This document shows positions 1 through 64,000 of a stretch of 64,000 bases of DNA, piece after piece. Source of the DNA: Gordius sp. MW1 (lineage: Eukaryota; Nematomorpha; Gordioida; Gordea; Gordiidae); contig OZ038526.1 of the NCBI GenBank assembly GCA_964036665.1, positions 15,128,001 to 15,192,000 of the forward strand, read 5' to 3'. The first letter of the stretch is position 1. Every line of letters starts with the position of its first letter. The notes beneath the pieces were generated by a model. It saw nothing but the letters and a program-made list of their open reading frames with translations. It was not told the DNA's origin and did no database searches. The translations under genes were made by a program, and so were the position numbers.

Positions 1-481
1 TAAATTTTTACTTGGGATCATAGAAACCACGTCTGAAAACGACAACTTTCATCGGATGAATACGGTTCAAAGAAAAATATGTAAAAAATTTTGAGATAAA
101 AATATTTATTTTTTTTGATTCTATGTGAAAGTGAAAAAATATATAAAAGTAAGCCAATTTGAGAATCTTATTATCCTAGATTGACTTCCGAAAAGAGGTT
201 TTAAGCTGCGAGAACTATCATTTTGACAAAAGACAACGTTTTATTGTTGCGATTAGTTTGTTGTATCGCAACGTGAGTGCTTAATTTTTGAAAACTGCTC
301 TATGCGATCATGATTTCAAAGTAATAGTTTTTTTCTGATAAATTTTTACTTGGGATCATAGAAACCACGTCTGAAAACGACAACTTTCATCGGATGAATA
401 CGGTTCAAAGAAAAATATGTGAAAAATTTTGAGGTAAAAATATTTATTTTTTTCGATTCTATGTGAAAGAGCATGAAAAAA

Positions 482-491
482 TATATAAAAG
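482..491 (+). promoter_or_regulatory. TATA-box-like TATATAAAAG (representative of nearly every monomer)
   Basis: TATATAAAAG matches the eukaryotic TATA consensus (TATAWAAR) and occurs at monomer positions 144-153 in almost every repeat, including the copies with GAAAAATTATAT upstream. Damaged copies are at 22334-22678 and 24045-24387. I found no clear initiator element 25 to 35 bp downstream, so this may simply be A/T-rich sequence. Satellite transcription is known in insects and other animals, but nothing in this window proves it. Confidence 0.3.
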
Positions 492-587
492 TAAGCCAAT
501 TTGAGAATCCTATTATCCTCGATTGACTTCCGAAAAGAGGTTTTAAGCTGCGAGAACTATCATTTTGACAAAAGACAACGTTTTATT

Positions 588-614
588 GTTGCGATTAGTT
601 TGTTGTATCGCAAC
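588..614 (+). repeat. 8-bp inverted repeat with 11-nt loop (representative of nearly every monomer)
   Basis: GTTGCGAT at 588-595 is the exact reverse complement of ATCGCAAC at 607-614, separated by TAGTTTGTTGT. It is the best dyad in the monomer (monomer positions 250-276). Nearly all monomers outside Region VI keep it intact. Exceptions include the 27-bp deletion copies, the CGAAAC lineage, and single changes near 8794, 24314, 46544 and 47216. Kinds a, c, e and f0 of Region VI change both arms. Function, if any, is unknown; short dyads are common in satellites. Confidence 0.75.
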
Positions 615-683
615 GTGAGTGCTTAATTTTTGAAAACTGCTCTATGCGATCATGATTTCAAAGTAATAGTTTCTAGATTCTTA

Positions 684-999
684 TAAATTTTTACTTGGGA
701 TCATAGAAACCACGTCTGAAAACGACAACTTTAATCGGATGAATACGGTTCAAAGAAAAATATATGAAAAATTTTGAGGTAAAAATATTTATTTTTTTCG
801 ATTCTATGTGAAAGAGCATGAAAAAATATATAAAAGTAAGCCCATTTGAGAATCCTATTATCCTCGATTGACTTCCGAAAAGAGGTTTTAAGCTGCGAGA
901 ACTATCATGCGATTAGTTTGTTGTATCGCAACGTGAGTGCTTAATTTGAAAACTGCTCTATGCGATCATGATTTCAAAGTAATAGTTTTTAGATTCTGA
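684..999 (+). repeat. 316-bp monomer with 27-bp deletion (first copy)
   Basis: This monomer lacks monomer positions 226-252, so ATCAT joins directly to GCGATTAG, and it also lacks two T of the run before GAAAACTG. The 27-bp deletion removes three bases (GTT) of the left arm of the conserved inverted repeat and leaves a 5-bp GCGAT/ATCGC stem. The same deletion is at 3058-3373 and nowhere else in the window, so the two copies descend from one event carried by the 2,374-bp duplication. Confidence 0.93.
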
Positions 1000-3057
1000 T
1001 AAATTTTTACTTGGGATCATAGAAACCACGTCTGAAAACGACAACTTTCATCGGATGATTACGGTTCAAAGAAAAATATGTGAAAAATTTTGAGGTAAAA
1101 ATATTTATTTTTTTCGATTCTATGTGAAAGAGCATGAAAAAATATATAAAAGTAAGCCAATTTTAGAATCCTATTATCCTCGATTGACTTCCGAAAAGAG
1201 GTTTTAAGCTGCGAGAACTATCATTTTGACAAAAGACAACGTTTTATTGTTGCGATTAGTTTGTTGTATCGCAACGTGAGTGCTTAATTTTTAAAAACTG
1301 CTCTATGCGATCATGATTTCAAAGTAATAGTTTTTAGATTCTGATAAATTTTTACTTGGGATCATAGAAACCACGTCTGAAAACGACAACTTTCATCGGA
1401 TGAATACGGTTCAAAGAAAAATATGTGAAAGATTTTGAGGTTAAAATATTTATTTTTTTCGATTCTATGTGAAAGAGCATGAAAAATTATATAAAAGTAA
1501 GCCAATTTGAGAATCCTATTATCCTCGATTGACTTCCGAAAAGAGGTTTTAAGCTGCGAGAACTATCATTTTGACAAAAGACAACGTTTTATTGTTGCGA
1601 TTAGTTTGTTGTATCGCAACGTGAGTGCTTAATTTTTGAAAACTGCTCTATGCGATCATGATTTCAAATTAATAGTTTTTAGATTCTGATAAATTTTTAC
1701 TTGGGATCATAGAAACCACGTCTGAAAACGACAACTTTCATCGGATGAATACGGTTCAAAGAAAAATATGTGAAAGATTTTCCGTTAAAATATTTATTTT
1801 TTTCGATTCTATGTGAAAGAGCATGAAAAAATATATAAAAGTAAGCCAATTTGAGAATCCTATTATCCTCGATTGACTTCCGAAAAAAGGTTTGAAGCTG
1901 CGAGAACTATCATTTTGACAAAAGACAACGTTTTATTGTTGCGATTAGTTTGTTGTATCGCAACGTGAGTGCTTAATTTTTGAAAACTGCTCTATGCGAT
2001 CATGATTTCAAAGTAATAGTTTCTAGATTCTGATAAATTTTTACTTGGGATCATAGAAACCACGTCTGAAAACGACAACTTTCATCGGATGAATACGGTT
2101 CAAAGAAAAATATGTTAAAAATTTTGAGGTAAAAATATTTATTTTTTTCGATTCTATGTGAAAGTGAAAAAATATATAAAAGTAAGCCAATTTGAGAATC
2201 CTATTATCCTAGATTGACTTCCGAAAAGAGGTTTTAAGCTGCGCGAACTATCATTTTGACAAAAGACAACGTTTTATTGTTGCGATTAGTTTGTTGTATC
2301 GCAACGTGAGTGCTTAATTTTTGAAAACTGCTCTATGCGATCACGATTTCAAAGTAATAGTTTTTAGATTCTGATAAATTTTTACTTGGGATCATAGAAA
2401 CCACGTCTGAAAACGACAACTTTCATCGGATGAATACGGTTCAAAGAAAAATATGTAAAAAATTTTGAGATAAAAATATTTATTTTTTTTGATTCTATGT
2501 GAAAGTGAAAAAATATATAAAAGTAAGCCAATTTGAGAATCTTATTATCCTAGATTGACTTCCGAAAAGAGGTTTTAAGCTGCGAGAACTATCATTTTGA
2601 CAAAAGACAACGTTTTATTGTTGCGATTAGTTTGTTGTATCGCAACGTGAGTGCTTAATTTTTGAAAACTGCTCTATGCGATCATGATTTCAAAGTAATA
2701 GTTTTTTTCTGATAAATTTTTACTTGGGATCATAGAAACCACGTCTGAAAACGACAACTTTCATCGGATGAATACGGTTCAAAGAAAAATATGTGAAAAA
2801 TTTTGAGGTAAAAATATTTATTTTTTTCGATTCTATGTGAAAGAGCATGAAAAAATATATAAAAGTAAGCCAATTTGAGAATCCTATTATCCTCGATTGA
2901 CTTCCGAAAAGAGGTTTTAAGCTGCGAGAACTATCATTTTGACAAAAGACAACGTTTTATTGTTGCGATTAGTTTGTTGTATCGCAACGTGAGTGCTTAA
3001 TTTTTGAAAACTGCTCTATGCGATCATGATTTCAAAGTAATAGTTTCTAGATTCTTA

Positions 3058-3373
3058 TAAATTTTTACTTGGGATCATAGAAACCACGTCTGAAAACGAC
3101 AACTTTAATCGGATGAATACGGTTCAAAGAAAAATATATGAAAAATTTTGAGGTAAAAATATTTATTTTTTTCGATTCTATGTGAAAGAGCATGAAAAAA
3201 TATATAAAAGTAAGCCCATTTGAGAATCCTATTATCCTCGATTGACTTCCGAAAAGAGGTTTTAAGCTGCGAGAACTATCATGCGATTAGTTTGTTGTAT
3301 CGCAACGTGAGTGCTTAATTTGAAAACTGCTCTATGCGATCATGATTTCAAAGTAATAGTTTTTAGATTCTGA
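3058..3373 (+). repeat. 316-bp monomer with 27-bp deletion (second copy)
   Basis: Matches 684-999, including the rare TAAGCCCATTT in place of TAAGCCAATTT. It is the third monomer of the second Region I unit, 2,374 bp downstream of its partner. Confidence 0.93.
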
Positions 3374-4063
3374 TAAATTTTTACTTGGGATCATAGAAAC
3401 CACGTCTGAAAACGACAACTTTCATCGGATGATTACGGTTCAAAGAAAAATATGTGAAAAATTTTGAGGTAAAAATATTTATTTTTTTCGATTCTATGTG
3501 AAAGAGCATGAAAAAATATATAAAAGTAAGCCAATTTTAGAATCCTATTATCCTCGATTGACTTCCGAAAAGAGGTTTTAAGCTGCGAGAACTATCATTT
3601 TGACAAAAGACAACGTTTTATTGTTGCGATTAGTTTGTTGTATCGCAACGTGAGTGCTTAATTTTTAAAAACTGCTCTATGCGATCATGATTTCAAAGTA
3701 ATAGTTTTTAGATTCTGATAAATTTTTACTTGGGATCATAGAAACCACGTCTGAAAACGACAACTTTCATCGGATGAATACGGTTCAAAGAAAAATATGT
3801 GAAAGATTTTGAGGTTAAAATATTTATTTTTTTCGATTCTATGTGAAAGAGCATGAAAAATTATATAAAAGTAAGCCAATTTGAGAATCCTATTATCCTC
3901 GATTGACTTCCGAAAAAAGGTTTTAAGCTGCGAGAACTATCATTTTGACAAAAGACAACGTTTTATTGTTGCGATTAGTTTGTTGTATCGCAACGTGAGT
4001 GCTTAATTTTTGAAAACTGCTCTATGCGATCATGATTTCAAAGTAATAGTTTCTAGATTCTTA

Positions 4064-7000
4064 TAAATTTTTACTTGGGATCATAGAAACCACGTCTGAA
4101 AACGACAACTTTAATCGGATGAATACGGTTCAAAGAAAAATATGTGAAAAATTTTGAGGTAAAAATATTTATTTTTTTCGATTCTATGTGAAAGAGCATG
4201 AAAAAATATATAAAAGTAAGCCAATTTGAGAATCCTATTATCCTCGATTGACTTCCGAAAAGAGGTTTTAAGCTGCGAGAACTATCATTTTGACAAAAGA
4301 CAACGTTTTATGTTGCGATTAGTTTGTTGTATCGCAACGTGAGTGCTTAATTTTTGAAAACTGCTCTATGCGATCATGATTTCAAAGTAATAGTTTTTAG
4401 ATTCTGATAAATTTTTACTTGGGATCATAGAAACCACGTCTGAAAACGACAACTTTCATCGGATGAATAAGGTTCAAAGAAAAATATGTGAAAAATTTTG
4501 TGATAAAAATATTTATTTTTTTCAATTCTATGTAAAAGAGCATGAAAAAATATATAAAAGTAAGCCAATTTGAGATTCCTATTATCCTCGATTGACTTCC
4601 GAAAAGAGGTTTTAAGCTGCGAGAACTATCATTTTGACAAAAGACAACGTTTTATTGTTGCGATTAGTATGTTGTATCGCAACGTGAGTGCTTATTTTTT
4701 GAAAACTGCTCTATGCGATCATGATTTCAAAGTAATAGTTTTTAGATTCTGATAAATTTTTACTTGGGATCATAGAAACCACGTCTGAAAACGACAACTT
4801 TCATCGGATGAATACGGTTCAAAGAAAAATATGTGAAAGATTTTGAGGTTAAAATATTTATTTTTTTTGATTCTATGTGAAAGAGCATGAAAAATTATAT
4901 AAAAGTAAGCCAATTTGAGAATCCTATTATCCTCGATTGACTTCCGAAAAAAGGTTTTAAGCTGCGAGAACTATCATTTTGACAAAAGACAACGTTTTAT
5001 TGTTGCGATTAGTTTGTTGTATCGCAACGTGAGTGCTTAATTTTTGAAAACTGCTCTATGCGATCATGATTTCAAAGTAATAGTTTCTAGATTCTTATAA
5101 ATTTTTACTTGGGATCATAGAAACCACGTCTGAAAACGACAACTTTAATCGGATGAATACGGTTCAAAGAAAAATATGTGAAAAATTTTGAGGTAAAAAT
5201 ATTTATTTTTTTCGATTCTATGTGAAAGAGCATGAAAAAATATATAAAAGTAAGCCAATTTGAGAATCCTATTATCCTCGATGGACTTCCGAAAAGAGGT
5301 TTTAAGCTGCGAGAACTATCATTTTGACAAAAGACAACGTTTTATTGTTGCGATTAGTTTGTTGTATCGCAACGTGAGTGCTTAATTTTTGAAAACTGCT
5401 CTATGCGATCATGATTTCAAAGTAATAGTTTCTAGATTCTTATAAATTTTTACTTGGGATCATAGAAACCACGTCTGAAAACGACAACTTTAATCGGATG
5501 AATACGGTTCAAAGAAAAATATGTGAAAAATTTTGAGGTAAAAATATTTATTTTTTTCGATTCTATGTGAAAGAGCATGAAAAAATATATAAAAGTAAGC
5601 CAATTTGAGAATCCTATTATCCTCGATTGACTTCCGAAAAGAGGTTTTAAGCTGCGAGAACTATCATTTTGACAAAAGACAACGTTTTATGTTGCGATTA
5701 GTTTGTTGTATCGCAACGTGAGTGCTTAATTTTTGAAAACTGCTCTATGCGATCATGATTTCAAAGTAATAGTTTTTAGATTCTGATAAATTTTTACTTG
5801 GGATCATAGAAACCACGTCTGAAAACGACACCTTTCATCGGATGAATAAGGTTCAAAGAAAAATATGTGAAAAATTTTGTGATAAAAATATTTATTTTTT
5901 TCAATTCTATGTAAAAGAGCATGAAAAAATATATAAAAGTAAGCCAATTTGAGAATCCTATTATCCTCGATTGACTTCCGAAAAGAGGTTTTAAGCTGCG
6001 AGAACTATCATTTTGACAAAAGACAACGTTTTATTGTTGCGATTAGTATGTTGTATCGCAACGTGAGTGTTTATTTTTTGAAAACTGCTCTATGCGATCA
6101 TGATTTCAAAGTAATAGTTTTTAGATTCTGATAAATTTTTACTTGGGATCATAGAAACCACGTCTGAAAACGACAACTTTCATCGGATGAATACGGTTCA
6201 AAGAAAAATATGTGAAAGATTTCGAGGTTAAAATATTTATTTTTTTTGATTCTATGTGAAAGAGCATGAAAAATTATATAAAAGTAAGCCAATTTGAGAA
6301 TCCTATTATCCTCGATTGACTTCCGAAAAAAGGTTTTAAGCTGCGAGAACTATCATTTTGACAAAAGACAACGTTTTATTGTTGCGATTAGTTTGTTGTA
6401 TCGCAACGTGAGTGCTTAATTTTTGAAAACTGCTCTATGCGATCATGATTTCAAAGTAATAGTTTCTAGATTCTTATAAATTTTTACTTGGGATCATAGA
6501 AACCACGTCTGAAAACGACAACTTTAATCGGATGAATACGGTTCAAAGAAAAATATGTGAAAAATTTTGAGGTAAAAATATTTATTTTTTTCGATTCTAT
6601 GTGAAAGAGCATGAAAAAATATATAAAAGTAAGCCAATTTGAGAATCCTATTATCCTCGATTGACTTCCGAAAAGAGGTTTTAAGCTGCGAGAACTATCA
6701 TTTTGACAAAAGACAACGTTTTATTGTTGCGATTAGTTTGTTGTATCGCAACGTGAGTGCTTAATTTTTGAAAACTGCTCTATGCGATCATGATTTCAAA
6801 GTAATAGTTTTTAGATTCTGATAAATTTTTACTTGGGATCATAGAAACCACGTCTGAAAACGACAACTTTCATCGGATGAATAAGGTTCAAAGAAAAATA
6901 TGTGAAAAATTTTGTGATAAAAATATTTATTTTTTTCAATTCTATGTAAAAGAGCATGAAAAAATATATAAAAGTAAGCCAATTTGAGAATCCTATTATC

Positions 7001-9922
7001 CTCGATTGACTTCCGAAAAGAGGTTTTAAGCTGCGAGAACTATCATTTTGACAAAAGACAACGTTTTATTGTTGCGATTAGTATGTTGTATCGCAACGTG
7101 AGTGCTTATTTTTTGAAAACTGCTCTATGCGATCATGATTTCAAAGTAATAGTTTTTAGATTCTGATAAATTTTTACTTGGGATCATAGAAACCACGTCT
7201 GAAAACGACAACTTTCATCGGATGAATACGGTTCAAAGAAAAATATGTGAAAGATTTTGAGGTTAAAATATTTATTTTTTTTGATTCTATGTGAAAGAGC
7301 ATGAAAAATTATATAAAAGTAAGCCAATTTGAGAATCCTATTATCCTCGATTGACTTCCGAAAAAAGGTTTTAAGCTGCGAGAACTATCATTTTGACAAA
7401 AGACAACGTTTTATTGTTGCGATTAGTTTGTTGTATCGCAACGTAAGTGCTTAATTTTTGAAAACTGCTCTATGCGATCATGATTTCAAAGTAATAGTTT
7501 CTAGATTCTTATAAATTTTTACTTGGGATCATAGAAACCACGTCTGAAAACGACAACTTTAATCGGATGAATACGGTTCAAAGAAAAATATGTGAAAAAT
7601 TTTGAGGTAAAAATATTTATTTTTTCGATTCTATGTGAAAGAGCATGAAAAAATATATAAAAGTAAGCCAATTTGAGAATCCTATTATCCTCGATGGACT
7701 TCCGAAAAGAGGTTTTAAGCTGCGAGAACTATCATTTTGACAAAAGACAACGTTTTATTGTTGCGATTAGTTTGTTGTATCGCAACGTGAGTGCTTAATT
7801 TTTGAAAACTGCTCTATGCGATCATGATTTCAAAGTAATAGTTTTTAGATTCTGATAAATTTTTACTTGGGATCATAGAAACCACGTCTGAAAACGACAA
7901 CTTTCATCGGATGAATAAGGTTCAAAGAAAAATATGTGAAAAATTTTGTGATAAAAATATTTATTTTTTTCAATTCTATGTAAAAGAGCATGAAAAAATA
8001 TATAAAAGTAAGCCAATTTGAGAATCCTATTATCCTCGATTGACTTCCGAAAAGAGGTTTTAAGCTGCGAGAACTATCATTTTGACAAAAGACAACGTTT
8101 TATTGTTGCGATTAGTATGTTGTATCGCAACGTGAGTGCTTATTTTTTGAAAACTGCTCTATGCGATCATGATTTCAAAGTAATAGTTTTTAGATTCTGA
8201 TAAATTTTTACTTGGGATCATAGAAACCACGTCTGAAAACGACAACTTTCATCGGATGAATACGGTTACAAGAAAAATATGTGAAAAATTTTGAGGTTAA
8301 AATATTTATTTTTTCGATTCTATGTGAAAGAGCATCAAAAAATATATAAAAGTAAGCCAATTTGAGAATCCTATTATCCTCGATTGACTTCCGAAAAGAG
8401 GTTTTAAGCTGCGAGAACTATCATTTTGACAAAAGACAACGTTTTATTGTTGCGATTAGTTTGTTGTATCGCAACGTGAGTGCTTAATTTTTGAAAACTG
8501 CTCTATGCGATCATGATTTCAAAGTAATAGTTTCTAGATTCTTATAAATTTTTACTTAGGATCATAGAAACCACGTCTGAAAACGACAACTTTAATCGGA
8601 TGAATACGGTTCAAAGAAAAATATGTGAAAAATTTTGAGGTAAAAATATTTATTTTTTCGATTCTATGTGAAAGAGCATGAAAAAATATATAAAAGTAAG
8701 CCAATTTGAGAATCCTATTATCCTCGATGGACTTCCGAAAAGAGGTTTTAAGCTGCGAGAACTATCATTTTGACAAAAGACAACGTTTTATTGTAGCGAT
8801 TAGTTTGTTGTATCGCAACGTGAGTGCTTAATTTTTGAAAACTGCTCTATGCGATCATGATTTCAAAGTAATAGTTTTTAGATTCTGATAAATTTTTACT
8901 TGGGATCATAGAAACCACGTCTGAAAACGACAACTTTCATCGGATGAATAAGGTTCAAAGAAAAATATGTGAAAAATTTTGTGATAAAAATATTTATTTT
9001 TTTCAATTCTATGTAAAAGAGCATAAAAAAATATATAAAAGTAAGCCAATTTGAGAATCCTATTATCCTCGATTGACTTCCGAAAAGAGGTTTTAAGCTG
9101 CGAGAACTATCATTTTGACAAAAGACAACGTTTTATTGTTGCGATTAGTATGTTGTATCGCAACGTGAGTGCTTATTTTTTGAAAACTGCTCTATGCGAT
9201 CATGATTTCAAAGTAATAGTTTTTAGATTCTGATAAATTTTTACTTGGGATCATAGAAACCACGTCTGAAAACGACAACTTTCATCGGATGAATACGGTT
9301 ACAAGAAAAATATGTGAAAAATTTTGAGGTTAAAATATTTATTTTTTCGATTCTATGTGAAAGAGCATCAAAAAATATATAAAAGTAAGCCAATTTGAGA
9401 ATCCTATTATCCTCGATTGACTTCCGAAAAGAGGTTTTAAGCTGCGAGAACTATCATTTTGACAAAAGACAACGTTTTATTGTTGCGATTAGTTTGTTGT
9501 ATCGCAACGTGAGTGCTTAATTTTTGAAAACTGCTCTATGCGATCATGATTTCAAAGTAATAGTTTCTAGATTCTTATAAATTTTTACTTGGGATCATAG
9601 AAACCACGTCTGAAAACGACAACTTTAATCGGATGAATACGGTTCAAAGAAAAATATGTGAAAAATTTTGAGGTAAAAATATTTATTTTTTTCGATTCTA
9701 TGTGAAAGAGTATGAAAAAATATATAAAAGTAAGCCAATTTGAGAATCCTATTATCCTCGATTGACTTCCGAAAAGAGGTTTTAAGCTGCGAGAACTATC
9801 ATTTTGACAAAAGACAACGTTTTATTGTTGCGATTAGTTTGTTGTATCGCAACGTGATTGCTTAATTTTTGAAAACTGCTCTATGCGATCATGATTTCAA
9901 AGTAATAGTTTTTAGATTCTGA
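4064..9922 (+). repeat. Region IIa: three-monomer O-R-L order, about 1,034 bp
   Basis: Seventeen monomers start at 4064, 4408, 4753, 5098, 5443, 5787, 6132, 6477, 6822, 7167, 7512, 7856, 8201, 8545, 8889, 9234 and 9578. Three kinds alternate. Kind O has AATAAGG, TTTTGTGATAAA, CAATTCTATGTAAAAG, GTATGTTG and GCTTATTTTTTG. Kind R has GTGAAAGATTTTGAGGTT, usually GAAAAATTATAT and GAAAAAAGG; the later R copies at 8201 and 9234 have GGTTACAAG instead. Kind L has TTTAATCGG. Kind O recurs at 4408, 5787, 6822, 7856 and 8889: the first interval is four monomers (1,379 bp), the others three (1,035, 1,034 and 1,033 bp). The extra monomer at 5098 is a second L. No gene. Confidence 0.9.
4408..4752 (+). repeat. 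Representative O-kind monomer (in-frame stop lost)
   Basis: The first of ten O-kind monomers (4408, 5787, 6822, 7856, 8889, 14063, 15098, 16132, 17510, 18889). One substitution turns GCTTAATTTTT into GCTTATTTTTT and removes a TAA, leaving a 60-codon frame from 4570 to 4752. That frame opens with TTG, not ATG, and ends at the TGATAA present in nearly every monomer. Because 345 is divisible by three the frame keeps register between monomers, yet the TGATAA always closes it. I read it as non-coding. Confidence 0.88.
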
Positions 9923-12900
9923 TAAATTTTTACTTGGGAGCATAGAAACCACGTCTGAAAACGACAACTTTCATCGGATGAATACGGTTCAAAGAAAAAT
10001 ATGTGAAAAAATATGAGGTTAAAATATTTATTTTTTTCGATTCTATGTGAAAGAGCATGAAAAAATATATAAAAGTAAGCCAATTTGAGAATCCTATTAT
10101 CCTCGATTGACTTCCGAAAAGAGGTTTTAAGCTGCGAGAACTATCATTTTGACAAAAGACAACGTTTTATTGTTGCGATTAGTTTGTTGTATCGCAACGT
10201 GAATGCTTAATTTTTGAAAACTGCTCTATGCGATCATGATTTTAAAGTAATAGTTTTTAGATTCTGATAAATTTTTACTTAAGATCATAGAAACCACGTC
10301 TGAAAACGACAACTTTCATCGGATGAATACGGTTCAAAGAAAAATATGTGAAAAAATTTGAGGTAAAAATATTTATTTTTTTCGATTCTATGTGAAAGAG
10401 CATGAAAAAATATATAAAAGTAAGCCAATTTGAGAATCCTATTATCCTCGATTGACTTCCGAAAAGAGGTTTTAAGCTGCGAGAACTATCATTTTGACAA
10501 AAGACAAAGACAACGTTTTATTGTTGCGATTAGTTTGTTGTATCGCAACGTGAGTGCTTAATTTTTGAAAACTGCTCTATGCGATCATGATTTCAAAGTA
10601 ATAGTTTTTAAATTCTGATAAATTTTTACTTGGGATCATAGAAACCACGTCTGAAACGACAACTTTCATCGGATGAATACGGTTCAAAGAGGAATATGTG
10701 AAAAATTTTGAGATAAAAATATTTATTTTTTTCGATTCTATGTGAAAGAGCATGAAAAATATATAAAAGTAAGCCAATTTGAGAATCCTATTATCCTCGA
10801 TTCACTTCCGAAAAGAGGTTTTAAGCTGCGAGAACTATCATTTTTACAAAAGACAACGTTTTATTGTTGCGATTAGTTTGTTGTATCGCAACGTGAGTGC
10901 TTAATTTTTGAAAACTGCTCTATGCGATCATGATTTCAAAGTAATAGTTTTTAGATTCTGATAAATTTTTACTTGGGATCATAGAAACCACGTCTGAAAA
11001 CGACAACTTTCATCGGATGAATACGGTTCAAAGAAAAATATGTGAAAGATTTTGAGGTTAAAATATTTATTTTTTTCGATTCTATGTGAAAGAGCATGAA
11101 ATAATATATAAAAGTAATCCAATTTGAGAATCCTATTATCCTCGATTGACTTCCGAAAAGAGGTTTTAAGCTGCGAGAACTATCATTTTTACAAAAGACA
11201 ACGTTTTATTGTTGCGATTAGTTTGTTGTATCGCAACGTGAGTGCTTAATTTTTGAAAACTGCTCTATGCGATCATGATTTCAAAGTAATAGTTTTTAGA
11301 TTCTGATAAATTTTTACTTGGGATCATAGAAACCACGTCTGAAAACGACAACTTTCATCGGATGAATAAGGTTCAAAGAAAAATATGTGGAAAATTTTGA
11401 GATAAAAATATTTATTTTTTTCGATTCTATGTGAAAGAGCATGAAAAAATATATAAAAGTAAGCCAATTTGAGAATCCTATTATCCTCGATTGACTTCCG
11501 AAAAGAGGTTTTAAGCTGCGAGAACTATCATTTTTACAAAAGACAACGTTTTATTGTTGCGATTAGTTTGTTGTATCGCAACGTGAGTGCTTAATTTTTG
11601 AAAACTGCTCTATGCGATCATGATTTCAAAGTAATAGTTTTTAGATTCTGATAAATTTTTACTTGGGATCATAGAAACCACGTCTGAAAACGACAACTTT
11701 CATCGGATGAATAAGGTTCAAAGAAAAATATGTGAAAAATTTTGAGATAAAAATATTTATTTTTTTCGATTCTATGTGAAAGAGCATGAAATAATATATA
11801 AAAGTAAGCCAATTTGAGAATCCTATTATCCTCGGATGACTTCCGAAAAGAGGTTTTAAGCTGCGAGAACTATCATTTTTACAAAAGACAACGTTTTATT
11901 GTTGCGATTAGTTTGTTGTATCGCAACGTGAGTGCTTAATTTTTGAAAACTGCTCTATGCGATCATGATTTCAAAGTAATAGTTTCTAGATTCTTATAAA
12001 TTTTTACTTGGGATCATAGAAACCACGTCTGAAAACGAACTTTAATCGGAGGAATACGGTTCAAAGAAAAATATGTGAAAAATTTTGAGGTAAAAATATT
12101 TATTTTTTTTGATTCTATGTGAAAGAGCATGAAAAATTATATAAAAGTAAGCCAATTTGAGAATCCTATTATCCTCGATGGACTTCCGAAAAGAGGTTTT
12201 AAGCTGCGAGAACTATCATTTTGACAAAAGACAACGTTTTATTGTTGCGATTAGTTTGTTGTATCGCAACGTGAGTGCTTAATTTTTGAAAACTGCTCTA
12301 TGCGATCATGATTTCAAAGTAATAGTTTCTAGATTCTTATAAATTTTTACTTGGGATGATAGAAACCACCTCTGAAAACGACAACTTTCATCGGATGAAT
12401 AAGGTTCAAAGAAAAATATGTGAAAAATTTTGTGATAAAAATATTTATTTTTTTCAATTCTATGTAAAAGAGCATGAAAAAATATATAAAAGTAAGCCAA
12501 TTTGAGAATCCTATTATCCTCGATTGACTTCCGAAAAGAGGTTTTAAGCTGCGAGAACTATCATTTTGACAAAAGACAACGTTTTATTGTTGCGATTAGT
12601 TTGTTGTATCGCAACGTGAGTGCTTAATTTTTGAAAACTGCTCTATGCGATCATGATTTCAAAGTAATAGTTTCTAGATTCTTATAAATTTTTACTTGGG
12701 ATCATAGAAACCACGTCTGAAAACGACAACTTTCATCGGATGAATAAGGTTCAAAGAAAAATATGTGAAAAATTTTGTGATAAAAATATTTATTTTTTTC
12801 AATTCTATGTAAAAGAGCATGAAAAAATATATAAAAGTAAGCCAATTTGAGAATCCTATTATCCTCGATTGACTTCCGAAAAGAGGTTTTAAGCTGCGAG

Positions 12901-13718
12901 AACTATCATTTTGACAAAAGACAACGTTTTATTGTTGCGATTAGTTTGTTGTATCGCAACGTGAGTGCTTAATTTTTGAAAACTGCTCTATGCGATCATG
13001 ATTTCAAAGTAATAGTTTCTAGATTCTTATAAATTTTTACTTGGGATGATAGAAACCACCTCTGAAAACGACAACTTTCATCGGATGAATAAGGTTCAAA
13101 GAAAAATATGTGAAAAATTTTGAGATAAAAATATTTATTTTTTTCGATTCTATGTGAAAGAGCATGAAATAATATATAAAAGTAAGCCAATTTGAGAATC
13201 CTATTATCCTCGGATGACTTCCGAAAAGAGGTTTTAAGCTGCGAGAACTATCATTTTGACAAAAGACAACGTTTTATGTTGCGATTAGTTTGTTGTATCG
13301 CAACGTGAGTGCTTAATTTTTGAAAACTGCTCTATGCGATCATGATTTCAAAGTAATAGTTTTTAGATTCTGATAAATTTTTACTTGGGATCATAGAAAC
13401 CACCTCTGAAAACGACAACTTTCATCGGATGAATAAGGTTCAAAGAAAAATATGTGAAAAATTTTGTGATAAAAATATTTATTTTTTTCAATTCTATGTA
13501 AAAGAGCATAAAAAAATATATAAAAGTAAGCCAATTTGAGAATCCTATTATCCTCGATTGACTTCCGAAAAGAGGTTTTAAGCTGCGAGAACTATCATTT
13601 TGACAAAAGACAACGTTTTATTGTTGCGATTAGTTTGTTGTATCGCAACGTGAGTGCTTAATTTTTGAAAACTGCTCTATGCGATCATGATTTCAAAGTA
13701 ATAGTTTCTAGATTCTTA
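9923..13718 (+). repeat. Region IIb: run of individually marked monomers
   Basis: Eleven monomers start at 9923, 10268, 10619, 10962, 11307, 11652, 11997, 12340, 12685, 13030 and 13374. The first seven carry private markers in a fixed order: GGGAGCATAG; ACTTAAGATC; CTGAAACGAC with GAGGAATAT; GAAATAATAT with TAATCCAATT; ATGTGGAAAATT; CTCGGATGAC; and CGAACTTTAATCGGAGG. The same order recurs at 19923-22333. The monomers from 12340 mix O-kind left halves with L- or R-kind right halves (for example AATAAGG with TCTAGATTCTTA), which looks like exchange within monomers. No gene. Confidence 0.88.
10268..10618 (+). repeat. Longest monomer (351 bp), 6-bp tandem duplication
   Basis: AAAGACAAAGACAACG near 10501 has six extra bases relative to AAAGACAACG, a short tandem duplication. 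The partner monomer at 20267-20611 shares the private ACTTAAGATC but lacks the extra six bases, so the insertion probably came after the two regions were copied. Confidence 0.9.
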
Positions 13719-16700
13719 TAAATTTTTACTTGGGATCATAGAAACCACGTCTGAAAACGACAACTTTAATCGGATGAATACGGTTCAAAGAAAAATATGT
13801 GAAAAATTTTGAGGTAAAAATATTTATTTTTTTCGATTCTATGTGAAAGAGCATGAAAAAATATATAAAAGTAAGCCAATTTGAGAATCCTATTATCCTC
13901 GATTGACTTCCGAAAAGAGGTTTTAAGCTGCGAGAACTATCATTTTGACAAAAGACAACGTTTTATGTTGCGATTAGTTTGTTGTATCGCAACGTGAGTG
14001 CTTAATTTTTGAAAACTGCTCTATGCGATCATGATTTCAAAGTAATAGTTTTTAGATTCTGATAAATTTTTACTTGGGATCATAGAAACCACGTCTGAAA
14101 ACGACAACTTTCATCGGATGAATAAGGTTCAAAGAAAAATATGTGAAAAATTTTGTGATAAAAATATTTATTTTTTTCAATTCTATGTAAAAGAGCATGA
14201 AAAAATATATAAAAGTAAGCCAATTTGAGAATCCTATTATCCTCGATTGACTTCCGAAAAGAGGTTTTAAGCTGCGAGAACTATCATTTTGACAAAAGAC
14301 AACGTTTTATTGTTGCGATTAGTATGTTGTATCGCAACGTGAGTGTTTATTTTTTGAAAACTGCTCTATGCGATCATGATTTCAAAGTAATAGTTTTTAG
14401 ATTCTGATAAATTTTTACTTGGGATCATAGAAACCACGTCTGAAAACGACAACTTTCATCGGATGAATACGGTTCAAAGAAAAATATGTGAAAGATTTTG
14501 AGGTTAAAATATTTATTTTTTTTGATTCTATGTGAAAGAGCATGAAAAATTATATAAAAGTAAGCCAATTTGAGAATCCTATTATCCTCGATTGACTTCC
14601 GAAAAAAGGTTTTAAGCTGCGAGAACTATCATTTTGACAAAAGACAACGTTTTATTGTTGCGATTAGTTTGTTGTATCGCAACGTGAGTGCTTAATTTTT
14701 GAAAACTGCTCTATGCGATCATGATTTCAAAGTAATAGTTTCTAGATTCTTATAAATTTTTACTTGGGATCATAGAAACCACGTCTGAAAACGACAACTT
14801 TAATCGGATGAATACGGTTCAAAGAAAAATATGTGAAAAATTTTGAGGTAAAAATATTTATTTTTTTCGATTCTATGTGAAAGAGCATGAAAAAATATAT
14901 AAAAGTAAGCCAATTTGAGAATCCTATTATCCTCGATTGACTTCCGAAAAGAGGTTTTAAGCTGCGAGAACTATCATTTTGACAAAAGACAACGTTTTAT
15001 TGTTGCGATTAGTTTGTTGTATCGCAACGTGAGTGCTTAATTTTTGAAAACTGCTCTATGCGATCATGATTTCAAAGTAATAGTTTTTAGATTCTGATAA
15101 ATTTTTACTTGGGATCATAGAAACCACGTCTGAAAACGACAACTTTCATCGGATGAATAAGGTTCAAAGAAAAATATGTGAAAAATTTTGTGATAAAAAT
15201 ATTTATTTTTTTCAATTCTATGTAAAAGAGCATGAAAAAATATATAAAAGTAAGCCAATTTGAGAATCCTATTATCCTCGATTGACTTCCGAAAAGAGGT
15301 TTTAAGCTGCGAGAACTATCATTTTGACAAAAGACAACGTTTTATTGTTGCGATTAGTATGTTGTATCGCAACGTGAGTGCTTATTTTTTGAAAACTGCT
15401 CTATGCGATCATGATTTCAAAGTAATAGTTTTTAGATTCTGATAAATTTTTACTTGGGATCATAGAAACCACGTCTGAAAACGACAACTTTCATCGGATG
15501 AATACGGTTCAAAGAAAAATATGTGAAAGATTTTGAGGTTAAAATATTTATTTTTTTTGATTCTATGTGAAAGAGCATGAAAAATTATATAAAAGTAAGC
15601 CAATTTGAGAATCCTATTATCCTCGATTGACTTCCGAAAAAAGGTTTTAAGCTGCGAGAACTATCATTTTGACAAAAGACAACGTTTTATTGTTGCGATT
15701 AGTTTGTTGTATCGCAACGTAAGTGCTTAATTTTTGAAAACTGCTCTATGCGATCATGATTTCAAAGTAATAGTTTCTAGATTCTTATAAATTTTTACTT
15801 GGGATCATAGAAACCACGTCTGAAAACGACAACTTTAATCGGATGAATACGGTTCAAAGAAAAATATGTGAAAAATTTTGAGGTAAAAATATTTATTTTT
15901 TCGATTCTATGTGAAAGAGCATGAAAAAATATATAAAAGTAAGCCAATTTGAGAATCCTATTATCATCGATGGACTTCCGAAAAGAGGTTTTAAGCTGCG
16001 AGAACTATCATTTTGACAAAAGACAACGTTTTATTGTTGCGATTAGTTTGTTGTATCGCAACGTGAGTGCTTAATTTTTGAAAACTGCTCTATGCGATCA
16101 TGATTTCAAAGTAATAGTTTTTAGATTCTGATAAATTTTTACTTGGGATCATAGAAACCACGTCTGAAAACGACAACTTTCATCGGATGAATAAGGTTCA
16201 AAGAAAAATATGTGAAAAATTTTGTGATAAAAATATTTATTTTTTTCAATTCTATGTAAAAGAGCATAAAAAAATATATAAAAGTAAGCCAATTTGAGAA
16301 TCCTATTATCCTCGATTGACTTCCGAAAAGAGGTTTTAAGCTGCGAGAACTATCATTTTGACAAAAGACAACGTTTTATTGTTGCGATTAGTATGTTGTA
16401 TCGCAACGTGAGTGCTTATTTTTTGAAAACTGCTCTATGCGATCATGATTTCAAAGTAATAGTTTTTAGATTCTGATAAATTTTTACTTGGGATCATAGA
16501 AACCACGTCTGAAAACGACAACTTTCATCGGATGAATACGGTTACAAGAAAAATATGTGAAAAATTTTGAGGTTAAAATATTTATTTTTTCGATTCTATG
16601 TGAAAGAGCATGAAAAAATATATAAAAGTAAGCCAATTTGAGAATCCTATTATCCTCGATTGACTTCCGAAAAGAGGTTTTAAGCTGCGAGAACTATCAT

Positions 16701-18888
16701 TTTGACAAAAGACAACGTTTTATTGTTGCGATTAGTTTGTTGTATCGCAACGTGAGTGCTTAATTTTTGAAAACTGCTCTATGCGATCATGATTTCAAAG
16801 TAATAGTTTCTAGATTCTTATAAATTTTTACTTGGGATCATAGAAACCACGTCTGAAAACGACAACTTTAATCGGATGAATACGGTTCAAAGAAAAATAT
16901 GTGAAAAATTTTGAGGTAAAAATATTTATTTTTTTCGATTCTATGTGAAAGAGTATGAAAAAATATATAAAAGTAAGCCAATTTGAGAATCCTATTATCC
17001 TCGATTGACTTCCGAAAAGAGGTTTTAAGCTGCGAGAACTATCATTTTGACAAAAGACAACGTTTTATTGTTGCGATTAGTTTGTTGTATCGCAACGTGA
17101 GTGCTTAATTTTTGAAAACTGCTCTATGCGATCATGATTTCAAAGTAATAGTTTTTAGATTCTGATAAATTTTTACTTGGGAGCATAGAAACCACGTCTG
17201 AAAACGACAACTTTCATCGGATAATACGGTTCAAAGAAAAATATGTGAAAAAATATGAGGTTAAAATATTTATTTTTTTCGATTCTATGTGAAAGAGCAT
17301 GAAAAAATATATAAAAGTAAGCCAATTTGAGAATCCTATTATCCTCGATTGACTTCCGAAAAGAGGTTTTAAGCTGCGAGAACTATCATTTTGACAAAAG
17401 ACAACGTTTTATTGTTGCGATTAGTTTGTTGTATCGCAACGTGAGTGCTTAATTTTTGAAAACTGCTCTATGCGATCATGATTTCAAAGTAATAGTTTTT
17501 AGATTCTGATAAATTTTTACTTGGGATCATAGAAACCACGTCTGAAAACGACAACTTTCATCGGATGAATAAGGTTCAAAGAAAAATATGTGAAAAATTT
17601 TGTGATAAAAATATTTATTTTTTTCAATTCTATGTAAAAGAGCATGAAAAAATATATAAAAGTAAGCCAATTTGAGAATCCTATTATCCTCGATTGACTT
17701 CCGAAAAGAGGTTTTAAGCTGCGAGAACTATCATTTTGACAAAAGACAACGTTTTATTGTTGCGATTAGTATGTTGTATCGCAACGTGAGTGCTTATTTT
17801 TTGAAAACTGCTCTATGCGATCATGATTTCAAAGTAATAGTTTTTAGATTCTGATAAATTTTTACTTGGGATCATAGAAACCACGTCTGAAAACGACAAC
17901 TTTCATCGGATGAATACGGTTCAAAGAAAAATATGTGAAAGATTTTGAGGTTAAAATATTTATTTTTTTTGATTCTATGTGAAAGAGCATGAAAAATTAT
18001 ATAAAAGTAAGCCAATTTGAGAATCCTATTATCCTCGATTGACTTCCGAAAAAAGGTTTTAAGCTGCGAGAACTATCATTTTGACAAAAGACAACGTTTT
18101 ATTGTTGCGATTAGTTTGTTGTATCGCAACGTAAGTGCTTAATTTTTGAAAACTGCTCTATGCGATCATGATTTCAAAGTAATAGTTTCTAGATTCTTAT
18201 AAATTTTTACTTGGGATCATAGAAACCACGTCTGAAAACGACAACTTTAATCGGATGAATACGGTTCAAAGAAAAATATGTGAAAAATTTTGAGGTAAAA
18301 ATATTTATTTTTTCGATTCTATGTGAAAGAGCATGAAAAAATATATAAAAGTAAGCCAATTTGAGAATCCTATTATCCTCGATTGACTTCCGAAAAGAGG
18401 TTTTAAGCTGCGAGAACTATCATTTTGACAAAAGACAACGTTTTATTGTTGCGATTAGTTTGTTGTATCGCAACGTGAGTGCTTAATTTTTGAAAACTGC
18501 TCTATGCGATCATGATTTCAAAGTAATAGTTTCTAGATTCTTATAAATTTTTACTTGGGATCATAGAAACCACGTCTGAAAACGACAACTTTAATCGGAT
18601 GAATACGGTTCAAAGAAAAATATGTGAAAAATTTTGAGGTAAAAATATTTATTTTTTTCGATTCTATGTGAAAGAGTATGAAAAAATATATAAAAGTAAG
18701 CCAATTTGAGAATCCTATTATCCTCGATTGACTTCCGAAAAGAGGTTTTAAGCTGCGAGAACTATCATTTTGACAAAAGACAACGTTTTATTGTTGCGAT
18801 TAGTTTGTTGTATCGCAACGTGAGTGCTTAATTTTTGAAAACTGCTCTATGCGATCATGATTTCAAAGTAATAGTTTTTAGATTCTGA
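13719..18888 (+). repeat. Region IIc: second O-R-L block, copy of 5443-7855 and hybrids
   Basis: Fifteen monomers start at 13719, 14063, 14408, 14753, 15098, 15443, 15788, 16132, 16477, 16821, 17166, 17510, 17855, 18200 and 18544. The first seven (13719-16131) match 5443-7855 at a constant 8,276-bp offset and share rare markers: TTTTATGTTGCG at the start, GAGTGTTTATT in the second, ACGTAAGTGC in the sixth and CGATGGACTT in the seventh. From 16132 the match shifts to the series that begins at 8889 (GCATAAAAAA, GGTTACAAG, GAGTATGAAA, GGGAGCATAG). O-kind monomers are then four monomers apart (16132, 17510, 18889). No gene. Confidence 0.87.
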
Positions 18889-21800
18889 TAAATTTTTACT
18901 TGGGATCATAGAAACCACGTCTGAAAACGACAACTTTCATCGGATGAATAAGGTTCAAAGAAAAATATGTGAAAAATTTTGTGATAAAAATATTTATTTT
19001 TTTCAATTCTATGTAAAAGAGCATAAAAAAATATATAAAAGTAAGCCAATTTGAGAATCCTATTATCCTCGATTGACTTCCGAAAAGAGGTTTTAAGCTG
19101 CGAGAACTATCATTTTGACAAAAGACAACGTTTTATTGTTGCGATTAGTATGTTGTATCGCAACGTGAGTGCTTATTTTTTGAAAACTGCTCTATGCGAT
19201 CATGATTTCAAAGTAATAGTTTTTAGATTCTGATAAATTTTTACTTGGGATCATAGAAACCACGTCTGAAAACGACAACTTTCATCGGATGAATACGGTT
19301 ACAAGAAAAATATGTGAAAAATTTTGAGGTTAAAATATTTATTTTTTCGATTCTATGTGAAAGAGCATGAAAAAATATATAAAAGTAAGCCAATTTGAGA
19401 ATCCTATTATCCTCGATTGACTTCCGAAAAGAGGTTTTAAGCTGCGAGAACTATCATTTTGACAAAAGACAACGTTTTATTGTTGCGATTAGTTTGTTGT
19501 ATCGCAACGTGAGTGCTTAATTTTTGAAAACTGCTCTATGCGATCATGATTTCAAAGTAATAGTTTCTAGATTCTTATAAATTTTTACTTGGGATCATAG
19601 AAACCACGTCTGAAAACGACAACTTTAATCGGATGAATACGGTTCAAAGAAAAATATGTGAAAAATTTTGAGGTAAAAATATTTATTTTTTTCGATTCTA
19701 TGTGAAAGAGTATGAAAAAATATATAAAAGTAAGCCAATTTGAGAATCCTATTATCCTCGATTGACTTCCGAAAAGAGGTTTTAAGCTGCGAGAACTATC
19801 ATTTTGACAAAAGACAACGTTTTATTGTTGCGATTAGTTTGTTGTATCGCAACGTGAGTGCTTAATTTTTGAAAACTGCTCTATGCGATCATGATTTCAA
19901 AGTAATAGTTTTTAGATTCTGATAAATTTTTACTTGGGAGCATAGAAACCACGTCTGAAAACGACAACTTTCATCGGATAATACGGTTCAAAGAAAAATA
20001 TGTGAAAAAATATGAGGTTAAAATATTTATTTTTTTCGATTCTATGTGAAAGAGCATGAAAAAATATATAAAAGTAAGCCAATTTGAGAATCCTATTATC
20101 CTCGATTGACTTCCGAAAAGAGGTTTTAAGCTGCGAGAACTATCATTTTGACAAAAGACAACGTTTTATTGTTGCGATTAGTTTGTTGTATCGCAACGTG
20201 AATGCTTAATTTTTGAAAACTGCTCTATGCGATCATGATTTTAAAGTAATAGTTTTTAGATTCTGATAAATTTTTACTTAAGATCATAGAAACCACGTCT
20301 GAAAACGACAACTTTCATCGGATGAATACGGTTCAAAGAAAAATATGTGAAAAAATTTGAGGTAAAAATATTTATTTTTTTCGATTCTATGTGAAAGAGC
20401 ATGAAAAAATATATAAAAGTAAGCCAATTTGAGAATCCTATTATCCTCGATTGACTTCCGAAAAGAGGTTTTAAGCTGCGAGAACTATCATTTTGACAAA
20501 AGACAACGTTTTATTGTTGCGATTAGTTTGTTGTATCGCAACGTGAGTGCTTAATTTTTGAAAACTGCTCTATGCGATCATGATTTCAAAGTAATAGTTT
20601 TTAAATTCTGATAAATTTTTACTTGGGATCATAGAAACCACGTCTGAAACGACAACTTTCATCGGATGAATACGGTTCAAAGAGGAATATGTGAAAAATT
20701 TTGAGATAAAAATATTTATTTTTTTCGATTCTATGTGAAAGAGCATGAAAAAATATATAAAAGTAAGCCAATTTGAGAATCCTATTATCCTCGATTCACT
20801 TCCGAAAAGAGGTTTTAAGCTTCGAGAACTATCATTTTTACAAAAGACAACGTTTTATTGTTGCGATTAGTTTGTTGTATCGCAACGTGAGTGCTTAATT
20901 TTTGAAAACTGCTCTATGCGATCATGATTTCAAAGTAATAGTTTTTAGATTCTGATAAATTTTTACTTGGGATCATAGAAACCACGTCTGAAAACGACAA
21001 CTTTCATCGGATGAATACGGTTCAAAGAAAAATATGTGAAAGATTTTGAGGTTAAAATATTTATTTTTTTCGATTCTATGTGAAAGAGCATGAAATAATA
21101 TATAAAAGTAATCCAATTTGAGAATCCTATTATCCTCGATTGACTTCCGAAAAGAGGTTTTAAGCTGCGAGAACTATCATTTTTACAAAAGACAACGTTT
21201 TATTGTTGCGATTAGTTTGTTGTATCGCAACGTGAGTGCTTAATTTTTGAAAACTGCTCTATGCGATCATGATTTCAAAGTAATAGTTTTTAGATTCTGA
21301 TAAATTTTTACTTGGGATCATAGAAACCACGTCTGAAAACGACAACTTTCATCGGATGAATAAGGTTCAAAGAAAAATATGTGGAAAATTTTGAGATAAA
21401 AATATTTATTTTTTTCGATTCTATGTGAAAGAGCATGAAAAAATATATAAAAGTAAGCCAATTTGAGAATCCTATTATCCTCGATTGACTTCCGAAAAGA
21501 GGTTTTAAGCTGCGAGAACTATCATTTTTACAAAAGACAACGTTTTATTGTTGCGATTAGTTTGTTGTATCGCAACGTGAGTGCTTAATTTTTGAAAACT
21601 GCTCTATGCGATCATAATTTCAAAGTAATAGTTTTTAGATTCTGATAAATTTTTACTTGGGATCATAGAAACCACGTCTGAAAACGACAACTTTCATCGG
21701 ATGAATAAGGTTCAAAGAAAAATATGTGAAAAATTTTGAGATAAAAATATTTATTTTTTTCGATTCTATGTGAAAGAGCATGAAATAATATATAAAAGTA

Positions 21801-22333
21801 AGCCAATTTGAGAATCCTATTATCCTCGGATGACTTCCGAAAAGAGGTTTTAAGCTGCGAGAACTATCATTTTTACAAAAGACAACGTTTTATTGTTGCG
21901 ATTAATTTGTTGTATCGCAACGTGAGTGCTTAATTTTTGAAAACTGCTCTATGCGATCATGATTTCAAAGTAATAGTTTCTAGATTCTTATAAATTTTTA
22001 CTTGGGATCATAGAAACCACGTCTGAAAACGAACTTTAATCGGAGGAATACGGTTCAAAGAAAAATATGTGAAAAATTTTGAGGTAAAAATATTTATTTT
22101 TTTCGATTCTATGTGAAAGAGCATGAAAAAATATATAAAAGTAAGCCAATTTGAGAATCCTATTATCCTCGATTGACTTCCGAAAAGAGGTTTTAAGCTG
22201 CGAGAACTATCATTTTGACAAAAGACAACGTTTTATTGTTGCGATTAGTTTGTTGTATCGCAACGTGAGTGCTTAATTTTTGAAAACTGCTCTATGCGAT
22301 CATGATTTCAAAGTAATAGTTTTTAGATTCTGA
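18889..22333 (+). repeat. Region IId: ten-monomer copy of 8889-12339
   Basis: Ten monomers start at 18889, 19234, 19578, 19923, 20267, 20612, 20956, 21301, 21646 and 21991. They match 8889-12339 monomer for monomer at an offset of 10,000 bp that drifts to 9,994 through small indels. Shared markers are those listed for 9923-12339. Differences I saw include GGATAATACGG here against GGATGAATACGG there, the absent 6-bp insertion, GCATGAAA against GCATCAAA, and GATCATAATT near 21613. Within the last monomer the match ends: the left copy changes to GATTCTATG after eight T and to GATGGACTT, while this copy keeps the common forms. No gene. Confidence 0.9.
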
Positions 22334-24732
22334 TAAATTTTTACTTGGGATCATAGAAACCACGTCTGAAAACGACAACTTTCATCGGATGAATAAGGTT
22401 CAAAGAAAAATATGTGAAAAATTTTGTGATAAAAATATTTATTTTTTTCGATTCTATGTGAAAGAGCATGAAAAAATAAATAAAAGTAAGCCAATTTCAG
22501 AATCCTATTATCCTCGATTGACTTCCGAAAAGAGGTTTTAAGCTGCGAGAACTATCATTTTGACAAAAGACAACGTTTTATTGTTGCGATTAGTTTGTTG
22601 TATCGCAACGTGAGTGCTTATTTTTTGAAAACTGCTCTATGCGATCATGATTTCAAAGTAATAGTTTTTAGATTCTGATAAATTTTTACTTGGGATCATA
22701 GAAACCACGTCTGAAAACGACAACTTTCATCGGATGAATACGGTTCAAAGAAAAATATGTGAAAAATTTTGAGGTAAAAATAATTTTCGATTCTATGTGA
22801 AAGAGCATGAAAAAATATATAAAAGTAAGCCAATTTGAGAATCCTATTATCCTCGATTGACTTCCGAAAAGAGGTTTTAAGCTGCGAGAACTATCATTTT
22901 GACAAAAGACAACGTTTTATTGTTGCGATAAGTTTGTTGTATCGCAACGTGAGTGCTTATTTTTTGAAAACTGCTCTATGCGATCATGATTTCAAAGTAA
23001 TAGTTTTTAGATTCTGATAAATTTTTACTTGGGATCATAGAAACCACTTCTGAAAACGACAACTTTCATCGGATGAATACGGTTCAAAGAAAAATATGTG
23101 AAAAATTTTGAGGTTAAAATATTTATTTTTTCGATTCTATGTAAAAGAGCATGAAAAAATATATAAAAGTAAGCCAATTTGAGAATCCTATTATCCTCGA
23201 TTGACTTCCGAAAAGAGGTTTTAAGCTGCGAGAACTATCATTTTGACAAAAGACAACGTTTTATTGTTGCGATTAGTTTGTTGTATCGCAACGTGAGTGC
23301 TTAATTTGAAAACTGCTCTATGCGATCATGATTTCAAAGTAATAGTTTTTAGATTCTGATAAATTTTTACTTGGGATCATAGAAACCACGTCTGAAAACG
23401 ACAACTTTCATCGGATGAATACGGTTCAAAGAAAAATATGTGAAAAATTTTGAGGTAAAAATATTTATTTTTTTCGATTCTATGTGAAAGAGCATGAAAA
23501 AATATATAAAAGTAAGCCAATTTGAGAATCCTATTATCCTCGATTGACTTCCGAAAAGAGGTTTTAAGCTGCGAGAACTATCATTTTGACAAAAGACAAC
23601 GTTTTATTGTTGCGATTAGTTTGTTGTATCGCAACGTGAGTGCTTAATTTGAAAACTGCTCTATGCGATCATGATTTCAAAGTAATAGTTTTTAGATTCT
23701 GATAAATTTTTACTTGGGATCATAGAAACCACGTCTGAAAACGACAACTTTCATCGGATGAATACGGTTCAAAGAAAAATATGTGAAAAATTTTGAGGTT
23801 AAAATATTTATTTTTTCGATTCTATGTAAAAGAGCATGAAAAAATATATAAAAGTAAGCCAATTTGAGAATCCTATTATCCTCGATTGACTTCTGAAAAG
23901 AGGTTTTAAGCTGCGAGAACTATCATTTTGACAAAAGACAACGTTTTATTGTTGCGATTAGTTTGTTGTATCGCAACGTGAGTGCTTAATTTGAAAACTG
24001 CTCTATGCGATCATGATTTCAAAGTAATAGTTTTTAGATTCTGATAAATTTTTACTTAGGATCATAGAAACCACGTCTGAAAACGACAACTTTCATCGGA
24101 TGAATACGGTTCAAAGAAAAATATGTGAAAAATTTTGAGGTAAAAATATTTATTTTTTTCGATTCTATGTGAAAGAGCATCAAAAAATATATAAGTAAGC
24201 CAATTTGAGAATCCTATTATCCTCGATTGACTTCCGAAAAGAGGTTTTAAGCTGCGAGAACTATCATTTTGACAAAAGACAACGTTTAATTGTTGCGATT
24301 AGTTTGTTGTATCACAACGTGAGTGCTTATTTTTTGAAAACTGCTCTATGCGATCATGATTTCAAAGTAATAGTTTTTAGATTCTGATAAATTTTTACTT
24401 GGAATCATAGAAACCACGTCTGAAAACGACAATTTTCATCCGATGAATACGGTTGAAAGAAAAGTATGTGAAAAATTTTGAGGTAAAAATATTTATTTTT
24501 TTCGATTCTATGTGAAAGAGCATGAAAAAATATATAAAAGTAAGCCAATTTGAGAATCCTATTATCCTCGATTGACTTCCGAAAAGAGGTTTTAAGCTGC
24601 GAGAACTATCATTTTGACAAAAGACAACGTTTTATTGTTGCGATTAGTTTGTTGTATCGCAACGTGAGTGCTTAATTTTTGAAAACTGCTCTATGCGATC
24701 ATGATTTCAAAGTAATAGTTTTTAGATTCTGA
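22334..24732 (+). repeat. Region III: mixed monomers, weak two-monomer order
   Basis: Seven monomers start at 22334, 22679, 23018, 23360, 23703, 24045 and 24388. Monomers at 23018 and 23703 resemble each other (GAGGTTAAAA with one T fewer in the T run, CTATGTAAAAG, and GCTTAATTTGAAAAC), giving a local two-monomer period of about 685 bp. The monomers at 22679 and 24045 carry GCTTATTTTTTG and so open the same frame as kind O, without its other markers. Two copies damage the otherwise conserved TATATAAAAG: 22334-22678 has AATAAATAAAAG and 24045-24387 has TATATAAGTAAG. No gene. Confidence 0.85.
22679..23017 (+). repeat. 339-bp monomer with A/T-tract deletion
   Basis: AAAAATAATTTTCGATTC near 22780 replaces the usual longer A/T tract and is six bases shorter. 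The rest of the monomer is standard except for GCTTATTTTTTG and GATAAGTTTG. Confidence 0.9.
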
Positions 24733-25076
24733 TAAATTTTTACTTGGGATCATAGAAACCACGTCTGAAACGACAACTTTCATCGGATGAATACGGTTCA
24801 AAGAAAAATATGTGAAAAATTTTGAGATAAAAATATTTATTTTTTTCGATTCTATGTGAAAGAGCATGAAAAAATATATAAAAGTAAGCCAATTTGAGAA
24901 TCCTATTATCCTCGATTGACTTCCGAAAAGAGGTTTTAAGCTGCGAGAACTATCATTTTTACAAAAGACAACGTTTTATTGTTGCGATTAGTTTGTTGTA
25001 TCGCAACGTGAGTGCTTAATTTTTGAAAACTGCTTTATGCGATCATGATTTCAAAGTAATAGTTTTTAGATTCTGA

Positions 25077-25416
25077 TAAATTTTTACTTGGGATCATAGA
25101 AACCACGTCTAAAAACGACAACTTTAATCGGATGAATACGGTTCAAAGAAAAATATGTGAAATATTTTGAGGTAAAAATATTTATTTTTTTCGATTCTAT
25201 GTGAAAGAGCATGAAAAAATATATAAAAGTAAGCCAATTTGAGAATCCTATTAGGATTGACTTCCGAAAAGAGGTTTTAAGCTGCGAGAACTATCATTTT
25301 GACAAAAGAAAACATTTTATTGTTGCGATTAGTTTGTTGTATCGAAACGTAGTGCTTAATTTTTGAAAACTGCTCTATGCGATCATGACTTCAAAGTAAT
25401 AGTTTTTTAATTCTGA
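25077..25416 (+). repeat. 340-bp monomer of the CGAAACGTAG lineage
   Basis: It carries GTGAAATATTTTGAGG, AAAAGAAAACATTTT, CGAAACGTAGTGC and ATGACTTCAAAG. Sister monomers are at 28140 and 33962; a related one at 62858 keeps CGAAACGTGAGTGC. This copy alone has CTATTAGGATTGAC, five bases short of the usual CTATTATCCTCGATTGAC, so it is the most altered member. Confidence 0.88.
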
Positions 25417-25762
25417 TAAATTTTTTACTTGGGATCATAGAAACCACGTCTGAAAACGACAACTTTCATCGGATGAATACGGTTCAAAGAAAAATATGTG
25501 AAAGATTTTGAGGTTAAAATATTTATTTTTTTCGATTCTATGTGAAAGAGCATGAAAAAATATATAAAAGTAAGCCAATTTGAGAATCCTATTATCCTCG
25601 ATTGACTTCAGAAAAGAGGTTTTAAGCTGCGAGAACTATCATTTTTACAAAAGACAACGTTTTATTGTTGCGATTAGTTTGTTGTATCGCAACGTGAGTG
25701 CTTAATTTTTGAAAACTGCTCTATGCGATCATGATTTCAAAGTAATAGTTTTTAGATTCTGA

Positions 25763-26101
25763 TAAATTTTTACTTGGGATCATAGAAACCACGTCTGAAA
25801 ACGACAACTTTCATCGGATGAATACGGTTCAAAGAAAAATATGTGAAAGATTTTGAGGTTATAATATTTATTGATTCTATGTGAAAGAGCATGAAAAAAT
25901 ATATAAAAGTAAGCCAATTTGAGAATCCTATTATCCTCGATTGACTTCCGAAAAGAGGTTTTAAGCTGCGAGAACTATCATTTTTACAAAAGACAACGTT
26001 TTATTGTTGCGATTAGTTTGTTGTATCGCAACGTGAGTGCTTAATTTTTGAAAACTGCTCTATGCGATCATGATTTCAAAGTAATAGTTTTTAGATTCTG
26101 A
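25763..26101 (+). repeat. 339-bp monomer, six bases of the T tract lost
   Basis: ATATTTATTGATTC near 25864 lacks six bases of the usual T run before GATTC. The corresponding monomers at 28829 and 34651 are full length (345 bp), so the loss is private to this copy. Confidence 0.9.
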
Positions 26102-29100
26102 TAAATTTTTACTTGGAATCATAGAAACCACGTCTGAAAACGACAACTTTCATCGGATGAATACGGTTCAAAGAAAAATATGTGAAAAATTTTGAGGTAA
26201 AAATATTTATTTTTTTCGATTCTATGTGAAAGAGCATGAAAAAATATATAAAAGTAAGCCAATTTGAGAATCCTATTATCCTCGATTGACTTCCGAAAAG
26301 AGGTTTTAAGCTGCGAGAACTATCATTTTGACAAAAGACAACGTTTTATTGTTGCGATTAGTTTGTTGTATCGCAACGTGAGTTCTTAATTTGAAAACTG
26401 CTCTATGCGATCATGATTTCAAAGTAATAGTTTTTAGATTCTGATAAATTTTTACTTGGGATCATAGAAACCACGTCTGAAAACGACAACTTTCATCGGA
26501 TGAATACGGTTCAAAGAAAAATATGTGAAAAATTTTGAGGTAAAAATATTTATTTTTTTCGATTCTATGTGAAAGAGCATGAAAAAATATATAAAAGTAA
26601 GCCAATTTGAGAATCCTATTATCCTCGATTGACTTCCGAAAAGAGGTTTTAAGCTGCGAGAACTATCATTTTGACAAATAACAACGTTTTATTGTTGCGA
26701 TTAGTTTGTTGTATCGCAACGTGAGTGCTTAATTTTTGAAAACTGCTCTATGCGATCATGGTTTCAAAGTAATAGTTTTTAGATTCTGATAAATTTTTAC
26801 TTGGGATCATAGAAACCACGTCTGAAAACGACAACTTTCATCGGATGAATACGGTTCAAAGAAATTTATGTGAAAGATTTTGAGGTTAAAATATTTATTT
26901 TTTTCGATTCTATGTGAAAGAGCATGAAAAAATATATAAAAGTAAGCCAATTTGAGAATCCTATTATCCTCGATTGACTTCCGAAAAAAGGTTTTAAGCT
27001 GCGAGAACTATCATTTTGACAAAAGACAACGTTTTATTGTTGCGATTAGTTTGTTGTATCGCAACGTGAGTGCTTAATTTTTGAAAACTGCTCTATGCGA
27101 TCATGATTTCAAAGTAATAGTTTCTAGATTCTTATAAATTTATACTTGGGATCATAGAAACCACGTCTGAAAACGACAACTTTAATCGGATGAATACGGT
27201 TCAAAGAAAAATATGTGAAAAATTTTGAGGTAAAAATATTTATTTTTTTCGATTCTATGTGAAAGAGCATGAAAAAATATATAAAAGTAAGCCAATTTGA
27301 GAATCCTATTATCCTCGATTGACTTCCGAAAAGAGGTTTTAAGCTGCGAGAACTATCATTTTTACAAAAGACAACGTTTTATTGTTGCGATTAGTTTGTT
27401 GTATCGCAACGTGAGTGCTTAATTTTTGAAAACTGCTCTATGCGATCATGATTTCAAAGTAATAGTTTTTAGATTCTGATAAATTTTTACTTGGTATCAT
27501 AGAAACCACGTCTGAAAACGACAACTTTCATCGAATGAATACGGTTCAAAGAAAAATATTTTTTTCGATTCTATGTGAAAGAGCATGAAAAAATATATAA
27601 AAGTAAGCCAATTTGAGAATCCTATTATCCTCGATTGACTTCCGAAAAGAGGTTTTAAGCTGCGAGAACTATCATTTTGACAAAAGACAACGTTTTATTG
27701 TTGCGATTAGTTTGTTGTATCGCAACGTGAGTGCTTAATTTTTGAAAACTGCTCTATGCGATCATGATTTCAAAGTAATAGTTTTTAGATTCTGATAAAT
27801 TTTTACTTGGGATCATAGAAACCACGTCTGAAACGACAACTTTCATCGGATGAGTACGGTTCAAAGAAAAATATGTGAAAAATTTTGAGATAAAAATATT
27901 TATTTTTTTCGATTCTATGTGAAAGAGCATGAAAAAATATATAAAAGTAAGCCAATTTGAGAATCCTATTATCCTCGATTGACTTCCGAAAAGAGGTTTT
28001 AAGCTGCGAGAACTATCATTTTTACAAAAGACAACGTTTTATTGTTGCGATTAGTTTGTTGTATCGCAACGTGAGTGCTTAATTTTTGAAAACTGCTCTA
28101 TGCGATCATGATTTCAAAGTAATAGTTTTTAGATTCTGATAAATTTTTACTTGGGATCATAGAAACCACGTCTGAAAACGACAACTTTAATCGGATGAAT
28201 ACGGTTCAAAGAAAAATATGTGAAATATTTTGAGGTAAAAATATTTATTTTTTTCGATTCTATGTGAAAGAGCATGAAAAAATATATAAAAGTAAGCCAA
28301 TTTGAGAATCCTATTATCCTCGATTGACTTCCGAAAAGAGGTTTTAAGCTGCGAGAACTATCATTTTGACAAAAGAAAACATTTTATTGTTGCGATTAGT
28401 TTGTTGTATCGAAACGTAGTGCTTAATTTTTGAAAACTGCTCTATGCGATCATGACTTCAAAGTAATAGTTTTTTGATTCTGATAAATTTTTACTTGGGA
28501 TCATAGAAACCACGTCTGAAAACGACAACTTTCATCGGATGAATACGGTTCAAAGAAAAATATGTGAAAGATTTTGAGGTTAAAATATTTATTTTTTTCG
28601 ATTCTATGTGAAAGAGCATGAAAAAATATATAAAAGTAAGCCAATTTGAGAATCCTATTATCCTCGATTGACTTCAGAAAAGAGGTTTTAAGCTGCGAGA
28701 ACTATCATTTTTACAAAATACAACGTTTTATTGTTGCGATTAGTTTGTTGTATCGCAACGTGAGTGCTTAATTTTTGAAAACTGCTCTATGCGATCATGA
28801 TTTCAAAGTAATAGTTTTTAGATTCTGATAAATTTTTACTTGGGATCATAGAAACCACGTCTGAAAACGACAACTTTCATCGGATGAATACGGTTCAAAG
28901 AAAAATATGTGAAAGATTTTGAGGTTATAATATTTATTTTTTTCAATTCTATGTGAAAGAGCATGAAAAAATATATAAAAGTAAGCCAATTTGAGAATCC
29001 TATTATCCTCGATTGACTTCCGAAAAGAGGTTTTAAGCTGCGAGAACTATCATTTTTACAAAAGACAACGTTTTATTGTTGCGATTAGTTTGTTGTATCG

Positions 29101-30550
29101 CAACGTGAGTGCTTAATTTTTGAAAACTGCTCTATGCGATCATGATTTCAAAGTAATAGTTTTTAGATTCTGATAAATTTTTACTTGGAATCATAGAAAC
29201 CACATCTGAAAACGACAACTTTCATCGGATGAATACGGTTCAAAGAAAAATATGTGAAAATCTTGAGGTAAAAATATTTATTTTTTTCGATTCTATGTGA
29301 TAGAGCATGAAAAAATATATAAAAGTAAGCCAATTTGAGAATCCTATTATCCTCGATTGACTTCCGAAAAGAGGTTTTAAGCTGCGAGAACTATCATTTT
29401 GACAAAAGACAACGTTTTATTGTTGCGATTAGTTTGTTGTATCGCAACGTGAGTGCTTAATTTGAAAACTGCTCTATGCGATCATGATTTCAAAGTAATA
29501 GTTTTTAGATTCTGATAAATTTTTACTTGGGATCATAGAAACCACGTCTGAAAACGACAACTTTCATCGGATGAATACGGTTCAAAGAAAAATATGTGAA
29601 AAATTTTGAGGTAAAAATATTTATTTTTTTCGATTCTATGTGAAAGAGCATGAAAAAATATATAAAAGTAAGCCAATTTGAGAATCCTATTATCCTCGAT
29701 TGACTACCAAAAAGAGGTTTTAAGCTGCGAGAACTATCATTTTGACAAAAGACAACGTTTTATTGTTGCGATTAGTTTGTTGTATCGCAACGTGAGTGCT
29801 TAATTTTTGAAAACTGCTCTATGCGATCATGATTTCAAAGTAATAGTTTTTAGATTCTGATAAATTTTTACTTGGGATCATAGAAACCACGTCTGAAAAC
29901 GACAACTTTCATCGGATGAATACGGTTCAAAGAAATTTATGTGAAAGATTTTGAGGTTAAAATATTTATTTTTTTCGATTCTATGTGAAAGAGCATGAAA
30001 AAATATATAAAAGTAAGCCAATTTGAGAATCCTATTATCCTCGATTGACTTCCGAAAAAAGGTTTTAAGCTGCGAGAACTATCATTTTGACAAAAGACAA
30101 CGTTTTATTGTTGCGATTAGTTTGTTGTATCGCAACGTGAGTGCTTAATTTTTGAAAACTGCTCTATGCGATCATGATTTCAAAGTAATAGTTTCTAGAT
30201 TCTTATAAATTTTTACTTGGGATCATAGAAACCACGTCTGAAAACTACAACTTTAATCGGATGAATACGGTTCAAAGAAAAATATGTGAAAAATTTTGAG
30301 GTAAAAATATTTATTTTTTTCGATTCTATGTGAAAGAGCATGAAAAAATATATAAAAGTAAGCCAATTTGAGAATCCTATTATCCTCGATTGACTTCCGA
30401 AAAGAGGTTTTAAGCTGCGAGAACTATCATTTTGACAAAAGACAATGTTTTATTGTTGCGATTAGTTTGTTGTATCGCAACGTGAGTGCTTAATTTTTGA
30501 AAACTGCTCTATGCGATCATGGTTTCAAAGTAATAGTTTTTAGATTCTGA
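26102..30550 (+). repeat. Thirteen-monomer duplicated block, left copy
   Basis: Matches 31927-36373 monomer by monomer at an offset of about 5,825 bp. Shared rare markers in order: GTGAGTTCTTAATTTG, ATCATGGTTTC, GAAATTTATGTG, AAATTTATACTTGG, the 29-bp deletion with TTGGTATCAT and TCATCGAATG, GATGAGTACGG, CGAAACGTAGTG, ACTTCAGAAAAG with AAAATACAACG, GAGGTTATAAT, ACCACATCTG with GTGATAGAGC, GACTACC, GAAATTTATGTG, and CTGAAAACTACAAC with GACAATGTTT. At its right end the monomer starting at 30206 finishes with ATCATGGTTTC whereas its partner has ATCATGATTTC, so the match stops about there. Confidence 0.9.
27480..27795 (+). repeat. 29-bp deletion monomer, TTGGTATCAT lineage (first of ten)
   Basis: Monomer positions 81-109 are missing, so GAAAAATAT joins directly to the T run before CGATTC. 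The junction shares 3 bp (TAT) with the lost end, as in a microhomology event. Ten monomers share both the deletion and TTGGTATCAT: starts 27480, 33305, 39811, 43919, 46302, 49030, 52762, 55113, 58844 and 61195. Those up to 46302 also share TCATCGAATG; those from 49030 have TCATCGGATG. From 39811 to 46302 they carry GCATAAAAAA. Confidence 0.93.
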
Positions 30551-31926
30551 TAAATTTTTACTTGGGATCATAGAAACCACGTCTGAAAACGACAACTTTC
30601 ATCGGATGAATACGGTTCAAAGAAATTTATGTGAAAGATTTTGAGGTTAAAATATTTATTTTTTTCGATTCTATGTGAAAGAGCATGAAAAAATATATAA
30701 AAGTAAGCCAATTTGAGAATCCTATTATCCTCGATTGACTTCCGAAAAAAGGTTTTAAGCTGCGAGAACTATCATTTTGACAAAAGACAACGTTTTATTG
30801 TTGCGATTAGTTTGTTGTATCGCAACGTGAGTGCTTAATTTTTGAAAACTGCTCTATGCGATCATGATTTCAAAGTAATAGTTTCTAGATTCTTATAAAT
30901 TTATACTTGGGATCATAGAAACCACGTCTGAAAACGACAACTTTAATCGGATGAATACGGTTCAAAGAAAAATATGTGAAAAATTTTGAGGTAAAAATAT
31001 TTATTTTTTTCGATTCTATGTGAAAGAGCATGAAAAAATATATAAAAGTAAGCCAATTTGAGAATCCTATTATCCTCGATTGACTTCCGAAAAGAGGTTT
31101 TAAGCTGCGAGAACTATCATTTTGACAAAAGACAACGTTTTATTGTTGCGATTAGTTTGTTGTATCGCAACGTGAGTTCTTAATTTGAAAACTGCTCTAT
31201 GCGATCATGATTTCAAAGTAATAGTTTTTAGATTCTGATAAATTTTTACTTGGGATCATAGAAACCACGTCTGAAAACGACAACTTTCATCGGATGAATA
31301 CGGTTCAAAGAAAAATATGTGAAAAATTTTGAGGTAAAAATATTTATTTTTTTCGATTCTATGTGAAAGAGCATGAAAAAATATATAAAAGTAAGCCAAT
31401 TTGAGAATCCTATTATCCTCGATTGACTTCCGAAAAGAGGTTTTAAGCTGCGAGAACTATCATTTTGACAAAAGACAACGTTTTATTGTTGCGATTAGTT
31501 TGTTGTATCGCAACGTGAGTGCTTAATTTGAAAACTGCTCTATGCGATCATGATTTCAAAGTAATAGTTTTTAGATTCTGATAAATTTTTACTTGGGATC
31601 ATAGAAACCACGTCTGAAAACGACAACTTTCATCGGATGAATACGGTTCAAAGAAAAATATGTGAAAAATTTTGAGGTAAAAATATTTATTTTTTTCGAT
31701 TCTATGTGAAAGAGCATGAAAAAATATATAAAAGTAAGCCAATTTGAGAATCCTATTATCCTCGATTGACTTCCGAAAAAAGGTTTTAAGCTGCGAGAAC
31801 TATCATTTTGACAAAAGACAACGTTTTATTGTTGCGATTAGTTTGTTGTATCGCAACGTGAGTGCTTAATTTTTGAAAACTGCTCTATGCGATCATGATT
31901 TCAAAGTAATAGTTTTTAGATTCTGA

Positions 31927-34900
31927 TAAATTTTTACTTGGAATCATAGAAACCACGTCTGAAAACGACAACTTTCATCGGATGAATACGGTTCAAAGAA
32001 AAATATGTGAAAAATTTTGAGGTAAAAATATTTATTTTTTTCGATTCTATGTGAAAGAGCATGAAAAAATATATAAAAGTAAGCCAATTTGAGAATCCTA
32101 TTATCCTCGATTGACTTCCGAAAAGAGGTTTTAAGCTGCGAGAACTATCATTTTGACAAAAGACAACGTTTTATTGTTGCGATTAGTTTGTTGTATCGCA
32201 ACGTGAGTTCTTAATTTGAAAACTGCTCTATGCGATCATGATTTCAAAGTAATAGTTTTTAGATTCTGATAAATTTTTACTTGGGATCATAGAAACCACG
32301 TCTGAAAACGACAACTTTCATCGGATGAATACGGTTCAAAGAAAAATATGTGAAAAATTTTGAGGTAAAAATATTTATTTTTTTCGATTCTATGTGAAAG
32401 AGCATGAAAAAATATATAAAAGTAAGCCAATTTGAGAATCCTATTATCCTCGATTGACTTCCGAAAAGAGGTTTTAAGCTGCGAGAACTATCATTTTGAC
32501 AAAAGACAACGTTTTATTGTTGCGATTAGTTTGTTGTATCGCAACGTGAGTGCTTAATTTTTGAAAACTGCTCTATGCGATCATGGTTTCAAAGTAATAG
32601 TTTTTAGATTCTGATAAATTTTTACTTGGGATCATAGAAACCACGTCTGAAAACGACAACTTTCATCGGATGAATACGGTTCAAAGAAATTTATGTGAAA
32701 GATTTTGAGGTTAAAATATTTATTTTTTTCGATTCTATGTGAAAGAGCATGAAAAAATATATAAAAGTAAGCCAATTTGAGAATCCTATTATCCTCGATT
32801 GACTTCCGAAAAAAGGTTTTAAGCTGCGAGAACTATCATTTTGACAAAAGACAACGTTTTATTGTTGCGATTAGTTTGTTGTATCGCAACGTGAGTGCTT
32901 AATTTTTGAAAACTGCTCTATGCGATCATGATTTCAAAGTAATAGTTTCTAGATTCTTATAAATTTATACTTGGGATCATAGAAACCACGTCTGAAAACG
33001 ACAACTTTAATCGGATGAATACGGTTCAAAGAAAAATATGTGAAAAATTTTGAGGTAAAAATATTTATTTTTTTCGATTCTATGTGAAAGAGCATGAAAA
33101 AATATATAAAAGTAAGCCAATTTGAGAATCCTATTATCCTCGATTGACTTCCGAAAAGAGGTTTTAAGCTGCGAGAACTATCATTTTTACAAAAGACAAC
33201 GTTTTATTGTTGCGATTAGTTTGTTGTATCGCAACGTGAGTGCTTAATTTTTGAAAACTGCTCTATGCGATCATGATTTCAAAGTAATAGTTTTTAGATT
33301 CTGATAAATTTTTACTTGGTATCATAGAAACCACGTCTGAAAACGACAACTTTCATCGAATGAATACGGTTCAAAGAAAAATATTTTTTTCGATTCTATG
33401 TGAAAGAGCATGAAAAAATATATAAAAGTAAGCCAATTTGAGAATCCTATTATCCTCGATTGACTTCCGAAAAGAGGTTTTAAGCTGCGAGAACTATCAT
33501 TTTGACAAAAGACAACGTTTTATTGTTGCGATTAGTTTGTTGTATCGCAACGTGAGTGCTTTTTTGAAAACTGCTCTATGCGATCATGATTTCAAAGTAA
33601 TAGTTTTTAGATTCTGATAAATTTTTACTTGGGATCATAGAAACCACGTCTGAAACGACAACTTTCATCGGATGAGTACGGTTCAAAGAAAAATATGTGA
33701 AAAATTTTGAGATAAAAATATTTATTTTTTTCGATTCTATGTGAAAGAGCATGAAAAAATATATAAAAGTAAGCCAATTTGAGAATCCTATTATCCTCGA
33801 TTGACTTCCGAAAGGAGGTTTTAAGCTGCGAGAACTATCATTTTTACAAAAGACAACGTTTTATTGTTGCGATTAGTTTGTTGTATCGCAACGTGAGTGC
33901 TTAATTTTTGAAAACTGCTCTATGCGATCATGATTTCAAAGTAATAGTTTTTAGATTCTGATAAATTTTTACTTGGGATCATAGAAACCACGTCTGAAAA
34001 CGACAACTTTAATCGGATGAATACGGTTCAAAGAAAAATATGTGAAATATTTTGAGGTAAAAATATTTATTTTTTTCGATTCTATGTGAAAGAGCATGAA
34101 AAAATATATAAAAGTAAGCCAATTTGAGAATCCTATTATCCTCGATTGACTTCCGAAAAGAGGTTTTAAGCTGCGAGAACTATCATTTTGACAAAAGAAA
34201 ACATTTTATTGTTGCGATTAGTTTGTTGTATCGAAACGTAGTGCTTAATTTTTGAAAACTGCTCTATGCGATCATGACTTCAAAGTAATAGTTTTTTGAT
34301 TCTGATAAATTTTTACTTGGGATCATAGAAACCACGTCTGAAAACGACAACTTTCATCGGATGAATACGGTTCAAAGAAAAATATGTGAAAGATTTTGAG
34401 GTTAAAATATTTATTTTTTTCGATTCTATGTGAAAGAGCATGAAAAAATATATAAAAGTAAGCCAATTTGAGAATCCTATTATCCTCGATTGACTTCAGA
34501 AAAGAGGTTTTAAGCTGCGAGAACTATCATTTTTACAAAATACAACGTTTTATTGTTGCGATTAGTTTGTTGTATCGCAACGTGAGTGCTTAATTTTTGA
34601 AAACTGCTCTATGCGATCATGATTTCAAAGTAATAGTTTTTAGATTCTGATAAATTTTTACTTGGGATCATAGAAACCACGTCTGAAAACGACAACTTTC
34701 ATCGGATGAATACGGTTCAAAGAAAAATATGTGAAAGATTTTGAGGTTATAATATTTATTTTTTTCAATTCTATGTGAAAGAGCATGAAAAAATATATAA
34801 AAGTAAGGCAATTTGAGAATCCTATTATCCTCGATTGACTTCCGAAAAGAGGTTTTAAGCTGCGAGAACTATCATTTTTACAAAAGACAACGTTTTATTG

Positions 34901-36373
34901 TTGCGATTAGTTTGTTGTATCGCAACGTGAGTGCTTAATTTTTGAAAACTGCTCTATGCGATCATGATTTCAAAGTAATAGTTTTTAGATTCTGATAAAT
35001 TTTTACTTGGAATCATAGAAACCACATCTGAAAACGACAACTTTCATCGGATGAATACGGTTCAAAGAAAAATATGTGAAAATCTTGAGGTAAAAATATT
35101 TATTTTTTTCGATTCTATGTGATAGAGCATGAAAAAATATATAAAAGTAAGCCAATTTGAGAATCCTATTATCCTCGATTGACTTCCGAAAAGAGGTTTT
35201 AAGCTGCGAGAACTATCATTTTGACAAAAGACAACGTTTTATTGTTGCGATTAGTTTGTTGTATCGCAACGTGAGTGCTTAATTTGAAAACTGCTCTATG
35301 CGATCATGATTTCAAAGTAATAGTTTTTAGATTCTGATAAATTTTTACTTGGGATCATAGAAACCACGTCTGAAAAACGACAACTTTCATCGGATGAATA
35401 CGGTTCAAAGAAAAATATGTGAAAAATTTTGAGGTAAAAATATTTATTTTTTTCGATTCTATGTGAAAGAGCATGAAAAAATATATAAAAGTAAGCCAAT
35501 TTGAGAATCCTATTATCCTCGATTGACTACCGAAAAGAGGTTTTAAGCTGCGAGAACTATCATTTTGACAAAAGACAACGTTTTATTGTTGCGATTAGTT
35601 TGTTGTATCGCAACGTGAGTGCTTAATTTTTGAAAACTGCTCTATGCGATCATGATTTCAAAGTAATAGTTTTTAGATTCTGATAAATTCTTACTTGGGA
35701 TCATAGAAACCACGTCTGAAAACGACAACTTTCATCGGATGAATACGGTTCAAAGAAATTTATGTGAAAGATTTTGAGGTTAAAATATTTATTTTTTTCG
35801 ATTCTATGTGAAAGAGCATGAAAAAATATATAAAAGTAAGCCAATTTGAGAATCCTATTATCCTCGATTGACTTCCGAAAAAAGGTTTTAAGCTGCGAGA
35901 ACTATCATTTTGACAAAAGACAACGTTTTATTGTTGCGATTAGTTTGTTGTATCGCAACGTGAGTGCTTAATTTTTGAAAACTGCTCTATGCGATCATGA
36001 TTTCAAAGTAATAGTTTCTAGATTCTTATAAATTTTTACTTGGGATCATAGAAACCACGTCTGAAAACTACAACTTTAATCGGATGAATACGGTTCAAAG
36101 AAAAATATGTGAAAAATTTTGAGGTAAAAATATTTATTTTTTTCGATTCTATGTGAAAGAGCATGAAAAAATATATAAAAGTAAGCCAATTTGAGAATCC
36201 TATTATCCTCGATTGACTTCCGAAAAGAGGTTTTAAGCTGCGAGAACTATCATTTTGACAAAAGACAATGTTTTATTGTTGCGATTAGTTTGTTGTATCG
36301 CAACGTGAGTGCTTAATTTTTGAAAACTGCTCTATGCGATCATGATTTCAAAGTAATAGTTTTTAGATTCTGA
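31927..36373 (+). repeat. Thirteen-monomer duplicated block, right copy
   Basis: Partner of 26102-30550. Private changes in this copy include GTGCTTTTTTGAAAAC near 33557 (three bases short, giving the shortest monomer in the window, 313 bp at 33305-33617), GAAAGGAGG near 33813, GTAAGGCAATT near 34804, and one extra A in CTGAAAAACGAC near 35374. Between the two copies lie four monomers (30551-31926) that themselves resemble 26790-27479 and neighbours. Confidence 0.9.
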
Positions 36374-36711
36374 TAAATTTTTACTTGGGATCATAGAAAC
36401 CACGTCTGAAAACGACAACTTTCATCGGATGAATACGGTTCAAAGAAAAATATGTGAAAAATTTTGAGATAAAAATATTTATTTTTTTCGATTCTATGTG
36501 AAAGAGCATGAAAAAATATATAAAAGTAAGCCAATTTGAGAATCCTATTATCCTCGATTGACTTCCGAAAAGAGGTTTTAAGCTGCGAGAACTATCATTT
36601 TGACAAAAGACAACGTTTTATTGTTGCGATTAGTTTATCGCAACGTGAGTGCTTAATTTGAAAACTGCTCTATGCGATCATGATTTCAAAGTAATAGTTT
36701 TTAGATTCTGA
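36374..36711 (+). repeat. 338-bp monomer with truncated hairpin loop
   Basis: GATTAGTTTATCGCAACG near 36631 lacks five bases of the loop between the two arms of the inverted repeat. Both 8-bp arms remain, with a 6-nt loop. Two T are also missing before GAAAACTG. This loop deletion is unique in the window. Confidence 0.9.
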
Positions 36712-39700
36712 TAAATTTTTACTTGGGATCATAGAAACCACGTCTGAAAACGACAACTTTCATCGGATGAATACGGTTCAAAGAAAAATATGTGAAAAAT
36801 TTTGAGGTAAAAATATTTATTTTTTTCGATTCTATGTGAAAGAGCATGAAAAAATATATAAAAGTAAGTCAATTTGAGAATCCTATTATCCTCGATTGAC
36901 TTCCGAAAAGAGGTTTTAAGCTGCGAGAACTATCATTTTGACAAAAGACAACGTTTTATTGTTGCGATTAGTTTGTTGTATCGCAACGTGAGTGCTTAAT
37001 TTTTGAAAACTGCTCTATGCGATCATGATTTCAAAGTAATAGTTTTTAGATTCTGATAAATTTTTACTTGGGATCATAGAAACCACGTCTGAAAACGACA
37101 ACTTTCATCGGATGAATACGGTTCAAAGAAATTTATGTGAAAGATTTTGAGGTTAAAATATTTATTTTTTTCGATTCTATGTGAAAGAGCATGAAAAAAT
37201 ATATAAAAGTAAGCCAATTTGAGAATCCTATTATCCTCGATTGACTTCCGAAAAAAGGTTTTAAGCTGCGAGAACTATCATTTTGACAAAAGACAACGTT
37301 TTATTGTTGCGATTAGTTTGTTGTATCGCAACGTGAGTGCTTAATTTTTGAAAACTGCTCTATGCGATCATGATTTCAAAGTAATAGTTTCTAGATTCTT
37401 ATAAATTTTTACTTGGGATCATAGAAACCACGTCTGAAAACGACAACTTTAATCGGATGAATACGGTTCAAAGAAAAATATGTGAAAAATTTTGAGGTAA
37501 AAATATTTATTTTTTTCGATTCTATGTGAAAGAGCATGAAAAAATATATAAAAGTAAGCCAATTTGAGAATCCTATTATCCTCGATTGACTTCCGAAAAG
37601 AGGTTTTAAGCTGCGAGAACTATCATTTTGACAAAAGACAACGTTTTATTGTTGCGATTAGTTTGTTGTATCGCAACGTGAGTGCTTAATTTGAAAACTG
37701 CTCTATGCGATCATGATTTCAAAGTAATAGTTTTTAGATTCTGATAAATTTTTACTTGGGATCATAGAAACCACGTCTGAAAACGACAACTTTCATCGGA
37801 TGAATACGGTTCAAAGAAAAATATGTGAAAAATTTTGAGGTAAAAATATTTATTTTTTTCAATTCTATGTGAAAGAGCATGAAAAAATATATAAAAGTAA
37901 GCCAATTTGAGATACCTATTATCCTCGATTGACTTCCGAAAAGAGGTTTTAAGCTGCGAGAACTATCATTTTGACAAAAGACAACGTTTTATTGTTGCGA
38001 TTAGTTTGTTGTATCGCAACGTGAGTGTTAATTTTTGAAAACTGCTCTATGCGATCATGATTTCAAAGTAATAGTTTCTAGATTCTTATAAATTTTTACT
38101 TGGGATCATAGAAACCACGTCTGAAAACGACAACTTTAATCGGATGAATACGGTTCAAAGAAAAATATGTGAAAAATTTTGAGGTAAAAATATTTATTTT
38201 TTTCAATTCTATGTGAAAGAGCATGAAAAAATATATAAAAGTAAGCCAATGTGAGAATCCTATTATCCTCGATTGACTTCCGAAAAGAGGTTTTAAGCTG
38301 CGAGAACTATCATTTTGACAAAAGACAACGTTTTATTGTTGCGATTAGTTTGTTGTATCGCAACGTGAGTGCTTAATTTTTGAAAACTGCTCTATGCGAT
38401 CATGATTTCAAAGTAATAGTTTCTAGATTCTTATAAATTTTTACTTGGGATCATAGAAACCACGTCTGAAAACGACAACTTTAATCGGATGAATACGGTT
38501 CAAAGAAAAATATGTGAAAAATTTTGAGGTAAAAATATTTATTTTTTTCGATTCTATGTGAAAGAGCATGAAAAAATATATAAAAGTAAGCCAATTTGAG
38601 AATCCTATTATCCTCGATTGACTACCGAAAAGAGGTTTTAAGCTGCGAGAACTATCATTTTGACAAAAGACAACGTTTTATTGTTGCGATTAGTTTGTTG
38701 TATCGCAACGTGAGTGCTTAATTTTTAAAAACTGCTCTATGCGATCATGATTTCAAAGTAATAGTTTTTAGATGATAAATTTTTACTTGGGATCATAGAA
38801 ACCACGTCTGAAAACGACAACTTTCATCGGATGAATACGGTTCAAAGAAATTTATGTGAAAGATTTTGAGGTTAAAATATTTATTTTTTTCGATTCTATG
38901 TGAAAGAGCATGAAAAAATATATAAAAGTAAGCCAATTTGAGAATCCTATTATCCTCGATTGACTTGCGAAAAAAGGTTTTAAGCTGCGAGAACTATCAT
39001 TTTGACAAAAGACAACGTTTTATTGTTGCGATTAGTTTGTTGTATCGCAACGTGAGTGCTTAATTTTTGAAAACTGCTCTATGCGATCATGATTTCAAAG
39101 TAATAGTTTCTAGATTCTTATAAATTTTTACTTGGGATCATAGAAACCACGTCTGAAAACGACAACTTTAATCGGATGAATACGGTTCAAAGAAAAATAT
39201 GTGAAAAATTTTGAGGTAAAAATATTTATTTTTTTCGATTCTATGTGAAAGAGCATGAAAAAATATATAAAAGTAAGCCAATTTGAGAATCCTATTATCC
39301 TCGATTGACTTCCGAAAAGAGGTTTTAAGCTGCGAGAACTATCATTTTGACAAAAGACAATGTTTTATTGTTGCGATTAGTTTGTTGTATCGCAACGTGA
39401 GTGCTTAATTTTTGAAAACTGCTCTATGCGATCATGATTTCAAAGTAATAGTTTTTAGATTCTGATAAATTTTTACTTGGAATCATAGAAACCACGTCTG
39501 AAAACGACAACTTTCATCGGATGAATACGGTTCAAAGAAAAATATGTGAAAAATTTTGAGGTAAAAATATTTATTTTTTTCGATTCTATGTGAAAGAGCA
39601 TGAAAAAATATATAAAAGTAAGCCAATTTGAGAATCCTATTATCCTCGATTGACTTCCGAAAAGAGGTTTTAAGCTGCGAGAACTATCATTTTGACAAAA

Positions 39701-42700
39701 GACAACGTTTTATTGTTGCGATTAGTTTGTTGTATCGCAACGTGAGTGCTTAATTTTTGAAAACTGCTCTATGCGATCATGATTTCAAAGTAATAGTTTT
39801 TAGATTCTGATAAATTTTTACTTGGTATCATAGAAACCACGTCTGAAAACGACAACTTTCATCGAATGAATACGGTTCAAAGAAAAATATTTTTTTCGAT
39901 TCTATGTGAAAGAGCATAAAAAAATATATAAAAGTAAGCCAATTTGAGAATCCTATTATCCTCGATTGACTTCCGAAAAGAGGTTTTAAGCTGCGAGAAC
40001 TATCATTTTGACAAAAGACAACGTTTTATTGTTGCGATTAGTTTGTTGTATCGCAACGTGAGTGCTTAATTTTTGAAAACTGCTCTATGCGATCATGATT
40101 TCAAAGTAATAGTTTTTAGATTCTGATAAATTTTTACTTGGGATCATAGAAACCACGTCTGAAAACGACAACTTTCATCGGATGAATACGGTTCAAAGAA
40201 AAATATGTGAAAGATTTTGAGGTTATAATATTTATTTTTTTCGATTCTATGTGAAAGAGCATGAAAAAATATATAAAAGTAAGCCAATTTGAGAATCCTA
40301 TTATCCTCGATTGACTTCCGAAAAGAGGTTTTAAGCTGCGAGAACTATCATTTTTACAAAAGACAACGTTTTATTGTTGCGATTAGTTTGTTGTATCGCA
40401 ACGTGAGTGCTTAATTTTTGAAAACTGCTCTATGCGATCATGATTTCAAAGTAATAGTTTTTAGATTCTGATAAATTTTTACTTGGGATCATAGAAACCA
40501 CGTCTGAAAACGACAACTTTCATCGGATGAATACGGTTCAAAGAAAAATATGTGAAAGATTTTGAGGTTATAATATTTATTTTTTTCGATTCTATGTGAA
40601 AGAGCATGAAAAAATATATAAAAGTAAGCCAATTTGAGAATGATATTATCCTCGATTGACTTCCGAAAAGAGGTTTTAAGCTGCGAGAACTATCATTTTT
40701 ACAAAAGACAACGTTTTATTGTTGCGATTAGTTTGTTGTATCGCAACGTGAGTGCTTAATTTTTGAAAACTGCTCTATGCGATCATGATTTCAAAGTAAT
40801 AGTTTTTAGATTCTGATAAATTTTTACTTGGGATCATAGAAACCACGTCTGAAACGACAACTTTCATCGGATGAATACGGTTCAAAGAAAAATACGTGAA
40901 AAATTTTGAGATAAAAATATTTATTTTTTTCGATTCTATGTGAAAGAGCATGAAAAAATATATAAAAGTAAGCCAATTTGAGAATCCTATTATCCTCGAT
41001 TGACTTCCGAAAAGAGGTTTTAAGCTGCGAGAACTATCATTTTTACAAAAGACAACGTTTTATTGTTGCGATTAGTTTGTTGTATCGCAACGTGAGTGCT
41101 TAATTTTTGAAAACTGCTCTATGCGATCATGATTTCAAAGTAATAGTTTTTAGATTCTGATAAATTTTTACTTGGGATCATAGAAACCACGTCTGAAAAC
41201 GACAACTTTCATCGGATGAATACGGTTCAAAGAAAAATATGTGAAAGATTTTGAGGTTATAATATTTATTTTTTTCGATTCTATGTGAAAGAGCATGAAA
41301 AAATATATAAAAGTAAGCCAATTTGAGAATCCTATTATCCTCGATTGATTTCCGAAAAGAGGTTTTAAGCGGCGAGAACTATCATTTTGACAAAAGACAA
41401 CGTTTTATTGTTGCGATTAGTTTGTTGTATCGCAACGTGAGTGCTTAATTTTTGAAAACTGCTCTATGCGATCATGATTTCAAAGTAATAGTTTTTAGAT
41501 TCTGATAAATTTTTACTTGGGATCATAGAAACCACGTCTGAAAACGACAACTTTCATCGGATGAATACGGTTCAAAGAAAAATATGTGAAAGATTTTGAG
41601 GTTATAATATTTATTTTTTTCGATTCTATGTGAAAGAGCATGAAAAAATATATAAAAGTAAGCCAATTTGAGAATCCTATTATCCTCGATTGACTTCCGA
41701 AAAGAGGTTTTAAGCTGCGAGAACTATCATTTTTACAAAAGACAACGTTTTATTGTTGCGATTAGTTTGTTGTATCGCAACGTGAGTGCTTAATTTTTGA
41801 AAACTGCTCTATGCGATCATGATTTCAAAGTAATAGTTTTTAGATTCTGATAAATTTTTACTTGGGATCATAGAAACCACGTCTGAAAACGACAACTTTC
41901 ATCGGATGAATACGGTTCAAAGAAAAATATGTGAAAGATTTTGAGGTTATAATATTTATTTTTTTCGATTCTATGTGAAAGAGCATGAAAAAATATATAA
42001 AAGTAAGCCAATTTGAGGAATGATATTATCCTCGATTGACTTCCGAAAAGAGGTTTTAAGCTGCGAGAACTATCATTTTTACAAAAGACAACGTTTTATT
42101 GTTGCGATTAGTTTGTTGTATCGCAACGTGAGTGCTTAATTTTTGAAAACTGCTCTATGCGATCATGATTTCAAAGTAATAGTTTTTAGATTCTGATAAA
42201 TTTTTACTTGGGATCATAGAAACCACGTCTGAAACGACAACTTTCATCGGATGAATACGGTTCAAAGAAAAATACGTGAAAAATTCTGAGATAAAAATAT
42301 TTATTTTTTTCGATTCTATGTGAAAGAGCATGAAAAAATATATAAAAGTAAGCCAATTTGAGAATCCTATTATCCTCGATTGACTTCCGAAAAGAGGTTT
42401 TAAGCTGCGAGAACTATCATTTTTACAAAAGACAACGTTTTATTGTTGCGATTAGTTTGTTGTATCGCAACGTGAGTGCTTAATTTTTGAAAACTGCTCT
42501 ATGCGATCATGATTTCAAAGTAATAGTTTCTAGATTCTTATAAATTTTTACTTGGGATCATAGAAACCACGTCTGAAAACGACAACTTTAATCGGATGAA
42601 TACGGTTCAAAGAAAAATATGTGAAAAATTTTGAGGTAAAAATATTTATTTTTTTCGATTCTATGTGAAAGAGCATGAAAAAATATATAAAAGTAAGCCA

Positions 42701-42885
42701 ATTTGAGAATCCTATTATCCTCGATTGACTTGCGAAAAAAGGTTTTAAGCTGCGAGAACTATCATTTTGACAAAAGACAACGTTTTATTGTTGCGATTAG
42801 TTTGTTGTATCGCAACGTGAGTGCTTAATTTTTGAAAACTGCTCTATGCGATCATGATTTCAAAGTAATAGTTTCTAGATTCTTA

Positions 42886-45268
42886 TAAATTTTTACTTGG
42901 GATCATAGAAACCACGTCTGAAAACGACAACTTTAATCGGATGAATACGGTTCAAAGAAAAATATGTGAAAAATTTTGAGGTAAAAATATTTATTTTTTT
43001 CGATTCTATGTGAAAGAGCATGAAAAAATATATAAAAGTAAGCCAATTTGAGAATCCTATTATCCTCGATTGACTTCCGAAAAGAGGTTTTAAGCTGCGA
43101 GAACTATCATTTTGACAAAAGACAATGTTTTATTGTTGCGATTAGTTTGTTGTATCGCAACGTGAGTGCTTAATTTTTGAAAACTGCTCTATGCGATCAT
43201 GATTTCAAAGTAATAGTTTTTAGATTCTGATAAATTTTTACTTGGAATCATAGAAACCACGTCTGAAAACGACAACTTTCATCGGATGAATACGGTTCAA
43301 AGAAAAATATGTGAAAAATTTTGAGGTAAAAATATTTATTTTTTTCAATTCTATGTGAAAGAGCATGAAAAAATATATAAAAGTAAGCCAATTTGAGAAT
43401 CCTATTATCCTCGATTGACTTCCGAAAAGAGGTTTTAAGCTGCGAGAACTATCATTTTGACAAAAGACAACGTTTTATTGTTGCGATTAGTTTGTTGTAT
43501 CGCAACGTGAGTGCTTAATTTGAAAACTGCTCTATGCGATCATGATTTCAAAGTAATAGTTTTTAGATTCTGATAAATTTTTACTTGGGATCATAGAAAC
43601 CACGTCTGAAAACGACAACTTTCATCGGATGAATACGGTTCAAAGAAAAATATGTGAAAAATTTTGAGGTAAAAATATTTATTTTTTTCGATTCTATGTG
43701 AAAGAGCATGAAAAAATATATAAAAGTAAGCCAATTTGAGAATCCTATTATCCTCGATTGACTTCCGAAAAGAGGTTTTAAGCTGCGAGAACTATCATTT
43801 TGACAAAAGACAACGTTTTATTGTTGCGATTAGTTTGTTGTATCGCAACGTGAGTGCTTAATTTTTGAAAACTGCTCTATGCGATCATGATTTCAAAGTA
43901 ATAGTTTTTAGATTCTGATAAATTTTTACTTGGTATCATAGAAACCACGTCTGAAAACGACAACTTTCATCGAATGAATACGGTTCAAAGAAAAATATTT
44001 TTTTCGATTCTATGTGAAAGAGCATAAAAAAATATATAAAAGTAAGCCAATTTGAGAATCCTATTATCCTCGATTGACTTCCGAAAAGAGGTTTTAAGCT
44101 GCGAGAACTATCATTTTGACAAAAGACAACGTTTTATTGTTGCGATTAGTTTGTTGTATCGCAACGTGAGTGCTTAATTTTTGAAAACTGCTCTATGCGA
44201 TCATGATTTCAAAGTAATAGTTTTTAGATTCTGATAAATTTTTACTTGGGATCATAGAAACCACGTCTGAAAACGACAACTTTCATCGGATGAATACCGT
44301 TCAAAGAAAAATATGTGAAAGATTTTGAGGTTATAATATTTATTTTTTTCGATTCTATGTGAAAGAGCATGAAAAAATATATAAAAGTAAGCCAATTTGA
44401 GAATCCTATTATCCTCGATTGACTTCCGAAAAGAGGTTTTAAGCTGCGAGAACTATCATTTTTACAAAAGACAACGTTTTATTGTTGCGATTAGTTTGTT
44501 GTATCGCAACGTGAGTGCTTAATTTTTGAAAACTGCTCTATGCGATCATGATTTCAAAGTAATAGTTTTTAGATTCTGATAAATTTTTACTTGGGATCAT
44601 AGAAACCACGTCTGAAAACGACAACTTTCATCGGATGAATACGGTTCAAAGAAAAATATGTGAAAGATTTTGAGGTTATAATATTTATTTTTTTCGATTC
44701 TATGTGAAAGAGCATGAAAAAATATATAAAAGTAAGCCAATTTGAGAATGATATTATCCTCGATTGACTTCCGAAAAGAGGTTTTAAGCTGCGAGAACTA
44801 TCATTTTTACAAAAGACAACGTTTTATTGTTGCGATTAGTTTGTTGTATCGCAACGTGAGTGCTTAATTTTTGAAAACTGCTCTATGCGATCATGATTTC
44901 AAAGTAATAGTTTTTAGATTCTGATAAATTTTTACTTGGGATCATAGAAACCACGTCTGAAACGACAACTTTCATCGGATGAATACGGTTCAAAGAAAAA
45001 TACGTGAAAAATTTTGAGATAAAAATATTTATTTTTTTCGATTCTATGTGAAAGAGCATGAAAAAATATATAAAAGTAAGCCAATTTGAGAATCCTATTA
45101 TCCTCGATTGACTTCCGAAAAGAGGTTTTAAGCTGCGAGAACTATCATTTTTACAAAAGACAACGTTTTATTGTTGCGATTAGTTTGTTGTATCGCAACG
45201 TGAGTGCTTAATTTTTGAAAACTGCTCTATGCGATCATGATTTCAAAGTAATAGTTTTTAGATTCTGA
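42886..45268 (+). repeat. 2,383-bp seven-monomer unit, copy 1
   Basis: Monomer lengths are 345, 345, 343, 345, 316, 345 and 344... summed from the measured starts 42886, 43231, 43574, 43919, 44235, 44580 and 44925 to 45268 they total 2,383 bp. Directly abuts copy 2. A private change is GAATACCGTTC near 44293. The first monomer has TTGGGATCAT where copy 2 has TTGGAATCAT. Confidence 0.9.
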
Positions 45269-47651
45269 TAAATTTTTACTTGGAATCATAGAAACCACGT
45301 CTGAAAACGACAACTTTAATCGGATGAATACGGTTCAAAGAAAAATATGTGAAAAATTTTGAGGTAAAAATATTTATTTTTTTCGATTCTATGTGAAAGA
45401 GCATGAAAAAATATATAAAAGTAAGCCAATTTGAGAATCCTATTATCCTCGATTGACTTCCGAAAAGAGGTTTTAAGCTGCGAGAACTATCATTTTGACA
45501 AAAGACAATGTTTTATTGTTGCGATTAGTTTGTTGTATCGCAACGTGAGTGCTTAATTTTTGAAAACTGCTCTATGCGATCATGATTTCAAAGTAATAGT
45601 TTTTAGATTCTGATAAATTTTTACTTGGAATCATAGAAACCACGTCTGAAAACGACAACTTTCATCGGATGAATACGGTTCAAAGAAAAATATGTGAAAA
45701 ATTTTGAGGTAAAAATATTTATTTTTTTCAATTCTATGTGAAAGAGCATGAAAAAATATATAAAAGTAAGCCAATTTGAGAATCCTATTATCCTCGATTG
45801 ACTTCCGAAAAGAGGTTTTAAGCTGCGAGAACTATCATTTTGACAAAAGACAACGTTTTATTGTTGCGATTAGTTTGTTGTATCGCAACGTGAGTGCTTA
45901 ATTTGAAAACTGCTCTATGCGATCATGATTTCAAAGTAATAGTTTTTAGATTCTGATAAATTTTTACTTGGGATCATAGAAACCACGTCTGAAAACGACA
46001 ACTTTCATCGGATGAATACGGTTCAAAGAAAAATATGTGAAAAATTTTGAGGTAAAAATATTTATTTTTTTCGATTCTATGTGAAAGAGCATGAAAAAAT
46101 ATATAAAAGTAAGCCAATTTGAGAATCCTATTATCCTCGATTGACTTCCGAAAAGAGGTTTTAAGCTGCGAGAACTATCATTTTGACAAAAGACAACGTT
46201 TTATTGTTGCGATTAGTTTGTTGTATCGCAACGTGAGTGCTTAATTTTTGAAAACTGCTCTATGCGATCATGATTTCAAAGTAATAGTTTTTAGATTCTG
46301 ATAAATTTTTACTTGGTATCATAGAAACCACGTCTGAAAACGACAACTTTCATCGAATGAATACGGTTCAAAGAAAAATATTTTTTTCGATTCTATGTGA
46401 AAGAGCATAAAAAAATATATAAAAGTAAGCCAATTTGAGAATCCTATTATCCTCGATTGACTTCCGAAAAGAGGTTTTAAGCTGCGAGAACTATCATTTT
46501 GACAAAAGACAACGTTTTATTGTTGCGATTAGTTTGTTGTATCACAACGTGAGTGCTTAATTTTTGAAAACTGCTCTATGCGATCATGATTTCAAAGTAA
46601 TAGTTTTTAGATTCTGATAAATTTTTACTTGGGATCATAGAAACCACGTCTGAAAACGACAACTTTCATCGGATGAATACGGTTCAAAGAAAAATATGTG
46701 AAAGATTTTGAGGTTATAATATTTATTTTTTTCGATTCTATGTGAAAGAGCATGAAAAAATATATAAAAGTAAGCCAATTTGAGAATCCTATTATCCTCG
46801 ATTGACTTCCGAAAAGAGGTTTTAAGCTGCGAGAACTATCATTTTTACAAAAGACAACGTTTTATTGTTGCGATTAGTTTGTTGTATCGCAACGTGAGTG
46901 CTTAATTTTTGAAAACTGCTCTATGCGATCATGATTTCAAAGTAATAGTTTTTAGATTCTGATAAATTTTTACTTGGGATCATAGAAACCACGTCTGAAA
47001 ACGACAACTTTCATCGGATGAATACGGTTCAAAGAAAAATATGTGAAAGATTTTGAGGTTATAATATTTATTTTTTTCGATTCTATGTGAAAGAGCATGA
47101 AAAAATATATAAAAGTAAGCCAATTTGAGAATGATATTATCCTCGATTGACTTCCGAAAAGAGGTTTTAAGCTGCGAGAACTATCATTTTTACAAAAGAC
47201 AACGTTTTATTGTTGCAATTAGTTTGTTGTATCGCAACGTGAGTGCTTAATTTTTGAAAACTGCTCTATGCGATCATGATTTCAAAGTAATAGTTTTTAG
47301 ATTCTGATAAATTTTTACTTGGGATCATAGAAACCACGTCTGAAACGACAACTTTCATCGGATGAATACGGTTCAAAGAAAAATACGTGAAAAATTTTGA
47401 GATAAAAATATTTATTTTTTTCGATTCTATGTGAAAGAGCATGAAAAAATATATAAAAGTAAGCCAATTTGAGAATCCTATTATCCTCGATTGACTTCCG
47501 AAAAGAGGTTTTAAGCTGCGAGAACTATCATTTTTACAAAAGACAACGTTTTATTGTTGCGATTAGTTTGTTGTATCGCAACGTGAGTGCTTAATTTTTG
47601 AAAACTGCTCTATGCGATCATGATTTCAAAGTAATAGTTTTTAGATTCTGA
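45269..47651 (+). repeat. 2,383-bp seven-monomer unit, copy 2
   Basis: Same order and same total length as 42886-45268. Private changes include TATCACAACG near 46540 and GTTGCAATTAG near 47213, both of which fall in the arms of the conserved inverted repeat and weaken it. The unit is followed directly by Region VI, whose first monomer is a relative of this unit's first monomer. Confidence 0.9.
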
Positions 47652-50600
47652 TAAATTTTTACTTGGAATCATAGAAACCACGTCTGAAAACGACAACTTT
47701 AATCGGATGAATACGGTTCAAAGAAAAATATGTGAAAAATTTTGAGATAAAAATATTTATTTTTTTCGATTCTATGTGAAAGAGCATGAAAAAATATATA
47801 AAAGTAAGCCAATTTGAGAATCCTATTATCCTCGATTGACTTCCGAAAAGAGGTTTTAAGCTGCGAGAACTATCATTTTTACAAAAGACAACGTTTTATT
47901 GCTGCGATTAGTTTGTTGTATAGCAACGTGAGTGCTTAATTTTTGAAAACTGCTCTATGAGATCATGATTTCAAAGTAATAGTTTTTAGATTCTGATAAA
48001 TTTTTACTTGGGATCATAGAAACCACGTCTGAAAACGACAACTTTCATCTGATGAATACGGTTCAAAGAAAAATATGTGAAAAATTTTGAGGTAAAAATA
48101 TTTATTTTTTTCGATTCTATGTGAAAGAGCATGAAAAAATATATAAAAGTAAGCCAATTTGAGAATCCTATTATCCTCGATTGACTTCCGAAAAGAGGTT
48201 TTAAGCTGCGAGAACTATCATTTTGACAAAAGACAACGTTTTATTGTTGCGATTAGTTTGTTGTATCGCAACGTGAGTGCTTAATTTTTGAAAACTGCTC
48301 TATGCGATCATGATTTCAAAGTAATAGTTTTTAGATTCTGATAAATTTTTACTTGGGATCATAGAAACCACGTCTGAAAACGACAACTTTCATCGGATGA
48401 ATACGGTTCAAAGAAAAATATGTGAAAGATTTTGAGGTTATAATATTTATATTTTTCGATTCTATGTGAAAGAGCATGAAAAAATATATAAAAGTAAGCC
48501 AATTTGAGAATCCTATTATCCTCGATTGACTTCCGAAAAGAGGTTTTAAGCTGCGAGAACTATCATTTTTACAAAAGACAACGTTTTATTGCTGCGATTA
48601 GTTTGTTGTATAGCAACGTGAGTGCTTAATTTTTGAAAACTGCTCTATGCGATCATGATTTCAAAGTAATAGTTTTTAGATTCTGATTAATTTTTACTTG
48701 GGACATAGAAATCACGTCTGAAAACGACAACTTTCATCTGATGAATACGGTTCAAAGAAAAATATGTGAAAGATTTTGAGGTTAAAATCTTATTTTTTTC
48801 GATTCTATGTGAAAGAGCATGAAAAAATATATAAAAGTAAGCCAATTTGAGAATCCTATTATCCTCGATTGACTTCCGAAAAAAGGTTTTAAGCTGCGAG
48901 AACTATCATTTTGACAAAAGATAACGTTTTATTGTTGCGATTAGTTTGTTGTATCGTAACGTGAGTGCTTAATTTTTGAAAACTGCTCTATGCGATCATG
49001 ATTTCAAAGTAATAGTTTTTAGATTCTGATAAATTTTTACTTGGTATCATAGAAACCACGTCTGAAAACGACAACTTTCATCGGATGAATACGGTTCAAA
49101 GAAAAATATTTTTTTCGATTCTATGTGAAAGAGCATGAAAAAATATATAAAAGTAAGCCAATTTGAGAATCCTATTATCCTCGATTGACTTCCGAAAAGA
49201 GGTTTTAAGCTGCGAGAACTATCATTTTTACAAAAGACAACGTTTTATTGCTGCGATTAGTTTGTTGTATAGCAACGTAAGTGCTTAATTTTTGAAAACT
49301 GCTCTATGCGATCATGATTTCAAAGTAATAGTTTTTAGATTCTGATAAATTTTTACTTGGGATCATAGAAACCACGTCTGAAAACGACAACTTTCATCGG
49401 ATGAATACGGTTCAAAGAAAAATATGTGAAAAATTTTGAGATAAAAATATTTATTTTTTTCGATACTATGTGAAAGAGCATGAAAAAATATATAAAAGTA
49501 AGCCAATTTGAGAATCCTATTATCCTCGATTGACTTCCGAAAAGAGGTTTTAAGCTGCGAGAACTATCATTTTTACAAAAGACAACGTTTTATTGTTGCG
49601 ATTAGTTTGTTGTATCGCAACGTGAGTGCTTAATTTTTGAAAACTGCTCTATGCGATCATGATTTCAAAGTAATAGTTTTTGGATTCTTATAAATTTTTA
49701 CTTGGGATCATAGAAACCACGTCTGAAAACGACAACTTTCATCGGATGAATACGGTTCAAAGAAAAATATTTTTTTCGATTCTATGTGAAAGAGCATGAA
49801 AAAATATATAAAAGTAAGTAATTTGAGAATCCTATTATCCTCGATTGACTTCCGAAAAGAGTTTTAAGCTGCGAGAACTATCATTTTGACAAAAGACAAC
49901 GTTTTATTGTTGCGATTAGTTTGTTGTATCGCAACGTGAGTGCTTAATTTTTGAAAACTGCTCTATGCGATCATGATTTCAAAGTAATAGTTTTTAGATT
50001 CTGATAAATTTTTACTTGGGATCATAGAAACCACGTCTGAAACGACAACTTTCATCGGATGAATACGGTTCAAAGAAAAATATGTGAAAAATTTTGACAT
50101 AAAAATATTTATTTTTTTCGTTACTATGTGAAAAAGCATGAAAAAATATATAAAAGTAAGCCAATTTGAGAATCCTATTATCCTCGATTGACTTCCGAAA
50201 AGAGGTTTTAAGCTGCGAGAACTATCATTTTTACAAAAGACAACGTTTTATTGTTGCGATTAGTTTGTTGTATCGCAACGTGAGTGCTTAATTTTTGAAA
50301 ACTGCTCTATGCGATCATGATTTCAAAGTAATAGTTTTTAGATTCTGATAAATTTTTACTTGGGATCATAGAAACCACGTCTGAAAACGACAACTTTCAT
50401 CGGATGAATACGGTTCAAAGAAAAATATGTGAAAAATTTTGAGGTAAAAATATTTATTTTTTTCGATTCTATGTGAAAGAGCATGAAAAAATATATAAAA
50501 GTAAGCCAATTTGAGAATCCTATTATCCTCGATTGACTTCCGAAAAGAGGTTTTAAGCTGCGAGAACTATCATTTTGACAAAAGACAACGTTTTATTGTT

Positions 50601-51382
50601 GCGATTAGTTTGTTGTATCGCAACGTGAGTGCTTAATTTTTGAAAACTGCTCTATGCGATCATGATTTCAAAGTATTAGTTTTTAGATTCTGATAAATTT
50701 TTACTTGGGATCATAGAAACCACGTCTGAAAACGACAACTTTCATCGGATGAATACGGTTCAAAGAAAAATATGTGAAAGATTTTGAGGTTATAATATTT
50801 ATTTTTTTCGATTCTATGTGAAAGAGCATGAAAAAATATATAAAAGTAAGCCAATTTGAGAATGATATTATCCTCGATTGACTTCCGAAAAGAGGTTTTA
50901 AGCTGCGAGAACTATCATTTTTACAAAAGACAACGTTTTATTGTTGCGATTAGTTTGTTGTATCGCAACGTGAGTGCTTAATTTTTGAAAACTGCTCTAT
51001 GCGATCATGATTTCAAAGTAATAGTTTTTAGATTCTGATAAATTTTTACTTGGGATCATAGAAACCACGTCTGAAACGACAACTTTCATCGGATGAATAC
51101 GGTTCAAAGAAAAATACGTGAAAAATTTTGAGATAAAAATATTTATTTTTTTCGATTCTATGTGAAAGAGCATGAAAAAATATATAAAAGTAAGCCAATT
51201 TGAGAATCCTATTATCCTCGATTGACTTCCGAAAAGAGGTTTTAAGCTGCGAGAACTATCATTTTTACAAAAGACAACGTTTTATTGTTGCGATTAGTTT
51301 GTTGTATCGCAACGTGAGTGCTTAATTTTTGAAAACTGCTCTATGCGATCATGATTTCAAAGTAATAGTTTTTAGATTCTGA
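47652..51382 (+). repeat. Region VI unit 1, eleven monomers (a b c d e f' g h i j k), 3,731 bp
   Basis: Starts: 47652, 47997, 48342, 48687, 49030, 49346, 49691, 50005, 50349, 50694 and 51039. It holds both the h and the i-j-k modules, which later units carry one at a time, and it lacks f0. It is therefore the most inclusive form, possibly close to an ancestral order. Private changes are TATGAGATCATG near 47957 and CTGATTAATTTT near 48684. Confidence 0.88.
49691..50004 (+). repeat. 29-bp deletion monomer, AAGTAAGTAATTTG lineage (first of five)
   Basis: It has the same 29-bp deletion as the TTGGTATCAT lineage but TTGGGATCAT, AAGTAAGTAATTTG and GAAAAGAGTTTT, giving 314 bp. Copies start at 49691, 53766, 56117, 59848 and 62200. 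Because the deletion junction is the same, gene conversion or a shared ancestor is more likely than an independent deletion. Confidence 0.92.
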
Positions 51383-54300
51383 TAAATTTTTACTTGGAAT
51401 CATAGAAACCACGTCTGAAAACGACAACTTTAATCGGATGAATACGGTTCAAAGAAAAATATGTGAAAAATTTTGAGATAAAAATATTTATTTTTTTCGA
51501 TTCTATGTGAAAGAGCATGAAAAAATATATAAAAGTAAGCCAATTTGAGAATCCTATTATCCTCGATTGACTTCCGAAAAGAGGTTTTAAGCTGCGAGAA
51601 CTATCATTTTTACAAAAGACAACGTTTTATTGCTGCGATTAGTTTGTTGTATAGCAACGTGAGTGCTTAATTTTTGAAAACTGCTCTATGCGATCATGAT
51701 TTCAAAGTAATAGTTTTTAGATTCTGATAAATTTTTACTTGGGATCATAGAAACCACGTCTGAAAACGACAACTTTCATCTGATGAATACGGTTCAAAGA
51801 AAAATATGTGAAAAATTTTGAGGTAAAAATATTTATTTTTTTCGATTCTATGTGAAAGAGCATGAAAAAATATATAAAAGTAAGCCAATTTGAGAATCCT
51901 ATTATCCTCGATTGACTTCCGAAAAGAGGTTTTAAGCTGCGAGAACTATCATTTTGACAAAAGACAACGTTTTATTGTTGCGATTAGTTTGTTGTATCGC
52001 AACGTGAGTGCTTAATTTTTGAAAACTGCTCTATGCGATCATGATTTCAAAGTAATAGTTTTTAGATTCTGATAAATTTTTACTTGGGATCATAGAAACC
52101 ACGTCTGAAAACGACAACTTTCATCGGATGAATACGGTTCAAAGAAAAATATGTGAAAGATTTTGAGATTATAATATTTATATTTTTCGATTCTATGTGA
52201 AAGAGCATGAAAAAATATATAAAAGTAAGCCAATTTGAGAATCCTATTATCCTCGATTGACTTCCGAAAAGAGGTTTTAAGCTGCGAGAACTATCATTTT
52301 TACAAAAGACAACGTTTTATTGCTGCGATTAGTTTGTTGTATAGCAACGTGAGTGCTTAATTTTTGAAAACTGCTCTATGCGATCATGATTTCAAAGTAA
52401 TAGTTTTTAGATTCTGATAAATTTTTACTTGGGACATAGAAATCACGTCTGAAAACGACAACTTTCATCTGATGAATACGGTTCAAAGAAAAATATGTGA
52501 AAGATTTTGAGGTTAAAATCTTATTTTTTTTCGATTCTATGTGAAAGAGCATGAAAAAATATATAAAAGTAAGCCAATTTGAGAATCCTATTATCCTCGA
52601 TTGACTTCCGAAAAAAGGTTTTAAGCTGCGAGAACTATCATTTTGACAAAAGATAACGTTTTATTGTTGCGATTCGTTTGTTGTATCGTAACGTGAGTGC
52701 TTAATTTTTGAAAACTGCTCTATGCGATCATGATCTCAAAGTAATAGTTTTTAGATTCTGATAAATTTTTACTTGGTATCATAGAAACCACGTCTGAAAA
52801 CGACAACTTTCATCGGATGAATACGGTTCAAAGAAAAATATTTTTTTCGATTCTATGTGAAAGAGCATGAAAAAATATATAAAAGTAAGCCAATTTGAGA
52901 ATCCTATTATCCTCGATTGACTTCCGAAAAGAGGTTTTAAGCTGCGAGAACTATCATTTTTACAAAAGACAACGTTTTATTGCTGCGATTAGTTTGTTGT
53001 ATAGCAACGTAAGTGCTTAATTTTTGAAAACTGCTCTATGCGATCATGATTTCAAAGTAATAGTTTTTAGATTCTGATAAATTTTTACTTGGGATCATAG
53101 AAACCACGTCTGAAAACGACAGCTTTCATCTGATGAATACGGTTCAAAGAAAAATATGTGAAAGATTTTGAGGTTATAATATTTATTTTTTTCGATTCTA
53201 TGTGAAAGAGCATGAAAAAATATATAAAAGTAAGCCAATTTGAGAATCCTATTATCCTCGATTGACTTCCGAAAAGAGGTTTTAAGCTGCGAGAACTATC
53301 ATTTTTACAAAAGACAACGTATTATTGCTGCGATTAGTTTGTTGTATAGCAACGTGAGTGCTTAATTTTTGAAAACTGCTCTATGCGATCATGATTTCAA
53401 AGTAATAGTTTTTGATTCTGATAAATTTTTATTTGGGATCATAGAAACCACGTCTGAAACGACAACTTTCATCGGATGAATACGGTTCAAAGAAAAATAT
53501 GTGAAAAATTTTGAGATAAAAATATTTCTTTTTTTCGATACTATGTGAAAGAGCATGAAAAAATATATAAAAGTAAGCCAATTTGAGAATCCTATTATCC
53601 TCGATTGACTTCCGAAAAGAGGTTTTAAGCTGCGAGAACTATCATTTTTACAAAAGACAACGTTTTATTGTTGCGATTAGTTTGTTGTATCGCAACGTGA
53701 GTGCTTAATTTTTGAAAACTGCTCTATGCGATCATGATTTCAAAGTAATAGTTTTTGGATTCTTATAAATTTTTACTTGGGATCATAGAAACCACGTCTG
53801 AAAACGACAACTTTCATCGGATGAATACGGTTCAAAGAAAAATATTTTTTTCGATTCTATGTGAAAGAGCATGAAAAAATATATAAAAGTAAGTAATTTG
53901 AGAATCCTATTATCCTCGATTGACTTCCGAAAAGAGTTTTAAGCTGCGAGAACTATCATTTTGACAAAAGACAACGTTTTATTGTTGCGATTAGTTTGTT
54001 GTATCGCAACGTGAGTGCTTAATTTTTGAAAACTGCTCTATGCGATCATGATTTCAAAGTAATAGTTTTTAGATTCTGATAAATTTTTACTTGGGATCAT
54101 AGAAACCACGTCTGAAACGACAACTTTCATCGGATGAATACGGTTCAAAGAAAAATATGTGAAAAATTTTGACATAAAAATATTTATTTTTTTCGTTACT
54201 ATGTGAAAAAGCATGAAAAAATATATAAAAGTAAGCCAATTTGAGAATCCTATTATCCTCGATTGACTTCCGAAAAGAGGTTTTAAGCTGCGAGAACTAT

Positions 54301-56430
54301 CATTTTTACAAAAGACAACGTTTTATTGTTGCGATTAGTTTGTTGTATCGCAACGTGAGTGCTTAATTTTTGAAAACTGCTCTATGCGATCATGATTTCA
54401 AAGTAATAGTTTTTAGATTCTGATAAATTTTTACTTGGAATCATAGAAACCACGTCTGAAAACGACAACTTTAATCGGATGAATACGGTTCAAAGAAAAA
54501 TATGTGAAAAATTTTGAGATAAAAATATTTATTTTTTTCGATTCTATGTGAAAGAGCATGAAAAAATATATAAAAGTAAGCCAATTTGAGAATCCTATTA
54601 TCCTCGATTGACTTCCGAAAAGAGGTTTTAAGCTGCGAGAACTATCATTTTTACAAAAGACAACGTTTTATTGCTGCGATTAGTTTGTTGTATAGCAACG
54701 TGAGTGCTTAATTTTTGAAAACTGCTCTATGCGATCATGATTTCAAAGTAATAGTTTTTAGATTCTGATAAATTTTTACTTGGGACATAGAAATCACGTC
54801 TGAAAACGACAACTTTCATCTGATGAATACGGTTCAAAGAAAAATATGTGAAAGATTTTGAGGTTAAAATCTTATTTTTTTTCGATTCTATGTGAAAGAG
54901 CATGAAAAAATATATAAAAGTAAGCCAATTTGAGAATCCTATTATCCTCGATTGACTTCCGAAAAAAGGTTTTAAGCTGCGAGAACTATCATTTTGACAA
55001 AAGATAACGTTTTATTGTTGCGATTAGTTTGTTGTATCGTAACGTGAGTGCTTAATTTTTGAAAACTGCTCTATGCGATCATGATTTCAAAGTAATAGTT
55101 TTTAGATTCTGATAAATTTTTACTTGGTATCATAGAAACCACGTCTGAAAACGACAACTTTCATCGGATGAATACGGTTCAAAGAAAAATATTTTTTTCG
55201 ATTCTATGTGAAAGAGCATGAAAAAATATATAAAAGTAAGCCAATTTGAGAATCCTATTATCCTCGATTGACTTCCGAAAAGAGGTTTTAAGCTGCGAGA
55301 ACTATCATTTTTACAAAAGACAACGTTTTATTGCTGCGATTAGTTTGTTGTATAGCAACGTAAGTGCTTAATTTTTGAAAACTGCTCTATGCGATCATGA
55401 TTTCAAAGTAATAGTTTTTAGATTCTGATAAATTTTTACTTGGGATCATAGAAACCACGTCTGAAAACGACAGCTTTCATCTGATGAATACGGTTCAAAG
55501 AAAAATATGTGAAAGATTTTGAGGTTATAATATTTATTTTTTTCGATTCTATGTGAAAGAGCATGAAAAAATATATAAAAGTAAGCCAATTTGAGAATCC
55601 TATTATCCTCGATTGACTTCCGAAAAGAGGTTTTAAGCTGCGAGAACTATCATTTTTACAAAAGACAACGTATTATTGCTGCGATTAGTTTGTTGTATAG
55701 CAACGTGAGTGCTTAATTTTTGAAAACTGCTCTATGCGATCATGATTTCAAAGTAATAGTTTTTGATTCTGATAAATTTTTATTTGGGATCATAGAAACC
55801 ACGTCTGAAACGACAACTTTCATCGGATGAATACGGTTCAAAGAAAAATATGTGAAAAATTTTGAGATAAAAATATTTCTTTTTTTCGATACTATGTGAA
55901 AGAGCATGAAAAAATATATAAAAGTAAGCCAATTTGAGAATCCTATTATCCTCGATTGACTTCCGAAAAGAGGTTTTAAGCTGCGAGAACTATCATTTTT
56001 ACAAAAGACAACGTTTTATTGTTGCGATTAGTTTGTTGTATCGCAACGTGAGTGCTTAATTTTTGAAAACTGCTCTATGCGATCATGATTTCAAAGTAAT
56101 AGTTTTTGGATTCTTATAAATTTTTACTTGGGATCATAGAAACCACGTCTGAAAACGACAACTTTCATCGGATGAATACGGTTCAAAGAAAAATATTTTT
56201 TTCGATTCTATGTGAAAGAGCATGAAAAAATATATAAAAGTAAGTAATTTGAGAATCCTATTATCCTCGATTGACTTCCGAAAAGAGTTTTAAGCTGCGA
56301 GAACTATCATTTTGACAAAAGACAACGTTTTATTGTTGCGATTAGTTTGTTGTATCGCAACGTGAGTGCTTAATTTTTGAAAACTGCTCTATGCGATCAT
56401 GATTTCAAAGTAATAGTTTTTAGATTCTGA
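50349..56430 (+). repeat. 18-monomer super-unit, copy 1 (6,082 bp)
   Basis: Order: i j k, a b c d e f0 f g h, a d e f0 f g. It abuts copy 2 (56431-62513) with no intervening base, so the two form a true tandem duplication. This phase is the one that gives the longest match: upstream of 50349 comes h, while upstream of 56431 comes g. Confidence 0.9.
51383..54423 (+). repeat. Region VI unit 2, nine monomers (a b c d e f0 f g h), 3,041 bp
   Basis: Starts: 51383, 51728, 52073, 52418, 52762, 53078, 53422, 53766 and 54080. Unit 4 (57465-60505) has the same order and the same length, and shares the rare pair GATTCGTTTG and ATGATCTC in its d monomer. Confidence 0.92.
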
Positions 56431-57464
56431 TAAATTTTTACTTGGGATCATAGAAACCACGTCTGAAAACGACAACTTTCATCGGATGAATACGGTTCAA
56501 AGAAAAATATGTGAAAAATTTTGAGGTAAAAATATTTATTTTTTTCGATTCTATGTGAAAGAGCATGAAAAAATATATAAAAGTAAGCCAATTTGAGAAT
56601 CCTATTATCCTCGATTGACTTCCGAAAAGAGGTTTTAAGCTGCGAGAACTATCATTTTGACAAAAGACAACGTTTTATTGTTGCGATTAGTTTGTTGTAT
56701 CGCAACGTGAGTGCTTAATTTTTGAAAACTGCTCTATGCGATCATGATTTCAAAGTATTAGTTTTTAGATTCTGATAAATTTTTACTTGGGATCATAGAA
56801 ACCACGTCTGAAAACGACACCTTTCATCGGATGAATACGGTTCAAAGAAAAATATGTGAAAGATTTTGAGGTTATAATATTTATTTTTTTCGATTCTATG
56901 TGAAAGAGCATGAAAAAATATATAAAAGTAAGCCAATTTGAGAATGATATTATCCTCGATTGACTTCCGAAAAGAGGTTTTAAGCTGCGAGAACTATCAT
57001 TTTTACAAAAGACAACGTTTTATTGTTGCGATTAGTTTGTTGTATCGCAACATGAGTGCTTAATTTTTGAAAACTGCTCTATGCGATCATGATTTCAAAG
57101 TAATAGTTTTTAGATTCTGATAAATTTTTACTTGGGATCATAGAAACCACGTCTGAAACGACAACTTTCATCGGATGAATACGGTTCAAAGAAAAATACG
57201 TGAAAAATTTTGAGATAAAAATATTTATTTTTTTCGATTCTATGTGAAAGAGCATGAAAAAATATATAAAAGTAAGCCAATTTGAGAATCCTATTATCCT
57301 CGATTGACTTCCGAAAAGAGGTTTTAAGCTGCGAGAACTATCATTTTTACAAAAGACAACGTTTTATTGTTGCGATTAGTTTGTTGTATCGCAACGTGAG
57401 TGCTTAATTTTTGAAAACTGCTCTATGCGATCATGATTTCAAAGTAATAGTTTTTAGATTCTGA
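54424..57464 (+). repeat. Region VI unit 3, nine monomers (a d e f0 f g i j k), 3,041 bp
   Basis: Starts: 54424, 54769, 55113, 55429, 55773, 56117, 56431, 56776 and 57121. It has the same length as unit 2 but lacks b, c and h and has i, j and k instead. Each set of three totals 1,034 bp, which explains the equal length. Its d monomer lacks the GATTCG and GATCTC changes of units 2 and 4. Confidence 0.92.
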
Positions 57465-60400
57465 TAAATTTTTACTTGGAATCATAGAAACCACGTCTGA
57501 AAACGACAACTTTAATCGGATGAATACGGTTCAAAGAAAAATATGTGAAAAATTTTGAGATAAAAATATTTTTTTTTTTCGATTCTATGTGAAAGAGCAT
57601 GAAAAAATATATAAAAGTAAGCCAATTTGAGAATCCTATTATCCTCGATTGACTTCCGAAAAGAGGTTTTAAGCTGCGAGAACTATCATTTTTACAAAAG
57701 ACAACGTTTTATTGCTGCGATTAGTTTGTTGTATAGCAACGTGAGTGCTTAATTTTTGAAAACTGCTCTATGCGATCATGATTTCAAAGTAATAGTTTTT
57801 AGATTCTGATAAATTTTTACTTGGGATCATAGAAACCACGTCTGAAAACGACAACTTTCATCTGATGAATACGGTTCAAAGAAAAATATGTGAAAAATTT
57901 TGAGGTAAAAATATTTATTTTTTTCGATTCTATGTGAAAGAGCATGAAAAAATATATAAAAGTAAGCCAATTTGAGAATCCTATTATCCTCGATTGACTT
58001 CCGAAAAGAGGTTTTAAGCTGCGAGAACTATCATTTTGACAAAAGACAACGTTTTATTGTTGCGATTAGTTTGTTGTATCGCAACGTGAGTGCTTAATTT
58101 TTGAAAACTGCTCTATGCGATCATGATTTCAAAGTAATAGTTTTTAGATTCTGATAAATTTTTACTTGGGATCATAGAAACCACGTCTGAAAACGACAAC
58201 TTTCATCGGATGAATACGGTTCAAAGAAAAATATGTGAAAGATTTTGAGATTATAATATTTATATTTTTCGATTCTATGTGAAAGAGCATGAAAAAATAT
58301 ATAAAAGTAAGCCAATTTGAGAATCCTATTATCCTCGATTGACTTCCGAAAAGAGGTTTTAAGCTGCGAGAACTATCATTTTTACAAAAGACAACGTTTT
58401 ATTGCTGCGATTAGTTTGTTGTATAGCAACGTGAGTGCTTAATTTTTGAAAACTGCTCTATGCGATCATGATTTCAAAGTAATAGTTTTTAGATTCTGAT
58501 AAATTTTTACTTGGGACATAGAAATCACGTCTGAAAACGACAACTTTCATCTGATGAATACGGTTCAAAGAAAAATATGTGAAAGATTTTGAGGTTAAAA
58601 TCTTATTTTTTTTCGATTCTATGTGAAAGAGCATGAAAAAATATATAAAAGTAAGCCAATTTGAGAATCCTATTATCCTCGATTGACTTCCGAAAAAAGG
58701 TTTTAAGCTGCGAGAACTATCATTTTGACAAAAGATAACGTTTTATTGTTGCGATTCGTTTGTTGTATCGTAACGTGAGTGCTTAATTTTTGAAAACTGC
58801 TCTATGCGATCATGATCTCAAAGTAATAGTTTTTAGATTCTGATAAATTTTTACTTGGTATCATAGAAACCACGTCTGAAAACGACAACTTTCATCGGAT
58901 GAATACGGTTCAAAGAAAAATATTTTTTTCGATTCTATGTGAAAGAGCATGAAAAAATATATAAAAGTAAGCCAATTTGAGAATCCTATTATCCTCGATT
59001 GACTTCCGAAAAGAGGTTTTAAGCTGCGAGAACTATCATTTTTACAAAAGACAACGTTTTATTGCTGCGATTAGTTTGTTGTATAGCAACGTAAGTGCTT
59101 AATTTTTGAAAACTGCTCTATGCGATCATGATTTCAAAGTAATAGTTTTTAGATTCTGATAAATTTTTACTTGGGATCATAGAAACCACGTCTGAAAACG
59201 ACAGCTTTCATCTGATGAATACGGTTCAAAGAAAAATATGTGAAAGATTTTGAGGTTATAATATTTATTTTTTTCGATTCTATGTGAAAGAGCATGAAAA
59301 AATATATAAAAGTAAGCCAATTTGAGAATCCTATTATCCTCGATTGACTTCCGAAAAGAGGTTTTAAGCTGCGAGAACTATCATTTTTACAAAAGACAAC
59401 GTATTATTGCTGCGATTAGTTTGTTGTATAGCAACGTGAGTGCTTAATTTTTGAAAACTGCTCTATGCGATCATGATTTCAAAGTAATAGTTTTTGATTC
59501 TGATAAATTTTTATTTGGGATCATAGAAACCACGTCTGAAACGACAACTTTCATCGGATGAATACGGTTCAAAGAAAAATATGTGAAAAATTTTGAGATA
59601 AAAATATTTCTTTTTTTCGATACTATGTGAAAGAGCATGAAAAAATATATAAAAGTAAGCCAATTTGAGAATCCTATTATCCTCGATTGACTTCCGAAAA
59701 GAGGTTTTAAGCTGCGAGAACTATCATTTTTACAAAAGACAACGTTTTATTGTTGCGATTAGTTTGTTGTATCGCAACGTGAGTGCTTAATTTTTGAAAA
59801 CTGCTCTATGCGATCATGATTTCAAAGTAATAGTTTTTGGATTCTTATAAATTTTTACTTGGGATCATAGAAACCACGTCTGAAAACGACAACTTTCATC
59901 GGATGAATACGGTTCAAAGAAAAATATTTTTTTCGATTCTATGTGAAAGAGCATGAAAAAATATATAAAAGTAAGTAATTTGAGAATCCTATTATCCTCG
60001 ATTGACTTCCGAAAAGAGTTTTAAGCTGCGAGAACTATCATTTTGACAAAAGACAACGTTTTATTGTTGCGATTAGTTTGTTGTATCGCAACGTGAGTGC
60101 TTAATTTTTGAAAACTGCTCTATGCGATCATGATTTCAAAGTAATAGTTTTTAGATTCTGATAAATTTTTACTTGGGATCATAGAAACCACGTCTGAAAC
60201 GACAACTTTCATCGGATGAATACGGTTCAAAGAAAAATATGTGAAAAATTTTGACATAAAAATATTTATTTTTTTCGTTACTATGTGAAAAAGCATGAAA
60301 AAATATATAAAAGTAAGCCAATTTGAGAATCCTATTATCCTCGATTGACTTCCGAAAAGAGGTTTTAAGCTGCGAGAACTATCATTTTTACAAAAGACAA

Positions 60401-62513
60401 CGTTTTATTGTTGCGATTAGTTTGTTGTATCGCAACGTGAGAGCTTAATTTTTGAAAACTGCTCTATGCGATCATGATTTCAAAGTAATAGTTTTTAGAT
60501 TCTGATAAATTTTTACTTGGAATCATAGAAACCACGTCTGAAAACGACAACTTTAATCGGATGAATACGGTTCAAAGAAAAATATGTGAAAAATTTTGAG
60601 ATAAAAATATTTATTTTTTTCGATTCTATGTGAAAGAGCATGAAAAAATATATAAAAGTAAGCCAATTTGAGAATCCTATTATCCTCGATTGACTTCCGA
60701 AAAGAGGTTTTAAGCTGCGAGAACTATCATTTTTACAAAAGACAACGTTTTATTGCTGCGATTAGTTTGTTGTATAGCAACGTGAGTGCTTAATTTTTGA
60801 AAACTGCTCTATGCGATCATGATTTCAAAGTAATAGTTTTTAGATTCTGATAAATTTTTACTTGGGACATAGAAATCACGTCTGAAAACGACAACTTTCA
60901 TCTGATGAATACGGTTCAAAGAAAAATATGTGAAAGATTTTGAGGTTAAAATCTTATTTTTTTTCGATTCTATGTGAAAGAGCATGAAAAAATATATAAA
61001 AGTAAGCCAATTTGAGAATCCTATTATCCTCGATTGACTTCCGAAAAAAGGTTTTAAGCTGCGAGAACTATCATTTTGACAAAAGATAACGTTTTATTGT
61101 TGCGATTAGTTTGTTGTATCGTAACGTGAGTGCTTAATTTTTGAAAACTGCTCTATGCGATCATGATTTCAAAGTAATAGTTTTTAGATTCTGATAAATT
61201 TTTACTTGGTATCATAGAAACCACGTCTGAAAACGACAACTTTCATCGGATGAATACGGTTCAAAGAAAAATATTTTTTTCGATTCTATGTGAAAGAGCA
61301 TGAAAAAATATATAAAAGTAAGCCAATTTGAGAATCCTATTATCCTCGATTGACTTCCGAAAAGAGGTTTTAAGCTGCGAGAACTATCATTTTTACAAAA
61401 GACAACGTTTTATTGCTGCGATTAGTTTGTTGTATAGCAACGTAAGTGCTTAATTTTTGAAAACTGCTCTATGCGATCATGATTTCAAAGTAATAGTTTT
61501 TAGATTCTGATAAATTTTTACTTGGGATCATAGAAACCACGTCTGAAAACGACAGCTTTCATCTGATGAATACGGTTCAAAGAAAAATATGTGAAAGATT
61601 TTGAGGTTATAATATTTATTTTTTTCGATTCTATGTGAAAGAGCATGAAAAAATATATAAAAGTAAGCCAATTTGAGAATCCTATTATCCTCGATTGACT
61701 TCCGAAAAGAGGTTTTAAGCTGCGAGAACTATCATTTTTACAAAAGACAACGTATTATTGCTGCGATTAGTTTGTTGTATAGCAACGTGAGTGCTTAATT
61801 TTTGAAAACTGCTCTATGCGATCATGATTTCAAAGTAATAGTTTTTAGATTCTGATAAATTTTTATTTGGGATCATAGAAACCACGTCTGAAACGACAAC
61901 TTTCATCGGATGAATACGGTTCAAAGAAAAATATGTGAAAAATTTTGAGATAAAAATATTTATTTTTTTCGATACTATGTGAAAGAGCATGAAAAAATAT
62001 ATAAAAGTAAGCCAATTTGAGAATCCTATTATCCTCGATTGACTTCCGAAAAGAGGTTTTAAGCTGCGAGAACTATCATTTTTACAAAAGACAACGTTTT
62101 ATTGTTGCGATTAGTTTGTTGTATCGCAACGTGAGTGCTTAATTTTTGAAAACTGCTCTATGCGATCATGATTTCAAAGTAATAGTTTTTGGATTCTTAT
62201 AAATTTTTACTTGGGATCATAGAAACCACGTCTGAAAACGACAACTTTCATCGGATGAATACGGTTCAAAGAAAAATATTTTTTTCGATTCTATGTGAAA
62301 GAGCATGAAAAAATATATAAAAGTAAGTAATTTGAGAATCCTATTATCCTCGATTGACTTCCGAAAAGAGTTTTAAGCTGCGAGAACTATCATTTTGACA
62401 AAAGACAACGTTTTATTGTTGCGATTAGTTTGTTGTATCGCAACGTGAGTGCTTAATTTTTGAAAACTGCTCTATGCGATCATGATTTCAAAGTAATAGT
62501 TTTTAGATTCTGA
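56431..62513 (+). repeat. 18-monomer super-unit, copy 2 (6,083 bp)
   Basis: Same order as copy 1. Differences I noticed by eye: GACACCTTTC near 56817, CAACATGAG near 57049, the T run near 57570, GTGAGAGC near 60438, TTTTTAGATTCTG near 61841 and TATTTATTTTT near 61958. That is about six in 6 kb, so the duplication is recent or has been homogenised recently. An exact alignment was not possible here. Confidence 0.88.
57465..60505 (+). repeat. Region VI unit 4, nine monomers (a b c d e f0 f g h), 3,041 bp
   Basis: Starts: 57465, 57810, 58155, 58500, 58844, 59160, 59504, 59848 and 60162. Copy of unit 2 at an offset of 6,082 bp. Differences I noticed are an all-T run near 57570, where unit 2 has one A, and GTGAGAGC near 60438. 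Confidence 0.92.
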
Positions 62514-62857
62514 TAAATTTTTACTTAGGATCATAGAAACCACGTCTGAAACGACAACTTTCATCGGATGAATACGGTTCAAAGAAAAATATGTGAAAAA
62601 TTTTGACATAAAAATATTTATTTTTTTCGTTACTATGTGAAAAAGCATGAAAAAATATATAAAAGTAAGCCAATTTGAGAATCCTATTATCCTCGATTGA
62701 CTTCCGAAAAGAGGTTTTAAGCTGCGAGAACTATCATTTTTACAAAAGACAACGTTTTATTGTTGCGATTAGTTTGTTGTATCGCAACGTGAGTGCTTAA
62801 TTTTTGAAAACTGCTCTATGCGATCATGATTTCAAAGTAATAGTTTTTAGATTCTGA
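60506..62857 (+). repeat. Region VI unit 5, seven monomers (a d e f0 f g h), 2,352 bp
   Basis: Starts: 60506, 60851, 61195, 61511, 61856, 62200 and 62514. Its first six monomers match unit 3. The last is h, where unit 3 continues with i. It keeps TTTTTAGATTCTG at the end of f0 and TATTTATTTTT in f, where the earlier copies have TTTTTGATTCTG and TATTTCTTTTT. Confidence 0.9.
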
Positions 62858-64000
62858 TAAATTTTTACTTGGGATCATAGAAACCACGTCTGAAAACGAC
62901 AACTTTAATCGGATGAATACGGTTCAAAGAAAAATATGTAAAATATTTTGAGGTAAAAATATTTATTTTTTTCGATTCTATGTGAAAGAGCATGAAAAAA
63001 TATATAAAAGTAAGCCAATTTGAGAATCCTATTATCCTCGATTGACTTACGAAAAGAGGTTTTAAGCTGCGAGAACTATCATTTTGACAAAAGAAAACGT
63101 TTTATTGTTGCGATTAGTTTGTTGTATCGAAACGTGAGTGCTTAATTTTTGAAAACTGCTCTATGCGATCATGACTTCAAAGTAATAGTTTTTAGATTCT
63201 GATAAATTTTGACTTGGGATCATAGAAACCACGTCTGAAAACGACAACTTTCATCGGATGAATACGGTTCAAAGAAAAATATGTGAAAGATTTTGAGGTT
63301 AAAATATTTATTTTTTTCAATTCTATGTGAAAGAGCATGAAAAAATATATAAAAGTAAGCCAATTTGAGAATCCTATTATCCTCGATTGACTTCCGAAAA
63401 GAGGTTTTAAGCTGCGAGAACTATCATTTTTACAAAAGACAACGTTTTATTGTTGCGATTAGTTTGTTGTATCGCAACGTGAGTGCTTAATTTTTGAAAA
63501 CTGCTCTATGCGATCATGACTTCAAAGTAATAGTTTTTAGATTCTGATAAATTTTGACTTGGGATCATAGAAACCACGTCTGAAAACGACAACTTTCATC
63601 GGATGAATACGGTTCAAAGAAAAATATGTGAAAGATTTTGAGGTTAAAATATTTATTTTTTTCGATTCTATGTGAAAGAGCATGAAAAAATATATAAAAG
63701 TAAGCCAATTTGAGAATCCTATTATCCTCGATTGATTTCCGAAAAGAGGTTTTAAGCTGCGAGAACTATCATTTTTACAAAAGACAACGTTTTATTGTTG
63801 CGATTAGTTTGTTGTATCGCAACGTGAGTGCTTAATTTTTGAAAACTGCTCTATGCGATCATGATTTCAAAGTAATAGTTTTTAGATTCTGATAAATTTT
63901 TACTTGGGATCATAGAAACCACGTCTGAAAACGACAACTTTCATCGGATGAATACGGTTCAAAAGAAAAATATGTGAAAAATTTTGAGGTTAAAATATTT
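62858..64000 (+). repeat. Region VII: monomers outside the 18-monomer order
   Basis: Starts: 62858, 63203, 63548 and a 108-bp partial at 63893. The first is of the CGAAAC lineage seen at 25077, 28140 and 33962, with AAAGAAAACG, ATGACTTCAAAG and a private GACTTACGAAAAG. The next two share AAATTTTGACTTGGG, seen only here. The partial has one extra A in TTCAAAAGAAAAAT. This marks the right border of the Region VI order. No gene. Confidence 0.88.

What the first reader, a model, noticed from the sequence alone, without database searches (positions are those of the whole stretch)
50349..62513. Two directly abutting 18-monomer units of 6,082 and 6,083 bp
Twelve monomer kinds recur in the same 18-step order twice with no gap (i j k a b c d e f0 f g h a d e f0 f g). 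I noticed only about six differences between the copies. Multi-kilobase nested HORs are best known from primate alpha satellite; a unit this regular in a 345-bp AT-rich satellite, probably invertebrate, is worth documenting. The high similarity implies very recent amplification or an assembly duplication.
Basis: seen in the sequence. Interest (0 to 1): 0.72.

Follow-up and report, generated by a model that had tools for sequence, protein, structure and literature searches.

The report
Recent two-copy satellite DNA duplication
A six-kilobase block of eighteen satellite repeats sits twice in a row in a repeat-rich region of an invertebrate chromosome, a young example among many nested local duplications of the kind by which such arrays are thought to grow; it looks genuine but is of a familiar kind.

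Summary
Blocks 50349-56430 and 56431-62513 abut, keep the same 18-monomer order and differ by 5 substitutions and 1 indel (99.90%). In 500 monomer shuffles the longest ordered run is 5, against 18 here. It is a two-copy nested tandem duplication, not a many-copy higher-order-repeat array: an 11-mer plus a 7-mer. Inner copies differ by 0.1-0.2%, like the outer pair; an older 11-mer copy upstream differs by 0.3-0.4%. Another two-copy block follows. The six differences look derived in the second copy. The window lies in a 345-bp satellite sampled from 12.9 to 16.5 Mb of a 37.4-Mb contig, with orientation switches and a sister satellite. Near-identical multi-monomer duplications occur in 13 of 14 sampled 10-kb stretches. 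A 29-bp deletion marker occurs 24 times, all within about 305 kb of one arm, though other words are shared between arms and contigs. Likely mechanism: out-of-register recombination or break-induced copying between sister chromatids. Assembly artefact is less likely but untested, since no reads were available. New member of a known kind.

The parts
50349..56430 (+). Copy A of the 18-monomer unit (6,082 bp)
   Evidence: 99.90% identical to copy B; 5 substitutions and 1 indel; order confirmed
56431..62513 (+). Copy B of the 18-monomer unit (6,083 bp), directly abutting A
   Evidence: the six differences look derived in B
50349..54079 (+). 11-mer sub-unit of A (i j k a b c d e f0 f g, 3,731 bp)
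   Evidence: Lag 3,731 also links the unit to the older upstream copy
54080..56430 (+). 7-mer sub-unit of A (h a d e f0 f g, 2,351 bp); lacks b and c relative to the 11-mer
   Evidence: Monomers a, d, e, f0, f, g differ from those of the 11-mer by 2 substitutions in 2,007 bp
56431..60161 (+). 11-mer sub-unit of B
60162..62513 (+). 7-mer sub-unit of B; carries the indel and one further difference 115 bp away, both read as a possible conversion tract
46963..50693 (+). Older upstream copy of the 11-mer (j k a b c d e f g h i); its last monomer i is also the first of A
   Evidence: j-d part differs from A by 6 substitutions and 2 gaps in 2,067 bp; monomer assignment
50233..50361 (+). Junction homology: 129 bp identical to 56315-56443
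   Evidence: not unusually long for this satellite (18.7% of 20,000 random in-register points reach 129 bp)
42621..48049 (+). Neighbouring tandem duplication with lag 2,383 bp (7 monomers) that contains j and k monomers
   Evidence: 3,046-bp match at 99.4%; j and k at 0-1 edits
62277..64000 (+). Start of the next two-copy block to the right, lag 2,065 bp (6 monomers); its second copy lies beyond the window
   Evidence: 1,725-bp match at 99.5% to L038:342-2066
52760..53075 (+). Truncated 316-bp monomer e with a 29-bp deletion; 15 monomers in the window carry the deletion
   Evidence: Alignment; positions; all 24 genome hits of the deletion 36-mer lie on the + strand of contig C8

Best explanation
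The feature is the youngest of three measured layers in a cascade of local, in-register segmental duplications inside a multi-megabase satellite region, probably the pericentromere or centromere (inferred). Shown: an older 11-mer copy differs by 0.3-0.4%; the 7-mer derivative lacking two monomers differs from its 11-mer source by 0.1-0.2%; the whole 18-mer was then copied (0.1%), later than the 7-mer because both copies contain it; the last step left exactly two copies in the assembly. Inferred: the copying is homology-driven unequal exchange between sister chromatids, or break-induced copying after fork collapse, joining points 18 monomers apart in register. Inferred: the two adjacent differences in the 7-mer of B come from one short conversion tract; the other four are point mutations, or conversions where the same state is seen elsewhere. 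I looked for no coding role and infer none; the effect is array growth and turnover.
For: Two-copy structure with preserved order. In-register join within a monomer, 129 bp identical. Layered divergence: outer 6 differences in 6,082 bp; inner 2 in 2,007 bp in A, and for d-g alone 3 substitutions and 1 gap in 1,662 bp in B; upstream 6 substitutions and 2 gaps in 2,067 bp. Same process around it: 216 ungapped matches of at least 690 bp at about 99% inside the window; at least one of 690 bp or more at 99.4% in 13 of 14 sampled 10-kb stretches of this satellite on C8, with lag of 5 kb or more in at least 8 of 14 (top four per locus printed). The 29-bp deletion marker stays in one arm, 24 of 24 hits within about 305 kb, although the satellite has 33,859 exact 29-mer hits in the genome.
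Against: No reads, second individual or chromatin data, so neither the second copy nor a centromeric role is proven. The junction homology is not longer than random in-register points often give (P = 0.187). All six changes on B is mildly unexpected if both copies mutate equally (about 0.06-0.13 for five or four independent events, my arithmetic). Two of B's four substitution states also occur in other fetched loci (1 and 5 times). Strictly local exchange is not proven: a 401-bp stretch at the start of A is 100% identical to two places on the minus arm near 13.51 Mb, 1.2-1.5-kb stretches at 98.5-98.8% link the two arms in inverted orientation, and the two 31-mers of monomer d also occur singly on other contigs.
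Confidence: 0.8

Rival explanations
1. Assembly artefact: one true copy was duplicated, or two haplotype versions of one copy were laid end to end.
For: 0.1% is within the range of ordinary heterozygosity (general knowledge), and no reads could be examined. The six differences all look derived in B, as one altered or second-haplotype copy might show.
Against: No gap in the window. A and B have different outer flanks with an in-register join. Multi-monomer duplications with a range of identities occur through the sampled satellite, and inner copies within each unit show a similar 0.1-0.2%, which a single mis-join would not produce.
Confidence: 0.12
2. A true amplified higher-order repeat with many copies, of which the assembly shows only two, as in human alpha satellite.
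For: Order and identity fit a HOR unit.
Against: Two unit-specific 31-mers lie together at only two places in the assembly. The flanks differ on both sides, and the 3 kb fetched beyond the window shows a different 6-mer duplication. Further copies could exist only if the assembly collapsed them.
Confidence: 0.05
3. Excision of an 18-mer extrachromosomal circle, rolling-circle copying and reinsertion beside its source.
For: Would also give directly abutting copies with an in-register join. The review PMC8122249 lists this route for satellites (passage).
Against: No further copies of the unit with both markers anywhere in the assembly; the deletion marker stays within one arm. Sequence alone cannot separate it from unequal exchange if the circle reinserts beside its source.
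Confidence: 0.1

Closest known systems
Primate alpha-satellite higher-order repeats
   Same: Block of distinct monomers repeated in fixed order, copies (99.90%) far more alike than the monomers within (random pairs differ by 15.1 edits on average)
   Different: 345-bp period, not about 171; monomers a few percent apart rather than about 30% (PMC8122249 passage); two copies rather than an array; exact CENP-B box core (pattern recalled) 0 times on either strand of the window
Satellite higher-order repeats of the Drosophila ananassae subgroup (PMC11917152, passages)
   Same: Invertebrate, long stretches of complex satellite with monomers of 99-411 bp and higher-order structure, presumed pericentromeric
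   Different: Different organism (no TTAGG 30-mer, many TTAGGG); sequences not compared; their copy numbers per unit not checked
Tribolium macro-dyad satellite regions (PMC13081366, abstract and passages)
   Same: Megabase satellite regions with inverted orientation of arrays and two intermingled satellites
   Different: Here switches are inferred from 10-kb samples 100-600 kb apart, not from read-through of tens-of-kilobase dyads; the middle satellite is a 67%-identical relative; organism not a typical insect by telomere repeat
Orangutan cascading alpha-satellite HORs (PMC11276891, PMC12428378; search listing with start of abstract only)
   Same: Nested units in which a longer unit contains shorter derivatives, like 11-mer plus 7-mer giving the 18-mer
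   Different: Primate arrays; here two copies in an invertebrate

Membership tests
Satellite higher-order repeat (HOR), broad sense | Block of two or more different monomers repeated in the same order | tested here: met
   18 of 18 monomers in order, 0-2 edits each
Satellite higher-order repeat (HOR), broad sense | Unit copies more alike than monomers within a unit | tested here: met
   99.90% between units; the kinds within the unit differ by 2-42 edits; random monomer pairs differ by 15.1 edits on average
Amplified HOR array, strict sense | Many head-to-tail copies of the unit | tested here: not met
   Two copies only; unit-specific markers co-occur at two places in the assembly
Alpha satellite | About 171-bp monomer | tested here: not met
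   345-bp period; the two halves of a typical monomer share only matches of 10 bases or fewer. No direct comparison with alpha-satellite sequence was made
Alpha satellite | CENP-B box in part of the monomers | tested here: not met
   Core pattern (recalled) found 0 times exactly on either strand of the window; 3 and 19 times with up to 2 mismatches, without a chance control
Functional centromere DNA | Binds centromeric histone | not testable with these tools
   No chromatin data
Macro-dyad satellite region | Same satellite in inverted orientation on two sides of a centre | tested here: inconclusive
   Of 20 sampled loci, 12.0 Mb has none, 12.9-13.9 Mb is minus, 14.0-14.4 Mb is the 67% relative in mixed orientation, 14.5-15.5 Mb plus, 15.7-16.5 Mb minus again; switch points not read

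The most novel reading that the evidence does not exclude
The region is a megabase-scale inverted satellite domain (minus arm, sister-satellite centre, plus arm) in a non-arthropod invertebrate, in which turnover happens mainly by bursts of two-copy, multi-kilobase nested duplications within one arm. The 29-bp deletion would then be a barcode for the reach of exchange: about 305 kb, with no hit across the centre or on another contig. Identical or near-identical stretches of 0.4-1.5 kb shared between the arms mean that some exchange across the centre, or slow change of a common monomer form, must also be allowed for.
Probability: 0.3. Interest if true: 0.5.

Novelty: new member of a known kind. 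Interest (0 to 1): 0.28.

Why it matters
Satellite arrays are thought to grow by out-of-register copying. Here three layers (11-mer, 7-mer, 18-mer) and their relative ages can be read off one stretch, and a deletion marker suggests that much of the exchange is local. It adds higher-order satellite organisation in an organism with TTAGGG telomere-type repeats, probably not a typical insect. It documents a known process rather than a new one.

Tried and rejected
Many-copy HOR array: rejected, only two places in the assembly carry both unit markers together. The whole-unit DNA search could not be used for absence: it scored 11 of 6,109 candidates and did not list even the two known copies; the places it lists are 93-97% identical (apart from short or partial pieces). 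Ancient dimer of about 172 bp: no support, halves share only matches of 10 bases or fewer. CENP-B box: exact core 0 hits; 3 and 19 hits with up to 2 mismatches were not set against chance. Junction homology as proof of recombination: rejected, P = 0.187; the control took the best of 25 small offsets, which lengthens its runs. Naming the organism: a search for a 211.8-Mb genome listed two unrelated pepper papers. PDB search with COX1 gave no help. Six 20-mers of the monomer were found in no held paper. Literature searches were made; supplements and subscription papers were not searched, and I make no wider claim that this satellite is unpublished.

Full report
OBSERVATION. The window is 345-bp satellite throughout, without N, and is G000:C8:15128001-15192000 in a 211.8-Mb genome of 12 contigs. 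The two blocks align over their full length with 5 substitutions and one single-base indel. Cutting the window into 187 monomers gives 128 distinct ones. Lag-18 distances for the 18 monomers are 0 to 2 edits; they sum to 7 rather than 6, which I put down to a one-base shift of a cut point. In 500 shuffles of monomer order the longest run within 2 edits was 5 (mean 2.16), against 18 observed.

ANATOMY. The 18-mer is a compound of an 11-mer (3,731 bp) and a 7-mer (2,351 bp). The 7-mer repeats a, d, e, f0, f and g of the 11-mer without b and c. Inside A the shared monomers differ by 2 substitutions in 2,007 bp; inside B, monomers d to g differ by 3 substitutions and 1 gap in 1,662 bp (monomer a was not compared in B). 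This is close to the 6 differences between A and B over 6,082 bp, so inner and outer copying happened close together, the outer one last, because both copies hold the 7-mer. Directly upstream lies an older 11-mer, j k a b c d e f g h i (46963-50693); its j-d part differs from that of A by 6 substitutions and 2 gaps in 2,067 bp. Further left, 42621-48049 holds a duplication with lag 2,383 bp that contains j and k monomers. To the right, 62277-64000 is repeated in the following 3 kb with a lag of 2,065 bp at 99.5%. After B comes an h-like monomer (2 edits), then the pattern is lost.

JOIN AND POLARITY. Of 20,000 random in-register points, 18.7% lie in an identical run at least that long, so the length is unremarkable. 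For four of the six differences the A state is common in the window (22 to 133 occurrences of the surrounding 25-mer) and the B state occurs once or twice; in the other fetched loci the four B states occur 0, 1, 0 and 5 times. For the other two, 115 bp apart, the A state occurs three times in the window, while the B state is the generic form at one site (134 times) and a form seen twice at the other. I read B as the changed copy at all six, with these two as one short conversion tract; the sixth site is the least certain. With a recalled mutation rate of a few times 10^-9 per site per generation the pair would be of the order of 10^5 generations old; this is rough.

COPY NUMBER. One 31-mer from monomer d occurs 23 times in the assembly and another 13 times, but only at C8:15180660-15180750 and C8:15186742-15186832 do both occur together; these are A and B. 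The unit is therefore private and two-copy in this assembly. The DNA search with the whole unit scored only 11 of 6,109 candidates and did not list A or B themselves, so it proves no absence.

SURROUNDINGS. A 29-mer of the satellite occurs 33,859 times (12,785 forward, 21,074 reverse); at 345 bp each that is about 11.7 Mb, 5.5% of the genome (my arithmetic, a lower bound since only exact hits count). Related stretches were found on C2, C5 and C6 and C1, and a 31-mer also on C3 and C4. Twenty sampled 10-kb loci on C8 show no satellite at 12.0 Mb, minus orientation in 6 of 6 loci from 12.9 to 13.9 Mb, a 67%-identical satellite in 5 of 5 loci from 14.0 to 14.4 Mb in mixed orientation (its 353-bp period was read in L026), plus orientation in 5 of 5 from 14.5 to 15.5 Mb, and minus in 3 of 3 from 15.7 to 16.5 Mb. 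Three of the arm loci are not fully satellite (L022 and L031 75%, L029 90% covered). Of these 14 arm loci, 13 contain at least one internal repeat of 690 bp or more at 99.4%; L031 has none. At least 8 have lags of 5 kb or more (only the four best per locus were printed), and 3 (L019, L020, L032) have matches over 2.5 kb at such lags (other sequence in the loci was not masked). Of seven other satellite loci scanned in that call, L013 had none and six had 1 to 8. In the middle satellite L026 shows a 6,292-bp lag that fills its sample, L028 two matches at lags near 3.0 kb, and L024, L025 and L027 none. The 6-kb unit is thus the longest ordered run in the window, but one of a common kind.

LOCALITY OF EXCHANGE. 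The short monomers e and g share a 29-bp deletion. A 36-mer across it occurs 24 times in the genome: 15 in the window, 4 at 15.248-15.252 Mb and 5 at 15.456-15.461 Mb of C8, all on the plus strand. Allowing 3 mismatches adds none (for the window confirmed independently). e and g have meanwhile diverged by 9 edits, so the deletion is much older than the 18-mer duplication, yet stays within about 305 kb of one arm. Against strict confinement: a 401-bp stretch at the start of A is 100% identical to two places on the minus arm (C8, near 13.507 and 13.509 Mb), stretches of 1.2-1.5 kb at 98.5-98.8% link loci of the two arms in inverted orientation, and the two 31-mers of monomer d occur singly on other contigs. 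These may be common monomer forms or older exchange. I conclude that recent copying is mostly local, not that it is always so.

ORGANISM. COX1 from C12 (14,798 bp) translates under table 5. TTAGGG x5 has 24,188 overlapping hits, the first 44 bp from the start of C1, and TTAGG x6 has none. This points away from a typical insect. I suspected a bryozoan from memory; no call confirms it.

COMPARISON. [quoted passage not shown] PMC8122249, passages). They are described in beetles and other animals (PMC5615363) and form stretches of up to 2 Mb in the Drosophila ananassae subgroup (PMC11917152, passages). The inverted-arm layout resembles what PMC13081366 calls macro-dyad symmetry and says was documented only in Tribolium (abstract and passages), though here it is seen only in samples. 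The present unit meets the broad definition of a HOR and fails the strict one of a many-copy array.

VERDICT. Well ordered and recent; most likely a real two-copy nested duplication produced by ordinary satellite turnover. An assembly duplication remains possible (about 0.12) and can be settled only with reads.

Noticed in passing
G000 contig C8, 12.9-16.5 Mb (L018-L036): Satellite orientation goes minus / sister satellite / plus / minus over more than 3.5 Mb in sampled loci, a layout like the macro-dyads reported for Tribolium; switch points were not read.
   Followed up: partly
G000 contig C8, 14.0-14.41 Mb (L024-L028): A satellite 67% identical to the 345-bp one lies between the two arms; in L026 it has a 353-bp period with 123-bp sub-repeats and a 6,292-bp higher-order lag over all the sample can show.
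   Followed up: partly
G000 contig C1, about 11.6509-11.6608 Mb: Positions of a satellite 29-mer repeat with a lag of 5,820 bp (17 monomers), suggesting another multi-kilobase two-copy block; letters not read.
   Followed up: no
G000 contig C2, 11.2398-11.4277 Mb: A marker occurs as a pair 7,518 bp apart and the same pair recurs 180,318 bp away, suggesting a duplication of about 180 kb.
   Followed up: no
G000 contig C4, 0.356-0.380 and 1.458-1.487 Mb: COX1 fragments in the nuclear genome lie in mirrored order on opposite strands, suggesting a large inverted duplication; fragments also occur on C1, C3, C5 and C8, one on C8 being as long as the match on C12.
   Followed up: no
window 27478-62512: Fifteen monomers carry one 29-bp deletion, with 3 bp of microhomology by my reading of the printed letters; none with this deletion lies left of 27.4 kb in the window.
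   Followed up: yes
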